DNA from: Alphaproteobacteria bacterium
GTDB taxonomy: Bacteria > Pseudomonadota > Alphaproteobacteria > UBA3830
DNA: 40,824 bases
Assembly (NCBI GenBank): GCA_017649895.1
Contig: JAGCFW010000017.1
Coordinates: 1 to 40,824, forward strand
Reading direction: 5' to 3'
Shown here: positions 1 through 40,824 of the stretch, piece by piece
How the letters are laid out: each line of letters opens with the position of its first letter
Numbering within the stretch: the stretch's first letter is position 1
The notes under the pieces: generated by a model
What the model saw: the letters and a program-made list of their open reading frames with translations, nothing else
Database searches by the model: none
Told to the model about the DNA's origin: nothing
Translations under genes and position numbers: made by a program

Positions 1-1
1 C

Positions 2-169
2 TCTCTGCAAGAGCATCTTCTGGCCTTTATCGATGCGTACAATTTTGCAAAGCGATTGAAAACGTTGCATGGTCTGACGCCTTGGGAATTTATCGTTAAA
101 TTACGGAATTTACATCCTGAATTGTTTAAAATTGAACCAGACCTCTACAATATGGGACTGAACATCTAG
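2..169 (+). pseudogene. 3' end of IS481-type transposase (cut by window edge)
   Basis: An open frame enters from the left edge and encodes 55 residues before a TAG stop. It reads as the C-terminal end of an IS481-type DDE integrase, with the typical AYNFAKRLKTLHGLTPWEF stretch followed by a short charged tail. The catalytic core lies outside the window, so intactness cannot be judged. The stop is only a few bases from the end of an oppositely oriented IS982-type remnant, so two insertion sequences abut here. Family assignment rests on the recognisable C-terminal motif. Confidence 0.7.
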
Positions 170-718
170 CAAGTAGAAAGCAACCAAAGGTTTAGAAGGC
201 TTTAACTGATAAGCAGTGAGTGTAGAAATGATGTGCACGAGCATGTTTATAAAGGATCTATGCCTGGAGTGTTCCAGCATGAATTTGTTTTTGAGGTTGT
301 CGAAAACCGTCTCGACGAGAGAGCGTTTGCGCAGAAGAATTTTCTCTTCGAACGACATCAAAATATTTTTCATTGAGCGTTTTATCCCCATGATTATTTT
401 CAATCCCCGAGCCATCAAACGAAGAAACAAATCCTTGCTGATATACCCTTTGTCCGCAAGATCCCTTCATATTTACTGTCATTTGAGGCACCACCGACCG
501 ATTGTCCGCATTGCCTTTCGCAAGTTTTGCGTTCATTAAATTTCCTTTATCATCGATAATTATGTGCAATTTGAAACTGAAAAACCAACCTTTTGTCGAT
601 TTCCCTCTTTTAGCCAATCCCTTGAAAACTTTGTTTCTGTAAATCCTTTTTGGACGGCATACATTCAGCGAAGTCGAATCGATGTACGCGATCTTGCTTC
701 TATTGGGGGATTGTAAAT
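170..718 (-). pseudogene. IS982-family transposase remnant, N-terminally truncated and frameshifted
   Basis: Read leftward, one frame gives YIDSTSLNVC then KRGKSTKGWFFSFKLH, the first half of an IS982-type DDE transposase. Near position 470 the homology jumps to another frame, which gives LADKGYIS and then KILLRKRSLVETVFDNLKNK. The three catalytic positions (D of YIDST, D of ADKGY, E of LVETV) are therefore all present but split over two frames. The join is explained by one extra G in the GGG near 470. The N-terminal helical region is missing to the right of 718, and the frame runs on into the neighbouring IS481 remnant at its end. It cannot make a working transposase unless frameshifting occurs, and the missing N-terminus argues for a dead copy. 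Confidence 0.8.
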
Positions 719-799
719 CAATTGAATTTATGCTTCACTGTTTGGCAGAGGGTAGTGAAAAATCTTTGTAGTTTGTGAGTTTTTGTTATAGGTGGTAAA

Positions 800-2098
800 A
801 TGAAACGAGCGGTGTTTTTGGCAACTTTAATGTATTCGTCAGCAGCGGTGTTCGGAATGCAGGTTCCGTTTGAATCTGTAATTGGAGATGTGTCCTCGGA
901 GAAAACAGAGCGGAAATTAGTAAAGGTAAAGGACATATCCGATAGCGATTCAGAAAGCACGGAAAGTGAAAAGATTAGTTATGACAATCTTGACCAGGGA
1001 AAAAGCTCCTCTCGTCCGAATTTTTTTTCAAAAATTGTACAGGAAAGATATGTGCTTCCGAGTGAGACCGCCAAGGAGTTGATAAAAACAGAATACATTC
1101 CGCCTGAAGAAAGAAATGCAAACTATTTCTCTAATGGCAATCAAACTAGTCGGAGGTTAACCCAGTCATGGAGTACAAGTAGTTCGGAGGATTCCTCAGA
1201 TAGCGATTTTAATAATGCGATTAGCGGAAGAGATTGGCATTCAGTCAGAGTTATTCCGGAGCCTTATTCCCTTCCAGACAATTCCGACAGCGATTCAGAG
1301 AATACGAGTAGTTCGGAGGATTCCTCAGATAGCGATTTTAATAATGCGATTAGCGGAAGAGATCGGCATTCAGTCAGAGTTATTCCGGAGCCTTATTCCC
1401 TTCCAGACAATTCCGACAGCGATTCAGAGAGTAAAAGTAGTAATAATTCTGACTATCAAGATGCTCGAGACTTTCATGTCCTAACGGAGTACGAAGTTGA
1501 TCAATTGCCCCCTAAGGGCAGAATTAAAGCCTTCATTATAAATAAGGGATTGGACATCAATAAGATTAATCGTTTTGGTGATCCTATTTTAGTATATGCG
1601 GCAAGTGAAGGTGATACGGATGTAGTAAAGGAGTTAATAGAAAATGGAGCTGATGTGAACAAGCGAGGTAAATACGGACACACGGCGCTAATATTGGCTT
1701 CTCTACATGGACATAAGTCTATAGTAGAATTTCTGCTGAATAACACAAATGTTGATATCAATATTGTAGATGACGCTGGATGTTCAGCATTAACGAGAGC
1801 GATAATGGAAGGACATATTGAAATAACGGATTTACTTCTAAAGAAAAATCCTGAACTCATTAATTTGAAAAACCAACACGGAAATACGCCGCTCTCTATC
1901 GCAATAGTCAATTGTCAAGAAGCACTTGCAAAATTTTTAATCGAAAATGGAGCAAAGGTCGGTGAAAAAGAGACCGATTTGCTGTATAATGCAGAATACT
2001 GGTTTAAAAATAAAAGAATCAAAGATGGAAGATCTTGCTCTGATCCTGAATTCTGGAAATCGGTCATCAAAAAATTGGAAGAAGAAAATCCGAATTGA
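800..2098 (+). CDS. Exported ankyrin-repeat protein with acidic Ser/Asp-rich linker
   Basis: The product has 432 residues. The first ~20 form a Sec-type signal peptide (Lys-Arg, then a hydrophobic core ending AAVFGM). Residues ~30-215 are low-complexity and rich in Ser, Asp and Glu, with two copies of a 43-residue unit at about residues 127-212 encoded by a 129-bp tandem duplication (1178-1306 and 1307-1435). About four ankyrin repeats follow (residues ~255-390, with GADVNKRGKYGHTALILAS and similar consensus segments). The ATG is preceded by AGGTGG. It faces AmpG1 tail to tail. Ankyrin repeats bind proteins; export plus the disordered acidic linker suggests a surface or effector protein, but no partner or enzyme activity can be read from the sequence. 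Confidence 0.85.
   Translation: MKRAVFLATLMYSSAAVFGMQVPFESVIGDVSSEKTERKLVKVKDISDSDSESTESEKISYDNLDQGKSSSRPNFFSKIVQERYVLPSETAKELIKTEYIPPEERNANYFSNGNQTSRRLTQSWSTSSSEDSSDSDFNNAISGRDWHSVRVIPEPYSLPDNSDSDSENTSSSEDSSDSDFNNAISGRDRHSVRVIPEPYSLPDNSDSDSESKSSNNSDYQDARDFHVLTEYEVDQLPPKGRIKAFIINKGLDINKINRFGDPILVYAASEGDTDVVKELIENGADVNKRGKYGHTALILASLHGHKSIVEFLLNNTNVDINIVDDAGCSALTRAIMEGHIEITDLLLKKNPELINLKNQHGNTPLSIAIVNCQEALAKFLIENGAKVGEKETDLLYNAEYWFKNKRIKDGRSCSDPEFWKSVIKKLEEENPN
1178..1435 (+). repeat. Two tandem 129-bp direct repeats inside the ankyrin gene
   Basis: Copies at 1178-1306 and 1307-1435 are nearly identical; the visible coding difference in the core is TGG versus CGG (Trp to Arg). The unit is exactly 43 codons, so duplication keeps the frame. 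Each unit starts with a Ser-Ser-Ser-Glu-Asp-Ser-Ser-Asp acidic patch and carries a HSVRVIPEPYSLPDNSDSDSE segment. Confidence 0.95.
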
Positions 2099-2128
2099 TG
2101 ATATCGTGTAACTGAAAAATAAAAGCAT

Positions 2129-3346
2129 TTAGTCAGATGATGTTTTCTTTTTTATTTTTCTCAGCAATACCAAATTCGGAATTATCAGCATCGGGACGAA
2201 GCAGAAGAATAATTTCCAACCCAAAAGGTTTGCAAAAATTCCCGAAACGGACATGAAGACCAACCCGGAAAGTTCATATAACGCCCAAAGCACGGCGTAG
2301 ATCGTAAGATCCGATACGATCGTATAAAAAAAGCCGAGAAAACAAGCAGTTACTGCTCCGCCGGAAAGCGCTTCGAGGGTAATAATCATGGTCAGGAGAG
2401 TGTTCTCTTTTCCGAATTCGGCCAGCAAAAGGTAGGCCAAAAAGGATATTGCGTGCAGAGACAAAATGAGGCGCATCGATCTTATCAATCCGAGTTTTTT
2501 AACCGCGTACCCTCCGAGAAAGCTTCCGACAATCACGGTGATCGATCCGTAAAACTGAATTATGTTTGCGATTTCGATTTTCGAAAATCCAACCTCGATG
2601 CAGAATATTCTGGACATCTTTTGCATCATAAAATCTGCGGATTTATACAGCCCTACTATCGCCAATAATTTTACACTGTGTTCCGTTTTTAAAAATCGCT
2701 TGATCGGAAGAAAAAATGATTTCAAATAAGATTGTTTCAGCGAAAAATCTTCGCGATTTTCGAAACTCTTTTGCGGCTCCTCAATAACAAAATTGATTAT
2801 CATAACTGCAAAAATCATCAGCGCCGCGAATAAATAAGCCGTTCGCCAATCGAAGAAATGCGCGACGTAAAGCGTTGAAACTTTTATAAAAATTGACCCC
2901 AGGCGATTTCCGAGATTCACGCAGCTTGCAATAAATCCGACTGAATCTTCTTTTTTTCCGACCAATTGATACGGATACAGCACAATATTTTTGCAACCGT
3001 CGGCAATGGCGACAAGAGACGCACCGAAAATCAACCAAAAAACATTTGTGGTCGGATTTGAATTCGCCATAATCACGATCCCGAAAATCAGAAAAACATA
3101 GGAGCAGGTCATCCAGCTTTTATAGCGACTCATTTTCTTGGACAGCATCGGAACATCGAAATTCTCAATGATCGGCCCCCACAAAAACTTCAGCATGAAA
3201 GGCCAATGAATGAAGGAAAACAATCCGATCAGCGTGTTGGAAATTCCGAGATCTTTGAGCCAATAATCGAGGATAGTGATGGTGAGCGGAAACGAAATTC
3301 CGTAACAAATACCTATAAAAATCTTACTCAGGTATCGCGACAACAA
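2129..3346 (-). CDS. AmpG-type MFS permease (AmpG1), N-terminus remodelled
   Basis: A 405-residue, 12-helix major facilitator of the AmpG/PAT branch, which in other bacteria imports anhydro-muropeptides for cell-wall recycling; members in intracellular bacteria may carry other solutes. The core clearly matches the 435-residue permease at 6424-7731 (both have a DYWLKD/DLWLKD element, LIG, a KFLWGP/KFLWAP element and an ADGC motif in helix 4). The frame has no ATG before the conserved region. The best start is TTG at 3346, preceded by GGAGAG, and both lie inside a copied piece of the other permease's 3' end. The first residues (LSRYL) therefore derive from the copied fragment read in another frame, and about 20 N-terminal residues found in AmpG2 are missing, including part of the first helix lead. 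It may be functional from TTG or may be a 5'-truncated pseudogene. Confidence 0.75.
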   Translation of the reverse strand: MLSRYLSKIFIGICYGISFPLTITILDYWLKDLGISNTLIGLFSFIHWPFMLKFLWGPIIENFDVPMLSKKMSRYKSWMTCSYVFLIFGIVIMANSNPTTNVFWLIFGASLVAIADGCKNIVLYPYQLVGKKEDSVGFIASCVNLGNRLGSIFIKVSTLYVAHFFDWRTAYLFAALMIFAVMIINFVIEEPQKSFENREDFSLKQSYLKSFFLPIKRFLKTEHSVKLLAIVGLYKSADFMMQKMSRIFCIEVGFSKIEIANIIQFYGSITVIVGSFLGGYAVKKLGLIRSMRLILSLHAISFLAYLLLAEFGKENTLLTMIITLEALSGGAVTACFLGFFYTIVSDLTIYAVLWALYELSGLVFMSVSGIFANLLGWKLFFCFVPMLIIPNLVLLRKIKKKTSSD

Positions 3347-3485
3347 TCTTGCTCTCCAGAATAATCTCTAAGCGACAATAGAATGATTAAACACGGGATA
3401 AAAGTCAATGGGATAAATAGAAAGAAGTTCGTCCATCCCAGAGCATCCGCGATAATCCCCGAAATTGTGCGGTAGAAAGTTTCGC
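3328..3485 (-). pseudogene. Orphan 3'-terminal fragment of an AmpG-type permease gene (repeat copy A)
   Basis: This ~158-bp stretch matches 6424-6581, the 3' end of the AmpG2 gene, without gaps; by eye I count about 10 mismatches. The translated 49 C-terminal residues (ending EQDCCRDT and the same stop) differ at very few positions, so most of the nucleotide changes are silent. That suggests the fragment diverged while still part of a working gene. It lies 11 bp beyond the stop of the ABC ATPase and runs into the start of AmpG1. Confidence 0.9.
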
Positions 3486-3496
3486 TTACTTTAACC

Positions 3497-4195
3497 CTAA
3501 GATGCAAAACAGCCGGTAGCAAATCCAATTCCCTGCTTACGAATTTTTCCCTTTTCCAAAATTGCGACATTGTTCTCAAATTGTTCAATGATTTGTGGGC
3601 TGTGAGTAATCATTAAGCAGGTTTTGCAAGTTTGTTTACTTTTTTCGTATACAATATTTATGATCTTCTCCGAGTTTGCACGATCGAGAGCTGCCGTGAT
3701 TTCGTCTAACAACAATATCTTCGAATCCGTTAGAAATACCATTGCTATGCTTAATGCCTGTCGTTGTCCTCCGGAGAGTTCGCCAGCATAACTATCAAGT
3801 CTGTCCTCCAAACCCATATCGAGCTCAATTAATTTTTCTCGAAATAATTCGTCTCGTTTTTCAGAACAACATGTTGACAATTTACGTTTTCTTCCACGCA
3901 TATAGGCTAAATTCATGTTTTCACGTAAGGTCATATTGCTGATAGTTCCGACCTTCGGATCCTGAAAAACATTCGCAATTAAATTGGCTCGCTGAAATTG
4001 AGTTTTATTCGTTACATCTTCATAGTCTACGAAAATACTGCCTTGAAATGGTTGTATTGCTCCTGATATTGTATTGAATAAGGTTGTCTTCCCTGCTCCA
4101 TTATCTCCCAAAACCATTAGAAATTCTCCCTTTTCCACGGTTAGGTTGAGATCAACTAACACTTCTCTGACATATATATTCTTCATCCTTAACAT
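3497..4195 (-). CDS. ABC importer ATP-binding subunit (PhnK/TrpX-system-like)
   Basis: A 232-residue ABC ATPase. Visible motifs are Walker A GDNGAGKTT (residues 30-38), a Q-loop VFQDP, the signature LSGGQ (140-144), Walker B ILLLDE (~159-164), a D-loop ALD and the H-loop MITHS. It is the energy subunit for the permease and binding protein encoded just upstream; its ATG lies within ATGTTAA, overlapping the permease stop by 7 bp, which implies translational coupling. It is short for the family (~250 residues). The segment between MKNIYV and REVLVDL is shortened, and the usual C-terminal region after the regulatory GKI is replaced by an unrelated-looking KQGIGFATGCFAS tail ending 11 bp from the AmpG2 fragment. 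The 3' end may have been altered by the recombination that placed the operon here. Confidence 0.85.
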   Translation of the reverse strand: MLRMKNIYVREVLVDLNLTVEKGEFLMVLGDNGAGKTTLFNTISGAIQPFQGSIFVDYEDVTNKTQFQRANLIANVFQDPKVGTISNMTLRENMNLAYMRGRKRKLSTCCSEKRDELFREKLIELDMGLEDRLDSYAGELSGGQRQALSIAMVFLTDSKILLLDEITAALDRANSEKIINIVYEKSKQTCKTCLMITHSPQIIEQFENNVAILEKGKIRKQGIGFATGCFAS

Positions 4196-5079
4196 TTTTT
4201 TCTCCGTCCCATTACAAAAATTATGAGCAACCCTGTAATAAAATTCATGTCTTGAGTTTTTAAACCTAACATATCACTGTTGATTGCGAGTGAGATAAAG
4301 ATTCTGTAGCAAATTGAACCGATTACGCAACACGCGAAAATTGAAAATATTCGAATCAAATTTCGCAATCCTATACTACACTTTAATTGATTGAAAAATT
4401 TGATTTTATCCAATAATTTTTCTCCGATAATTACTGATGCCAAACCAATTACCAAGCAACCTACTCCCTGTGAAACATCACAAAATCCTTGGTACTGAGT
4501 GAATACAGCACCACACATTCCAATCAATGCATTGCTGAGGATTAATCCGAGGAATATCATTGCATTCACGTTGATCCCGTTTGCTGCAGCAAATTTGCGA
4601 TTTTGACCTATCGATCTTAACCCTAATCCGAAATCACTATTCATGATGTAAGTTAATATAAGAAGCAGAATTCCGACAAAAAATACACTGATTATTAATG
4701 AATTTCCAAAAGAAAAGACAGTTTGTTCTCCAACCAACGAAATATTCGGGCTCTTTCCCAAAATACGCAGATTAACAGAATATAGCATAAACGCAATTAT
4801 GATCCCGCTCAGCAATGCATCGATTTTCAGCTTAACATTTAGCAGTCCTGTACAAAATCCAGCTAACCCACCCGCCACTGTTGCCACAAGTATTCCGACA
4901 AATGGATTGGCTCCATTTTTGATTAAAACCGCAGATACAACTGCTCCTGTCACAAAGCTTCCATCGCATGTCAGATCCGGAAAATCTATCGTACGAAAAG
5001 TTAAGTAAATCCCCAAAGCTAAAATTCCGTATATACATCCTATCTCGCTAGCAACTATAATTTCTTGAAAACTAATCAT
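4189..5079 (-). CDS. ABC importer permease subunit (BPD_transp_2 family)
   Basis: A 296-residue polytopic membrane protein with eight to nine hydrophobic segments. It resembles the permeases paired with ABC_sub_bind binding proteins (COG4120 group): an N-terminal GIYLTFRTIDFPDLTCDGSF element, GLRSIGQN, and the GLILSNALIGMCGAVFTQYQG segment shared with branched-chain amino acid type permeases. The ATG overlaps the binding-protein stop by 4 bp (ATGA) and the stop overlaps the ATPase start. Relatives with known or proposed substrates take up tryptophan or other aromatic or small solutes; the substrate here cannot be read from the sequence. Confidence 0.85.
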   Translation of the reverse strand: MISFQEIIVASEIGCIYGILALGIYLTFRTIDFPDLTCDGSFVTGAVVSAVLIKNGANPFVGILVATVAGGLAGFCTGLLNVKLKIDALLSGIIIAFMLYSVNLRILGKSPNISLVGEQTVFSFGNSLIISVFFVGILLLILTYIMNSDFGLGLRSIGQNRKFAAANGINVNAMIFLGLILSNALIGMCGAVFTQYQGFCDVSQGVGCLVIGLASVIIGEKLLDKIKFFNQLKCSIGLRNLIRIFSIFACCVIGSICYRIFISLAINSDMLGLKTQDMNFITGLLIIFVMGRRKKC

Positions 5080-6020
5080 TTTTTCACCTCATAAACTTTC
5101 TTTGCTTGCTCGATTATCGAGTCAGGAATTTTTAAAACGCTCTTTGTATTTACATACAATTCTGTTGTATCTGGATACTGAATTTTAATATTGTTTATAT
5201 CCTTTCCTTCAGCTATTTGCTGTACAAGCTTTCCTGTTTGTACTCCAATGTTGTATTGATTTGGCCCCAAAGCCGCAACACAACCTTTTTCAACTTGATC
5301 TGTATCACTAACATAAACGGGAATATTATTTTGAGCGCAAGTTTCAACAATGGTTTCCATTCCGCTTAACGCCATGTTATCGTTACTGATGAAAACCGCA
5401 TCTACTCCTTTCTGCGTTTTTTCGAGAGCTTGCGGAAGTTCTGAAATCTTAGAGATTCCCTGAACAATCAGTTGAATACCCATGTTTTCACAGATTGGTT
5501 TGATCCTCTCGATAATCGATGATGAATTCGCCTCTCCAGTGTTGTAAATCATGCCGAGTTTATTTAAGTTGGGTTGAATTTGTCGAAACAACTCCAACTG
5601 CGGTTTTAAGTCGACGAAATTTGATACGCCTGTCATGTTCGAATTACTGAAATCTGATGCAATATCTGCAGGATTAGTTACAGAACTAAAAACGACTTTT
5701 GTTTGCGTGTTTTTCGTAAATTTGTACGCAGCTTGAGAGGGAACAGTACCAATTGTAACGATGACATCTGCATTAGATCCGACGAATTTCGCGATAATTT
5801 GCGATGCTAAAGCAATCTGTCCCTGACATGTTTCAACCACAACTTCATATTTCTTTCCTTTTTGAGAATTGAGATAATCTGTCATCCCTCTAACAACAGA
5901 ATTCAACGCCTCGTGTTCTATTACTTTGCAAACTTTAATCTTCACAACTTCGTTGCTACTCGTGGAATTGTAAACCAAAAATGAAAACAGCACCAGCGCT
6001 GTCCAAATGAGTCTTTTCAT
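5076..6020 (-). CDS. ABC importer substrate-binding protein (ABC_sub_bind family)
   Basis: A 314-residue periplasmic binding protein, first gene of the importer operon. The N-terminus is a Sec signal peptide (KRLIWTALVLFSFLVY) without a lipobox Cys. The mature part has the two-lobe pattern of PF04392 proteins: an IVAKFVGSNADVIVTIGT-like first-lobe segment, TKVVFSSVTNPADI, then the VDAVFISNDN and VAALGPNQYNIG elements of the second lobe. I chose the ATG at 6020 because GGAGG lies seven bases upstream; an in-frame ATG at 6032 precedes that ribosome site. The ribosome site is itself buried in an 8-bp hairpin (6026-6045). The substrate is unknown; tryptophan-type or other small solutes are possible by family. 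Confidence 0.88.
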   Translation of the reverse strand: MKRLIWTALVLFSFLVYNSTSSNEVVKIKVCKVIEHEALNSVVRGMTDYLNSQKGKKYEVVVETCQGQIALASQIIAKFVGSNADVIVTIGTVPSQAAYKFTKNTQTKVVFSSVTNPADIASDFSNSNMTGVSNFVDLKPQLELFRQIQPNLNKLGMIYNTGEANSSSIIERIKPICENMGIQLIVQGISKISELPQALEKTQKGVDAVFISNDNMALSGMETIVETCAQNNIPVYVSDTDQVEKGCVAALGPNQYNIGVQTGKLVQQIAEGKDINNIKIQYPDTTELYVNTKSVLKIPDSIIEQAKKVYEVKK

Positions 6021-6025
6021 ATTTA

Positions 6026-6045
6026 CCTCCAAAATTATTTGGAGG
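6026..6045 (-). promoter_or_regulatory. Hairpin enclosing the Shine-Dalgarno of the importer operon
   Basis: The bases form a perfect inverted repeat: CCTCCAAA, a 4-base loop, and TTTGGAGG. In the leftward mRNA the GGAGG of the 3' arm is the ribosome binding site of the binding-protein gene, and the 5' arm is an exact anti-Shine-Dalgarno. The start codon follows five bases after the stem. Such a structure could hold translation low until melted or bound. Confidence 0.75.
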
Positions 6046-6046
6046 A

Positions 6047-6423
6047 AGCGATTTCTCTCAGCATAGTTCTATAGCTATCATTGCTTTCATCATTAAGATG
6101 ACCAAATAAAACCACTGGTCACTACACAACACGTCTCGATAATCTAATTATTTTTGTCGAAATTTTTAACAAGAGCTTTTCGAATGAAGAGAAAAAATCA
6201 ACAGAACCCAAGATCTTTCTCAGAACAGAGATAAGCAACTGCTAAAAACAAACGCATCTTATCACTATGATGATGATCGTCTTCCATCGCTTCCTCTTTT
6301 CCAAAAAACCAAAATTCCTATACGAACTGACTTATATCAAACATCAGCCACGCGAGCTTCATGCTATACATAAAAAGCAAAAATATCAAGGAATAAATAA
6401 AACTAATTTCAACATAAAAAACT
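6047..6423. other. Intergenic leader between AmpG2 and the importer operon
   Basis: 377 bp without a convincing gene. It should hold the importer promoter and leader, and the end of the typA-AmpG2 transcript. I see no strong terminator after AmpG2 and no clear -35/-10 pair. A rightward open frame at 6267-6467 has low-complexity composition and no ribosome site. A possible 11-codon leftward leader frame (MMKAMIAIELC) ends close to the hairpin, but nothing marks it as real. Confidence 0.5.
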
Positions 6424-6581
6424 TCAGGTATCGCGACAACAATCTTGCTCTCCAGAATAATCTCTAAGCGACAACAGGATGATTAAACACGGGATAAAAG
6501 TCAATGGAATAAATAGAAAGAAGTTCGTCCAACCCAACGCATCCGCGATAATTCCCGAAACGGTGCGGTAGAAAGTTCCGC
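6424..6581 (-). repeat. Direct repeat copy B (3' end of AmpG2) flanking the importer operon
   Basis: Same orientation as copy A at 3328-3485, exactly 3096 bp apart. The two copies bracket the three-gene ABC importer operon and its leader. Copy B is the native 3' end of the intact AmpG2 gene, including its stop codon. Confidence 0.9.
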
Positions 6582-7731
6582 CCAAATCGTAAAATGCCCA
6601 AAGCAGCGCGTACTGTGTCGCAGCATAATTTCTGTTGCTCATGCTGTAAAGAAAGGCAACAAAGGCGGTCGTAACAGCTCCGCTGGTAACATTTTCGACA
6701 AAAACCGAAAAGTAGAACATTGGAAGATTTTTCCCAACAGCTGCCAGTGCGACGTAGCATAAACAAGATACTGCGTGAATTATTCCGAATCGGATCATCG
6801 ATCTGATTATACCCAGCTTTTTAATAAAAAAGCCGCCGATAACTCCTCCGAACAATGTCGCGATACTTCCGAAAACCTGCACGACATTTGCGATGTCCAA
6901 AATCGAAAAACCTAAATCCATGTAAAACAACCGTGCCATTTTTTGCGCGAGAATATCCCCGGCGCGATAAAGCACGATCACGGCGATGAAGCTTTTCCAG
7001 TCGGGCTGCTTCATGAAATTCTTGAAAGGATCGAACAAACATTGCTGCATCGTGGAGGCGATAATTTGCAACGGCCCTTGCTTTCCGTCAATATTCGATA
7101 CCATTTTGTTCGGCTTCGGCTCGTCTATTTTTAAAATGAAAAATGTGCAAACGAAAATCGAAAATGCCATAGTGAAATAAGCGGCGTTCCATCCGAAATA
7201 ATGGGCAAGGTACAAGGTGATGCTTTTGGAAAACAGTAATCCCGTGCGATATCCGAAAACATAAACTCCTGCCGTCGGGCCGTACATCTGTGAATCGGTT
7301 TTCGACAATTGAAACGTGTACAGCGACATGTCTTGGCAGCCATCAGCGAAAGCAACAAGAGATGTGAAAAACAGCAAGCGGAACAAGCTTGAATTCGGAG
7401 ATGAAGTCGCCATTCCGATAACTCCGACGAAAAGCAACAGCTGACTGGCGATCGCCCATCCTTTTCGCTGTCCGAACATCTTGGATAAAAACGGGAAGTT
7501 AAATTTCTCAATAAACGGCGCCCACAGAAATTTGAAAGCAAACGGAAATTGCAGCAGGGTTATGATTCCGATCAGCGAATTGGACAAGCCGTAATCCTTG
7601 AGCCACAAATCCAATATCGCCAACCGCAGCAGAAAAGGGACTCCACAGGTGAACCCGATGAAAAACTTCGAGCTCAACCCCTTTTTAAAATAAACATCAA
7701 TAAAGTCGTCAAAAAGCGACGCTAATTTCAT
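6424..7731 (-). CDS. ampG: AmpG-type MFS permease (AmpG2)
   Basis: A 435-residue, 12-helix major facilitator of the AmpG/PAT group. In gammaproteobacteria AmpG imports GlcNAc-anhydroMurNAc peptides for peptidoglycan recycling. Here the N-terminal DLWLKDYGLSNSLIG, KFLWAPFIEKF and FADGCQDMSLYTFQL segments are the characteristic parts; the ADGxQD element in helix 4 is typical of AmpG. It is the full-length paralogue of the shorter permease at 2129-3346. Its ATG overlaps the typA stop by 4 bp (ATGA), so the two are co-translated. Its last ~158 bp are copied beside AmpG1. Substrate assignment is by family; Rickettsia-type genomes carry several AmpG paralogues with unproven substrates. Confidence 0.82.
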   Translation of the reverse strand: MKLASLFDDFIDVYFKKGLSSKFFIGFTCGVPFLLRLAILDLWLKDYGLSNSLIGIITLLQFPFAFKFLWAPFIEKFNFPFLSKMFGQRKGWAIASQLLLFVGVIGMATSSPNSSLFRLLFFTSLVAFADGCQDMSLYTFQLSKTDSQMYGPTAGVYVFGYRTGLLFSKSITLYLAHYFGWNAAYFTMAFSIFVCTFFILKIDEPKPNKMVSNIDGKQGPLQIIASTMQQCLFDPFKNFMKQPDWKSFIAVIVLYRAGDILAQKMARLFYMDLGFSILDIANVVQVFGSIATLFGGVIGGFFIKKLGIIRSMIRFGIIHAVSCLCYVALAAVGKNLPMFYFSVFVENVTSGAVTTAFVAFLYSMSNRNYAATQYALLWAFYDLGGTFYRTVSGIIADALGWTNFFLFIPLTFIPCLIILLSLRDYSGEQDCCRDT

Positions 7732-9548
7732 TTTTCCTGTCTGCTCATTTTCTTTCGCGTAATTGCGTCAAGATACTTTTTCCTCAACCTGATGCAGGTC
7801 GGCGTTACCTCGACCAATTCGTCATCCTGAATATAGGACAAGGCTTGCTCCAACGTAATAATTCTCGGAGGCGACAGCTTGATGTTGTCGTCCTTTCCGG
7901 AAGCTCTCATGTTGGTAAGCTGTTTCGTCTTGGTCGGATTGACGTCCAAATCGTTTCCTTTGTTGTTTTCTCCGATGATCATCCCTTCATAAACAGGATC
8001 GCCGGGATTTACAAATAGCGTGCCACGCTCCTCCAGGAAAAACAACGCATAAGGAACAGCCGACCCGTTCGAATTGGAAATCAAAACGCCTTTATTGCGG
8101 TCTTCAATCGGTCCCTTGTACGGTTCATACCCGTAGAAGGATCTGTTCATGATTCCAGAACCTCTCGTGTCCGTCAAGAATTCACTGAAATAACCGATCA
8201 GTCCGCGAGTCGGTATCAAAAACTTCAGACGAGTTTTCCCCGATCCCGAAGGTCGCATATCGACCATATTTCCCTTTCGCAGAGTGATCTTTTCGACGAC
8301 CGCACCGGTAAATTCATCATCGACATCAACGTACAATTCTTCCATCGGCTCGAGTTTTTCGCCCGTTTTTTCATCCGTCTTATACAAAACATGCGGACGG
8401 CTGATCGACAACTCGAACCCTTCTCTTCTCATCGTTTCGATCAGAATTCCCAACTGCAATTCGCCTCGTCCCGACACCTCGAAACAATCTTGCGCATCAG
8501 ATTTTTTTATGGAAATGGAAATATTTCCTTCCGCCTCTTTCTGCAACCTGTCCCAAATAACTCGGGAAGTCAGCTTCTTGCCTTCCTGCCCGCCGAGAGG
8601 TGAATCGTTAATCGAAAAAACCATCGACAAAGTCGGCGGATCAACAGGAATCGCCTTGATCGGTTCGGTCACACTGACGGAACAAATCGTATCCGCAACA
8701 GTCGCGGTCGACAACCCCGCAATCGCGACAATATCTCCGCACTGAGCATGCTCGATCGGAATTCTCTTCAATCCCTCGAACGACAACAGCTTCGTAAGCT
8801 TCGCATTCTCTACGGTTTTATCTCCGCGCAACGCATGCACCGACTCATTGACATCCGCCGAACCCGACAGAATCTTTCCCGTCAAAACACGCCCCAAATA
8901 TTGATCGTAGTCCAACATTGTGACCAACATTTTGAACGGAGCATTTTCGTCGACGGTTGGTGCCGGAATATGCGAAACAATTTTATCCAGCAATGGAGAC
9001 AGATCTTTTCTCTCATCTTCCAAATTCAGTGCCGCCCAACCGTTTCTTCCCGATGCATAGATAATCGGAAAGTCCAACTGCTCCTCATTCGCACCCAACG
9101 CAACAAACAGATCGAAAACTTCATCAATGACTTCGTTCACTCGCGCGTCTTGTTTATCTATTTTGTTGACAACAACAATTGGTTTCAGTCCCAAAGACAA
9201 CGCCTTGGTCAGAACGAATTTCGTCTGTGGCATCGGACCTTCGGCCGCGTCCACCAGCAACAGCACTCCGTCCACCATGCTGAGAATTCGCTCGACCTCT
9301 CCCCCGAAATCTGCGTGTCCCGGAGTGTCGATAATGTTAAATTTTATATCTTTCCACAGGAAACTTGTGCATTTTGCCAAAATCGTAATCCCTCGCTCTC
9401 TCTCGAGGTCGTTGTAGTCCATGGCGCAAGTATCAACCTGCTGATTATCACGGAAAATTCCGCTCTGCTTAAACATTGCGTCCACCAGCGTAGTCTTACC
9501 ATGGTCAACGTGGGCGATAATCGCCAAATTTCTTAACTCTTTGCTCAA
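7728..9548 (-). CDS. typA: Ribosome-associated translational GTPase TypA/BipA
   Basis: The 606-residue length is standard for TypA. The G domain has AHVDHGKTT (residues 12-20), RGITI, DTPGH and NKID; domains similar to EF-G II, III and V follow, and the C-terminal GLIGYFSEFLTDTRGSGIMNRSF and NSNGSAVPYALF segments are diagnostic. TypA binds ribosomes and supports 50S assembly and growth under stress. The start is TTG at 9548, supported by AGGAG seven bases upstream; no ATG lies at the expected N-terminus. It leads a two-gene unit with AmpG2. Confidence 0.97.
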   Translation of the reverse strand: MSKELRNLAIIAHVDHGKTTLVDAMFKQSGIFRDNQQVDTCAMDYNDLERERGITILAKCTSFLWKDIKFNIIDTPGHADFGGEVERILSMVDGVLLLVDAAEGPMPQTKFVLTKALSLGLKPIVVVNKIDKQDARVNEVIDEVFDLFVALGANEEQLDFPIIYASGRNGWAALNLEDERKDLSPLLDKIVSHIPAPTVDENAPFKMLVTMLDYDQYLGRVLTGKILSGSADVNESVHALRGDKTVENAKLTKLLSFEGLKRIPIEHAQCGDIVAIAGLSTATVADTICSVSVTEPIKAIPVDPPTLSMVFSINDSPLGGQEGKKLTSRVIWDRLQKEAEGNISISIKKSDAQDCFEVSGRGELQLGILIETMRREGFELSISRPHVLYKTDEKTGEKLEPMEELYVDVDDEFTGAVVEKITLRKGNMVDMRPSGSGKTRLKFLIPTRGLIGYFSEFLTDTRGSGIMNRSFYGYEPYKGPIEDRNKGVLISNSNGSAVPYALFFLEERGTLFVNPGDPVYEGMIIGENNKGNDLDVNPTKTKQLTNMRASGKDDNIKLSPPRIITLEQALSYIQDDELVEVTPTCIRLRKKYLDAITRKKMSRQEK

Positions 9549-9577
9549 TGTATACTCCTAATGATGAAAAGCGACGA

Positions 9578-9586
9578 AGTATAACA
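9578..9586 (-). promoter_or_regulatory. Probable extended -10 promoter for typA
   Basis: Read leftward, TGTTATACT matches the extended -10 form TGnTATAnT, about 30 bases upstream of the typA start. No good -35 box is seen at 16-18 bases, which fits an extended -10 promoter. Confidence 0.5.
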
Positions 9587-9639
9587 CAAAAAAGGAAAAG
9601 ACGCGAAATAATTGTGCGAAAACTCCATCAAGTTCTATT

Positions 9640-10692
9640 TTAACCTTGTTTACCCGGTGTTTGGAATCTTCTGAAAAACGATCGAAAAAATGACCAAACG
9701 GATGATCGGGCGGGCGGTTCGTTAACTTCTGTCTCATTCTTCTGTTTGTCCAATTTTTTTAATTTCCTGATCATTGCGTTCCACTTTGTTTTTTCTCTAT
9801 CATTTTCTACTGATTTTTGATTGTAATACAGCGCCATCGACGGAGTTATGCCACAATTTTGATTTATCAGAATTGCCCCCGCATTTCTCAGTATCTCCAC
9901 CACTTCCCACTGATTATTTCCCATCGCTAAACTTAACGGTGAATAACTTGTATAGGAAAACGCATTAACATTCGCTCCTTTTCCTATCAATGTCCTAACC
10001 AAGCTTTCATAGCCTCTCCAAGACGCAAACATCAGGGGAGTAAATCCTGTATAAATATCCATAACATTGGGATCAGCACCTGATTCCAACAAATATTCCG
10101 CGACTCTGTCGTAACCTCGTTCAGTAGCAAGCAGTAACGAAGAATACCCCATGTGGGAAGAGGCATTAACATTCGCTCCTTTTCCTATCAATGTCCTAAC
10201 CAAACTTTCACAGCCTCTCCAAGACGCAACCATCAAGGGGGAAAATCCGCTAACATCGACAATATTAAGATCAGCACCTGATTCTAACAAATATTCTGCG
10301 ACTCTGTCGTAACCTCGTTCAATAGCAAAGATCAAAGGCGTTTTTCCGAAACATCCTCTTACGTTAATGTTAAATCTGCTATCCGCACAATCCTCGACGA
10401 CTTCTTCTAAACCATTCATCACAGCGTAAAACAACAAGATCGCCTTTTGGTCTTCGTTCCAGCCTCTAAAACGATTTCGACAAGCCTTTTTCGCAAAGAA
10501 TTTCACTATATCATTGTTACGATCTATTATTGCGGAATTTAATTCTCTAAACAAATTACTTTGACCAATTTCGTATTTTCCATTGGATTCGTCCAAATCT
10601 ATCTGTATATTGGTGTGTCCGCCTTGCGCCATGGCCTCGACTTCCCCGCACAACAATACAAAAATCGAACATAGATTTATAACATATTTCAT
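9640..10692 (-). CDS. Exported ankyrin-repeat protein with amphipathic basic tail
   Basis: The product is 350 residues from the ATG at 10692, chosen because GAGGGGGAGG lies just upstream and the next residues form a signal peptide (KYVINLCSIFVLLCGEVEAM). A further 28 codons of open frame upstream are not hydrophobic and lack a ribosome site. About six ankyrin repeats occupy residues ~75-280; two consecutive pairs are copies of one another with a 201-bp period. The C-terminus (about the last 22 residues) is SSVWSFFRSFFRRFQ-rich, an aromatic and arginine amphipathic stretch that could lie on a membrane. It starts the leftward row of exported proteins downstream of typA. A protein-binding scaffold is likely; the target is unknown. 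Confidence 0.85.
   Translation of the reverse strand: MKYVINLCSIFVLLCGEVEAMAQGGHTNIQIDLDESNGKYEIGQSNLFRELNSAIIDRNNDIVKFFAKKACRNRFRGWNEDQKAILLFYAVMNGLEEVVEDCADSRFNINVRGCFGKTPLIFAIERGYDRVAEYLLESGADLNIVDVSGFSPLMVASWRGCESLVRTLIGKGANVNASSHMGYSSLLLATERGYDRVAEYLLESGADPNVMDIYTGFTPLMFASWRGYESLVRTLIGKGANVNAFSYTSYSPLSLAMGNNQWEVVEILRNAGAILINQNCGITPSMALYYNQKSVENDREKTKWNAMIRKLKKLDKQKNETEVNEPPARSSVWSFFRSFFRRFQTPGKQG
9963..10364 (-). repeat. 201-bp internal duplication in the ankyrin gene
   Basis: Two adjacent blocks with a 201-bp (67-codon) offset, for example ATTAACATTCGCTCC at about 9965 and again at about 10166. Each block encodes two ankyrin repeats (RGYDRVAEYLLESGAD and SWRGxESLVRTLIGKGANVN). The limits are approximate because similarity fades at the edges; identity is high enough to suggest recent duplication. 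Confidence 0.8.
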
Positions 10693-10858
10693 GCCTCCCC
10701 CTCGAGGTACATTGTTAACATAATAAATCGTCGAAAAAAACACTCTTTTTAACCTACCGACTGCTCGCAAAGCCATGTTTGGCAGTGCAAACGCAGAAAG
10801 TCATTGAAATTTACCAAAACTGATTGTTTATCGGACCGAGCTTTCGGTGAAGTTCCTG

Positions 10859-11323
10859 CTAAAAATTCAGCTCCACTATTTGCCCCTGCTCGTCCCGGCA
10901 TTTGAATTTATCAAGCCTGCCGAACATTATCGGCTCTTCTTTTTCATATTTTATTCTGATTTTTTGATGTTTAAGAGGCTTAACCCCTGGCTTGTAACCT
11001 TTTACTTTCTCCACCCTGACTAAAGGAATCAAATAACGCACTTCAACCAAATGATTTTTGGCCGAGTCCCCTGATAACGCATTTTCTTCCGATTCTTCTG
11101 CGATGAAATTGATCATAAAACTCCAGAACTTTCCTTTCTTAGAACTATTCTCGCCTTCCCATGTGTAATCTGCTACAGTTTCAGCATAGATGTTGTCTTC
11201 GTTGTTTTTCACCGCTATTTTGTTGCTGTTTTGATCACCTCGGTATCCCTCGGGCATTTCCATCGCGCCGATTTCTCCGTAAAATAACATAAAAATCGCA
11301 AACAATTTCAGAAAAAACATCAT
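10859..11323 (-). CDS. Small exported protein, paralogue of the neighbouring lipoprotein
   Basis: A 154-residue product from ATG 11323, placed six bases after AAGGAG; the open frame extends ten codons further but has no ribosome site there. The start is a signal peptide (MFFLKLFAIFMLFYGEIGAM). Two stretches are shared with the next gene: DNIYAETVADYTWEGE near residue 43 and GYKPGVKPLKHQKIRIKYEK near residue 110, followed by a related ending (DEQGQIVELNF). I do not recognise the family. No Cys lipobox is present, so unlike its paralogue it should be released or membrane-tethered only by its signal. Confidence 0.7.
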   Translation of the reverse strand: MMFFLKLFAIFMLFYGEIGAMEMPEGYRGDQNSNKIAVKNNEDNIYAETVADYTWEGENSSKKGKFWSFMINFIAEESEENALSGDSAKNHLVEVRYLIPLVRVEKVKGYKPGVKPLKHQKIRIKYEKEEPIMFGRLDKFKCRDEQGQIVELNF

Positions 11324-11364
11324 TTCCATCTCCTTAAAATTTACACCTATCATCGTAACCTCCT

Positions 11365-11787
11365 TTAAAAATCCAGCTTCACTATTTGCCCTTGTTCATC
11401 CTGGTATTTGGAATCTTCGAGAAAGCCGAACATATATGGATACTTTTTTTCATATTTTATTCTGATTTTTTGGTGTTTAAGAGGCTTAACCCCTGGCTTA
11501 TAACCTTTTCTCTGCTCTACATCTTTGCGATATTCGACAGTATGTGCCTCAATTGAACGATTTTTGAAAGGCTTTCCGCCAAATTCTCCTCCGTCCACTC
11601 CTTCCCCTTCTTCAGCAATAAAATTGATTTTAAAATAGAAACATGTTTCATCCTCACCTTCCAGTGTGTAGTCTGCCACGGTTTCGGCGTAAATGTCTTT
11701 GTCTTCGCAAGAAGTCAGAGATATTAACGAAAAAACAGCCAGAGCCAAACCCACCATACCTCGCTGAAAAATCTCGGCGAATGACAT
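11365..11787 (-). CDS. Small putative lipoprotein, paralogue of the neighbouring protein
   Basis: 140 residues; ATG at 11787 follows AGGAG at good spacing. The hydrophobic start ends in a lipobox, SLTSC, with Cys at residue 27, so it should be lipid-anchored. The mature part begins directly with DIYAETVADYT, then a variable acidic stretch, then the same GYKPGVKPLKHQKIRIKYEK block as the next gene downstream. It is 41 bp upstream of that gene and likely co-transcribed. Family unrecognised. The pair looks like a tandem duplication whose signal regions were exchanged. Confidence 0.72.
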   Translation of the reverse strand: MSFAEIFQRGMVGLALAVFSLISLTSCEDKDIYAETVADYTLEGEDETCFYFKINFIAEEGEGVDGGEFGGKPFKNRSIEAHTVEYRKDVEQRKGYKPGVKPLKHQKIRIKYEKKYPYMFGFLEDSKYQDEQGQIVKLDF

Positions 11788-11872
11788 AAAATTCTCCTAC
11801 CAAAAAGGGCACGAGACTTCCCGTGACCTGAAATCTACAATTATCAACGATTTCCGCAAAACGTCTGGATTT

Positions 11873-12616
11873 TTAATTTTTGCGAACTTCGTCTGTAAAC
11901 TTTTTACGTTGTCTTTCCCTGGACCTTCTGGCATCAAAAGCCTTTTTCGAACGAGCCGCACGTTGATTTTTCGTCATTTCGGTACCATAAGCTTTTTTCG
12001 AACGTCTTACCCGAGGCGACGCGATCTTGTTTTCCTCGACAACTTGTTTCTCTTCCGATTTAATTTGATCATCTGAAACTACTGGTTCTTTCAGTTGATT
12101 GAATTTATCAGAATTTTTTTCATTACGATTTTTTTCCTCGAGCCAAACATTATTTTCAAAATCTATAGCGTCATGAAATTGCCCTTCGGACTTTGCGTTT
12201 TCATCCTCTTTTTTAACACCTTTAACGACGTCAGCAAAAGATCTTTTATCTCTGAACCAAGGACCTTGTCTCGCTGGAGTCGCCGAATCCGCAGTTTCTT
12301 TATATTGTTCAGATCCCAACGCTTCCCGAACGTTTTTTCCATCTTCGAAATTTTCTGAAATTTTATCAGATTTTTTTTGATTATCTTGCTGATCAAATTT
12401 ACTTATCAGAGCTTTGACGGAACCTTCTTCTATCTTCGCATCTTTCATTCTTTGCTCAAAAGCTTTATTCCGTAAAGCTTCATTTCGTTTGGATTCATCG
12501 ACTTTACTGAATTCTCCCCAATTGTCTACTGTATCCTTCACAGATTCTCTCGCAAAACAATCCGTTCCATACAGCAGGAACATCATGGCACATATACTTA
12601 ACAATCCTATTCTCAT
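11873..12616 (-). CDS. Exported basic protein of unknown function
   Basis: 247 residues with a signal peptide (RIGLLSICAMMFLLYGTDCFA) after an AGGAG ribosome site. The mature chain is highly charged and without hydrophobic core, probably disordered or coiled (alternating Glu/Lys/Asn). The last ~50 residues are strongly basic with a repeated RSKKA element and a run of Arg/Lys clusters that looks like a nuclear or nucleic-acid binding tail. I do not recognise a family. It is the first leftward gene after the 337-bp divergent intergenic region. Confidence 0.65.
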   Translation of the reverse strand: MRIGLLSICAMMFLLYGTDCFARESVKDTVDNWGEFSKVDESKRNEALRNKAFEQRMKDAKIEEGSVKALISKFDQQDNQKKSDKISENFEDGKNVREALGSEQYKETADSATPARQGPWFRDKRSFADVVKGVKKEDENAKSEGQFHDAIDFENNVWLEEKNRNEKNSDKFNQLKEPVVSDDQIKSEEKQVVEENKIASPRVRRSKKAYGTEMTKNQRAARSKKAFDARRSRERQRKKFTDEVRKN

Positions 12617-12953
12617 TTTTTTTCTCCTATAATCATTACACTCGGCTCACAATATCAGGAATTATTTAATTGTTCGTTAATTTTCGTTGATCGAGATTTA
12701 TAAATCGATAAATATCATTCAGAAGTTTATCTGTAGATTATTCTTATCTATTTTGTTCTTTACCTCTTCAAATTAGTTAATAATCTGTTAATTTTTAAAA
12801 GTTGTGATTTCCTATTTCTTAAAAAAATCGACAATTATACATTTATTTTTATATTTTTTTTTTAAATTTTTAGCCTTGTAAACTTTAATTGAGCGTCTAA
12901 AATGTCAGCAACGGTAATGAGGGAGAAACGGCTTAAATGAGGAAAAATAATTT
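12617..12953. other. AT-rich divergent intergenic region
   Basis: 337 bp between the leftward exported-protein row and the rightward pair. It is very AT-rich with a long T/A tract near 12838-12870. It should contain promoters in both directions. I see no gene, no clean -35/-10 pair, no RNA-like structure. Confidence 0.6.
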
Positions 12954-14012
12954 ATGAGAAAATTACAAATATTCGCTTGGATTTGTTTTTCGCTGAGCTG
13001 CTATTCAATGAGTTCGGGAAATAGGTTTTTCAAATTATCAGACAATGAATATATCCAATATCGTTATGAACCTCTGGCAGGATATACGAATGTAACTGTA
13101 GGACAGAATACCCCCACGCGGATCAAAACATACAGAGAATTAGATCCCGACAGAATTCAAATATGGAACATACAAGCGATAAGCTATACAGCGAGCCGTG
13201 TGAATCTGTTTAAAGATTTATGTAACAACTGTTGTCTCGATATATATGAATCCACCTTTAACCCGAATAAATGTCGCATAGTCGGTATAAACGGCCGAAA
13301 TATACATATCAAAATTCCTGCAGTAAGAGAGAATAAGGGAAAGGAAATCGAGACAAGAGGACGAAAAAAATATATCGAATCCTACTGTTTTTCCGTTTAT
13401 GACGTACTAATGAAAGAAAAAGGGCTTGTAGGAAACGAAAACAAGCAGATTTTTGTGGACAACAGCGGAACTTATATTGTATCGACAACAAAAAATCCAA
13501 TAAATGAAGTAGTTGATATGTATGAAAAATACAAGAGGTTTAATTTTAACGGATCCGTAATTAAAGTATCGGCAATTTACGGTGACTTATCAATGAATGG
13601 TCGCCAAATTACTTCCGATGATTTTTTGAATGAAGATCCTCATATTCAATCTGATTCCCCTCAGAACTCGGAAACAAAACCAACCGGAACATTTCTACTA
13701 AACTGCTCCCGCAAAACGCCGGTGTTCATCGGAATAACCTTTGCACCTGTAACAAAATTATACCCGGCGATGCAACAAATCGAAGATATCACTAAGGTAA
13801 AATTAACAAGTCCCCCTCCCAGCGAAAAATCTGTAATAAAACGCGTCGCCGACATATTGGGGGTTTTGACAGATGTGCTCACAATAAAAGACGGCATAGT
13901 ATATCTGGTTGACGCATCCCCCGTGGCGTTGAACGAATACATGTTTGATATGTCCCCGGAAGCTATGATAAATCGCGAACTAATTGCAGCGCGACCATGG
14001 GACAATGTTTAG
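12954..14012 (+). CDS. Exported protein of unknown function
   Basis: 352 residues. The start is hydrophobic (RKLQIFAWICFSLSCYSM), a signal peptide; the Cys context is not a clean lipobox. The mature chain alternates short strands and loops, with a cysteine cluster (LCNNCCLD near residue 90), a long Lys-rich middle, a Ser/Pro linker near residue 230 and a compact C-terminal region with SPPPSEKSVIKRVADILG. No family is recognised. Only 30 bp separate it from the LRR-ankyrin gene, so both are probably one transcript and may act together. The ribosome site is weak (AGGA about nine bases before ATG). Confidence 0.7.
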   Translation: MRKLQIFAWICFSLSCYSMSSGNRFFKLSDNEYIQYRYEPLAGYTNVTVGQNTPTRIKTYRELDPDRIQIWNIQAISYTASRVNLFKDLCNNCCLDIYESTFNPNKCRIVGINGRNIHIKIPAVRENKGKEIETRGRKKYIESYCFSVYDVLMKEKGLVGNENKQIFVDNSGTYIVSTTKNPINEVVDMYEKYKRFNFNGSVIKVSAIYGDLSMNGRQITSDDFLNEDPHIQSDSPQNSETKPTGTFLLNCSRKTPVFIGITFAPVTKLYPAMQQIEDITKVKLTSPPPSEKSVIKRVADILGVLTDVLTIKDGIVYLVDASPVALNEYMFDMSPEAMINRELIAARPWDNV

Positions 14013-14042
14013 GCTTGTTAAAAAATTAAACAGGAGAGGCAA

Positions 14043-16307
14043 ATGAAGTTAAGATTTTTGAGTATATGTTGCATGGCTTCAATGACATTCGCATGGAATT
14101 CTCTCACGATGCAAACCATCATCGAAAAAACTCCGAGAAATTCAGCGGCATACAGAAATTTTCCTTATATGGAATATGTAGGAATCCATGCTGAAAATTT
14201 ACAAGACGCTCAGAAATTAGCACCGTCATGCCCAAAATTACAATGTCTGGATATATACGGAGATATCGAAGAGGACGAGCAGAAACTAAACGCATTATCG
14301 AATTTACTGCTAAAAACTCCCAATCTCCGCGCAATATTTCTTGAAAGAAATCTGCTGAAAAAATGCCCTTTGAAAATAGGCAATCTGCAAAACCTCTGTT
14401 CACTGCATTTAGCAAAAAATCGATTAACTACTCTTCCTACAGAAATCTCTAATTTAAGAAATTTGCAAAATTTATACTTGGAAGAAAATGAATTCGAAAT
14501 CTTCCCTGAAGCGATACTCAGACTAAAAAATTTGAAACAATTACATATAGAAAAAAATCAAATAACAAAATTACCTTATGCGTTATGGAAAGTTCCCGGA
14601 TTAAAAGAAGTGATTATAGACAGATTCTTAGTACCGCAAGTACCGAGATACGCAATTGCAAACGAAATAATTCATAATTCCGTAGTAAATTGCCTATTGG
14701 CATGGAAAAATCATTTTAAACTAACTGATCAACAATTGGACTTGATGATAAACAACGATTTCGTAATCAAAAAAATCACCATAGATGAAATAAACACATA
14801 CGAATGGGTAAGTCTAGATGGATGGAAAGCGACACAACAACCGGCTCAATCTAATTTTGTACGTGTATCTCTTAACAAAGTGAAATATTCTCCCTCTATT
14901 CTTAATAGCGTGGCTCTAAATTCAGGAACAAATTGGCTACATATCTGTGCTGAGCAAAATGATTTAAAAGCTGTAAAATGGTTAGTGAACCATGGTGTAA
15001 AGATAGATTTTCTCGACAATTCCGGAGGAACTCCGTTAATGTACGCCTCTGAACCGGGACACTTGGACATTATAGAATATCTGTTCAAAAATGGAGCGAA
15101 TATCAATGCGCAAAGCTACATTCATATCACTCCGTTGTTGCTCGCTTGCGGATATAAGCATTTTGATGTAGCAAGATGGTTGATCGAACACGGCGCAGAC
15201 GTTAATGCGCCAGGAAACAGGAATTTCACTCCAATAATGTTGGCCGTTCAGTTCGGAGACATAAATATTATAAAATATCTTATTGAACACGGGGCGAAGA
15301 TAAATGTGCAGGAAAATCACGGATTAACTCCCCTATCCTTTGCATCCGCATCGGGAAACTTAAACGTCGTGGACCTGTTGATCAAACACGGAGCTGATGT
15401 AAATTTATCAGAGAAAAAGGAAAATCGACCACTATTTGCCGCAGCAAAAAACGGACATCCAAAAATAGTAAAATATTTAATTGAACACGGCGCCGAAGTA
15501 AACATTTGCAACAGTACAGGATGGACTCCATTGATGTCAGCGGTCATAAGCGGACAACTTGACGCAGTGAAACATCTGCTCGAACAAGGAAAAGCTGATA
15601 TCGATGCCCAAGAGGAGCACAAACTTACGGCATTGATGATTGCGATTACGTCCAAATATCCGGAAATAGCCATGTATTTGGTCGAACACGGAGCTAATAT
15701 CAATACAAAAGAAATTCACGGATTGACTCCATTTGCTTTGGCAATTGCAGCGGAAAATTTGAATCTTGTGAAATTTTTGGTTAAGCATGGAGCAATCATT
15801 AAAGACATTCTTAATGAAGGAAATACTCCCTTACATTTTGCCGTAAAAAACCAAGATACAAACATCGCCGAATATTTGATCAAAAACGGTATCGACATCA
15901 ATACAACTGCAAACTATGGAATAACACCGTTGCACGATGCTATCACCAAGGGAAACTTGAAAATGGTGAAATTTTTGGTCGATCACGGAGCCAACGTCAA
16001 TGCAGTTACCAAAGAAGGAATAACTCCGTTGCTGTCGGCTGTCTTGGAAAACCAAATATATGTTGCAGAATATCTACTTGAACACGGTGCGGAACCAAAT
16101 GCCGGAGTAGTTTGCCAATCAATCGGAAAATGGACTCCGTTGATGTTTGCGACAATAAGAGGAAATTTGGATATGGTAAGGATATTAGTTACCCACGGTG
16201 CAGAGATCTGTACCAAAACGAGCAAATTTTCGATAATGGATGTCGCCCAAATATACGAACATAAGAATATCTTTAATTTTCTCAAAGAGCATGTCGAGAA
16301 AAATTAG
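14043..16307 (+). CDS. Exported LRR-ankyrin fusion protein
   Basis: 754 residues after a strong ribosome site (GGAGAGG). Residues 1-~25 are a signal peptide. Residues ~45-185 hold about five leucine-rich repeats of the bacterial/plant-like type (LPTEISNLRNLQNLYLEEN and similar), closed by LWKVPGLKEVIID. A non-repeat helical segment follows (~195-285), then about thirteen ankyrin repeats (residues ~293-740) with GADVN/GANIN turn motifs. Both repeat types are protein-binding scaffolds and are often acquired by host-associated bacteria. No catalytic domain is visible. The closing LRR motif recurs in the LRR protein at 27862. Likely an exported protein aimed at host or symbiont partners; this is inference. 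Confidence 0.88.
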   Translation: MKLRFLSICCMASMTFAWNSLTMQTIIEKTPRNSAAYRNFPYMEYVGIHAENLQDAQKLAPSCPKLQCLDIYGDIEEDEQKLNALSNLLLKTPNLRAIFLERNLLKKCPLKIGNLQNLCSLHLAKNRLTTLPTEISNLRNLQNLYLEENEFEIFPEAILRLKNLKQLHIEKNQITKLPYALWKVPGLKEVIIDRFLVPQVPRYAIANEIIHNSVVNCLLAWKNHFKLTDQQLDLMINNDFVIKKITIDEINTYEWVSLDGWKATQQPAQSNFVRVSLNKVKYSPSILNSVALNSGTNWLHICAEQNDLKAVKWLVNHGVKIDFLDNSGGTPLMYASEPGHLDIIEYLFKNGANINAQSYIHITPLLLACGYKHFDVARWLIEHGADVNAPGNRNFTPIMLAVQFGDINIIKYLIEHGAKINVQENHGLTPLSFASASGNLNVVDLLIKHGADVNLSEKKENRPLFAAAKNGHPKIVKYLIEHGAEVNICNSTGWTPLMSAVISGQLDAVKHLLEQGKADIDAQEEHKLTALMIAITSKYPEIAMYLVEHGANINTKEIHGLTPFALAIAAENLNLVKFLVKHGAIIKDILNEGNTPLHFAVKNQDTNIAEYLIKNGIDINTTANYGITPLHDAITKGNLKMVKFLVDHGANVNAVTKEGITPLLSAVLENQIYVAEYLLEHGAEPNAGVVCQSIGKWTPLMFATIRGNLDMVRILVTHGAEICTKTSKFSIMDVAQIYEHKNIFNFLKEHVEKN

Positions 16308-16498
16308 TTTTACACATTAAGGCGCGTCGAAAATTTATTAAAAGCAAATAACCGCGCGCCATTTTGGCTGATTCTCATATACACTGAATTTTCAACTTTC
16401 ACAAATATATTATTATTTTGATAATTGAGGGATTTCTTTACTTTTTATTAACCTTGCAGTGTTAAATCTTAATAAAGAATGAATGTTAAGGTTTGATT

Positions 16499-16909
16499 AT
16501 GCAGGCAAGTTTATTTAAGAGAAATGCAGTGCTAGTGGAGCAAAATCCCATGCATTGTAGGCTGTACAGCGACTTGCTGGAAGCCAACGGATTCGATGTA
16601 TATGTCGCCAAATCTGTTATGGATGCGCTCGTAAAAATCCGAGAAAAATCTCAAGATTTAGTCCTCATAAATACCGAAATAGTCGAAGAAAAATTCATAC
16701 AAAAATTTATACATAACGTCAGGAATGAAGAAACCTCAAAAGACATGCCGATTATCGGAATTTCCATTTATGGAGAAGATAAGAAAAAAAATATTGCGGA
16801 AATTGTAGATAGTTTCTTAACAAAGCCTTTTTCTCTTGATAGACTCATGGAGTCAATTGATAGTTGCGTAGAAGAGCCGAATGATACTGAGAGTCTTGAT
16901 TATCAATGA
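16499..16909 (+). CDS. DivK-like response regulator with degenerate phosphorylation site
   Basis: 136 residues, a single receiver domain of DivK size and layout (LYSDLLEANGFDVY, then PIIGISIYG and the LTKPFS lysine). DivK is the cell-fate regulator that acts on DivL/CckA and PleC/DivJ in alphaproteobacteria. Here the phosphoacceptor Asp is Asn (N58 in LINTEI) and the acidic pocket reads E14-Q15-N16 rather than E-D-N. The conserved Lys of the KP motif is kept. It probably cannot be phosphorylated. ATG 16499 is chosen because AAGG lies seven bases upstream; a TTG two codons earlier is possible. The next gene overlaps its 3' end by 29 bp, matching the divK-pleD order of Caulobacter. Confidence 0.8.
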   Translation: MQASLFKRNAVLVEQNPMHCRLYSDLLEANGFDVYVAKSVMDALVKIREKSQDLVLINTEIVEEKFIQKFIHNVRNEETSKDMPIIGISIYGEDKKKNIAEIVDSFLTKPFSLDRLMESIDSCVEEPNDTESLDYQ

Positions 16910-18155
16910 GTGTGGATTAGATCTGAGTCGTATCAAAAAATATCTGGAGGACAATTTTTCCAAAGTGACCGAGTCGCGATCGATGGAAGACGCGCTTCGG
17001 GCTGTCGGACGAAGTCATTTGGATTTGGTTTTGCTGGCTTTGTCAGACGCCAAGAGCATCTGCTCGGATTTTCTTTCGGTACTGCGGCTGACTCTCGGTG
17101 TAACACCTTTGATAGGAATCGCTGATAACTGCTTGCCGTGTGACTTTCCTCTTTTCTCAAATAGAGGCGTCGATGACATCGTGTATTCGGATATTTCCGG
17201 AAGCGATTTATTCAGAAAAGTTCATGCATTATCCGAAGCAAAGGAAAAAATCTACAGTTCCTTTTTGGTTAAGGACGCATTGAGAAAGCCGAAAAACAAA
17301 AAAATAACGGTATTTTCAGAAAACCGTCTGGATTTGTTCGACACGGATTTTCTGGATAAAGGGACAGTCATTAATTTCGTAAAGAACAGCAATCTGACAA
17401 ATTACCCTTTGTCGGATATTTTTCTGATAGATGCAAAACTTAAAAATATCGAGCAACTGTGTATCAACTTGAAGTTATGCAAAGCATATCGCTACAAACC
17501 GATTCTTCTAATCACGGACGAAATTCATAGAAAAAAAGCGCTCTCCGTGTGTCGCAAAAACATCGGCGCACTGGATATAATAGACTTGGGCACGCACCCG
17601 TCAATAATTTCCTGTATGGTAGATGCCCACATAAAATATAAAAGGCTGCTGGACGGATTCTACCACGAAGTAAAAAGAAATATTTACATGTCGTCGGTTG
17701 ATGCAATCACATCAGTTTACAATCGCAGTTTTCTCGAAGATTACATTTCCAGACGAGATGAAGCGTTGAATCACTCCGCGGTTTTGATGATAGATCTCGA
17801 TAAATTCAAGGAAATCAACGACAGATACGGACATACTTTCGCGGATAAAGTTCTCGGTGAAGTGGTTGCCCACATAAAGTCTTACATAAGATTGACAGAT
17901 TTCATTGCGCGATACGGCGGAGATGAATTTTTAATTTTCATGAGAAATATTTCTCGCGAAGAAATCGAAAAAATTGCCCTGCGTCTAGTCAACAGCGTCG
18001 AAAATAAATTATTCAACGGAATTCGCTGCACCATAAGCATCGGAGCATGCTACATCGGATCAGAAAATGTCAAACTTCGCGAGGCAATTTTTATCGCCGA
18101 CAGCTTTATGTATATTTCCAAAAGATCCGGTGGAAATTCCGTTTATCTTTGCTGA
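16881..18155 (+). CDS. pleD: PleD-like diguanylate cyclase (REC-REC-GGDEF)
   Basis: 424 residues with PleD architecture: receiver 1 (~1-125), receiver 2-like adaptor (~135-260) and a GGDEF domain (~265-424). The active motif RYGGDEF is intact (GGDEF at 346-350), with an upstream RLTD at 337-340 at the right distance to be the c-di-GMP inhibitory I-site. Receiver 1 has lost the phosphoacceptor (Ala53) and the acidic pair reads N9-E10, so phosphorylation-driven dimerisation, the normal PleD switch, is unlikely. It should make c-di-GMP from GTP, feedback-limited, by some other control. The ATG lies inside the end of the DivK-like gene. Confidence 0.87.
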   Translation: MILRVLIINECGLDLSRIKKYLEDNFSKVTESRSMEDALRAVGRSHLDLVLLALSDAKSICSDFLSVLRLTLGVTPLIGIADNCLPCDFPLFSNRGVDDIVYSDISGSDLFRKVHALSEAKEKIYSSFLVKDALRKPKNKKITVFSENRLDLFDTDFLDKGTVINFVKNSNLTNYPLSDIFLIDAKLKNIEQLCINLKLCKAYRYKPILLITDEIHRKKALSVCRKNIGALDIIDLGTHPSIISCMVDAHIKYKRLLDGFYHEVKRNIYMSSVDAITSVYNRSFLEDYISRRDEALNHSAVLMIDLDKFKEINDRYGHTFADKVLGEVVAHIKSYIRLTDFIARYGGDEFLIFMRNISREEIEKIALRLVNSVENKLFNGIRCTISIGACYIGSENVKLREAIFIADSFMYISKRSGGNSVYLC

Positions 18156-18229
18156 CACAGGCATAAAAGATCACGTATTAGCAAAAATTTGTGCGTTTTT
18201 TATACATTAATAAAAATTTTACATATTGG

Positions 18230-18238
18230 TGATATAAT
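18230..18238 (+). promoter_or_regulatory. Extended -10 promoter before the lipoprotein gene
   Basis: TGATATAAT is a perfect extended -10 (TGnTATAAT), 28 bases before the ATG at 18266 and just before the AAGGAG ribosome site. There is no good -35 box. Transcription would start near 18245, giving a ~20-base leader. Confidence 0.65.
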
Positions 18239-18265
18239 GCACAAAAAGATGGCAAGGAGTTGATC

Positions 18266-19270
18266 ATGAATAAATTTTGCGCACTGAGTTTGAGCATGTT
18301 GTTATGCCTTGTGGGCTGTAAAGATTCCAAAAAGAGACCGCTGAAAGAACAAAGTCGTCACTCCTCACCTTTACGCGGATTAAATTGGCTTAACGAAAAG
18401 AGGCCGCTGAAAGAACAAAGTCCTCACCCATACCACGAAAAAACAGGTGACGAATTAATGGATCACGCAAAATCTTGGGGACTTACAAATTTGGAAACTC
18501 TCGGCATGACGCTAGATTTAACAACAAGAAATGAAGCTATCGATATTTTAAACTCTCGCGAATATACGATAGCATTATTTAAGCGAGGAATTCTGGAAGA
18601 AGTAGATCTTGCGGGATTGTCTCAAAAATGGCTTGAAAAATGGTTTGCAAAAGGACTGCCTTCGAATGAATTATTAGGCGATGGGATAAAATCGTTTCAT
18701 GATAGATTAAAAAAATCCAGTGTAGTGTTAGCCGGAAATGTAGAGTTTCAAGGCAGATGGGATAACCTTAGCATCCCAGACGACTGTAAAAATGATTTTA
18801 TGTTTTTTGTTTTCGATGAAAACGAAAAATTGATAATGTTTTTCAAACAATATCCGGAAAACATGGAGGCCGGATTGGTTATATATGAAGGAATAAAAGG
18901 TTCCGGAATAAGCAATATGGGAGAGAAAAAACCGACCATAATTTTCAGAAAAGATCGATCCTTTGCGATTGTCGAGAAAAAAGATCCTAAGGCAACATCA
19001 TTCACTATTTTTGCTCCGTCAATTGTTGGAAAACACGTCGATGCATTCAATAAAGCGGGCGAAAGCATGATAAATTCAAAGGAGTTTAAAGAACTTCAGA
19101 AAAAAGAAAAAGAATACCTCAAGGATTTTGAAGGTTTACCGAGCAAAGAATACAGAAAAAAACGCGAAGAATTCAGAAATTCAAAAGAATATAAGGAATT
19201 AAGAAAAAAGATGGAAGAAAAATCCCGTCGTGAGTATTTGAAAAATCTAAACAAATTATCAGCAAAATAA
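18266..19270 (+). CDS. Lipoprotein of unknown function with charged C-terminal coil
   Basis: 334 residues from ATG 18266, six bases after AAGGAG. The signal ends in a lipobox (CLVGC, Cys at residue 19), so it should be lipid-anchored. The N-terminal mature part contains the octapeptide KRPLKEQS twice, 25 residues apart, from a short DNA duplication. The centre (~70-255) looks globular but I do not recognise it. The C-terminal ~80 residues are a Lys/Glu-rich helix with EFKELQKKEKEYLK-type repeats, probably a coiled coil. It sits before ftsL in the place where rsmH would be in a classical division cluster; a separate promoter precedes ftsL. Confidence 0.75.
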   Translation: MNKFCALSLSMLLCLVGCKDSKKRPLKEQSRHSSPLRGLNWLNEKRPLKEQSPHPYHEKTGDELMDHAKSWGLTNLETLGMTLDLTTRNEAIDILNSREYTIALFKRGILEEVDLAGLSQKWLEKWFAKGLPSNELLGDGIKSFHDRLKKSSVVLAGNVEFQGRWDNLSIPDDCKNDFMFFVFDENEKLIMFFKQYPENMEAGLVIYEGIKGSGISNMGEKKPTIIFRKDRSFAIVEKKDPKATSFTIFAPSIVGKHVDAFNKAGESMINSKEFKELQKKEKEYLKDFEGLPSKEYRKKREEFRNSKEYKELRKKMEEKSRREYLKNLNKLSAK

Positions 19271-19323
19271 TAATTTGCTTTGAATTGATTTTTCATCCGC
19301 ACGTGGAATCTGAAAAATTATAA

Positions 19324-19332
19324 TGGTATAAT
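19324..19332 (+). promoter_or_regulatory. Extended -10 promoter for the division/cell-wall operon
   Basis: TGGTATAAT is an exact extended -10 element, 23 bases before the ATG at 19355. No -35 box is visible. A transcript would begin at about 19339, leaving ~16 bases of leader, and would drive ftsL through ftsW. Confidence 0.6.
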
Positions 19333-19354
19333 TGCGCGTTTTTTGGGTGTTCCG

Positions 19355-19711
19355 ATGGTATCAAAAAGGGCGTCAATTTTTTTCTCATTTTTCATTTGTG
19401 TTGCGGGAACTGTCCTTTTTTATCTCAAGTATTCCGTAATGGACATCGAGGATCGCATCTACAAAGCAAAAAAAGAATTGAAAATCGAAAAGGCGAATAG
19501 TCACATTTTGAAAGCGGAATGGAAGGCGCTGACGACGCCCGAAAGAGTACAGAGATTAGCGATTAAGCATTTGAAAATGAAACAAATTTTGCCGCAACAA
19601 CTCAGGGAATATGATCCGTCGATTTTTCACAGCGATTCAAAAAAACAAAATACGAAAAAGTTATCGAAAATCATTTCAAAAATGGTGGCTGAAACAAGTT
19701 CGGAGGACTAG
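19355..19711 (+). CDS. ftsL: Cell division protein FtsL-like
   Basis: 118 residues with one N-terminal membrane segment (ASIFFSFFICVAGTVLFYL) followed by a periplasmic heptad-type helix (DIEDRIYKAKKELKIEKANSHILKAEWKALTTPERVQRLAIKHLKM). The LTTPERVQRLA element is typical of alphaproteobacterial FtsL. It works with FtsB and FtsQ to activate the FtsW-FtsI synthase. Identity is supported by position directly before ftsI. ATG 19355 is preferred; a TTG at 19343 is in frame but would fall very near the predicted transcript start. The stop is immediately before the ftsI GTG. Confidence 0.85.
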   Translation: MVSKRASIFFSFFICVAGTVLFYLKYSVMDIEDRIYKAKKELKIEKANSHILKAEWKALTTPERVQRLAIKHLKMKQILPQQLREYDPSIFHSDSKKQNTKKLSKIISKMVAETSSED

Positions 19712-21361
19712 GTGTACGAAATCGGTCACAATCTGTATTCTCGGACTTATCGTGCATTAATGATTGCAAAAAAAAGAACTTTCGTTGTGATCAGCGTTTT
19801 CATTTTTGCTTTCCTGGTTTTAATAGTTCGACTGGCTCACGTTATGATTTTCAACAAAAATGATGACGAAAATTCTCTCTATGCGAACGCACCGACCATC
19901 GCGTTTCGCGCCGATATTGTCGATCGTCACAACAACATCATCGCAACGAGTTTGCCGACTGTTTCTCTTTACGCCTGCCCTCACGAAATGATCGATTTTG
20001 ATGAAGCCGCGGAAAAAACTTGCGCCGTTTTTAAGGATATCGAAAAGGAAAAATTTCTGCATCGCCTGAAAAAATCCAAAAAATTTTTGTGGGTAAAAAG
20101 AAATCTATCTCCAACTCAAGAACAGGAAATTTTGAATCAAGGAATTCCGGGATTTCACTTTTTGAAAACAGAAAAAAGAGTTTATCCCGATAAAAATTTG
20201 CTGTCCCACGTAATCGGCGGAACTGATATCGATAACAACGGAATCGCCGGAATCGAAAAAGTTTTCGACGAAGCGCTGAAGTCTTCAACTCAATCGATTG
20301 CGCTTTCGATCGATCTGAATATTCAGCACGCCGTTCACGACGAATTGCAAAAGGCGATCGATGAATTTCGTGCAAAAGGTGGCGCGGCGATCGTAATGAA
20401 AATCAAAACGGGCGAAATTTTTTCGTTGGTTTCTTTGCCGGATTTTGACCCGAACAGAAATGAAAATCCAAATTCCCGCGAGCGTTTTAATATGGCGACC
20501 TCGTCCGCAATTGAGCCGGGATCGAGCGCGAAAATTATCAATACCGCAATGGCATTGGAAACAAAAAAAATCACTCCGTTTTCTCAATATGATGCGCGAT
20601 TTCCAATCAAGATCGGACGCTTTACGATTCACGATTTTCATGGTCGCGGAACACATCTGAGCGTCGAAGAAATTTTGAAATATTCTTCCAATATCGGGTC
20701 GGCGAAAATCGCGTTGGACGTGGGGCGAAAATATCAAAAAGAATTCTTCAAAAAAATCGGACTTTTGGATACGGTCACGTGCGAATTGGTGGAAACTCAA
20801 AAACCGCTGTATCCGAAAAATTGGGGCGAAGTGAACTCGATGACCATTGCTTTCGGACACGGAATTGCTCTCAGTCCGCTGCATTTAATCACGGTTGTTT
20901 CGGGAATGCTGAACGGCGGAATGAAAAATAATCCGACGCTTTTGAAAAAGAATTCGGCACCGTCCGGCGAAAAAATTATTTCCGAAAAAACAGCAAAACA
21001 GATCGCTATTTTAATGCGGCTAAACGTGACAGAAGGTGCAAATAAAAGGGCGGAAGTGAAAGGATATTGCGTCGGCGGAAAATCTGGAACGGCGGAAAAA
21101 TTAAATCGCGGAAAATATTCAAAAACAGCGAACTACACGGGATTCATCGGCGCATTTCCGATGCCGAATCCTGAGTATTCCGTCTATGTCGTTTTGGATG
21201 AACCGCAAGCGACAAAAAAAACTCACGGATACCGGACAGCAGGATGGATCGCGGCCCCGACGGCGGCAAATATTATTCAAAGAATCGGTCCGATGTTGAA
21301 CGTAACGACTTCCGGAAATCGGGAACCAAATTGGCATGAAATGTTGAGAAAAATAAAATGA
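19712..21361 (+). CDS. ftsI: Peptidoglycan transpeptidase FtsI (PBP3)
   Basis: 549 residues: one N-terminal membrane helix, a dimerisation/pedestal domain, and a transpeptidase domain. The catalytic motifs are present: SSAK with Ser271 and Lys274, SSN (325-327) and KSGT (457-460). It crosslinks septal peptidoglycan with FtsW. The start is GTG at 19712, five bases after GGAGG; it directly follows the ftsL stop. The stop overlaps the murE ATG (ATGA). Confidence 0.96.
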   Translation: MYEIGHNLYSRTYRALMIAKKRTFVVISVFIFAFLVLIVRLAHVMIFNKNDDENSLYANAPTIAFRADIVDRHNNIIATSLPTVSLYACPHEMIDFDEAAEKTCAVFKDIEKEKFLHRLKKSKKFLWVKRNLSPTQEQEILNQGIPGFHFLKTEKRVYPDKNLLSHVIGGTDIDNNGIAGIEKVFDEALKSSTQSIALSIDLNIQHAVHDELQKAIDEFRAKGGAAIVMKIKTGEIFSLVSLPDFDPNRNENPNSRERFNMATSSAIEPGSSAKIINTAMALETKKITPFSQYDARFPIKIGRFTIHDFHGRGTHLSVEEILKYSSNIGSAKIALDVGRKYQKEFFKKIGLLDTVTCELVETQKPLYPKNWGEVNSMTIAFGHGIALSPLHLITVVSGMLNGGMKNNPTLLKKNSAPSGEKIISEKTAKQIAILMRLNVTEGANKRAEVKGYCVGGKSGTAEKLNRGKYSKTANYTGFIGAFPMPNPEYSVYVVLDEPQATKKTHGYRTAGWIAAPTAANIIQRIGPMLNVTTSGNREPNWHEMLRKIK

Positions 21362-22788
21362 AAAAGTTAGCGGATCTTTTTTCAGTTAATGATGATTTGA
21401 AAAATTTATCGGTGACCGACGTCGTGGACGATTCACGAAAAGCGACTCCCGGCAGCATGTTTTTTGCAATCAACGGAAACGCGTCCGACGGAAATATTTT
21501 CATCCAAGACGCAATCAAAAACGGAGCAAAATTTATAGTATCTCGCGACGAAAATTTTTCAGTGGAAAAACGCGACGACGTTGTATTTTTTTCCGTAACA
21601 AATCCACGAAAAGAATTGGCGCGAGTTTGCTCGATTTTTTGGCCGGCAAATTTCGATCACGTGGTCGCCGTCACGGGCACGAACGGAAAAAGTTCTACAG
21701 TCGACATTGTCCGCCAAATTTGGATCCGTTCAGATATAAACGCGGCCAGCGTCGGAACCTTAGGCATCATCACGAAAAATTATGAAATTAAAGGAAGTTT
21801 AACGTCTCCCGGGGCGATCGCGCTACGCCATATTTTCGACGATTTCAAAAAAGAAGACATCAAAAATATCGCGATGGAAGCGTCTAGCCACGGATTGGAT
21901 CAGCACCGCGTCGACGGCATAAAATTTTCGGTTTGCGCATTCACAAATTTCACTCAAGATCACTTGGATTATCATAAAACTTTTGAAAATTATTGGCTCG
22001 CGAAAGAAAGATTATTTTCAGAATTAGGTGGAGATTTTTTTGTCATAAATTCCGACGATATCATGAGCGAAAAAATTGAAAAAATCGCGCGCGAAAAAAA
22101 TATCAACCGCATAAGTTACGGAAAGAAATCCGACCAAATAAAATTGATTTCCGTTCGCGAAATTGACCAATATCAAAAAGTGAAAATTTCGTTTTTCGGA
22201 AGAGAAATAGAATTCGATTTATCATTGGCGGGAGATTTTCAAGTTTATAATTCTCTTTGCGCAATGGGAATTTGCTACGCCACGGGAATTTCCATCGACT
22301 CGATTTGTGAATCATTGAAAAAATTAAAACCTATCAACGGAAGATTGGAACTAGTCGGACAATGCCATAACGCAAGCATTTACATTGATTATGCGCACAC
22401 CCCCGACGCCTTGAAAAATGCAATTTTATCTTTGCGAAAACACACAAAAAATAGATTGCTACTGGTCTTCGGATGCGGCGGAAATCGCGACAAGGACAAA
22501 CGACATCTCATGGGAAAAGTTGCGAAAGAATTTGCCGACGTCACGGTCATAACAGACGACAATCCGCGAAACGAAGATCCGAAATCCATAAGAAAAATGA
22601 TTCTGGACGGCTGCCCCAACGCAAAAGAAATCGCCGACAGGAAAGATGCCATAAAATTTGCTATCAATCAGCTGCGGTCGGGTGATATATTATTAGTCGC
22701 CGGAAAGGGGCACGAGGATTACCAAATTCTGGCGAGCGGAAAAATTCACTTTAGTGATAAAGAAATTATTTTGGACGAAATAAAATGA
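21358..22788 (+). CDS. murE: UDP-MurNAc-tripeptide synthetase MurE
   Basis: 476 residues. ATP loop GTNGKSS at 107-113, the middle-domain FTNFTQDHLDYH segment and the C-terminal YAHTPDALKNAI are characteristic. The DNPR motif at 401-404 is the signature for meso-diaminopimelate as the added amino acid, so the cell wall is of the Gram-negative A2pm type. It adds the third residue to UDP-MurNAc-L-Ala-D-Glu in the cytoplasm. Start and stop overlap neighbours by 4 bp each. Confidence 0.97.
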   Translation: MKKLADLFSVNDDLKNLSVTDVVDDSRKATPGSMFFAINGNASDGNIFIQDAIKNGAKFIVSRDENFSVEKRDDVVFFSVTNPRKELARVCSIFWPANFDHVVAVTGTNGKSSTVDIVRQIWIRSDINAASVGTLGIITKNYEIKGSLTSPGAIALRHIFDDFKKEDIKNIAMEASSHGLDQHRVDGIKFSVCAFTNFTQDHLDYHKTFENYWLAKERLFSELGGDFFVINSDDIMSEKIEKIAREKNINRISYGKKSDQIKLISVREIDQYQKVKISFFGREIEFDLSLAGDFQVYNSLCAMGICYATGISIDSICESLKKLKPINGRLELVGQCHNASIYIDYAHTPDALKNAILSLRKHTKNRLLLVFGCGGNRDKDKRHLMGKVAKEFADVTVITDDNPRNEDPKSIRKMILDGCPNAKEIADRKDAIKFAINQLRSGDILLVAGKGHEDYQILASGKIHFSDKEIILDEIK

Positions 22789-24149
22789 TATTCAGCAAAG
22801 AAGAATTGTCGGAAATTTTTAAAACGAAAGTTGAGAAAAACGTCGACGATATTTGCATTGATTCGCGCGAAGCAAAATCGGGAGATTTATTCATCGCGTT
22901 GAAAGGTGAAAATGTCGACGGTCACGATTTTGTAAAATCGGCTTTCGAAAATGGCGCGGCGTTGTCCATGGTTCAATGTGAAAGTCGTGATTATTATGGG
23001 CGCGAAGAAAATTTAATCAAGGTTAATTCGACTTATCAAGGACTGCAGGATCTCGCAAAATACAATGTTGCGCAAGCAAATGCAAAGTACATCGGCGTAA
23101 CGGGAAGCATCGGAAAAACTACAACGAAAAATTTAATTTATCATTTGCTCTCAAAAAATTTTCCGAACGAAATTTATGTGACAAAAAAAAATTTCAATAG
23201 CAAAATCGGTCTGCCGATATGCGCGGCGTGCATGCCTCGAAAAACCAAAATCGGTATTTTTGAAATGGGAATGGGAGCAATCGGCGACATAAAAAATCTC
23301 ATCAAAATTATCGAGCCGAACGTTTCGGTCATCACACACATTTGCGAAACTCATTTGGAATTTTTCAACTGCGTTTGGGACATTGCAAAAGCGAAATCTG
23401 AAATTATGGAGACGAAAATTCCGCAGGATGCTGTAATTATTCCGGCGGATTCTGCCTACACAAATTTTCTGAAAAACAAAGCAAAAAATTTGGGATCGAA
23501 AAACATTTTCACTTTTGGATTTTCGAAATCCGATGCACAGATTATTTCGCAAAATCAGTTTTCGGATAGAACGGAAATTGTTGCAAATATTCTGGGGAAG
23601 AAAATTCGTTATTGCGTAAATTGTCACAATAATTCAGTAATTCCAAACAGCTTGGCGGCGATTTTGGCAACCCACGCGGCGAGCAAAATTGATCTCCAGG
23701 ATTTGGCAAATGAGATTGAAAATTTTTCATCTGCAAATCGACGCGGAGAGATTTTTGAAAAAAACGGAATTACAATAATCGATGATTCCTACAATGCTTG
23801 TTACACTTCCGTTCGGTCAGCAATTGAATCTTTATCGAAATATTCCGGAAGAAAAATTTTGGCAATCGGAGATATGAAAGAATTGGGAAAAAACAGCCGA
23901 TTTTTTCACGAAAATCTTTCGTCGACAATCGACAAATTCGGCGTGGATTTAGTTTTTGCGTGCGGCGAGTTATCGAAATATTTATTCGAAAATCTTCGTG
24001 AAGAAAAATGCGGAGGATGGTATGAAAATTCGCAAAAATTATCGGAAAGCATCGTGTCAAAAATTCAAAAGGGCGATACAATTTTGGTGAAAGGTTCGAA
24101 TTCAATGCAAATGAATAAAGTCGTGGAGGCAATCGATCATGCTCTATAA
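22785..24149 (+). CDS. murF: UDP-MurNAc-tripeptide:D-Ala-D-Ala ligase MurF
   Basis: 454 residues. The ATP loop is GSIGKTT (from residue 107), followed by FEMGMGAIGDIKNL, THICETHLEFF and the IIDDSYNACYTS segment of the MurF central domain. It adds D-Ala-D-Ala to the UDP-MurNAc-tripeptide, the last cytoplasmic step. Its stop lies 11 bp inside the mraY frame. Confidence 0.95.
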   Translation: MIFSKEELSEIFKTKVEKNVDDICIDSREAKSGDLFIALKGENVDGHDFVKSAFENGAALSMVQCESRDYYGREENLIKVNSTYQGLQDLAKYNVAQANAKYIGVTGSIGKTTTKNLIYHLLSKNFPNEIYVTKKNFNSKIGLPICAACMPRKTKIGIFEMGMGAIGDIKNLIKIIEPNVSVITHICETHLEFFNCVWDIAKAKSEIMETKIPQDAVIIPADSAYTNFLKNKAKNLGSKNIFTFGFSKSDAQIISQNQFSDRTEIVANILGKKIRYCVNCHNNSVIPNSLAAILATHAASKIDLQDLANEIENFSSANRRGEIFEKNGITIIDDSYNACYTSVRSAIESLSKYSGRKILAIGDMKELGKNSRFFHENLSSTIDKFGVDLVFACGELSKYLFENLREEKCGGWYENSQKLSESIVSKIQKGDTILVKGSNSMQMNKVVEAIDHAL

Positions 24150-25212
24150 TTTATCTTCGTTTTTTGACGTTATTTCCGGAATAAATCTATTTCGATACAT
24201 AACTTTTCGGACGGTTTGTGCGTTGATTACTTCGCTGATGATTAGTTTTTTTCTCTACCCCATTTTCATCAAAAAATCAAACCGGAAACAGCCGATCAGA
24301 TTGGACGGACCTCAGTCTCATGTTGAAAATAAGCAAGGCACTCCGACCATGGGCGGCGCGATAATTATTGCTTCGACTATTTTTTCGACCGTGCTTTGGG
24401 GAGACGTCACAAACGAATATTTGCTGTTGATTTTGGGATTGACTTTTGTGTTCTCGCTACTTGGATTTATCGACGATTATTTGAAGACAAAATACAAAAA
24501 TTCAAAAGGAGTTTCGGGGCGGCAAAAATTGGCTATTCAAATAATTACAGCGTTGGTTTTTTCGTATTTGGTTGAGCAGTTACGCACCCCGGAAATCGCC
24601 GGGCATCTTGCTTTTCCGTTCTTCAAAAATTTCACGATTCACAGCTCGGTATTTCTGATTTTATTCACGACTTTTGTAATCACCGGAAGTTCGAATGCGG
24701 TAAATCTCACCGACGGACTGGACGGCCTCGCAACCTTTCCGTCGATGCTGGCGGCGTTTTGTTTGGGAGTAATGTCTTACATCGCGGGGCATTTTGTTTT
24801 CGCAAATTACTTGCAGTTGTTTTACATTCCGACCTCGGGAGAATTGTGCATTTTTTGCGGATCGATGATCGGGGCGTGTTTGGGATTCCTTTGGTACAAT
24901 GCTCCTCCGGCAAAAATCTTCATGGGGGACACCGGCTCATTGGCGATCGGAGGAGCCTTAGGCGGACTCAGCGTAATTATCAAACAGGAATTTGCACTGG
25001 CGATCATAGGCGGGTTATTCGTAATCGAAGCCGTCTCCGTGATGCTGCAGGTTTGGTATTATAAAATTACGAAAAAGAGAATTTTTTTGATGGCACCGAT
25101 TCATCATCACTTCGAAAAAAAAGGGTGGTCAGAGCCGACAGTCGTCATCAGATTTTGGATTATTTCCATAGTGTTTGCTTTGATCGGGTTGGCGACTTTG
25201 AAGATCAGATAA
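24139..25212 (+). CDS. mraY: Phospho-MurNAc-pentapeptide translocase MraY
   Basis: 357 residues, about ten membrane helices. Signature segments: GTPTMGG near the start, FIDDYLK (the Asp pair), NAVNLTDGLDGLA with the catalytic Asp, and the APIHHHFEKKGW histidine loop. It makes lipid I from UDP-MurNAc-pentapeptide and undecaprenyl phosphate at the inner membrane. ATG 24139 follows GGAGG by nine bases and overlaps murF. Confidence 0.97.
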   Translation: MLYNLSSFFDVISGINLFRYITFRTVCALITSLMISFFLYPIFIKKSNRKQPIRLDGPQSHVENKQGTPTMGGAIIIASTIFSTVLWGDVTNEYLLLILGLTFVFSLLGFIDDYLKTKYKNSKGVSGRQKLAIQIITALVFSYLVEQLRTPEIAGHLAFPFFKNFTIHSSVFLILFTTFVITGSSNAVNLTDGLDGLATFPSMLAAFCLGVMSYIAGHFVFANYLQLFYIPTSGELCIFCGSMIGACLGFLWYNAPPAKIFMGDTGSLAIGGALGGLSVIIKQEFALAIIGGLFVIEAVSVMLQVWYYKITKKRIFLMAPIHHHFEKKGWSEPTVVIRFWIISIVFALIGLATLKIR

Positions 25213-25230
25213 ATTTTTAGAGGTATCGGA

Positions 25231-26526
25231 ATGAGCAAAAATTTTGGTGTTGTCGGATTTGGTCAGACGGGACGATCGATAGTTCGTTTTCTCGAAAATT
25301 CAGAAGCGAATATTTTTCTTTTCGACGATAAAATTATCGACAATCCTTACTACCAAAATTTGGAAAATTTCGATTGGAAAAAATTGGATTTTCTCGTCGT
25401 CAGCCCCGGAATTCATCTTTGGTGGGACGTCCATCCGGCGGTGCAGCAAGCTCGCAAATTTATGATTCCAATCATCAATGATCTTGACCTCTTTCAGCCA
25501 CAAATTCACGGAAAAATTATGGCGGTCACGGGCACTAACGGAAAGTCCACGACAACGGCATTGATTCACCATATTTTCAGAAAAAAATTCAAAACGGAGA
25601 TCGGCGGAAATTTCGGAAAGCCTGTTTTGGATCTGCCGAAAAATTCTGATTTTTATGCGTTGGAATTGTCTTCTTATCAGTTGGAATCTTGTAACCTTTT
25701 GGGATTCGATACGGCGATTTTGTTGAACGTCACACCAGACCATTTGACGCGGCACGGAGGAATGGCGGGATATGTCGCGACCAAACAAAAAATCTTCGCG
25801 AATCACAAAACAAATTCAACGGCAATTGTCGGAATCGATGACGATTATTGCCGACATGTTTTGGACTTTGTTCACTATCCGAAAGTCATAAAAATTTCCG
25901 GAAAAGAAGTTCCCGAAAACGGCGTCGGTTGGCATGAAAATAATTTGATCGATAATCGTAAAAATCTGTTCAAAATCGTCGGAAAAAATGTTCCCGCGCT
26001 GGATGGAAATCATAACCGACAAAACATCGCGGCAGCCTATGCGGCATGCGTCGAAAATGGAATTGAGCCGAAAATTTTCGCGGAAGGACTCGCGACTTTT
26101 TCAGGGTTGGAGCATCGTCAGGAATTTGTAAAATCAATCAACGGCGCACTATATGTGAACGACAGCAAAGCGACAAATGCGGATTCCGTCGAGCAGGCTT
26201 TGAATCGATTTGAAAATATAATTTGGATTTTGGGCGGACGTCCGAAGGAAGATGGAATCGAAAGTTTGCGCCCGTATTTTTCGAAGATCAAATTCGCATT
26301 TTTGATAGGTGAAGCTGCCGAAAAATGGCACGAATTTTTGGACGAAAATCATGTCGCAAATGAAATCGTTTTTGATTTAAAAAACGCCGTGAAAAAATCG
26401 CACAAGATCGCGCGCGAAAAAGATGTAGTTTTGTTGTCTCCGGCGTGTGCAAGTTTCGATCAGTTCAAAAGTTTTGAAGATCGCGGAGAGCAGTTTAAGA
26501 AATTTGTGGAAGAGTTGCAGTGCTGA
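25231..26526 (+). CDS. murD: UDP-MurNAc-L-Ala:D-Glu ligase MurD
   Basis: 431 residues. An N-terminal FGVVGFGQTGRS nucleotide-binding segment, ATP loop GTNGKST (from residue 101), LELSSYQLE, NVTPDHLTRHG, and NDSKATNADS near residue 310 mark MurD. It adds D-glutamate to UDP-MurNAc-L-Ala. The start follows an AGAGG ribosome site; the end overlaps the ftsW GTG by a few bases. Confidence 0.97.
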   Translation: MSKNFGVVGFGQTGRSIVRFLENSEANIFLFDDKIIDNPYYQNLENFDWKKLDFLVVSPGIHLWWDVHPAVQQARKFMIPIINDLDLFQPQIHGKIMAVTGTNGKSTTTALIHHIFRKKFKTEIGGNFGKPVLDLPKNSDFYALELSSYQLESCNLLGFDTAILLNVTPDHLTRHGGMAGYVATKQKIFANHKTNSTAIVGIDDDYCRHVLDFVHYPKVIKISGKEVPENGVGWHENNLIDNRKNLFKIVGKNVPALDGNHNRQNIAAAYAACVENGIEPKIFAEGLATFSGLEHRQEFVKSINGALYVNDSKATNADSVEQALNRFENIIWILGGRPKEDGIESLRPYFSKIKFAFLIGEAAEKWHEFLDENHVANEIVFDLKNAVKKSHKIAREKDVVLLSPACASFDQFKSFEDRGEQFKKFVEELQC

Positions 26527-27641
26527 ATTTTTCGAGAACAAATGACGGAATTTTAAGTCGCTGGTGGTGGTCGGTGGATCGCTCGCTGCTGTTTGGATTT
26601 CTCACCATGATCGCGTTCGGAATTTTACTCGCGGTGGCCGCAACTCCAATGGTCGCAAACCGAATCGGTATCGAAGAATTTTACTTTTTCAAAAGGCATT
26701 TGCTATACATCGCGCCATCCCTCGGAATTATTTTCGCGATCTCGAACATGTCGCATCGTTACATAAAAATTTTCGCGCTGCTTCTGTTTTTCGCAGCGGT
26801 TTTTATGACCTTCATGACTTTATTTTTCGGGGCAGAAATTAAGGGAGCGCGTCGTTGGATTGCTCTCGGCGGATTCTCCATTCAGCCGTCCGAATTCGCC
26901 AAGCCGGCTTTGGCAGTTTTGGTCGCGTGGGTGTTTTCGGCCCAGCAAAAAAATCCTGAAATCAACGGAAAATTTCTCGCGTGTTTTTTGTGGACGATCT
27001 TTGCAACGGCTTTGGTTTTGCAACCGGATTTCGGAATGCTGGTCGTTACGACGGCGGTGTTCGGAATCCAATTATTTTTGAACGGATTGCCGATAATTTT
27101 GGTTTTGGTGGCGGTCATCGCGAGCGCGTCCGGATTCGTTTTGGCCTACCTATTTCTGCCTCACGTCACGGCGCGAGTAAATAAATTTTTGGATCCTGCA
27201 GTCGGCGATCATTATCAAATTAATCGATCCTTGGAGGCGTTCGCGAACGGAGGATTATTCGGAGTCGGCCCGGGCGAAGGCATCGTCAAAAAGCATCTGC
27301 CGGACGCCCACGCGGATTTCGTGTTTTCGGTCCTCGGCGAAGAATTCGGATTTTTTGTCTGCGCCTTCGTCGTCATTTTGATCGGATTCATCGTCGTTCA
27401 CGGAATGCTTCGCGCGCTGCGCAACACAGATTCTTTTTCGCTGCTTGCGTCGGTCGGGTTATTGTCTCAATTCGGGCTGCAATCCTTCGTAAATATGGCT
27501 TCGACTTTGCACCTGATTCCGACAAAAGGGATGACTCTTCCGTTTATGAGCTACGGTGGATCATCAATGTTCGCAATCAGCGTCGTGGTCGGATTGATTT
27601 TAGCATTCAGCAAACAAAAACCACTGGATGAGGATTCGTAA
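26520..27641 (+). CDS. ftsW: Septal peptidoglycan glycosyltransferase FtsW
   Basis: 373 residues, about ten membrane helices, SEDS family. KGARRWI, QPSEFAKPA, the PDFGM segment and the closing PFMSYGGSSM are diagnostic. It polymerises lipid II at the septum with FtsI. The start is GTG at 26520, within the last codons of murD. It is the last gene of the cluster; murG, murC and ftsQAZ do not follow. Confidence 0.96.
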   Translation: MLNFSRTNDGILSRWWWSVDRSLLFGFLTMIAFGILLAVAATPMVANRIGIEEFYFFKRHLLYIAPSLGIIFAISNMSHRYIKIFALLLFFAAVFMTFMTLFFGAEIKGARRWIALGGFSIQPSEFAKPALAVLVAWVFSAQQKNPEINGKFLACFLWTIFATALVLQPDFGMLVVTTAVFGIQLFLNGLPIILVLVAVIASASGFVLAYLFLPHVTARVNKFLDPAVGDHYQINRSLEAFANGGLFGVGPGEGIVKKHLPDAHADFVFSVLGEEFGFFVCAFVVILIGFIVVHGMLRALRNTDSFSLLASVGLLSQFGLQSFVNMASTLHLIPTKGMTLPFMSYGGSSMFAISVVVGLILAFSKQKPLDEDS

Positions 27642-27861
27642 ATCAATCCAAATATTTACCACAAGTAGTATAATTATACCCGAGGTTGTAAATCATATTT
27701 GTTTCGTGCTAGTTTTAGAAGGCGGGTAGTGAGTCTTCTTCAATTGGAGTGGTTTTAATTGGATTCGTCTGATTTTCGAGCTCCATCCCGTGGTGTTGCG
27801 GTTTCGCTCGGTGCGGAATCGCGTGGTTTTTGTGGTAAATAGTAAGCGTAAGGAGTAAATC

Positions 27862-28995
27862 ATGAGAAAATTGTTGTTAGGCATCTGTGCTGCAGCGGCT
27901 TTTTGGGCAAATGACGCGGAGGGAATGAAGGGCGTCTTTACGGAGGCAGAATACGAAATGGAAATAAAAAATCCAAGAAAAGTGTGCCAAGCCTGCGAGC
28001 TGGGGACAAGCGCGGAGGATATCGCATTGTTGAAAAACTGCGCAGAGTTTCCCAATTTGGAACAGATTGAAATTGAAGATGAGGACGCGTGGATTTTTAG
28101 ACGCCCGAAATTCGAAGATCCTGATTCATTTCTTTTCAGTGTCAGATACATCATATCGGAGAAAATACCGAATGGCCCCGACCCAACAATAACGAGATTT
28201 ATCTTTCGTGAAGAGGGAGAGCCGATTCTCGAGAAGCGTATAAAGAGTTTTCCGAAGTTAAAAAGAATAATCGGGAGACAGACTCGCCGCAATATTGATC
28301 ATTCCTCTTATAATCCGCACGATTATTCCCTTTATGATCCGTTCGGTGAATATGGTGAACCATACGCCGACTGCAGCATGAAAAGAATTCTACAGGATAT
28401 AACAAAATTACGAACTCTGGAGGAGATAAATTTAAATGGGTGGAATCTGGCCTGTGTGCGTTTGCCTCGTGAAATGGAAGATTTGCGAAATTTGCGGGTA
28501 CTAAGCATCACCAATTGTGGTTTGTACCAATTACCTGAATCGATCGGTAATTTGAGAAATTTACAACATTTAGAACTAAGGAATGAACATCATTTGAAGT
28601 CATTGCCTGAATCGATTGGAAATCTGAAAAATCTGCAAAGCTTAAATCTGAGGGGAACACATATAAAATCATTCCCTAAGAGCATAAAAAATTTAGGTAA
28701 ATTGAAAACATTAGATCTGAGAAACAGTCCTATAGAAAGTTATCCTTTTTATTTTTATGCTTTGGGAATAAATCATACTTTAAAAAATCTTCCTGATTTT
28801 ATTTGGGAAATGCCTGCGCTTGAAGAAGTTCTGGTGGATGAAAAATTAGAGGAAAATATTTCTTCTGAAAAACGACGGGAGGTTGCGTTGAAGCTTTCTC
28901 TCGCAGGAAGAAATCACGAAATATGGAGTAATGATCAACTGAGAAGCATAGTAAAATTTCGCATCAACGGAATTCCATTTTCTCCAAAGAATTGA
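27862..28995 (+). CDS. Exported leucine-rich-repeat protein
   Basis: 377 residues after a good AAGGAG site. The signal peptide (RKLLLGICAAAAFWANDAEGM) ends in the -GM style of other exported proteins here. Residues ~20-175 are a non-repeat domain with several Cys. Residues ~185-305 are about five leucine-rich repeats (LPESIGNLRNLQHLEL and a close copy), then the closing LPDFIWEMPALEEVLVD, which matches LPYALWKVPGLKEVIID in the LRR-ankyrin protein at 14043. A TATAAT at 27669-27674 could begin a ~180-base leader. A hairpin follows the stop. Scaffold function is likely; no enzyme motif seen. Confidence 0.82.
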   Translation: MRKLLLGICAAAAFWANDAEGMKGVFTEAEYEMEIKNPRKVCQACELGTSAEDIALLKNCAEFPNLEQIEIEDEDAWIFRRPKFEDPDSFLFSVRYIISEKIPNGPDPTITRFIFREEGEPILEKRIKSFPKLKRIIGRQTRRNIDHSSYNPHDYSLYDPFGEYGEPYADCSMKRILQDITKLRTLEEINLNGWNLACVRLPREMEDLRNLRVLSITNCGLYQLPESIGNLRNLQHLELRNEHHLKSLPESIGNLKNLQSLNLRGTHIKSFPKSIKNLGKLKTLDLRNSPIESYPFYFYALGINHTLKNLPDFIWEMPALEEVLVDEKLEENISSEKRREVALKLSLAGRNHEIWSNDQLRSIVKFRINGIPFSPKN

Positions 28996-29014
28996 GCTAC
29001 ATCCTCTCTTATAA

Positions 29015-29035
29015 AAGCCCGAAATTTTCGGGCTT
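29015..29035. terminator. Hairpin between convergent genes, likely bidirectional terminator
   Basis: AAGCCCGAAA and TTTCGGGCTT form a near-perfect stem with a short AT loop, 20 bp after the LRR stop and 30 bp past the leftward GntP stop. T-rich bases follow on the right side and A-rich bases on the left, so both transcripts could end here. Confidence 0.8.
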
Positions 29036-29064
29036 GTTTCTTGCTGTTCTTTCGCCATAAGGTT

Positions 29065-30447
29065 TTAATATAATCCGAACATGCTGCTTAATGCAATTGT
29101 CACAATCACCGCCAGGATCGGTCCGACCAGGGAGGTCACAAAGATATCTTTGTAAGAATCTTTGTGGGTAAGTCCGCAAATCGCAAGCAAAGTGATGACC
29201 GCTCCGTTGTGAGGCAGAGTGTCCAAGCTTCCAGAAGATATCGAGACAACACGGTGAATTATTTCCGGACTGATTCCGAGGGAGTTCGCCATTTCGAGAT
29301 ATTTTGCGCCCAGCATGTCCAAAGCGATGCTCATACCTCCCGATGCGGATCCTGTTATTCCGGCGAGGACGCTGGTCACGAACGAACTGGATACAATCGG
29401 ATTTCCGCCGGAGAGGGACAACAGCCAATCGCGAATCATAACAAACCCCGGGAGGCTACTGATAACCGCACCGTATCCAACGACGGAGGCCGTGTTAAAT
29501 ATAGGACCGAGTGAATCTTGTGCTCCGATATTCATGCACTTTGTTATGTCGATTTTCTTGTAATTTGTTGCGATCACGAAAACAATTGCGAAGAAGAGCG
29601 AAATAATGATCGCCCAGTTGCTGGCAACGGTTTTTATATCGATCGCTCCGTATTTTTCCTCCTGCAAATACGAGGTGTCGATGTTCGGAAACACATATTT
29701 TACGCACATATAGTTAGTCAAAATTACCATCACCACGGGAATAAATGACACCCAAAAATTCGGAACTTTCGTCCCTTCTGCGTTCGTCATAATTTTTTCA
29801 ACATGATTTCCGTAAGTTTCTCCGGCGAGGCGCGCGGCTTTTGCTTGAGTATTCAACCATGCCATACCGAACCCGATCATGATTAATGTCGCGATGATAC
29901 TTATCACAGGCGCGGCGAATGCGTTTGTTCCGAAATACTGGCACGGAATGATATTTTGAATTGCCGGAGTGCCGGGAACGGCAGACATCGTAAACGTAAA
30001 TGCTCCCAAGGCGATTGCTCCCGGAATAAGTCTTTTCGGAGTGTCGGATTTCCTAAATAATTCCACGGCGATAGGATAGACCGCGAAAACAACGACGAAT
30101 AGTGAAACTCCTCCGTAAGTAAGAACAGCACACGACAGAACAACGGCCAATATTGCGTGTTGAGGACCGATTTTTTCCGAAATATAATCCGCGATGGATT
30201 GCGCGCAGCCTGAACTTTCCATAATTTTTCCGAAAACAGCACTGAGAAGGAAAAGAGGGAAATAAATTGTCGCGAAATCTCCCAATTTTACCATAAATAT
30301 CTGCGTGTAATGAGCCAGCAGAGACTCGCCCCCGCTGAGTAAGACCGCGAATGACGCTAATATCGGTGACAATACCAACACCGAAAACCCTCGATATGCC
30401 AGGAACATCAAAAATGCAATCGACACAAATATGCTGAATATCTCCAT
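29065..30447 (-). CDS. GntP-family permease (gluconate-type symporter)
   Basis: 460 residues, about 12-14 membrane segments. The ALGAFTFTMSAVPGTPAIQNIIPCQYFGT region is the GntP-family signature, and the ending with GGMSIALDMLG and SSGSLDTLPHNGAVITLL is typical. Family members import gluconate, glycerate, or related hydroxy acids with protons. The ATG at 30447 follows AGGAG at suitable spacing. No metabolic partner gene is adjacent, so the substrate stays open. Confidence 0.88.
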   Translation of the reverse strand: MEIFSIFVSIAFLMFLAYRGFSVLVLSPILASFAVLLSGGESLLAHYTQIFMVKLGDFATIYFPLFLLSAVFGKIMESSGCAQSIADYISEKIGPQHAILAVVLSCAVLTYGGVSLFVVVFAVYPIAVELFRKSDTPKRLIPGAIALGAFTFTMSAVPGTPAIQNIIPCQYFGTNAFAAPVISIIATLIMIGFGMAWLNTQAKAARLAGETYGNHVEKIMTNAEGTKVPNFWVSFIPVVMVILTNYMCVKYVFPNIDTSYLQEEKYGAIDIKTVASNWAIIISLFFAIVFVIATNYKKIDITKCMNIGAQDSLGPIFNTASVVGYGAVISSLPGFVMIRDWLLSLSGGNPIVSSSFVTSVLAGITGSASGGMSIALDMLGAKYLEMANSLGISPEIIHRVVSISSGSLDTLPHNGAVITLLAICGLTHKDSYKDIFVTSLVGPILAVIVTIALSSMFGLY

Positions 30448-30711
30448 CAGTGGTTTCTCCTATTTAAATAACCCGGAGAAAATCCTATCTGCAAAACGTT
30501 AATTTTTTGTTAATCTATGACTTTACCTTGTCGTTCCTCAATAAAAGATAAAATCTCAAAAATCTATCCTCACGAAAAGACCAGAGCTCGAGGAAAAACC
30601 ACTCGGCTCAACCCTGTGATTTTTAACCCCTCCCCTACACTAAAAACTTTCGGGAAAAACCACTTTGCCCAACTCCGCGATGCTTAAAAACAAAAATCCA
30701 AAGACCAAAAA
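30448..30711. other. Intergenic region with a degenerate 61-bp-spaced repeat
   Basis: No gene is seen. A stretch beginning GGAAAAACCACT at 30592 is partly repeated at 30653 (about 34 bp each, offset 61 bp, moderately diverged). The leftward promoter for the GntP gene must lie in the left part; no strong boxes are visible. Confidence 0.5.
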
Positions 30712-30731
30712 CTCCGCGCCGTAACGCGGAG
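30712..30731 (-). terminator. Rho-independent terminator after the MarR gene
   Basis: Read leftward, CTCCGCG, a 6-base loop and CGCGGAG form a 7-bp GC-rich stem directly followed by a run of five T. It lies about 25 bp past the MarR stop. Confidence 0.9.
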
Positions 30732-30755
30732 CTTTTATAGAAAAAAATGAAAAAC

Positions 30756-31223
30756 TTAGCGCCTTTTTGCGTTGAAACGAATTTTTTGTACTGACGCACT
30801 CTTCCAAAAATTTTCGAGATTTCTCAACGTGTCCACCAAATCATCAAAAGAGGTCATCCCTTTTGCTTTCAAAGTATCCACATGCTTATCCAAGGCTTTA
30901 TCGAGCTTTTTGCAAAGATCCATACCTTTACCGGACAACTTAATCATATAAGATCGTCTATCATGTTTTGAAGATACTTGGTCAATATATCCGTTCTGTA
31001 CCATCTTTTTGAGATTGTAAGACACGTTAGATCCCAAGTAACAGCCCCTTGTGGTCAGCTCACCTATGGAGATTTGCTCTCCGCCTAAGTTGTATAAAAC
31101 CAGAGCTTGAACATTATTTATATCATCAACTCTCAAATTATCCAGTTCGCACTTGATTACCTCTAAATACAAACGATGCAACTTTTCAATCAATGAAACA
31201 GTTTCTAAATAGCCTTCTTTCAT
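30756..31223 (-). CDS. MarR-family regulator, LdtR-like
   Basis: 155 residues. The winged helix reads NNVQALVLYNLGGEQISIGELTTRGCYLGSNVSYNLKKMVQNGYI then a DRRSYMIKLSGKG wing. This RGxYLGSNVSYNLKKLV form is conserved in an alphaproteobacterial MarR group that includes LdtR of Liberibacter, linked there to L,D-transpeptidase and stress control. DNA-binding is expected; targets here are unknown. I use the ATG at 31223 because AAAGGA lies six bases upstream; the ATG two codons earlier abuts that site. It is followed by a strong terminator, so it is transcribed separately from GntP. Confidence 0.88.
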   Translation of the reverse strand: MKEGYLETVSLIEKLHRLYLEVIKCELDNLRVDDINNVQALVLYNLGGEQISIGELTTRGCYLGSNVSYNLKKMVQNGYIDQVSSKHDRRSYMIKLSGKGMDLCKKLDKALDKHVDTLKAKGMTSFDDLVDTLRNLENFWKSASVQKIRFNAKRR

Positions 31224-31325
31224 CCTCATTCCTTTCGATTACCGCCACTATAACGCATATTCGTAAAAATTTAATTAACGTCTATCAAAATTTATATCGC
31301 ATGCGAATACAATTTTCAAGATGAA

Positions 31326-32027
31326 TTACAAATATTTTGCCACCCATAGAGAAATAAAGGCAATAGCAGCCGTTTCACTTCTCAAAATATTTCGACCGAA
31401 ATAGGCCAAATTTACCGCGGCAGTATCGTTAAACCTTTCTATTTCTTGATCTGAAAAACCGCCTTCCGGACCCACGGCAAATATAATATCTTTTTCTACA
31501 CAATGCGACATTTTTGCCACATTTTTCTTTTCAATTCCTACCAAAATTTTTTGATTTTCGGATAAATTGCCCAGAAAATCTTTCAATTTAACTATTTCAT
31601 GAATTTTTGGAACAGTTAACCTCTTGGATTGTTCGCAGGCTTGTATAATTATTTGCTTAACCTTTTGTTTATTAAAGGTTTTATACTGAGTGTAATCGGT
31701 AATTATAGGATAAATATTTTGCACACCCAGTTCCGTAATTTTTTCAATCATGATTGAAAATTTATTGGGATTTATCAGCGCGCATGCGATACTCGGACCG
31801 ATCTCATCGCAAGGTTCTCGCAGTAATTTCAGAGGTGTGACGAGATTTCTCTTAACGCTCTTAATTGAACATTCCCACTCGCCCGAAATACTGTTAAAAA
31901 TTCGAACATTGTCATTTTCTTTTAGTCGCAAGACTTTGTTTGCGTGAAACATCTGCTCAGGAGAAATCGACACATCTCCACCGCAAACTATTTCACTTTC
32001 AACAAAGAATCTGGGAATGTGTTTCAC
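31326..32027 (-). CDS. rsmE: 16S rRNA m3U1498 methyltransferase RsmE
   Basis: 233 residues, a SPOUT methyltransferase. The N-terminal PUA-like part (HANKVLRLKENDNVRIF) and C-terminal knot motifs VGPEGGFSDQEI and FGRNILRSETAAIAFISLW identify it. It methylates N3 of U1498 in the 30S decoding region. The start appears to be GTG at 32027. The SPOR gene ends 40 bp upstream and may share its transcript. Confidence 0.94.
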   Translation of the reverse strand: MKHIPRFFVESEIVCGGDVSISPEQMFHANKVLRLKENDNVRIFNSISGEWECSIKSVKRNLVTPLKLLREPCDEIGPSIACALINPNKFSIMIEKITELGVQNIYPIITDYTQYKTFNKQKVKQIIIQACEQSKRLTVPKIHEIVKLKDFLGNLSENQKILVGIEKKNVAKMSHCVEKDIIFAVGPEGGFSDQEIERFNDTAAVNLAYFGRNILRSETAAIAFISLWVAKYL

Positions 32028-32067
32028 GATAAAACCCGCAAACCATGCTGATAAAATTTCGCATTCA

Positions 32068-33105
32068 TCATTTTGATATATAAGCCTTGCAACCGTTGTC
32101 CTGCATCGCGGAAATAATCTTTTTGGCCTCGGTCTTATTCTTGAAAGGACCTACTTGTATACGATACTTCACACCTTTGTCCGGACCGAGATCAACTTTG
32201 TAAATCTTCTTACCTTTTCCCTTTAAAAAACGATTTCTGCGCAAGAGACGATTATACTCGCTCTCCGCGGCCGCTTTGGTTTCGACGGAAGCGATCTGAA
32301 CCATAATGTCTCCCCTGCGCGACCTGGACACTTCCTCCGCCAATTTTTGCTTGTTGGTCTTATCCGCAATCGAATCCTTGAGCCGCCTCTTTCTCTTTTT
32401 GGTGGTTTTCGTATTTACCCGATTATCAACGGACGTATTGATCGGAGGAAGAGCGGTTTCCTCAATAGAAATTCCGGATTTATATGAATTACTTATCTTG
32501 TTGGTAAGGATTCTCAACTGATTCTTCTCTTTTGCCGACAACCTTTTTTTGTTCTTCAATTTTCGCAGAGTTTCATTCTCTGTGGCGGTCAAAGAAGCGT
32601 AATTTTCCTGCCCGACAGATCGATCTATTTTCGGATGCTTTTCCACATAATTTATTTTAATCTCCTCGGGCGCCAAATCATCAAAAGCTTGAATTATCGT
32701 CTTTTTGTCCTCGGCGGACAAAGATTCAGACATGTCTACTTCAGGAATCGAGAGCACTGTCTCGGGCTGATCTGCTACTTTTTCAACTACTTTTCGCTGA
32801 TTTCCCGAAATATTGTCGTAAACAATTTTATCCTGATGCTTAACCTGATTGTTTTTTGTCGGCTTCTCTTTAATCGGAGTTTTTTCCGCTTGAATTACGG
32901 GTAGCTCGTCGATATTCACCGGAGTCATTCTTGAATTCAATATCCCGACAACCGCGATAACAACTACCGCGACGGCAGTTCCCCCGATGAACAAATATTT
33001 TCGATCATTTCTGAAGAAATGAGAAACCAGACCTCGATTAAGCTCTGCATCGGGAACGACGTCGTAATCTACATCTTCTACATTCTCTTCAACAAACGGA
33101 CACAT
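32068..33105 (-). CDS. SPOR-domain inner membrane protein
   Basis: 345 residues. A short acidic cytoplasmic start is followed by one membrane segment (YLFIGGTAVAVVVIAVVGIL, ~residues 33-52), a long low-complexity Lys/Glu linker, a basic KKRKRR patch, and a C-terminal SPOR domain (from about residue 270; DIMVQIASVETKAAAESEYN and KYRIQVGPFKNKTEAKKII). SPOR domains bind glycan strands stripped of stem peptides at the septum, so this is a division or cell-wall protein like FtsN/DedD. FtsN identity is possible but not shown. Confidence 0.85.
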   Translation of the reverse strand: MCPFVEENVEDVDYDVVPDAELNRGLVSHFFRNDRKYLFIGGTAVAVVVIAVVGILNSRMTPVNIDELPVIQAEKTPIKEKPTKNNQVKHQDKIVYDNISGNQRKVVEKVADQPETVLSIPEVDMSESLSAEDKKTIIQAFDDLAPEEIKINYVEKHPKIDRSVGQENYASLTATENETLRKLKNKKRLSAKEKNQLRILTNKISNSYKSGISIEETALPPINTSVDNRVNTKTTKKRKRRLKDSIADKTNKQKLAEEVSRSRRGDIMVQIASVETKAAAESEYNRLLRRNRFLKGKGKKIYKVDLGPDKGVKYRIQVGPFKNKTEAKKIISAMQDNGCKAYISK

Positions 33106-33164
33106 TACACTAATTCCACGGAACTAACCACCTAACAAAAAGGGCTCCCCCCGAAAATCAAGAA

Positions 33165-33182
33165 AGCGGAGATTTCCCCGCT
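33165..33182 (-). terminator. Probable terminator after clpP
   Basis: Read leftward, AGCGGGG, AAAT, CTCCGCT form a 7-bp stem with one G-T pair, then TTTCTTGATTTT. It begins about six bases past the clpP stop. Confidence 0.6.
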
Positions 33183-33188
33183 CTCTCA

Positions 33189-33791
33189 TTAAGCCGAAGC
33201 TCTTTTCTCGATAATTTTATCGATCAATCCGAAATCTTTTGCTTCCTCCGGCGACATAAAATTATCGCGCTCCATCGCTTTTTCTACCTCGGACAATTCC
33301 TTTCCTGTGTGCTTGACATAAATATTATTCAAACGCTTACGCAAATCCAAAATTTCGCGTGCGTGAATTTCTATGTCGGTTGCCTGACCTCGACATCCAC
33401 CCGACGGCTGATGAATCATGACCCTTGAGTTCGGCAACGAATACCTTTTTCCGGCAGCTCCCGCGGTAAGCAACAGGGAACCCATGGACGCAGCCTGCCC
33501 CATACAAATAGTCACAACATCTGGACTGATATACTGCATCGTGTCGTAAATCGACAGCCCCGAAGTCACGATTCCGCCCGGAGAATTGATGTAAAAGAAA
33601 ATATCTTTTTTCGGATCTTCCGACTCCAAGAACAATAATTGTGCGCAAACCAAATTCGCCGAAACGTCATTGACCTCCCCGTTCAGAAAAACAATGCGCT
33701 CCTTGAGCAATCGGGAATAAATGTCAAAAGACCTCTCTCCCCGACTGGTCTGCTCTATCACCATAGGAACTAAATTCATAAAGCTGTCCAT
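33189..33791 (-). CDS. clpP: ATP-dependent Clp protease proteolytic subunit ClpP
   Basis: 200 residues. [31 protein letters not shown] is the standard ClpP start; the catalytic Ser lies in [11 protein letters not shown], the His in VMIHQPSGG and the Asp in the [11 protein letters not shown] region. It forms the double-heptamer chamber fed by ClpX or ClpA. ATG 33791 is six bases after AAGGAG; an ATG two codons earlier touches that site. tig lies directly upstream, as in many proteobacteria; clpX does not follow. Confidence 0.97.
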
Positions 33792-33810
33792 TTTCATCTC
33801 CTTATTCTAA

Positions 33811-35319
33811 CTACTCAGCTTTTTTGCTTGCTTTCTTTTTCGAAGCATCTCCTGCCGATGTCTTTCCTTTTGCATCCGACTTTTTTGCCGCAGCTTTCGG
33901 GGCTTTTTCGTCCGCAGAACTATCCTTTTTCTCAGAGGACTTCGTTGATTTTTTCGCTGCAGCTTTTTTAGCCGAACCGGATTTCGCGCTCGCAGCATCA
34001 TCCTTGAAGAAATCAAACGGCTCTTCGTCGATTGCGATTAATTCCTCGATCGAACATTTCTTTTCTTTCTTGGAAATTTCTCCCAACAAATAATCGACAA
34101 CCTTATTTTCGAGGACCGGTCCGATAATTGCGCTTGCCGCTTCCGGACGGTTGTAATACATATCGAAAATTGATTTTTCCTGCCCCGGATACATCATCGC
34201 AATATTTCTGATCGCCTGAACAACTTCATTTCTGGAAACGCGAATTTTTTCTTTCTTCGCGATTTCCGCAATCACAAATCCCAAGCGAACTCTCTTGATC
34301 GCAATTTCGCGACACTCTTTCTCAATTTCCGGAGTGAACTCTTTCTTCAAACGGTCCGCTTCTACCTTGATCTGCTTAACGACTTCCTTCTCCTCCGCAT
34401 CAATCATGTTGCTCGGAACTTCAAAATCATACATCTCTGTGATCTTGTCCAGCAGATCTCTTTTCATGATGTCCTTTGAAATGTACTCGTACTTCGCGAC
34501 CGCTCTGGATTTCGCCCAGGTTTTCGCCTTTTCCAGATCTTTATACCCGATGGATTTTGCGAACTCATCGTCCATTTTAAATTCTTCGGCCTTGAAAATC
34601 TTTTTGATCACGGCCGAGTAATGAATCTTCTTGCCCGCCAAAGCGCGATCTGAAAAATTCTCAGGGTAAGTTATGTCGAACTCCACGGTGTCATCAACTT
34701 TCGCTCCGACCAGATGCTTCCAAAAATCATCGACCAGCGTCTCGTCCCCGATAACGATTTCCAAATCTTCTATCTTTTCGTTCTTGTGCTTTTTAATTTT
34801 CGAAAGCATGTTGAGATCGATCGTAACCTTCTGGCCTTCCGCAACCTTTTTGGCTTTCGTATCTTCCTTCCAATTTTTAGCAGATTTTCGGATGTCTTCC
34901 AGAATTTTCTCAACCTCTTTTTCAGGTACTTCGGCCGTATGCTTTACCAACTCGATTTTCGAAAAATCGTGCAACTCAAAAGAAGGAATCAATTCGAACT
35001 TCATCTCGAACTCTATCCCCTTTTTATCTTCCTTAACAACATTCGTAACATAATTGAAGGAAATCGATAACTTTTCGTCCGATAAAACTTTCTTGGCAGC
35101 ATTATCTACGGCCGTTTGCTTCGACTCCGCAACGACACTTTCCCCGTACAAACGATTCACGATATCAAGAGGAACCTTTCCCGGACGAAAACCATCCATC
35201 TTCACCTTTTTCGCGATTTCCTGAAGCTTACCCCTTTTGACCTGCTCTACTTCCTCCAAGGTAATTAACACATTGTAGCACCGCTTAAGACCATCGCTGG
35301 TTCTGCTCAAAACCTTCAT
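33811..35319 (-). CDS. tig: Trigger factor with long Lys/Ala-rich C-terminal tail
   Basis: 502 residues, against about 430-450 for most homologues. The ribosome-binding GFRPGKVPLDIV signature is at ~residues 43-54 from the chosen start, followed by the FKBP-like PPIase domain and the helical arms (EIAKKEKIRVSRNEV, YPGQEKSIFDMY). The last ~62 residues are a repetitive Lys/Ala/Ser tail (AAAKKS, KAAAKKSDAKGK) like the tails of bacterial histone H1-type proteins, and would bind RNA or acidic surfaces. The ATG at 35319 follows GGGAG; the open frame extends six codons further with a TTG. Confidence 0.95.
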   Translation of the reverse strand: MKVLSRTSDGLKRCYNVLITLEEVEQVKRGKLQEIAKKVKMDGFRPGKVPLDIVNRLYGESVVAESKQTAVDNAAKKVLSDEKLSISFNYVTNVVKEDKKGIEFEMKFELIPSFELHDFSKIELVKHTAEVPEKEVEKILEDIRKSAKNWKEDTKAKKVAEGQKVTIDLNMLSKIKKHKNEKIEDLEIVIGDETLVDDFWKHLVGAKVDDTVEFDITYPENFSDRALAGKKIHYSAVIKKIFKAEEFKMDDEFAKSIGYKDLEKAKTWAKSRAVAKYEYISKDIMKRDLLDKITEMYDFEVPSNMIDAEEKEVVKQIKVEADRLKKEFTPEIEKECREIAIKRVRLGFVIAEIAKKEKIRVSRNEVVQAIRNIAMMYPGQEKSIFDMYYNRPEAASAIIGPVLENKVVDYLLGEISKKEKKCSIEELIAIDEEPFDFFKDDAASAKSGSAKKAAAKKSTKSSEKKDSSADEKAPKAAAKKSDAKGKTSAGDASKKKASKKAE

Positions 35320-35341
35320 AAAAAACTCCCTTATCAACTCC

Positions 35342-35426
35342 TGGTGCGAGCGAAGGGACTCGAACCCCCACGGCGTAAACCACCAGAACCTAAATCTGGC
35401 GTGTCTACCAGTTCCACCACGCTCGC
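35342..35426 (-). tRNA. tRNA-Leu (anticodon UAG), CCA encoded
   Basis: Read leftward the 85 bases fold as a class II tRNA: acceptor GCGAGCG paired with CGCTCGC, D arm with GGTAGAC, anticodon stem CCAGA/TCTGG with loop TTTAGGT, a long variable arm, T arm GGGTTCGAGTCCC, discriminator A and encoded CCA. It lies between arnA and tig. Confidence 0.96.
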
Positions 35427-35474
35427 AGTATCACATTCTGTATGTATACCATTTATTTTATCAACAAAAAACTA

Positions 35475-36488
35475 TTATTTAAAATAAAAGTCCATTGTCT
35501 TGGTTAACAAATCATCCATATTTACAACGGGTTTCCAGCCCAAAATCGACTCCGCTCTTTTGATGGACGGAACACGTCTGTTTACGTCTTGATATGATTT
35601 TCCGTAATAGTCCGACGAGCTTGTCACGACAATTTCAACTTTACTCGCGTTCTCTTTCAGCTTTTCATATTCGGACGCCAACCCTTTGATCTTATAAGCC
35701 AAATCTTTGATGCTCAACTCGTTGTAAGGATTCCCGATGTTAAAAATTTGTTTGTCCGCACAATTGTTTTTGTTCTCGACGATTTTAATCAGCGCATCGA
35801 TTCCATCCGAGATATAAGTGAAGCAACGAACCTGACTGCCGCCGTCCACCAAATTCAGATTTTTTCCGTGCAAAATGTTGCTTAAAAATTGAGTCACGAC
35901 ACGCGAACTTCCGTTGTTCGGATTGGTGATGTCATCAAGTCGCGGCCCAATCCAATTGAAAGGACGGAACAAAGTGTAATGCAAATCGTATTTGTTTCCG
36001 GCGGCGTAAATCACGCGGTCCATCATCTGCTTCGAACAGGAATAAATCCACCTTTGTTTGCAGATTGGCCCGGTGACGCAGCTTGAATTTTCTTCATCGA
36101 ATTCCTCATCATTACACATGCCGTAAACCTCTGAAGTCGATGGAAAAATCACGCGCTTTTTGTACTTGATCGCCAAGCGAACGATGCGCAAATTCGCCTC
36201 AAAATCCAATTCGAAAATTCTCAACGGATCCTGCACATAAACCAACGGACTCGCAATCGCCGCCAACGGGAAAACCACGTCGCAATTTTTCACGGAATCT
36301 TCCATCAGATCGAAATCTTTCAAAATATCCGATTGAACAAAATTGAAACGGTCTTGTCCTATCAAATGGCCGATCTTCGCAGACGAAATATCCATCGCAG
36401 TAATATTCCAATCGCTGTGACGATCCAAAATTGCCTCGCACAAATGACTCCCGATAAAACCACCGGCTCCGACTATTAAAATATTCAC
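35475..36488 (-). CDS. UDP-glucuronate decarboxylase (stand-alone ArnA C-terminal domain)
   Basis: 337 residues, closely matching the dehydrogenase/decarboxylase half of ArnA. Visible are the Rossmann motif GAGGFIGS (7-14), FELDFEANLRIVR, PSTSEVYGMC with the catalytic Ser-Glu pair, WIYSCSKQ (Tyr-x-x-x-Lys), TLFRPFNWIGPRLD, RCFTYISDGIDAL and the C-terminal YYGKSYQDVNRRVPSI stretch. It oxidises and decarboxylates UDP-glucuronate to UDP-4-keto-pentose. The N-terminal formyltransferase half found in enteric ArnA is absent. The start is GTG at 36488 after AGGAG. Last gene of the arn operon. Confidence 0.93.
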   Translation of the reverse strand: MNILIVGAGGFIGSHLCEAILDRHSDWNITAMDISSAKIGHLIGQDRFNFVQSDILKDFDLMEDSVKNCDVVFPLAAIASPLVYVQDPLRIFELDFEANLRIVRLAIKYKKRVIFPSTSEVYGMCNDEEFDEENSSCVTGPICKQRWIYSCSKQMMDRVIYAAGNKYDLHYTLFRPFNWIGPRLDDITNPNNGSSRVVTQFLSNILHGKNLNLVDGGSQVRCFTYISDGIDALIKIVENKNNCADKQIFNIGNPYNELSIKDLAYKIKGLASEYEKLKENASKVEIVVTSSSDYYGKSYQDVNRRVPSIKRAESILGWKPVVNMDDLLTKTMDFYFK

Positions 36489-36515
36489 TCTTTTATCTCC
36501 TAACTTTTTAAAAAA

Positions 36516-37571
36516 TTACTTCGATTTTGTTTTCGAACTTTTCTTTTCCGATTTTTCTAAAATTTCTCTAATTACAAATCGCGGATGATCGCAAACCGCA
36601 AAGTAAGCGCGACCGAGATATTCACCCAACAATCCGATTCCCAAAATGATCACACTCAGCAGCAAAAACACAAATGCAAAATGCAGCCCGAATCCGTGAT
36701 GATGTCCGACGACTTTCTTAAAAACCTCAACGAAAAAGTAAATCAAACTCGCGAAGGAAATCGTCATTCCCACCATCGTAAATGCCTGCAGCGGAGCGAG
36801 AGAAAATCCCGTCATTAAATCAAAAGTAATACGAATCAACTTGTACAAATTGTACTTCGAATCACCCGCTTTTCTCTCCTGATGTGTGACCGGAAAATCT
36901 ACGGGATTTCCCGCGAATTTTTGCGCCAACGCCGTGATGAAAGTCGATGTCTCGCGAGTTTTCACGACCTCATCAATGATGTATCTTTTGTAGGCGCGGA
37001 GCATGCATCCGTGATCGCGCATATGAATTCCCGTTGTTTTCGCGCGGAACCAATTTACGGTTTTCGAAGCGTAGGTTCTAAACCAATTATCGTGGCGCTT
37101 TTTTCGATATCCGCCGACCAAATCATAACCCTCTTTCATTTTTTCGAGCAGATCGGGAATCTCTTCCGGAAGATTTTGCAAATCGGCATCAAGGGTCACA
37201 ACAACCTCTCCGCGCACATGTTCAAATCCCGCCAAAATCGCGACATACTGACCGTAATTGCCGTTGAACGAAATCACACGAACGACATCCGAACGTTTTT
37301 TAAAAAGATCGCGCAGCATTTGCGGAGTTTTGTCCGAACTTCCGTCGTCAACAAAGATCAGCTCATAACTATGCCCGTAATCGTCCATGGTCCCCAAAAC
37401 GCGAGTCGACAACGCCTCCATATTTTCCTGTTCATTGAAAACGGGAATCACTATCGAGACTTCCACTTCACCCTTTTTTTTGGTCAGCGCTTTTTTCGCT
37501 GCTGATTTTTTTTCGGTCGCGGATTTTTTCGTCGCAACTTTTTTAGTCTTCGTTTTTTCCTTCTTTTCCAT
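36516..37571 (-). CDS. arnC: ArnC-like undecaprenyl-phosphate aminoarabinose transferase with Lys/Ala extension
   Basis: 351 residues. After a 33-residue Lys/Ala/Thr-rich extension the GT2 domain begins (VSIVIPVFNEQENM, IFVDDGSSD, LDADLQNLPEEIP), then GCMLRAYKR and ERKAGDSKYNLYKL, two membrane helices and a basic tail. E. coli ArnC (322 residues) transfers 4-formamido-L-arabinose from UDP to undecaprenyl phosphate. DPM1/GtrB-type transferases are the alternative, but the operon context supports ArnC. The extension resembles the trigger-factor tail. Confidence 0.88.
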   Translation of the reverse strand: MEKKEKTKTKKVATKKSATEKKSAAKKALTKKKGEVEVSIVIPVFNEQENMEALSTRVLGTMDDYGHSYELIFVDDGSSDKTPQMLRDLFKKRSDVVRVISFNGNYGQYVAILAGFEHVRGEVVVTLDADLQNLPEEIPDLLEKMKEGYDLVGGYRKKRHDNWFRTYASKTVNWFRAKTTGIHMRDHGCMLRAYKRYIIDEVVKTRETSTFITALAQKFAGNPVDFPVTHQERKAGDSKYNLYKLIRITFDLMTGFSLAPLQAFTMVGMTISFASLIYFFVEVFKKVVGHHHGFGLHFAFVFLLLSVIILGIGLLGEYLGRAYFAVCDHPRFVIREILEKSEKKSSKTKSK

Positions 37572-37579
37572 CGAAACCC

Positions 37580-38731
37580 CTACTCAAAAAACTTCTTCAC
37601 CATATCGATTATGTAATCTTGATCGGATTCTTGCAATGCGTAATACAACGGCAGACAAACTATGCGCTCGCCGACGAATTCCGCTTCCGGAAAATCTCCT
37701 TTTTTGAAACCGAATTCGTTTTGATAATAGCTGAACAAATGCAACGGCGTGTAGTAAGGAGTCGTGCCGATAGAATTTTCCTTCAGGAATGACATGAAGT
37801 CGTCACGCTTTTCGGAATCGGCCAGGCAGATCGGGAACAGATGTCCGGAATGAGTGAAATCATACGGAGGAATTCCCTGCATCGCAAACTTGTCGCCCAT
37901 GTCCGCGAAAGCCTCACGATATCTGTTCGCCAGGCATCTGCGACGCTTGTTCATCATTTCAACTTCGCTCAACTGATGCAATCCGATCGCCGCCTGAATG
38001 TCCGACATATTGCTTTTGAATCCCGGAAAAACTACGTCGTAATAAGTGCTCCCGTTTTTCGAAAATCTGTCCCAGATCGAGCGATCAATTCCATGAAATC
38101 TTTGCAAACCCAAAGTCTTCACTTCGCTTTCTGAATCCAAAACGACGCATCCGCCTTCGCCCGAAGTCATATTTTTGATCGGATGAAAACTGAACACCTG
38201 AATATCCCCGAAAGTTCCGATTCTGCGCCCTTTGTAGGAAGTCCCAACCGCATGTGCGGAATCCTCGATCACTCGCAAATTTCTTCTCTTCGCGATTTCG
38301 TAAAGCGGATCCAAATCGACCGGCAAACCCGCATAATGTACCGGCATAATCGCCTTGGTTTTTTCGGTGCATGCCTCCTCGATTTTTTTCACATCTATGT
38401 TGAAAGTATCCCTTTCGATGTCAACAAAAATGGGACGCGCGCCCAACATCGCAATCACATTTGCCGTCGCAACGAAGGTCAACGGAGTCGTGATAACTTC
38501 ATCGCCCGGTTTGATTCCGATCGCAATCAACGATGCATGAAGTCCGGCCGTCGCCGAAGTGAAACAAGCCGCTTTTCTGTCACCAAAATATTTACTCAAT
38601 TCGGCTTCGAATTTTTGAGTCAATGGCCCCGTCGCCAACCATCCGGAATCCAAAACTTTCACAACTTCATCGATTGTCTCTTTACTAATTGTAGGTCTAG
38701 AAAGAGGAAGAAACTTTTCAACTTTTTGCAA
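37580..38731 (-). CDS. arnB: UDP-4-amino-4-deoxy-L-arabinose aminotransferase ArnB
   Basis: 383 residues, a DegT/DnrJ/EryC1 PLP enzyme. SATAGLHASLIAIGIKPGDEVI, KAIMPVHYAG, IEDSAHAVGTSYKGRRIG and SFHPIKNMTSGEGG (Lys that binds PLP) match ArnB closely. It aminates the UDP-4-keto-pentose made by the decarboxylase, with glutamate as likely donor. The start is TTG at 38731, nine bases after AGGAG, and it overlaps the end of the ArnE/F-like gene by 14 bp. Confidence 0.93.
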   Translation of the reverse strand: MQKVEKFLPLSRPTISKETIDEVVKVLDSGWLATGPLTQKFEAELSKYFGDRKAACFTSATAGLHASLIAIGIKPGDEVITTPLTFVATANVIAMLGARPIFVDIERDTFNIDVKKIEEACTEKTKAIMPVHYAGLPVDLDPLYEIAKRRNLRVIEDSAHAVGTSYKGRRIGTFGDIQVFSFHPIKNMTSGEGGCVVLDSESEVKTLGLQRFHGIDRSIWDRFSKNGSTYYDVVFPGFKSNMSDIQAAIGLHQLSEVEMMNKRRRCLANRYREAFADMGDKFAMQGIPPYDFTHSGHLFPICLADSEKRDDFMSFLKENSIGTTPYYTPLHLFSYYQNEFGFKKGDFPEAEFVGERIVCLPLYYALQESDQDYIIDMVKKFFE

Positions 38732-39071
38732 CGAAAATTACTCCTATAAAAACCAAAAAAATTCCGAAAATTCTGTAGATATTTACATCTTCTCCGAAAA
38801 AAAACCATCCGCCGACAGCAGCCAAAACGAAGGACAAACTTCCGAACGGATACAAAAAACTCAGCTCAAATTGATTCAGCAAATAAATCCACAACAAAAA
38901 TGAAAGGACAAAAATTATGCCGCCGATCCAGATATTTACGTTGCACAGCATCGCCAAAAATATTCCCCAAAGCGATTGAGAAAAATCCAGGGTTTTTGCG
39001 CCGTTTTTCAAAAACAATTGGGCAGCGGTGTTAATGCAAACTTGGAATAAAATCAAAAAATAATTCATCAT
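38718..39071 (-). CDS. SMR/EamA-like flippase subunit (ArnE/ArnF-like)
   Basis: 117 residues with four membrane helices. NTAAQLFLKNGA near the start and FELSFLYPFGSLSFVLAAVGGWFFFGE are as in the small ArnE/ArnF proteins that flip undecaprenyl-phosphate-Ara4N across the inner membrane. Only one subunit is encoded here, whereas E. coli uses a pair; a homodimer is possible. ATG overlaps the arnT stop by 4 bp. Confidence 0.83.
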   Translation of the reverse strand: MMNYFLILFQVCINTAAQLFLKNGAKTLDFSQSLWGIFLAMLCNVNIWIGGIIFVLSFLLWIYLLNQFELSFLYPFGSLSFVLAAVGGWFFFGEDVNIYRIFGIFLVFIGVIFVAKS

Positions 39072-40732
39072 TTGTTAGATATCACTATAAAATTTTCATC
39101 AAAAATATGCACGTTATGAACCTGCGTTTTTTCCGCAAAAACTTTTCGATAATCTTCGCGTGATAGTACCAGAAAAATCCGCTGTTTTGTAGTGTCCCAC
39201 AATTCCCAAAATTTTTCTTTTGAAATCACCTTGCTTTTTTCCGGTTCTGCATTCGCTCCGAATTCCAAATCTCTGATGGAATCGACCACCCCAGTTGTAT
39301 CATTCAAATAAACGGGAAAATCCTGAAAATAATGGTAATAGAGAAAAACTAAATCGTCTTTCGTTTTATTCGCTCGAACATATTTCGCAACTTTTTTCGT
39401 AGAAGGCTTTTTCTCTTCCTGATAATAAGCTGCAAGCTTGTTAATCGTCCATAACATGTTTCCCGATAAAAATATGCAAATCACCACGGCCATTTTTTTC
39501 GGAATTTTCGAAAAAATCGCAAACAGAAAAACTATCCCGATCGCAACTAAACTTATGATAACCACGTTCAATAAAATCCGCGCGTCGGCATTTTGCAACA
39601 CATCGCTTACTTCGTCTCGTGAAACATAATAGGCGATCCCCGCCGCAAAAAATAAAACGATATTTATGACCGCCCCTGCTCGAAACTCCGTCTTATTGCA
39701 TTCATCGATAAACACTGCTGTTAACAAAGCGAGCGGAGGAACAATCGGCAAAATATACGGAATCAGTTTCGAATGAGAAAAAGAAAAAAATCCGAAAATA
39801 CCAAAAATCCAACACGCCAAAAATATATTTTCGGAATTTTTCTCAAAAGATCTTTTCACTAAATTTTTCAAGGACGCGATCGAAAATCCTATCCACGGAA
39901 TCATTCCGGCAAAAATTATCGGAATGAAAAACCATGCCGGCTGATATCGATAATGCATTTTCGTCGTGTATCGCAAAAAATGCTCCACAACAAAATAGTG
40001 ATACAAAAAATCATGATTTCTTTGCGCCGCTAAAACATGCCACGGCAAAAATATCGCCAAAAAAACCAAGATCCCCGGAACATACAAAATCTCTTTCAAT
40101 TTTCTCCAATTATTCGTGAATAACATCCACAAAAAAACGACAAATCCGGGAAGAATTGCACCGATCAATCCTTTGGTCAGACACGCCAAAGCCGCCAAAG
40201 CATACATCGCAATGATCAAATATTTTTTCGGAATTTTCGATCGATTTTCTTTAACAAAAGCCAGAAAAAATGCCCACAAACTTCCGCACAGCAAAACGGA
40301 GAGAACCAAATCCAAAATTATCAAATGGCTCAGTCCGTAATACAAAACGCTCGTGGCGAGAATTCCCGCCGCCATAACCCCGACGTTGCGCGAATAACAT
40401 TTTGCTCCAACATAAAAAACCGAAAGACATCCGAGAATCGCAAACAAAACAATCCAAAATCGCATAGAAGTTTCATTGATTCCTGCTACCTTAATTGACG
40501 CCGCTTGCATCCAATAAAACAGCGGAGGTTTTTCGAAATATTTCATTCCGTCCAAACGCGGCGTGACATAATCTCCAGTCACAACCATTTCGCGAGGAAT
40601 TTCCACGTAACGACCTTCATCCGGCGACGCGAAAGGACGATTCCCCATTTCAAAAGAAAAAAATATCCCCAGAATTATGATTAAGAAAGACAGACCTTTT
40701 AAGCCTTTTGGCCAAACTTCGTTTTGCGTCAT
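39068..40732 (-). CDS. arnT: ArnT-like lipid A aminoarabinose transferase (GT83)
   Basis: 554 residues, about 12 membrane helices then a periplasmic C-terminal domain. The first periplasmic loop has RPFASPDEGRYVEIPREMVVTGDYVTPRLDG and KYFEKPPLFYW, the Asp-Glu acidic loop and KPP typical of the PMT/ArnT family. It moves Ara4N from the undecaprenyl carrier to lipid A, lowering negative charge. It is the first gene of the leftward operon arnT, arnE/F-like, arnB, arnC, decarboxylase. The ribosome site is weak. Confidence 0.88.
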   Translation of the reverse strand: MTQNEVWPKGLKGLSFLIIILGIFFSFEMGNRPFASPDEGRYVEIPREMVVTGDYVTPRLDGMKYFEKPPLFYWMQAASIKVAGINETSMRFWIVLFAILGCLSVFYVGAKCYSRNVGVMAAGILATSVLYYGLSHLIILDLVLSVLLCGSLWAFFLAFVKENRSKIPKKYLIIAMYALAALACLTKGLIGAILPGFVVFLWMLFTNNWRKLKEILYVPGILVFLAIFLPWHVLAAQRNHDFLYHYFVVEHFLRYTTKMHYRYQPAWFFIPIIFAGMIPWIGFSIASLKNLVKRSFEKNSENIFLACWIFGIFGFFSFSHSKLIPYILPIVPPLALLTAVFIDECNKTEFRAGAVINIVLFFAAGIAYYVSRDEVSDVLQNADARILLNVVIISLVAIGIVFLFAIFSKIPKKMAVVICIFLSGNMLWTINKLAAYYQEEKKPSTKKVAKYVRANKTKDDLVFLYYHYFQDFPVYLNDTTGVVDSIRDLEFGANAEPEKSKVISKEKFWELWDTTKQRIFLVLSREDYRKVFAEKTQVHNVHIFDENFIVISNK

Positions 40733-40798
40733 AGAATTACATCCAAAAAATTACAAGTTCATTTCGCTCCATTATCTGCAAAACTTCGACAGCCCTCC

Positions 40799-40824
40799 TG
40801 GAGCGGGTGAAGGGAATCGAACCC
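40799..40824 (-). tRNA. 3' part of a tRNA, probably tRNA-Gly (cut by window edge)
   Basis: Read leftward it gives the T arm GGGTTCGATTCCC, an acceptor strand ending CACCCGC, discriminator T and CCA. A T discriminator with a GCGGGTG acceptor is typical of glycine tRNAs. The anticodon lies outside the window. Confidence 0.75.

What the first reader, a model, noticed from the sequence alone, without database searches (positions are those of the whole stretch)
9640..16307. Island of exported scaffold and orphan proteins between typA and divK
Six consecutive genes all start with signal peptides and none is a recognisable housekeeping gene: ankyrin, two small paralogues, a basic protein, an unknown protein and an LRR-ankyrin fusion. 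Leftward and rightward sets diverge from one AT-rich region. Such a block is a candidate host-interaction locus, and the unknown gene at 12954 is only 30 bp from the LRR-ankyrin gene, hinting at a functional pair.
Basis: partly seen in the sequence, partly recalled or inferred. Interest (0 to 1): 0.6.

Follow-up and report, generated by a model that had tools for sequence, protein, structure and literature searches.

The report
Variable exported ankyrin/leucine-repeat gene cluster
Between two housekeeping genes of an uncultured, small-genome alphaproteobacterium (sister genome from a rumen sample), six neighbouring genes encode fast-changing exported proteins, and two of them, an unknown protein and an LRR-ankyrin protein, are always inherited and lost together, which makes them a likely pair, possibly used on a eukaryotic host.

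Summary
Six consecutive genes (9640-16307) carry export signals, none is housekeeping, and the two sets diverge from a 25% GC spacer. It is not an island in the sense of a mobile element. It is one variable slot between housekeeping genes, and the same genome scatters many more exported ankyrin (ANK), LRR and orphan genes.

The key prediction held. The unknown gene (X, 12954) and the LRR-ANK gene (14043) are adjacent, same order and strand, in all five genus genomes that have either. They were lost together with the basic gene from a nested sister genome. A promoter-like motif upstream of X is conserved, and no terminator separates the pair.

X founds a new exported family, essentially confined to this genus, with four subgroups; it matches no Pfam, NCBIfam, PHROGs or PDB entry. 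The two small paralogues differ in export type: one is a lipoprotein; the other fuses its homologous mature part to the neighbouring ANK gene's signal peptide.

No VirB4 was found, but a type II/type IV pilus-like export system and a Tad pilus were. The best known parallel is the Sec-exported ankyrin repertoire of Babela and Chromulinavorax. Host interaction is likely but unproven. AlphaFold models were unusable, so how X works is unknown.

The parts
9640..10692 (-). ANK protein, 350 aa, signal peptide then ankyrin repeats (ORF runs to 10776; better start 10692)
   Evidence: Pfam Ank_2 1.6e-38; RBS and orthologue starts
10859..11323 (-). small paralogue 1, 154 aa: ANK-type signal peptide fused to a mature part homologous to small paralogue 2 (probable chimera)
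   Evidence: mature part homologous to 11365 (57% identity); SP 43/66 nt identical to the ANK SP against 25 +/- 2.7 for other SPs
11365..11787 (-). small paralogue 2, 140 aa predicted lipoprotein (lipobox SLTSC)
   Evidence: orthologue in G004 69-70% identical; degraded remnants in G003, G005, G008
11873..12616 (-). basic, Lys/Glu-rich exported protein, 247 aa; signal peptide conserved, mature part poorly conserved
   Evidence: orthologues at the same divergent position in G004, G001, G005, 31-46% identical
12617..12953 (.). AT-rich divergent intergenic region (24.6% GC)
12876..12903 (+). putative promoter of the X/LRR-ANK pair, TTGTAA-16-TAAAAT, conserved in four genomes
   Evidence: the consensus scan alone is at chance level; conservation is the evidence
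12954..14012 (+). X, 352 aa exported protein of an undescribed, nearly genus-restricted family (subgroup A)
   Evidence: no Pfam/NCBIfam/PHROGs/PDB match; family alignment A2 of 19 members
14043..16307 (+). exported LRR-ankyrin protein, 754 aa (LRR about 75-200, ankyrin about 285-750)
   Evidence: Pfam LRR_8 1.9e-11, Ank_2 1.1e-101
7728..9548 (-). left flank: typA (GTPase)
   Evidence: 97-99% identical among the carriers and G003
16493..18155 (+). right flank: divK-like receiver (16493-16909) and pleD-like diguanylate cyclase (16881-18155)
   Evidence: Pfam Response_reg; NCBIfam PleD/GGDEF

Best explanation
This is a gene slot of high turnover between typA and divK that holds part of a large, dispersed, Sec-exported repertoire of ankyrin, LRR and orphan proteins. 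Its stable core is a two-gene operon, X then LRR-ANK, driven from a divergent AT-rich promoter region shared with the basic gene. Shown: export signals (predicted); conserved adjacency and joint loss of the pair; fast but constrained evolution; decay of the ankyrin half of LRR-ANK in one sister while X and the LRR half persist; no VirB4 in the genus but a type II/type IV pilus-like machinery. Inferred: co-transcription; X and LRR-ANK acting together after export; the repeat domains binding proteins of a eukaryotic host (most plausibly a rumen ciliate or other gut protist); exit across the outer membrane by the type II-like secretin or by vesicles. The molecular action of X is not known.
For: Pair adjacent in G000, G004, G001, G008 and G005. 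G003 keeps typA, ANK and divK but lacks X, LRR-ANK and basic, and sits inside the clade of carriers (support 1.0 for G000+G003+G004), so this is a joint loss. dN/dS between G000 and G004: 0.18 X, 0.21 LRR, 0.27 ANK, 0.34 small, 0.36 basic, against 0.01-0.09 for typA, MFS, divK, pleD and ftsI. The ankyrin half of the G004 LRR-ANK gene is a frameshifted remnant. VirB4 0 of 9; secretin and T2SSF 9 of 9, with GspE, GspF, secretin and a prepilin read in G000. Ankyrin matches 110 in G000, 35-95 in the other carriers, 79 in G003, 38 in G007, 2-7 in G002/G006, which lack X. Alphaproteobacteria are enriched with rumen protozoa (PMC11222294; PMC6217230).
Against: No host, expression or secretion data. 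Signal peptides were predicted by a heuristic. The type II-like system is also present in G002/G006, which lack X and are poor in ankyrins, so it is not specific to this repertoire, and its gene set was only partly verified. Only nine genus genomes exist, several incomplete (63-97%); absence in G007 (73%) is weak evidence. In G005 the pair lies on a 3.4-kb contig, so its placement at this slot is not shown. A eukaryotic host is inferred from family resemblance alone.
Confidence: 0.6

Rival explanations
1. Envelope-resident module: the proteins stay in the periplasm or on the outer membrane and serve the bacterium itself, for example as scaffolds for a pilus or for cell-cycle-coupled envelope functions, not host interaction.
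For: One member is a predicted lipoprotein; TadE-like genes occupy the same slot in G001, G005 and G008; the slot is next to divK/pleD; the genus has Tad and T4P/T2SS-like systems.
Against: The exported proteins evolve far faster than flanking envelope genes such as ftsI; X and LRR-ANK are dispensable (absent in G003, G002, G006); the ankyrin expansion tracks lineage, not pilus genes, which are in 9 of 9 genomes.
Confidence: 0.25
2. Mostly neutral clutter: a tolerant intergenic slot that accumulates duplicates and decays, with no shared function among the six genes.
For: Small lipoprotein gene decayed in G003, G005 and G008; ankyrin half decayed in G004; gene order differs between genomes.
Against: X and LRR are under purifying selection (dN/dS about 0.2) and never separated in five genomes; the promoter-proximal sequence of X is conserved.
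Confidence: 0.12
3. Mobile or defence island acquired horizontally.
For: The slot is hypervariable; G008 carries an MNT/HepT-like nucleotidyltransferase pair there; PADLOC models with ankyrin repeats match.
Against: No integrase, transposase or phage gene in the block; GC 38% against 41% for the window; PADLOC hits cover only ankyrin repeats, X and the small proteins have none; homologues are confined to the genus and one or two neighbour genera.
Confidence: 0.03

Closest known systems
Sec-exported ankyrin repertoire of Babela massiliensis and Chromulinavorax destructans (Dependentiae)
   Same: Small genome, expanded ankyrin proteins mostly with Sec signal peptides, many exported orphans, type II system as predicted exit in Babela (PMC4378268; PMC6561590).
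   Different: Different phylum; here the lineage is alphaproteobacterial with no demonstrated host, and relatives of X and the small proteins were found only in this and neighbouring genera.
Type IV secretion ankyrin effectors of Legionella (Ank family) and Rickettsiales
   Same: Ankyrin repeats; NCBIfam Dot/Icm Ank models match the repeats.
   Different: Scores far below cut-off (e.g. 194 of 600 bits); Sec signal peptides present; no VirB4 in the genus.
Type III LRR effectors (XopL, XopAC, XopAE)
   Same: LRR region of LRR-ANK and of 27862 resembles their LRRs.
   Different: Far below cut-off, only the LRR is matched, Sec signal peptide present.
Secretin N-terminal domains (Secretin_N_2/STN)
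   Same: My own reading by eye of short motifs in X.
   Different: No profile match to any secretin domain; no model good enough to test the fold. An unconfirmed lead only.

Membership tests
Babela-type Sec-exported ankyrin repertoire | Ankyrin proteins with Sec signal peptides | tested here: met
   ANK 9640, LRR-ANK 14043, window 800-2098 and others; predicted by heuristic only
Babela-type Sec-exported ankyrin repertoire | Genome-wide ankyrin expansion | tested here: met
   110 Ank_2 matches in a 1.1-Mb, 79% complete genome
Babela-type Sec-exported ankyrin repertoire | Type II-like export machinery and no type IV secretion system | tested here: inconclusive
   GspE, GspF, secretin and a prepilin present, VirB4 absent; full T2SS set, T1SS, T3SS and T6SS not tested; cannot tell T2SS from T4P
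Babela-type Sec-exported ankyrin repertoire | Replication inside a protist | not testable with these tools
   uncultured MAG; only circumstantial literature
Type IV secretion ankyrin effector | A VirB-type secretion system | tested here: not met
   PF03135 0 of 9 genus genomes, control rang in Caulobacter; Dot-specific genes not searched
Type IV secretion ankyrin effector | Above the curated score of an Ank effector family | tested here: not met
   best 194 bits against cut-off 600
Type III LRR effector (XopL and similar) | Above the curated score of the family | tested here: not met
   at most 44 of 600 bits for LRR-ANK, LRR only
Type III LRR effector (XopL and similar) | A type III secretion system in the genome | not tested
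Mobile genomic island | Integrase or transposase and foreign composition | tested here: not met
   no such gene in the block; GC 38% against 41%
Anti-phage defence system | Complete PADLOC system | tested here: not met
   only ankyrin-repeat cross-hits

The most novel reading that the evidence does not exclude
The lineage builds its exported repertoire by exchanging signal-peptide segments between neighbouring, unrelated genes. Here the ANK signal peptide was fused to a lipoprotein's mature domain, turning an anchored protein into a soluble exported one, and X/LRR-ANK is a dedicated two-protein exported effector with X as an obligatory partner.
Probability: 0.25. Interest if true: 0.55.

Novelty: new member of a known kind. 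Interest (0 to 1): 0.36.

Why it matters
It gives a concrete, testable pair (X with LRR-ANK) and a new exported protein family in a little-studied alphaproteobacterial lineage whose sister genome comes from the rumen. If the proteins reach a ciliate or other protist, this would be a VirB4-free route to an ankyrin effector repertoire in Alphaproteobacteria, convergent with Dependentiae. The chimeric paralogue suggests how an anchored lipoprotein can become a soluble exported protein by a local fusion.

Tried and rejected
Structure prediction of X (pLDDT 29, two sequences) and of the small paralogue (pLDDT 45, three sequences) was unusable, so no fold search was run. Profile search of X against PDB gave only chance hits. 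Dot/Icm, Xop and MzaA matches were rejected as repeat cross-hits. Promoter and terminator scans as such were at chance level. The idea that Met directly after the signal peptide is a dedicated sorting mark was weakened: it is enriched in G000 (27-28 of 97 against 4.4% background) but also present in G006/G002 (12 of 84; Fisher P 0.03), and three of the G000 cases have the AM inside the hydrophobic core.

Full report
WHAT IS THERE. The window is contig C14 of an unnamed 1.1-Mb alphaproteobacterial draft genome (79% complete). The closest relative found, G004, has an 81,568-bp contig that is also the public record CACXWU010000004.1, 'uncultured proteobacterium isolate RUG11675'; RUG stands for Rumen Uncultured Genome (PMC5830445). 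Between typA (7728-9548, minus) and a divK-like receiver (16493-16909, plus) lie six genes: ANK, two small paralogues and a basic protein leftwards, X and LRR-ANK rightwards. The spacer from which the two sets diverge, 12617-12953, is 24.6% GC. All six have signal-peptide-like starts by my heuristic.

IS IT MORE THAN CHANCE. In a 447-kb sample of the genome 95 of 390 ORFs of 90 aa or more look exported; a run of six arises in 5% of gene-order shuffles, and other runs of 4-6 exist. So the run alone is only borderline. The comparative evidence is stronger.

THE SLOT IN SISTER GENOMES. I read the typA-divK region in six genomes. G004 has one small lipoprotein gene, ANK, basic, X and an LRR gene. 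G001 has basic, X, LRR-ANK and a TadE-like gene, without ANK or small genes. G008 has ANK, a small-gene remnant, X, LRR-ANK, an MNT/HepT-like pair and a TadE-like gene, then divK; its typA is on another contig. G005 has basic, X and LRR-ANK on a 3.4-kb contig, and a small-gene remnant interrupted by a TadE-like gene next to typA. G003 has only ANK plus a small-gene remnant. In G002 and G006, the nearest outgroups, typA and divK are on different contigs and neither X nor the LRR gene is found. A tree of six flanking proteins puts G003 with G000 and G004 (support 1.0), inside the carriers, so X, LRR-ANK and basic were lost together there.

THE PAIR. X and the LRR(-ANK) gene are adjacent, same strand and order in five of five genomes. 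They are separated by 30 bp in the window, with no terminator-like site between. Upstream of X the sequence TTGTAAACTTTAATTGAGCGTCTAAAAT is largely conserved in four genomes although the middle of the spacer is not, consistent with a promoter. In G004 the ankyrin half of LRR-ANK is reduced to a frameshifted remnant while X and the LRR half persist, so the LRR half is the part that stays with X.

THE X FAMILY. X has no match in Pfam, NCBIfam, PHROGs or PDB. A 19-member family exists in this genus plus one genome of a neighbouring genus (G014), with a weak partial match in another (G019). G000 carries four members: A (window), B on C5, C on C18, D on C20. B and C sit singly between housekeeping genes that are the same in sister genomes. 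Only A is paired with LRR-ANK. All share an N-terminal conserved region and have variable C-termini; A and B also share a PPPSE/K motif region. The two AlphaFold jobs gave unusable models.

SIGNAL PEPTIDE EXCHANGE. The two small paralogues are homologous in their mature parts (57% identity) but not in their export signals: 11365 has a lipobox, 10859 has a signal peptide matching that of the neighbouring ANK gene at 43 of 66 nucleotides, against 25 +/- 2.7 for other signal peptides of the genome and none of 20,000 codon shuffles. The similarity to the G003 ANK protein runs on to residue 36. The simplest reading is a fusion between neighbouring genes. Weaker similarity links the starts of basic and LRR-ANK.

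EVOLUTION AND SETTING. dN/dS (G000 against G004) is 0.18-0.36 for the genes of the block where orthologues exist and 0.01-0.09 for typA, MFS, divK, pleD and ftsI, although the lipoprotein gene 18266 outside the block is also 0.21: fast but constrained. Ankyrin matches are 110 in G000, 95 in G004, 35-88 in the other carriers, 79 in G003 and 38 in G007 but 2-7 in G002 and G006. The window itself holds further exported ANK (800-2098) and LRR (27862-28995) genes outside the reported block. So the block is a sample of a dispersed repertoire, not a unique locus.

EXPORT ROUTE. VirB4 is absent in nine of nine genomes. Each genome has two secretins and four T2SSF matches. In G000 one secretin belongs to a Tad pilus cluster; the other adjoins prepilin-like genes, and a GspE-GspF pair is on another contig. 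This fits a type II secretion or type IV pilus system; I cannot tell which.

COMPARISON. Babela massiliensis (126 ankyrin proteins, 79 with signal peptides, type II the only secretion system; PMC4378268) and Chromulinavorax destructans (98 ankyrin proteins, 78% with signal; PMC6561590) are the closest known pattern. The locus looks like that pattern, but a protist host is not shown here. Rumen protozoa do carry enriched alphaproteobacteria (PMC11222294, PMC6217230), which makes a ciliate host plausible, no more.

VERDICT. The functional-pair idea is supported; the island idea is replaced by a variable slot in a dispersed exported repertoire; host interaction is likely but unproven.

Noticed in passing
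window 9640-16307 and L026, L081, L083, L091, L096: Exported orphan, ANK and LRR proteins often have Met directly after the signal peptide (VFGM, GAM, WGM): 28 of 97 in the G000 sample against 4.4% background; 12 of 84 in G006/G002.
   Followed up: partly
L060:5356-6062: A nucleotidyltransferase plus substrate-binding (MNT/HepT-like) pair sits in the same slot in genome G008.
   Followed up: no
L076:40-2219: In G005 a TadE-like gene interrupts the remnant of the small lipoprotein gene next to typA; TadE-like genes are also in this slot in G001 and G008.
   Followed up: partly
window 2129-3346 and 6424-7731: Two MFS transporter paralogues (about 40% identical) next to typA are conserved in the sister genomes.
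   Followed up: no
window 18266-19270: A predicted lipoprotein between pleD and ftsL with a short N-terminal repeat; the G003 orthologue (L061:4540-5733) is longer and shows extra copies. No family match.
   Followed up: no
L083:15245-17979: Tandem exported LRR proteins sharing a near-identical signal peptide with window 27862.
   Followed up: no
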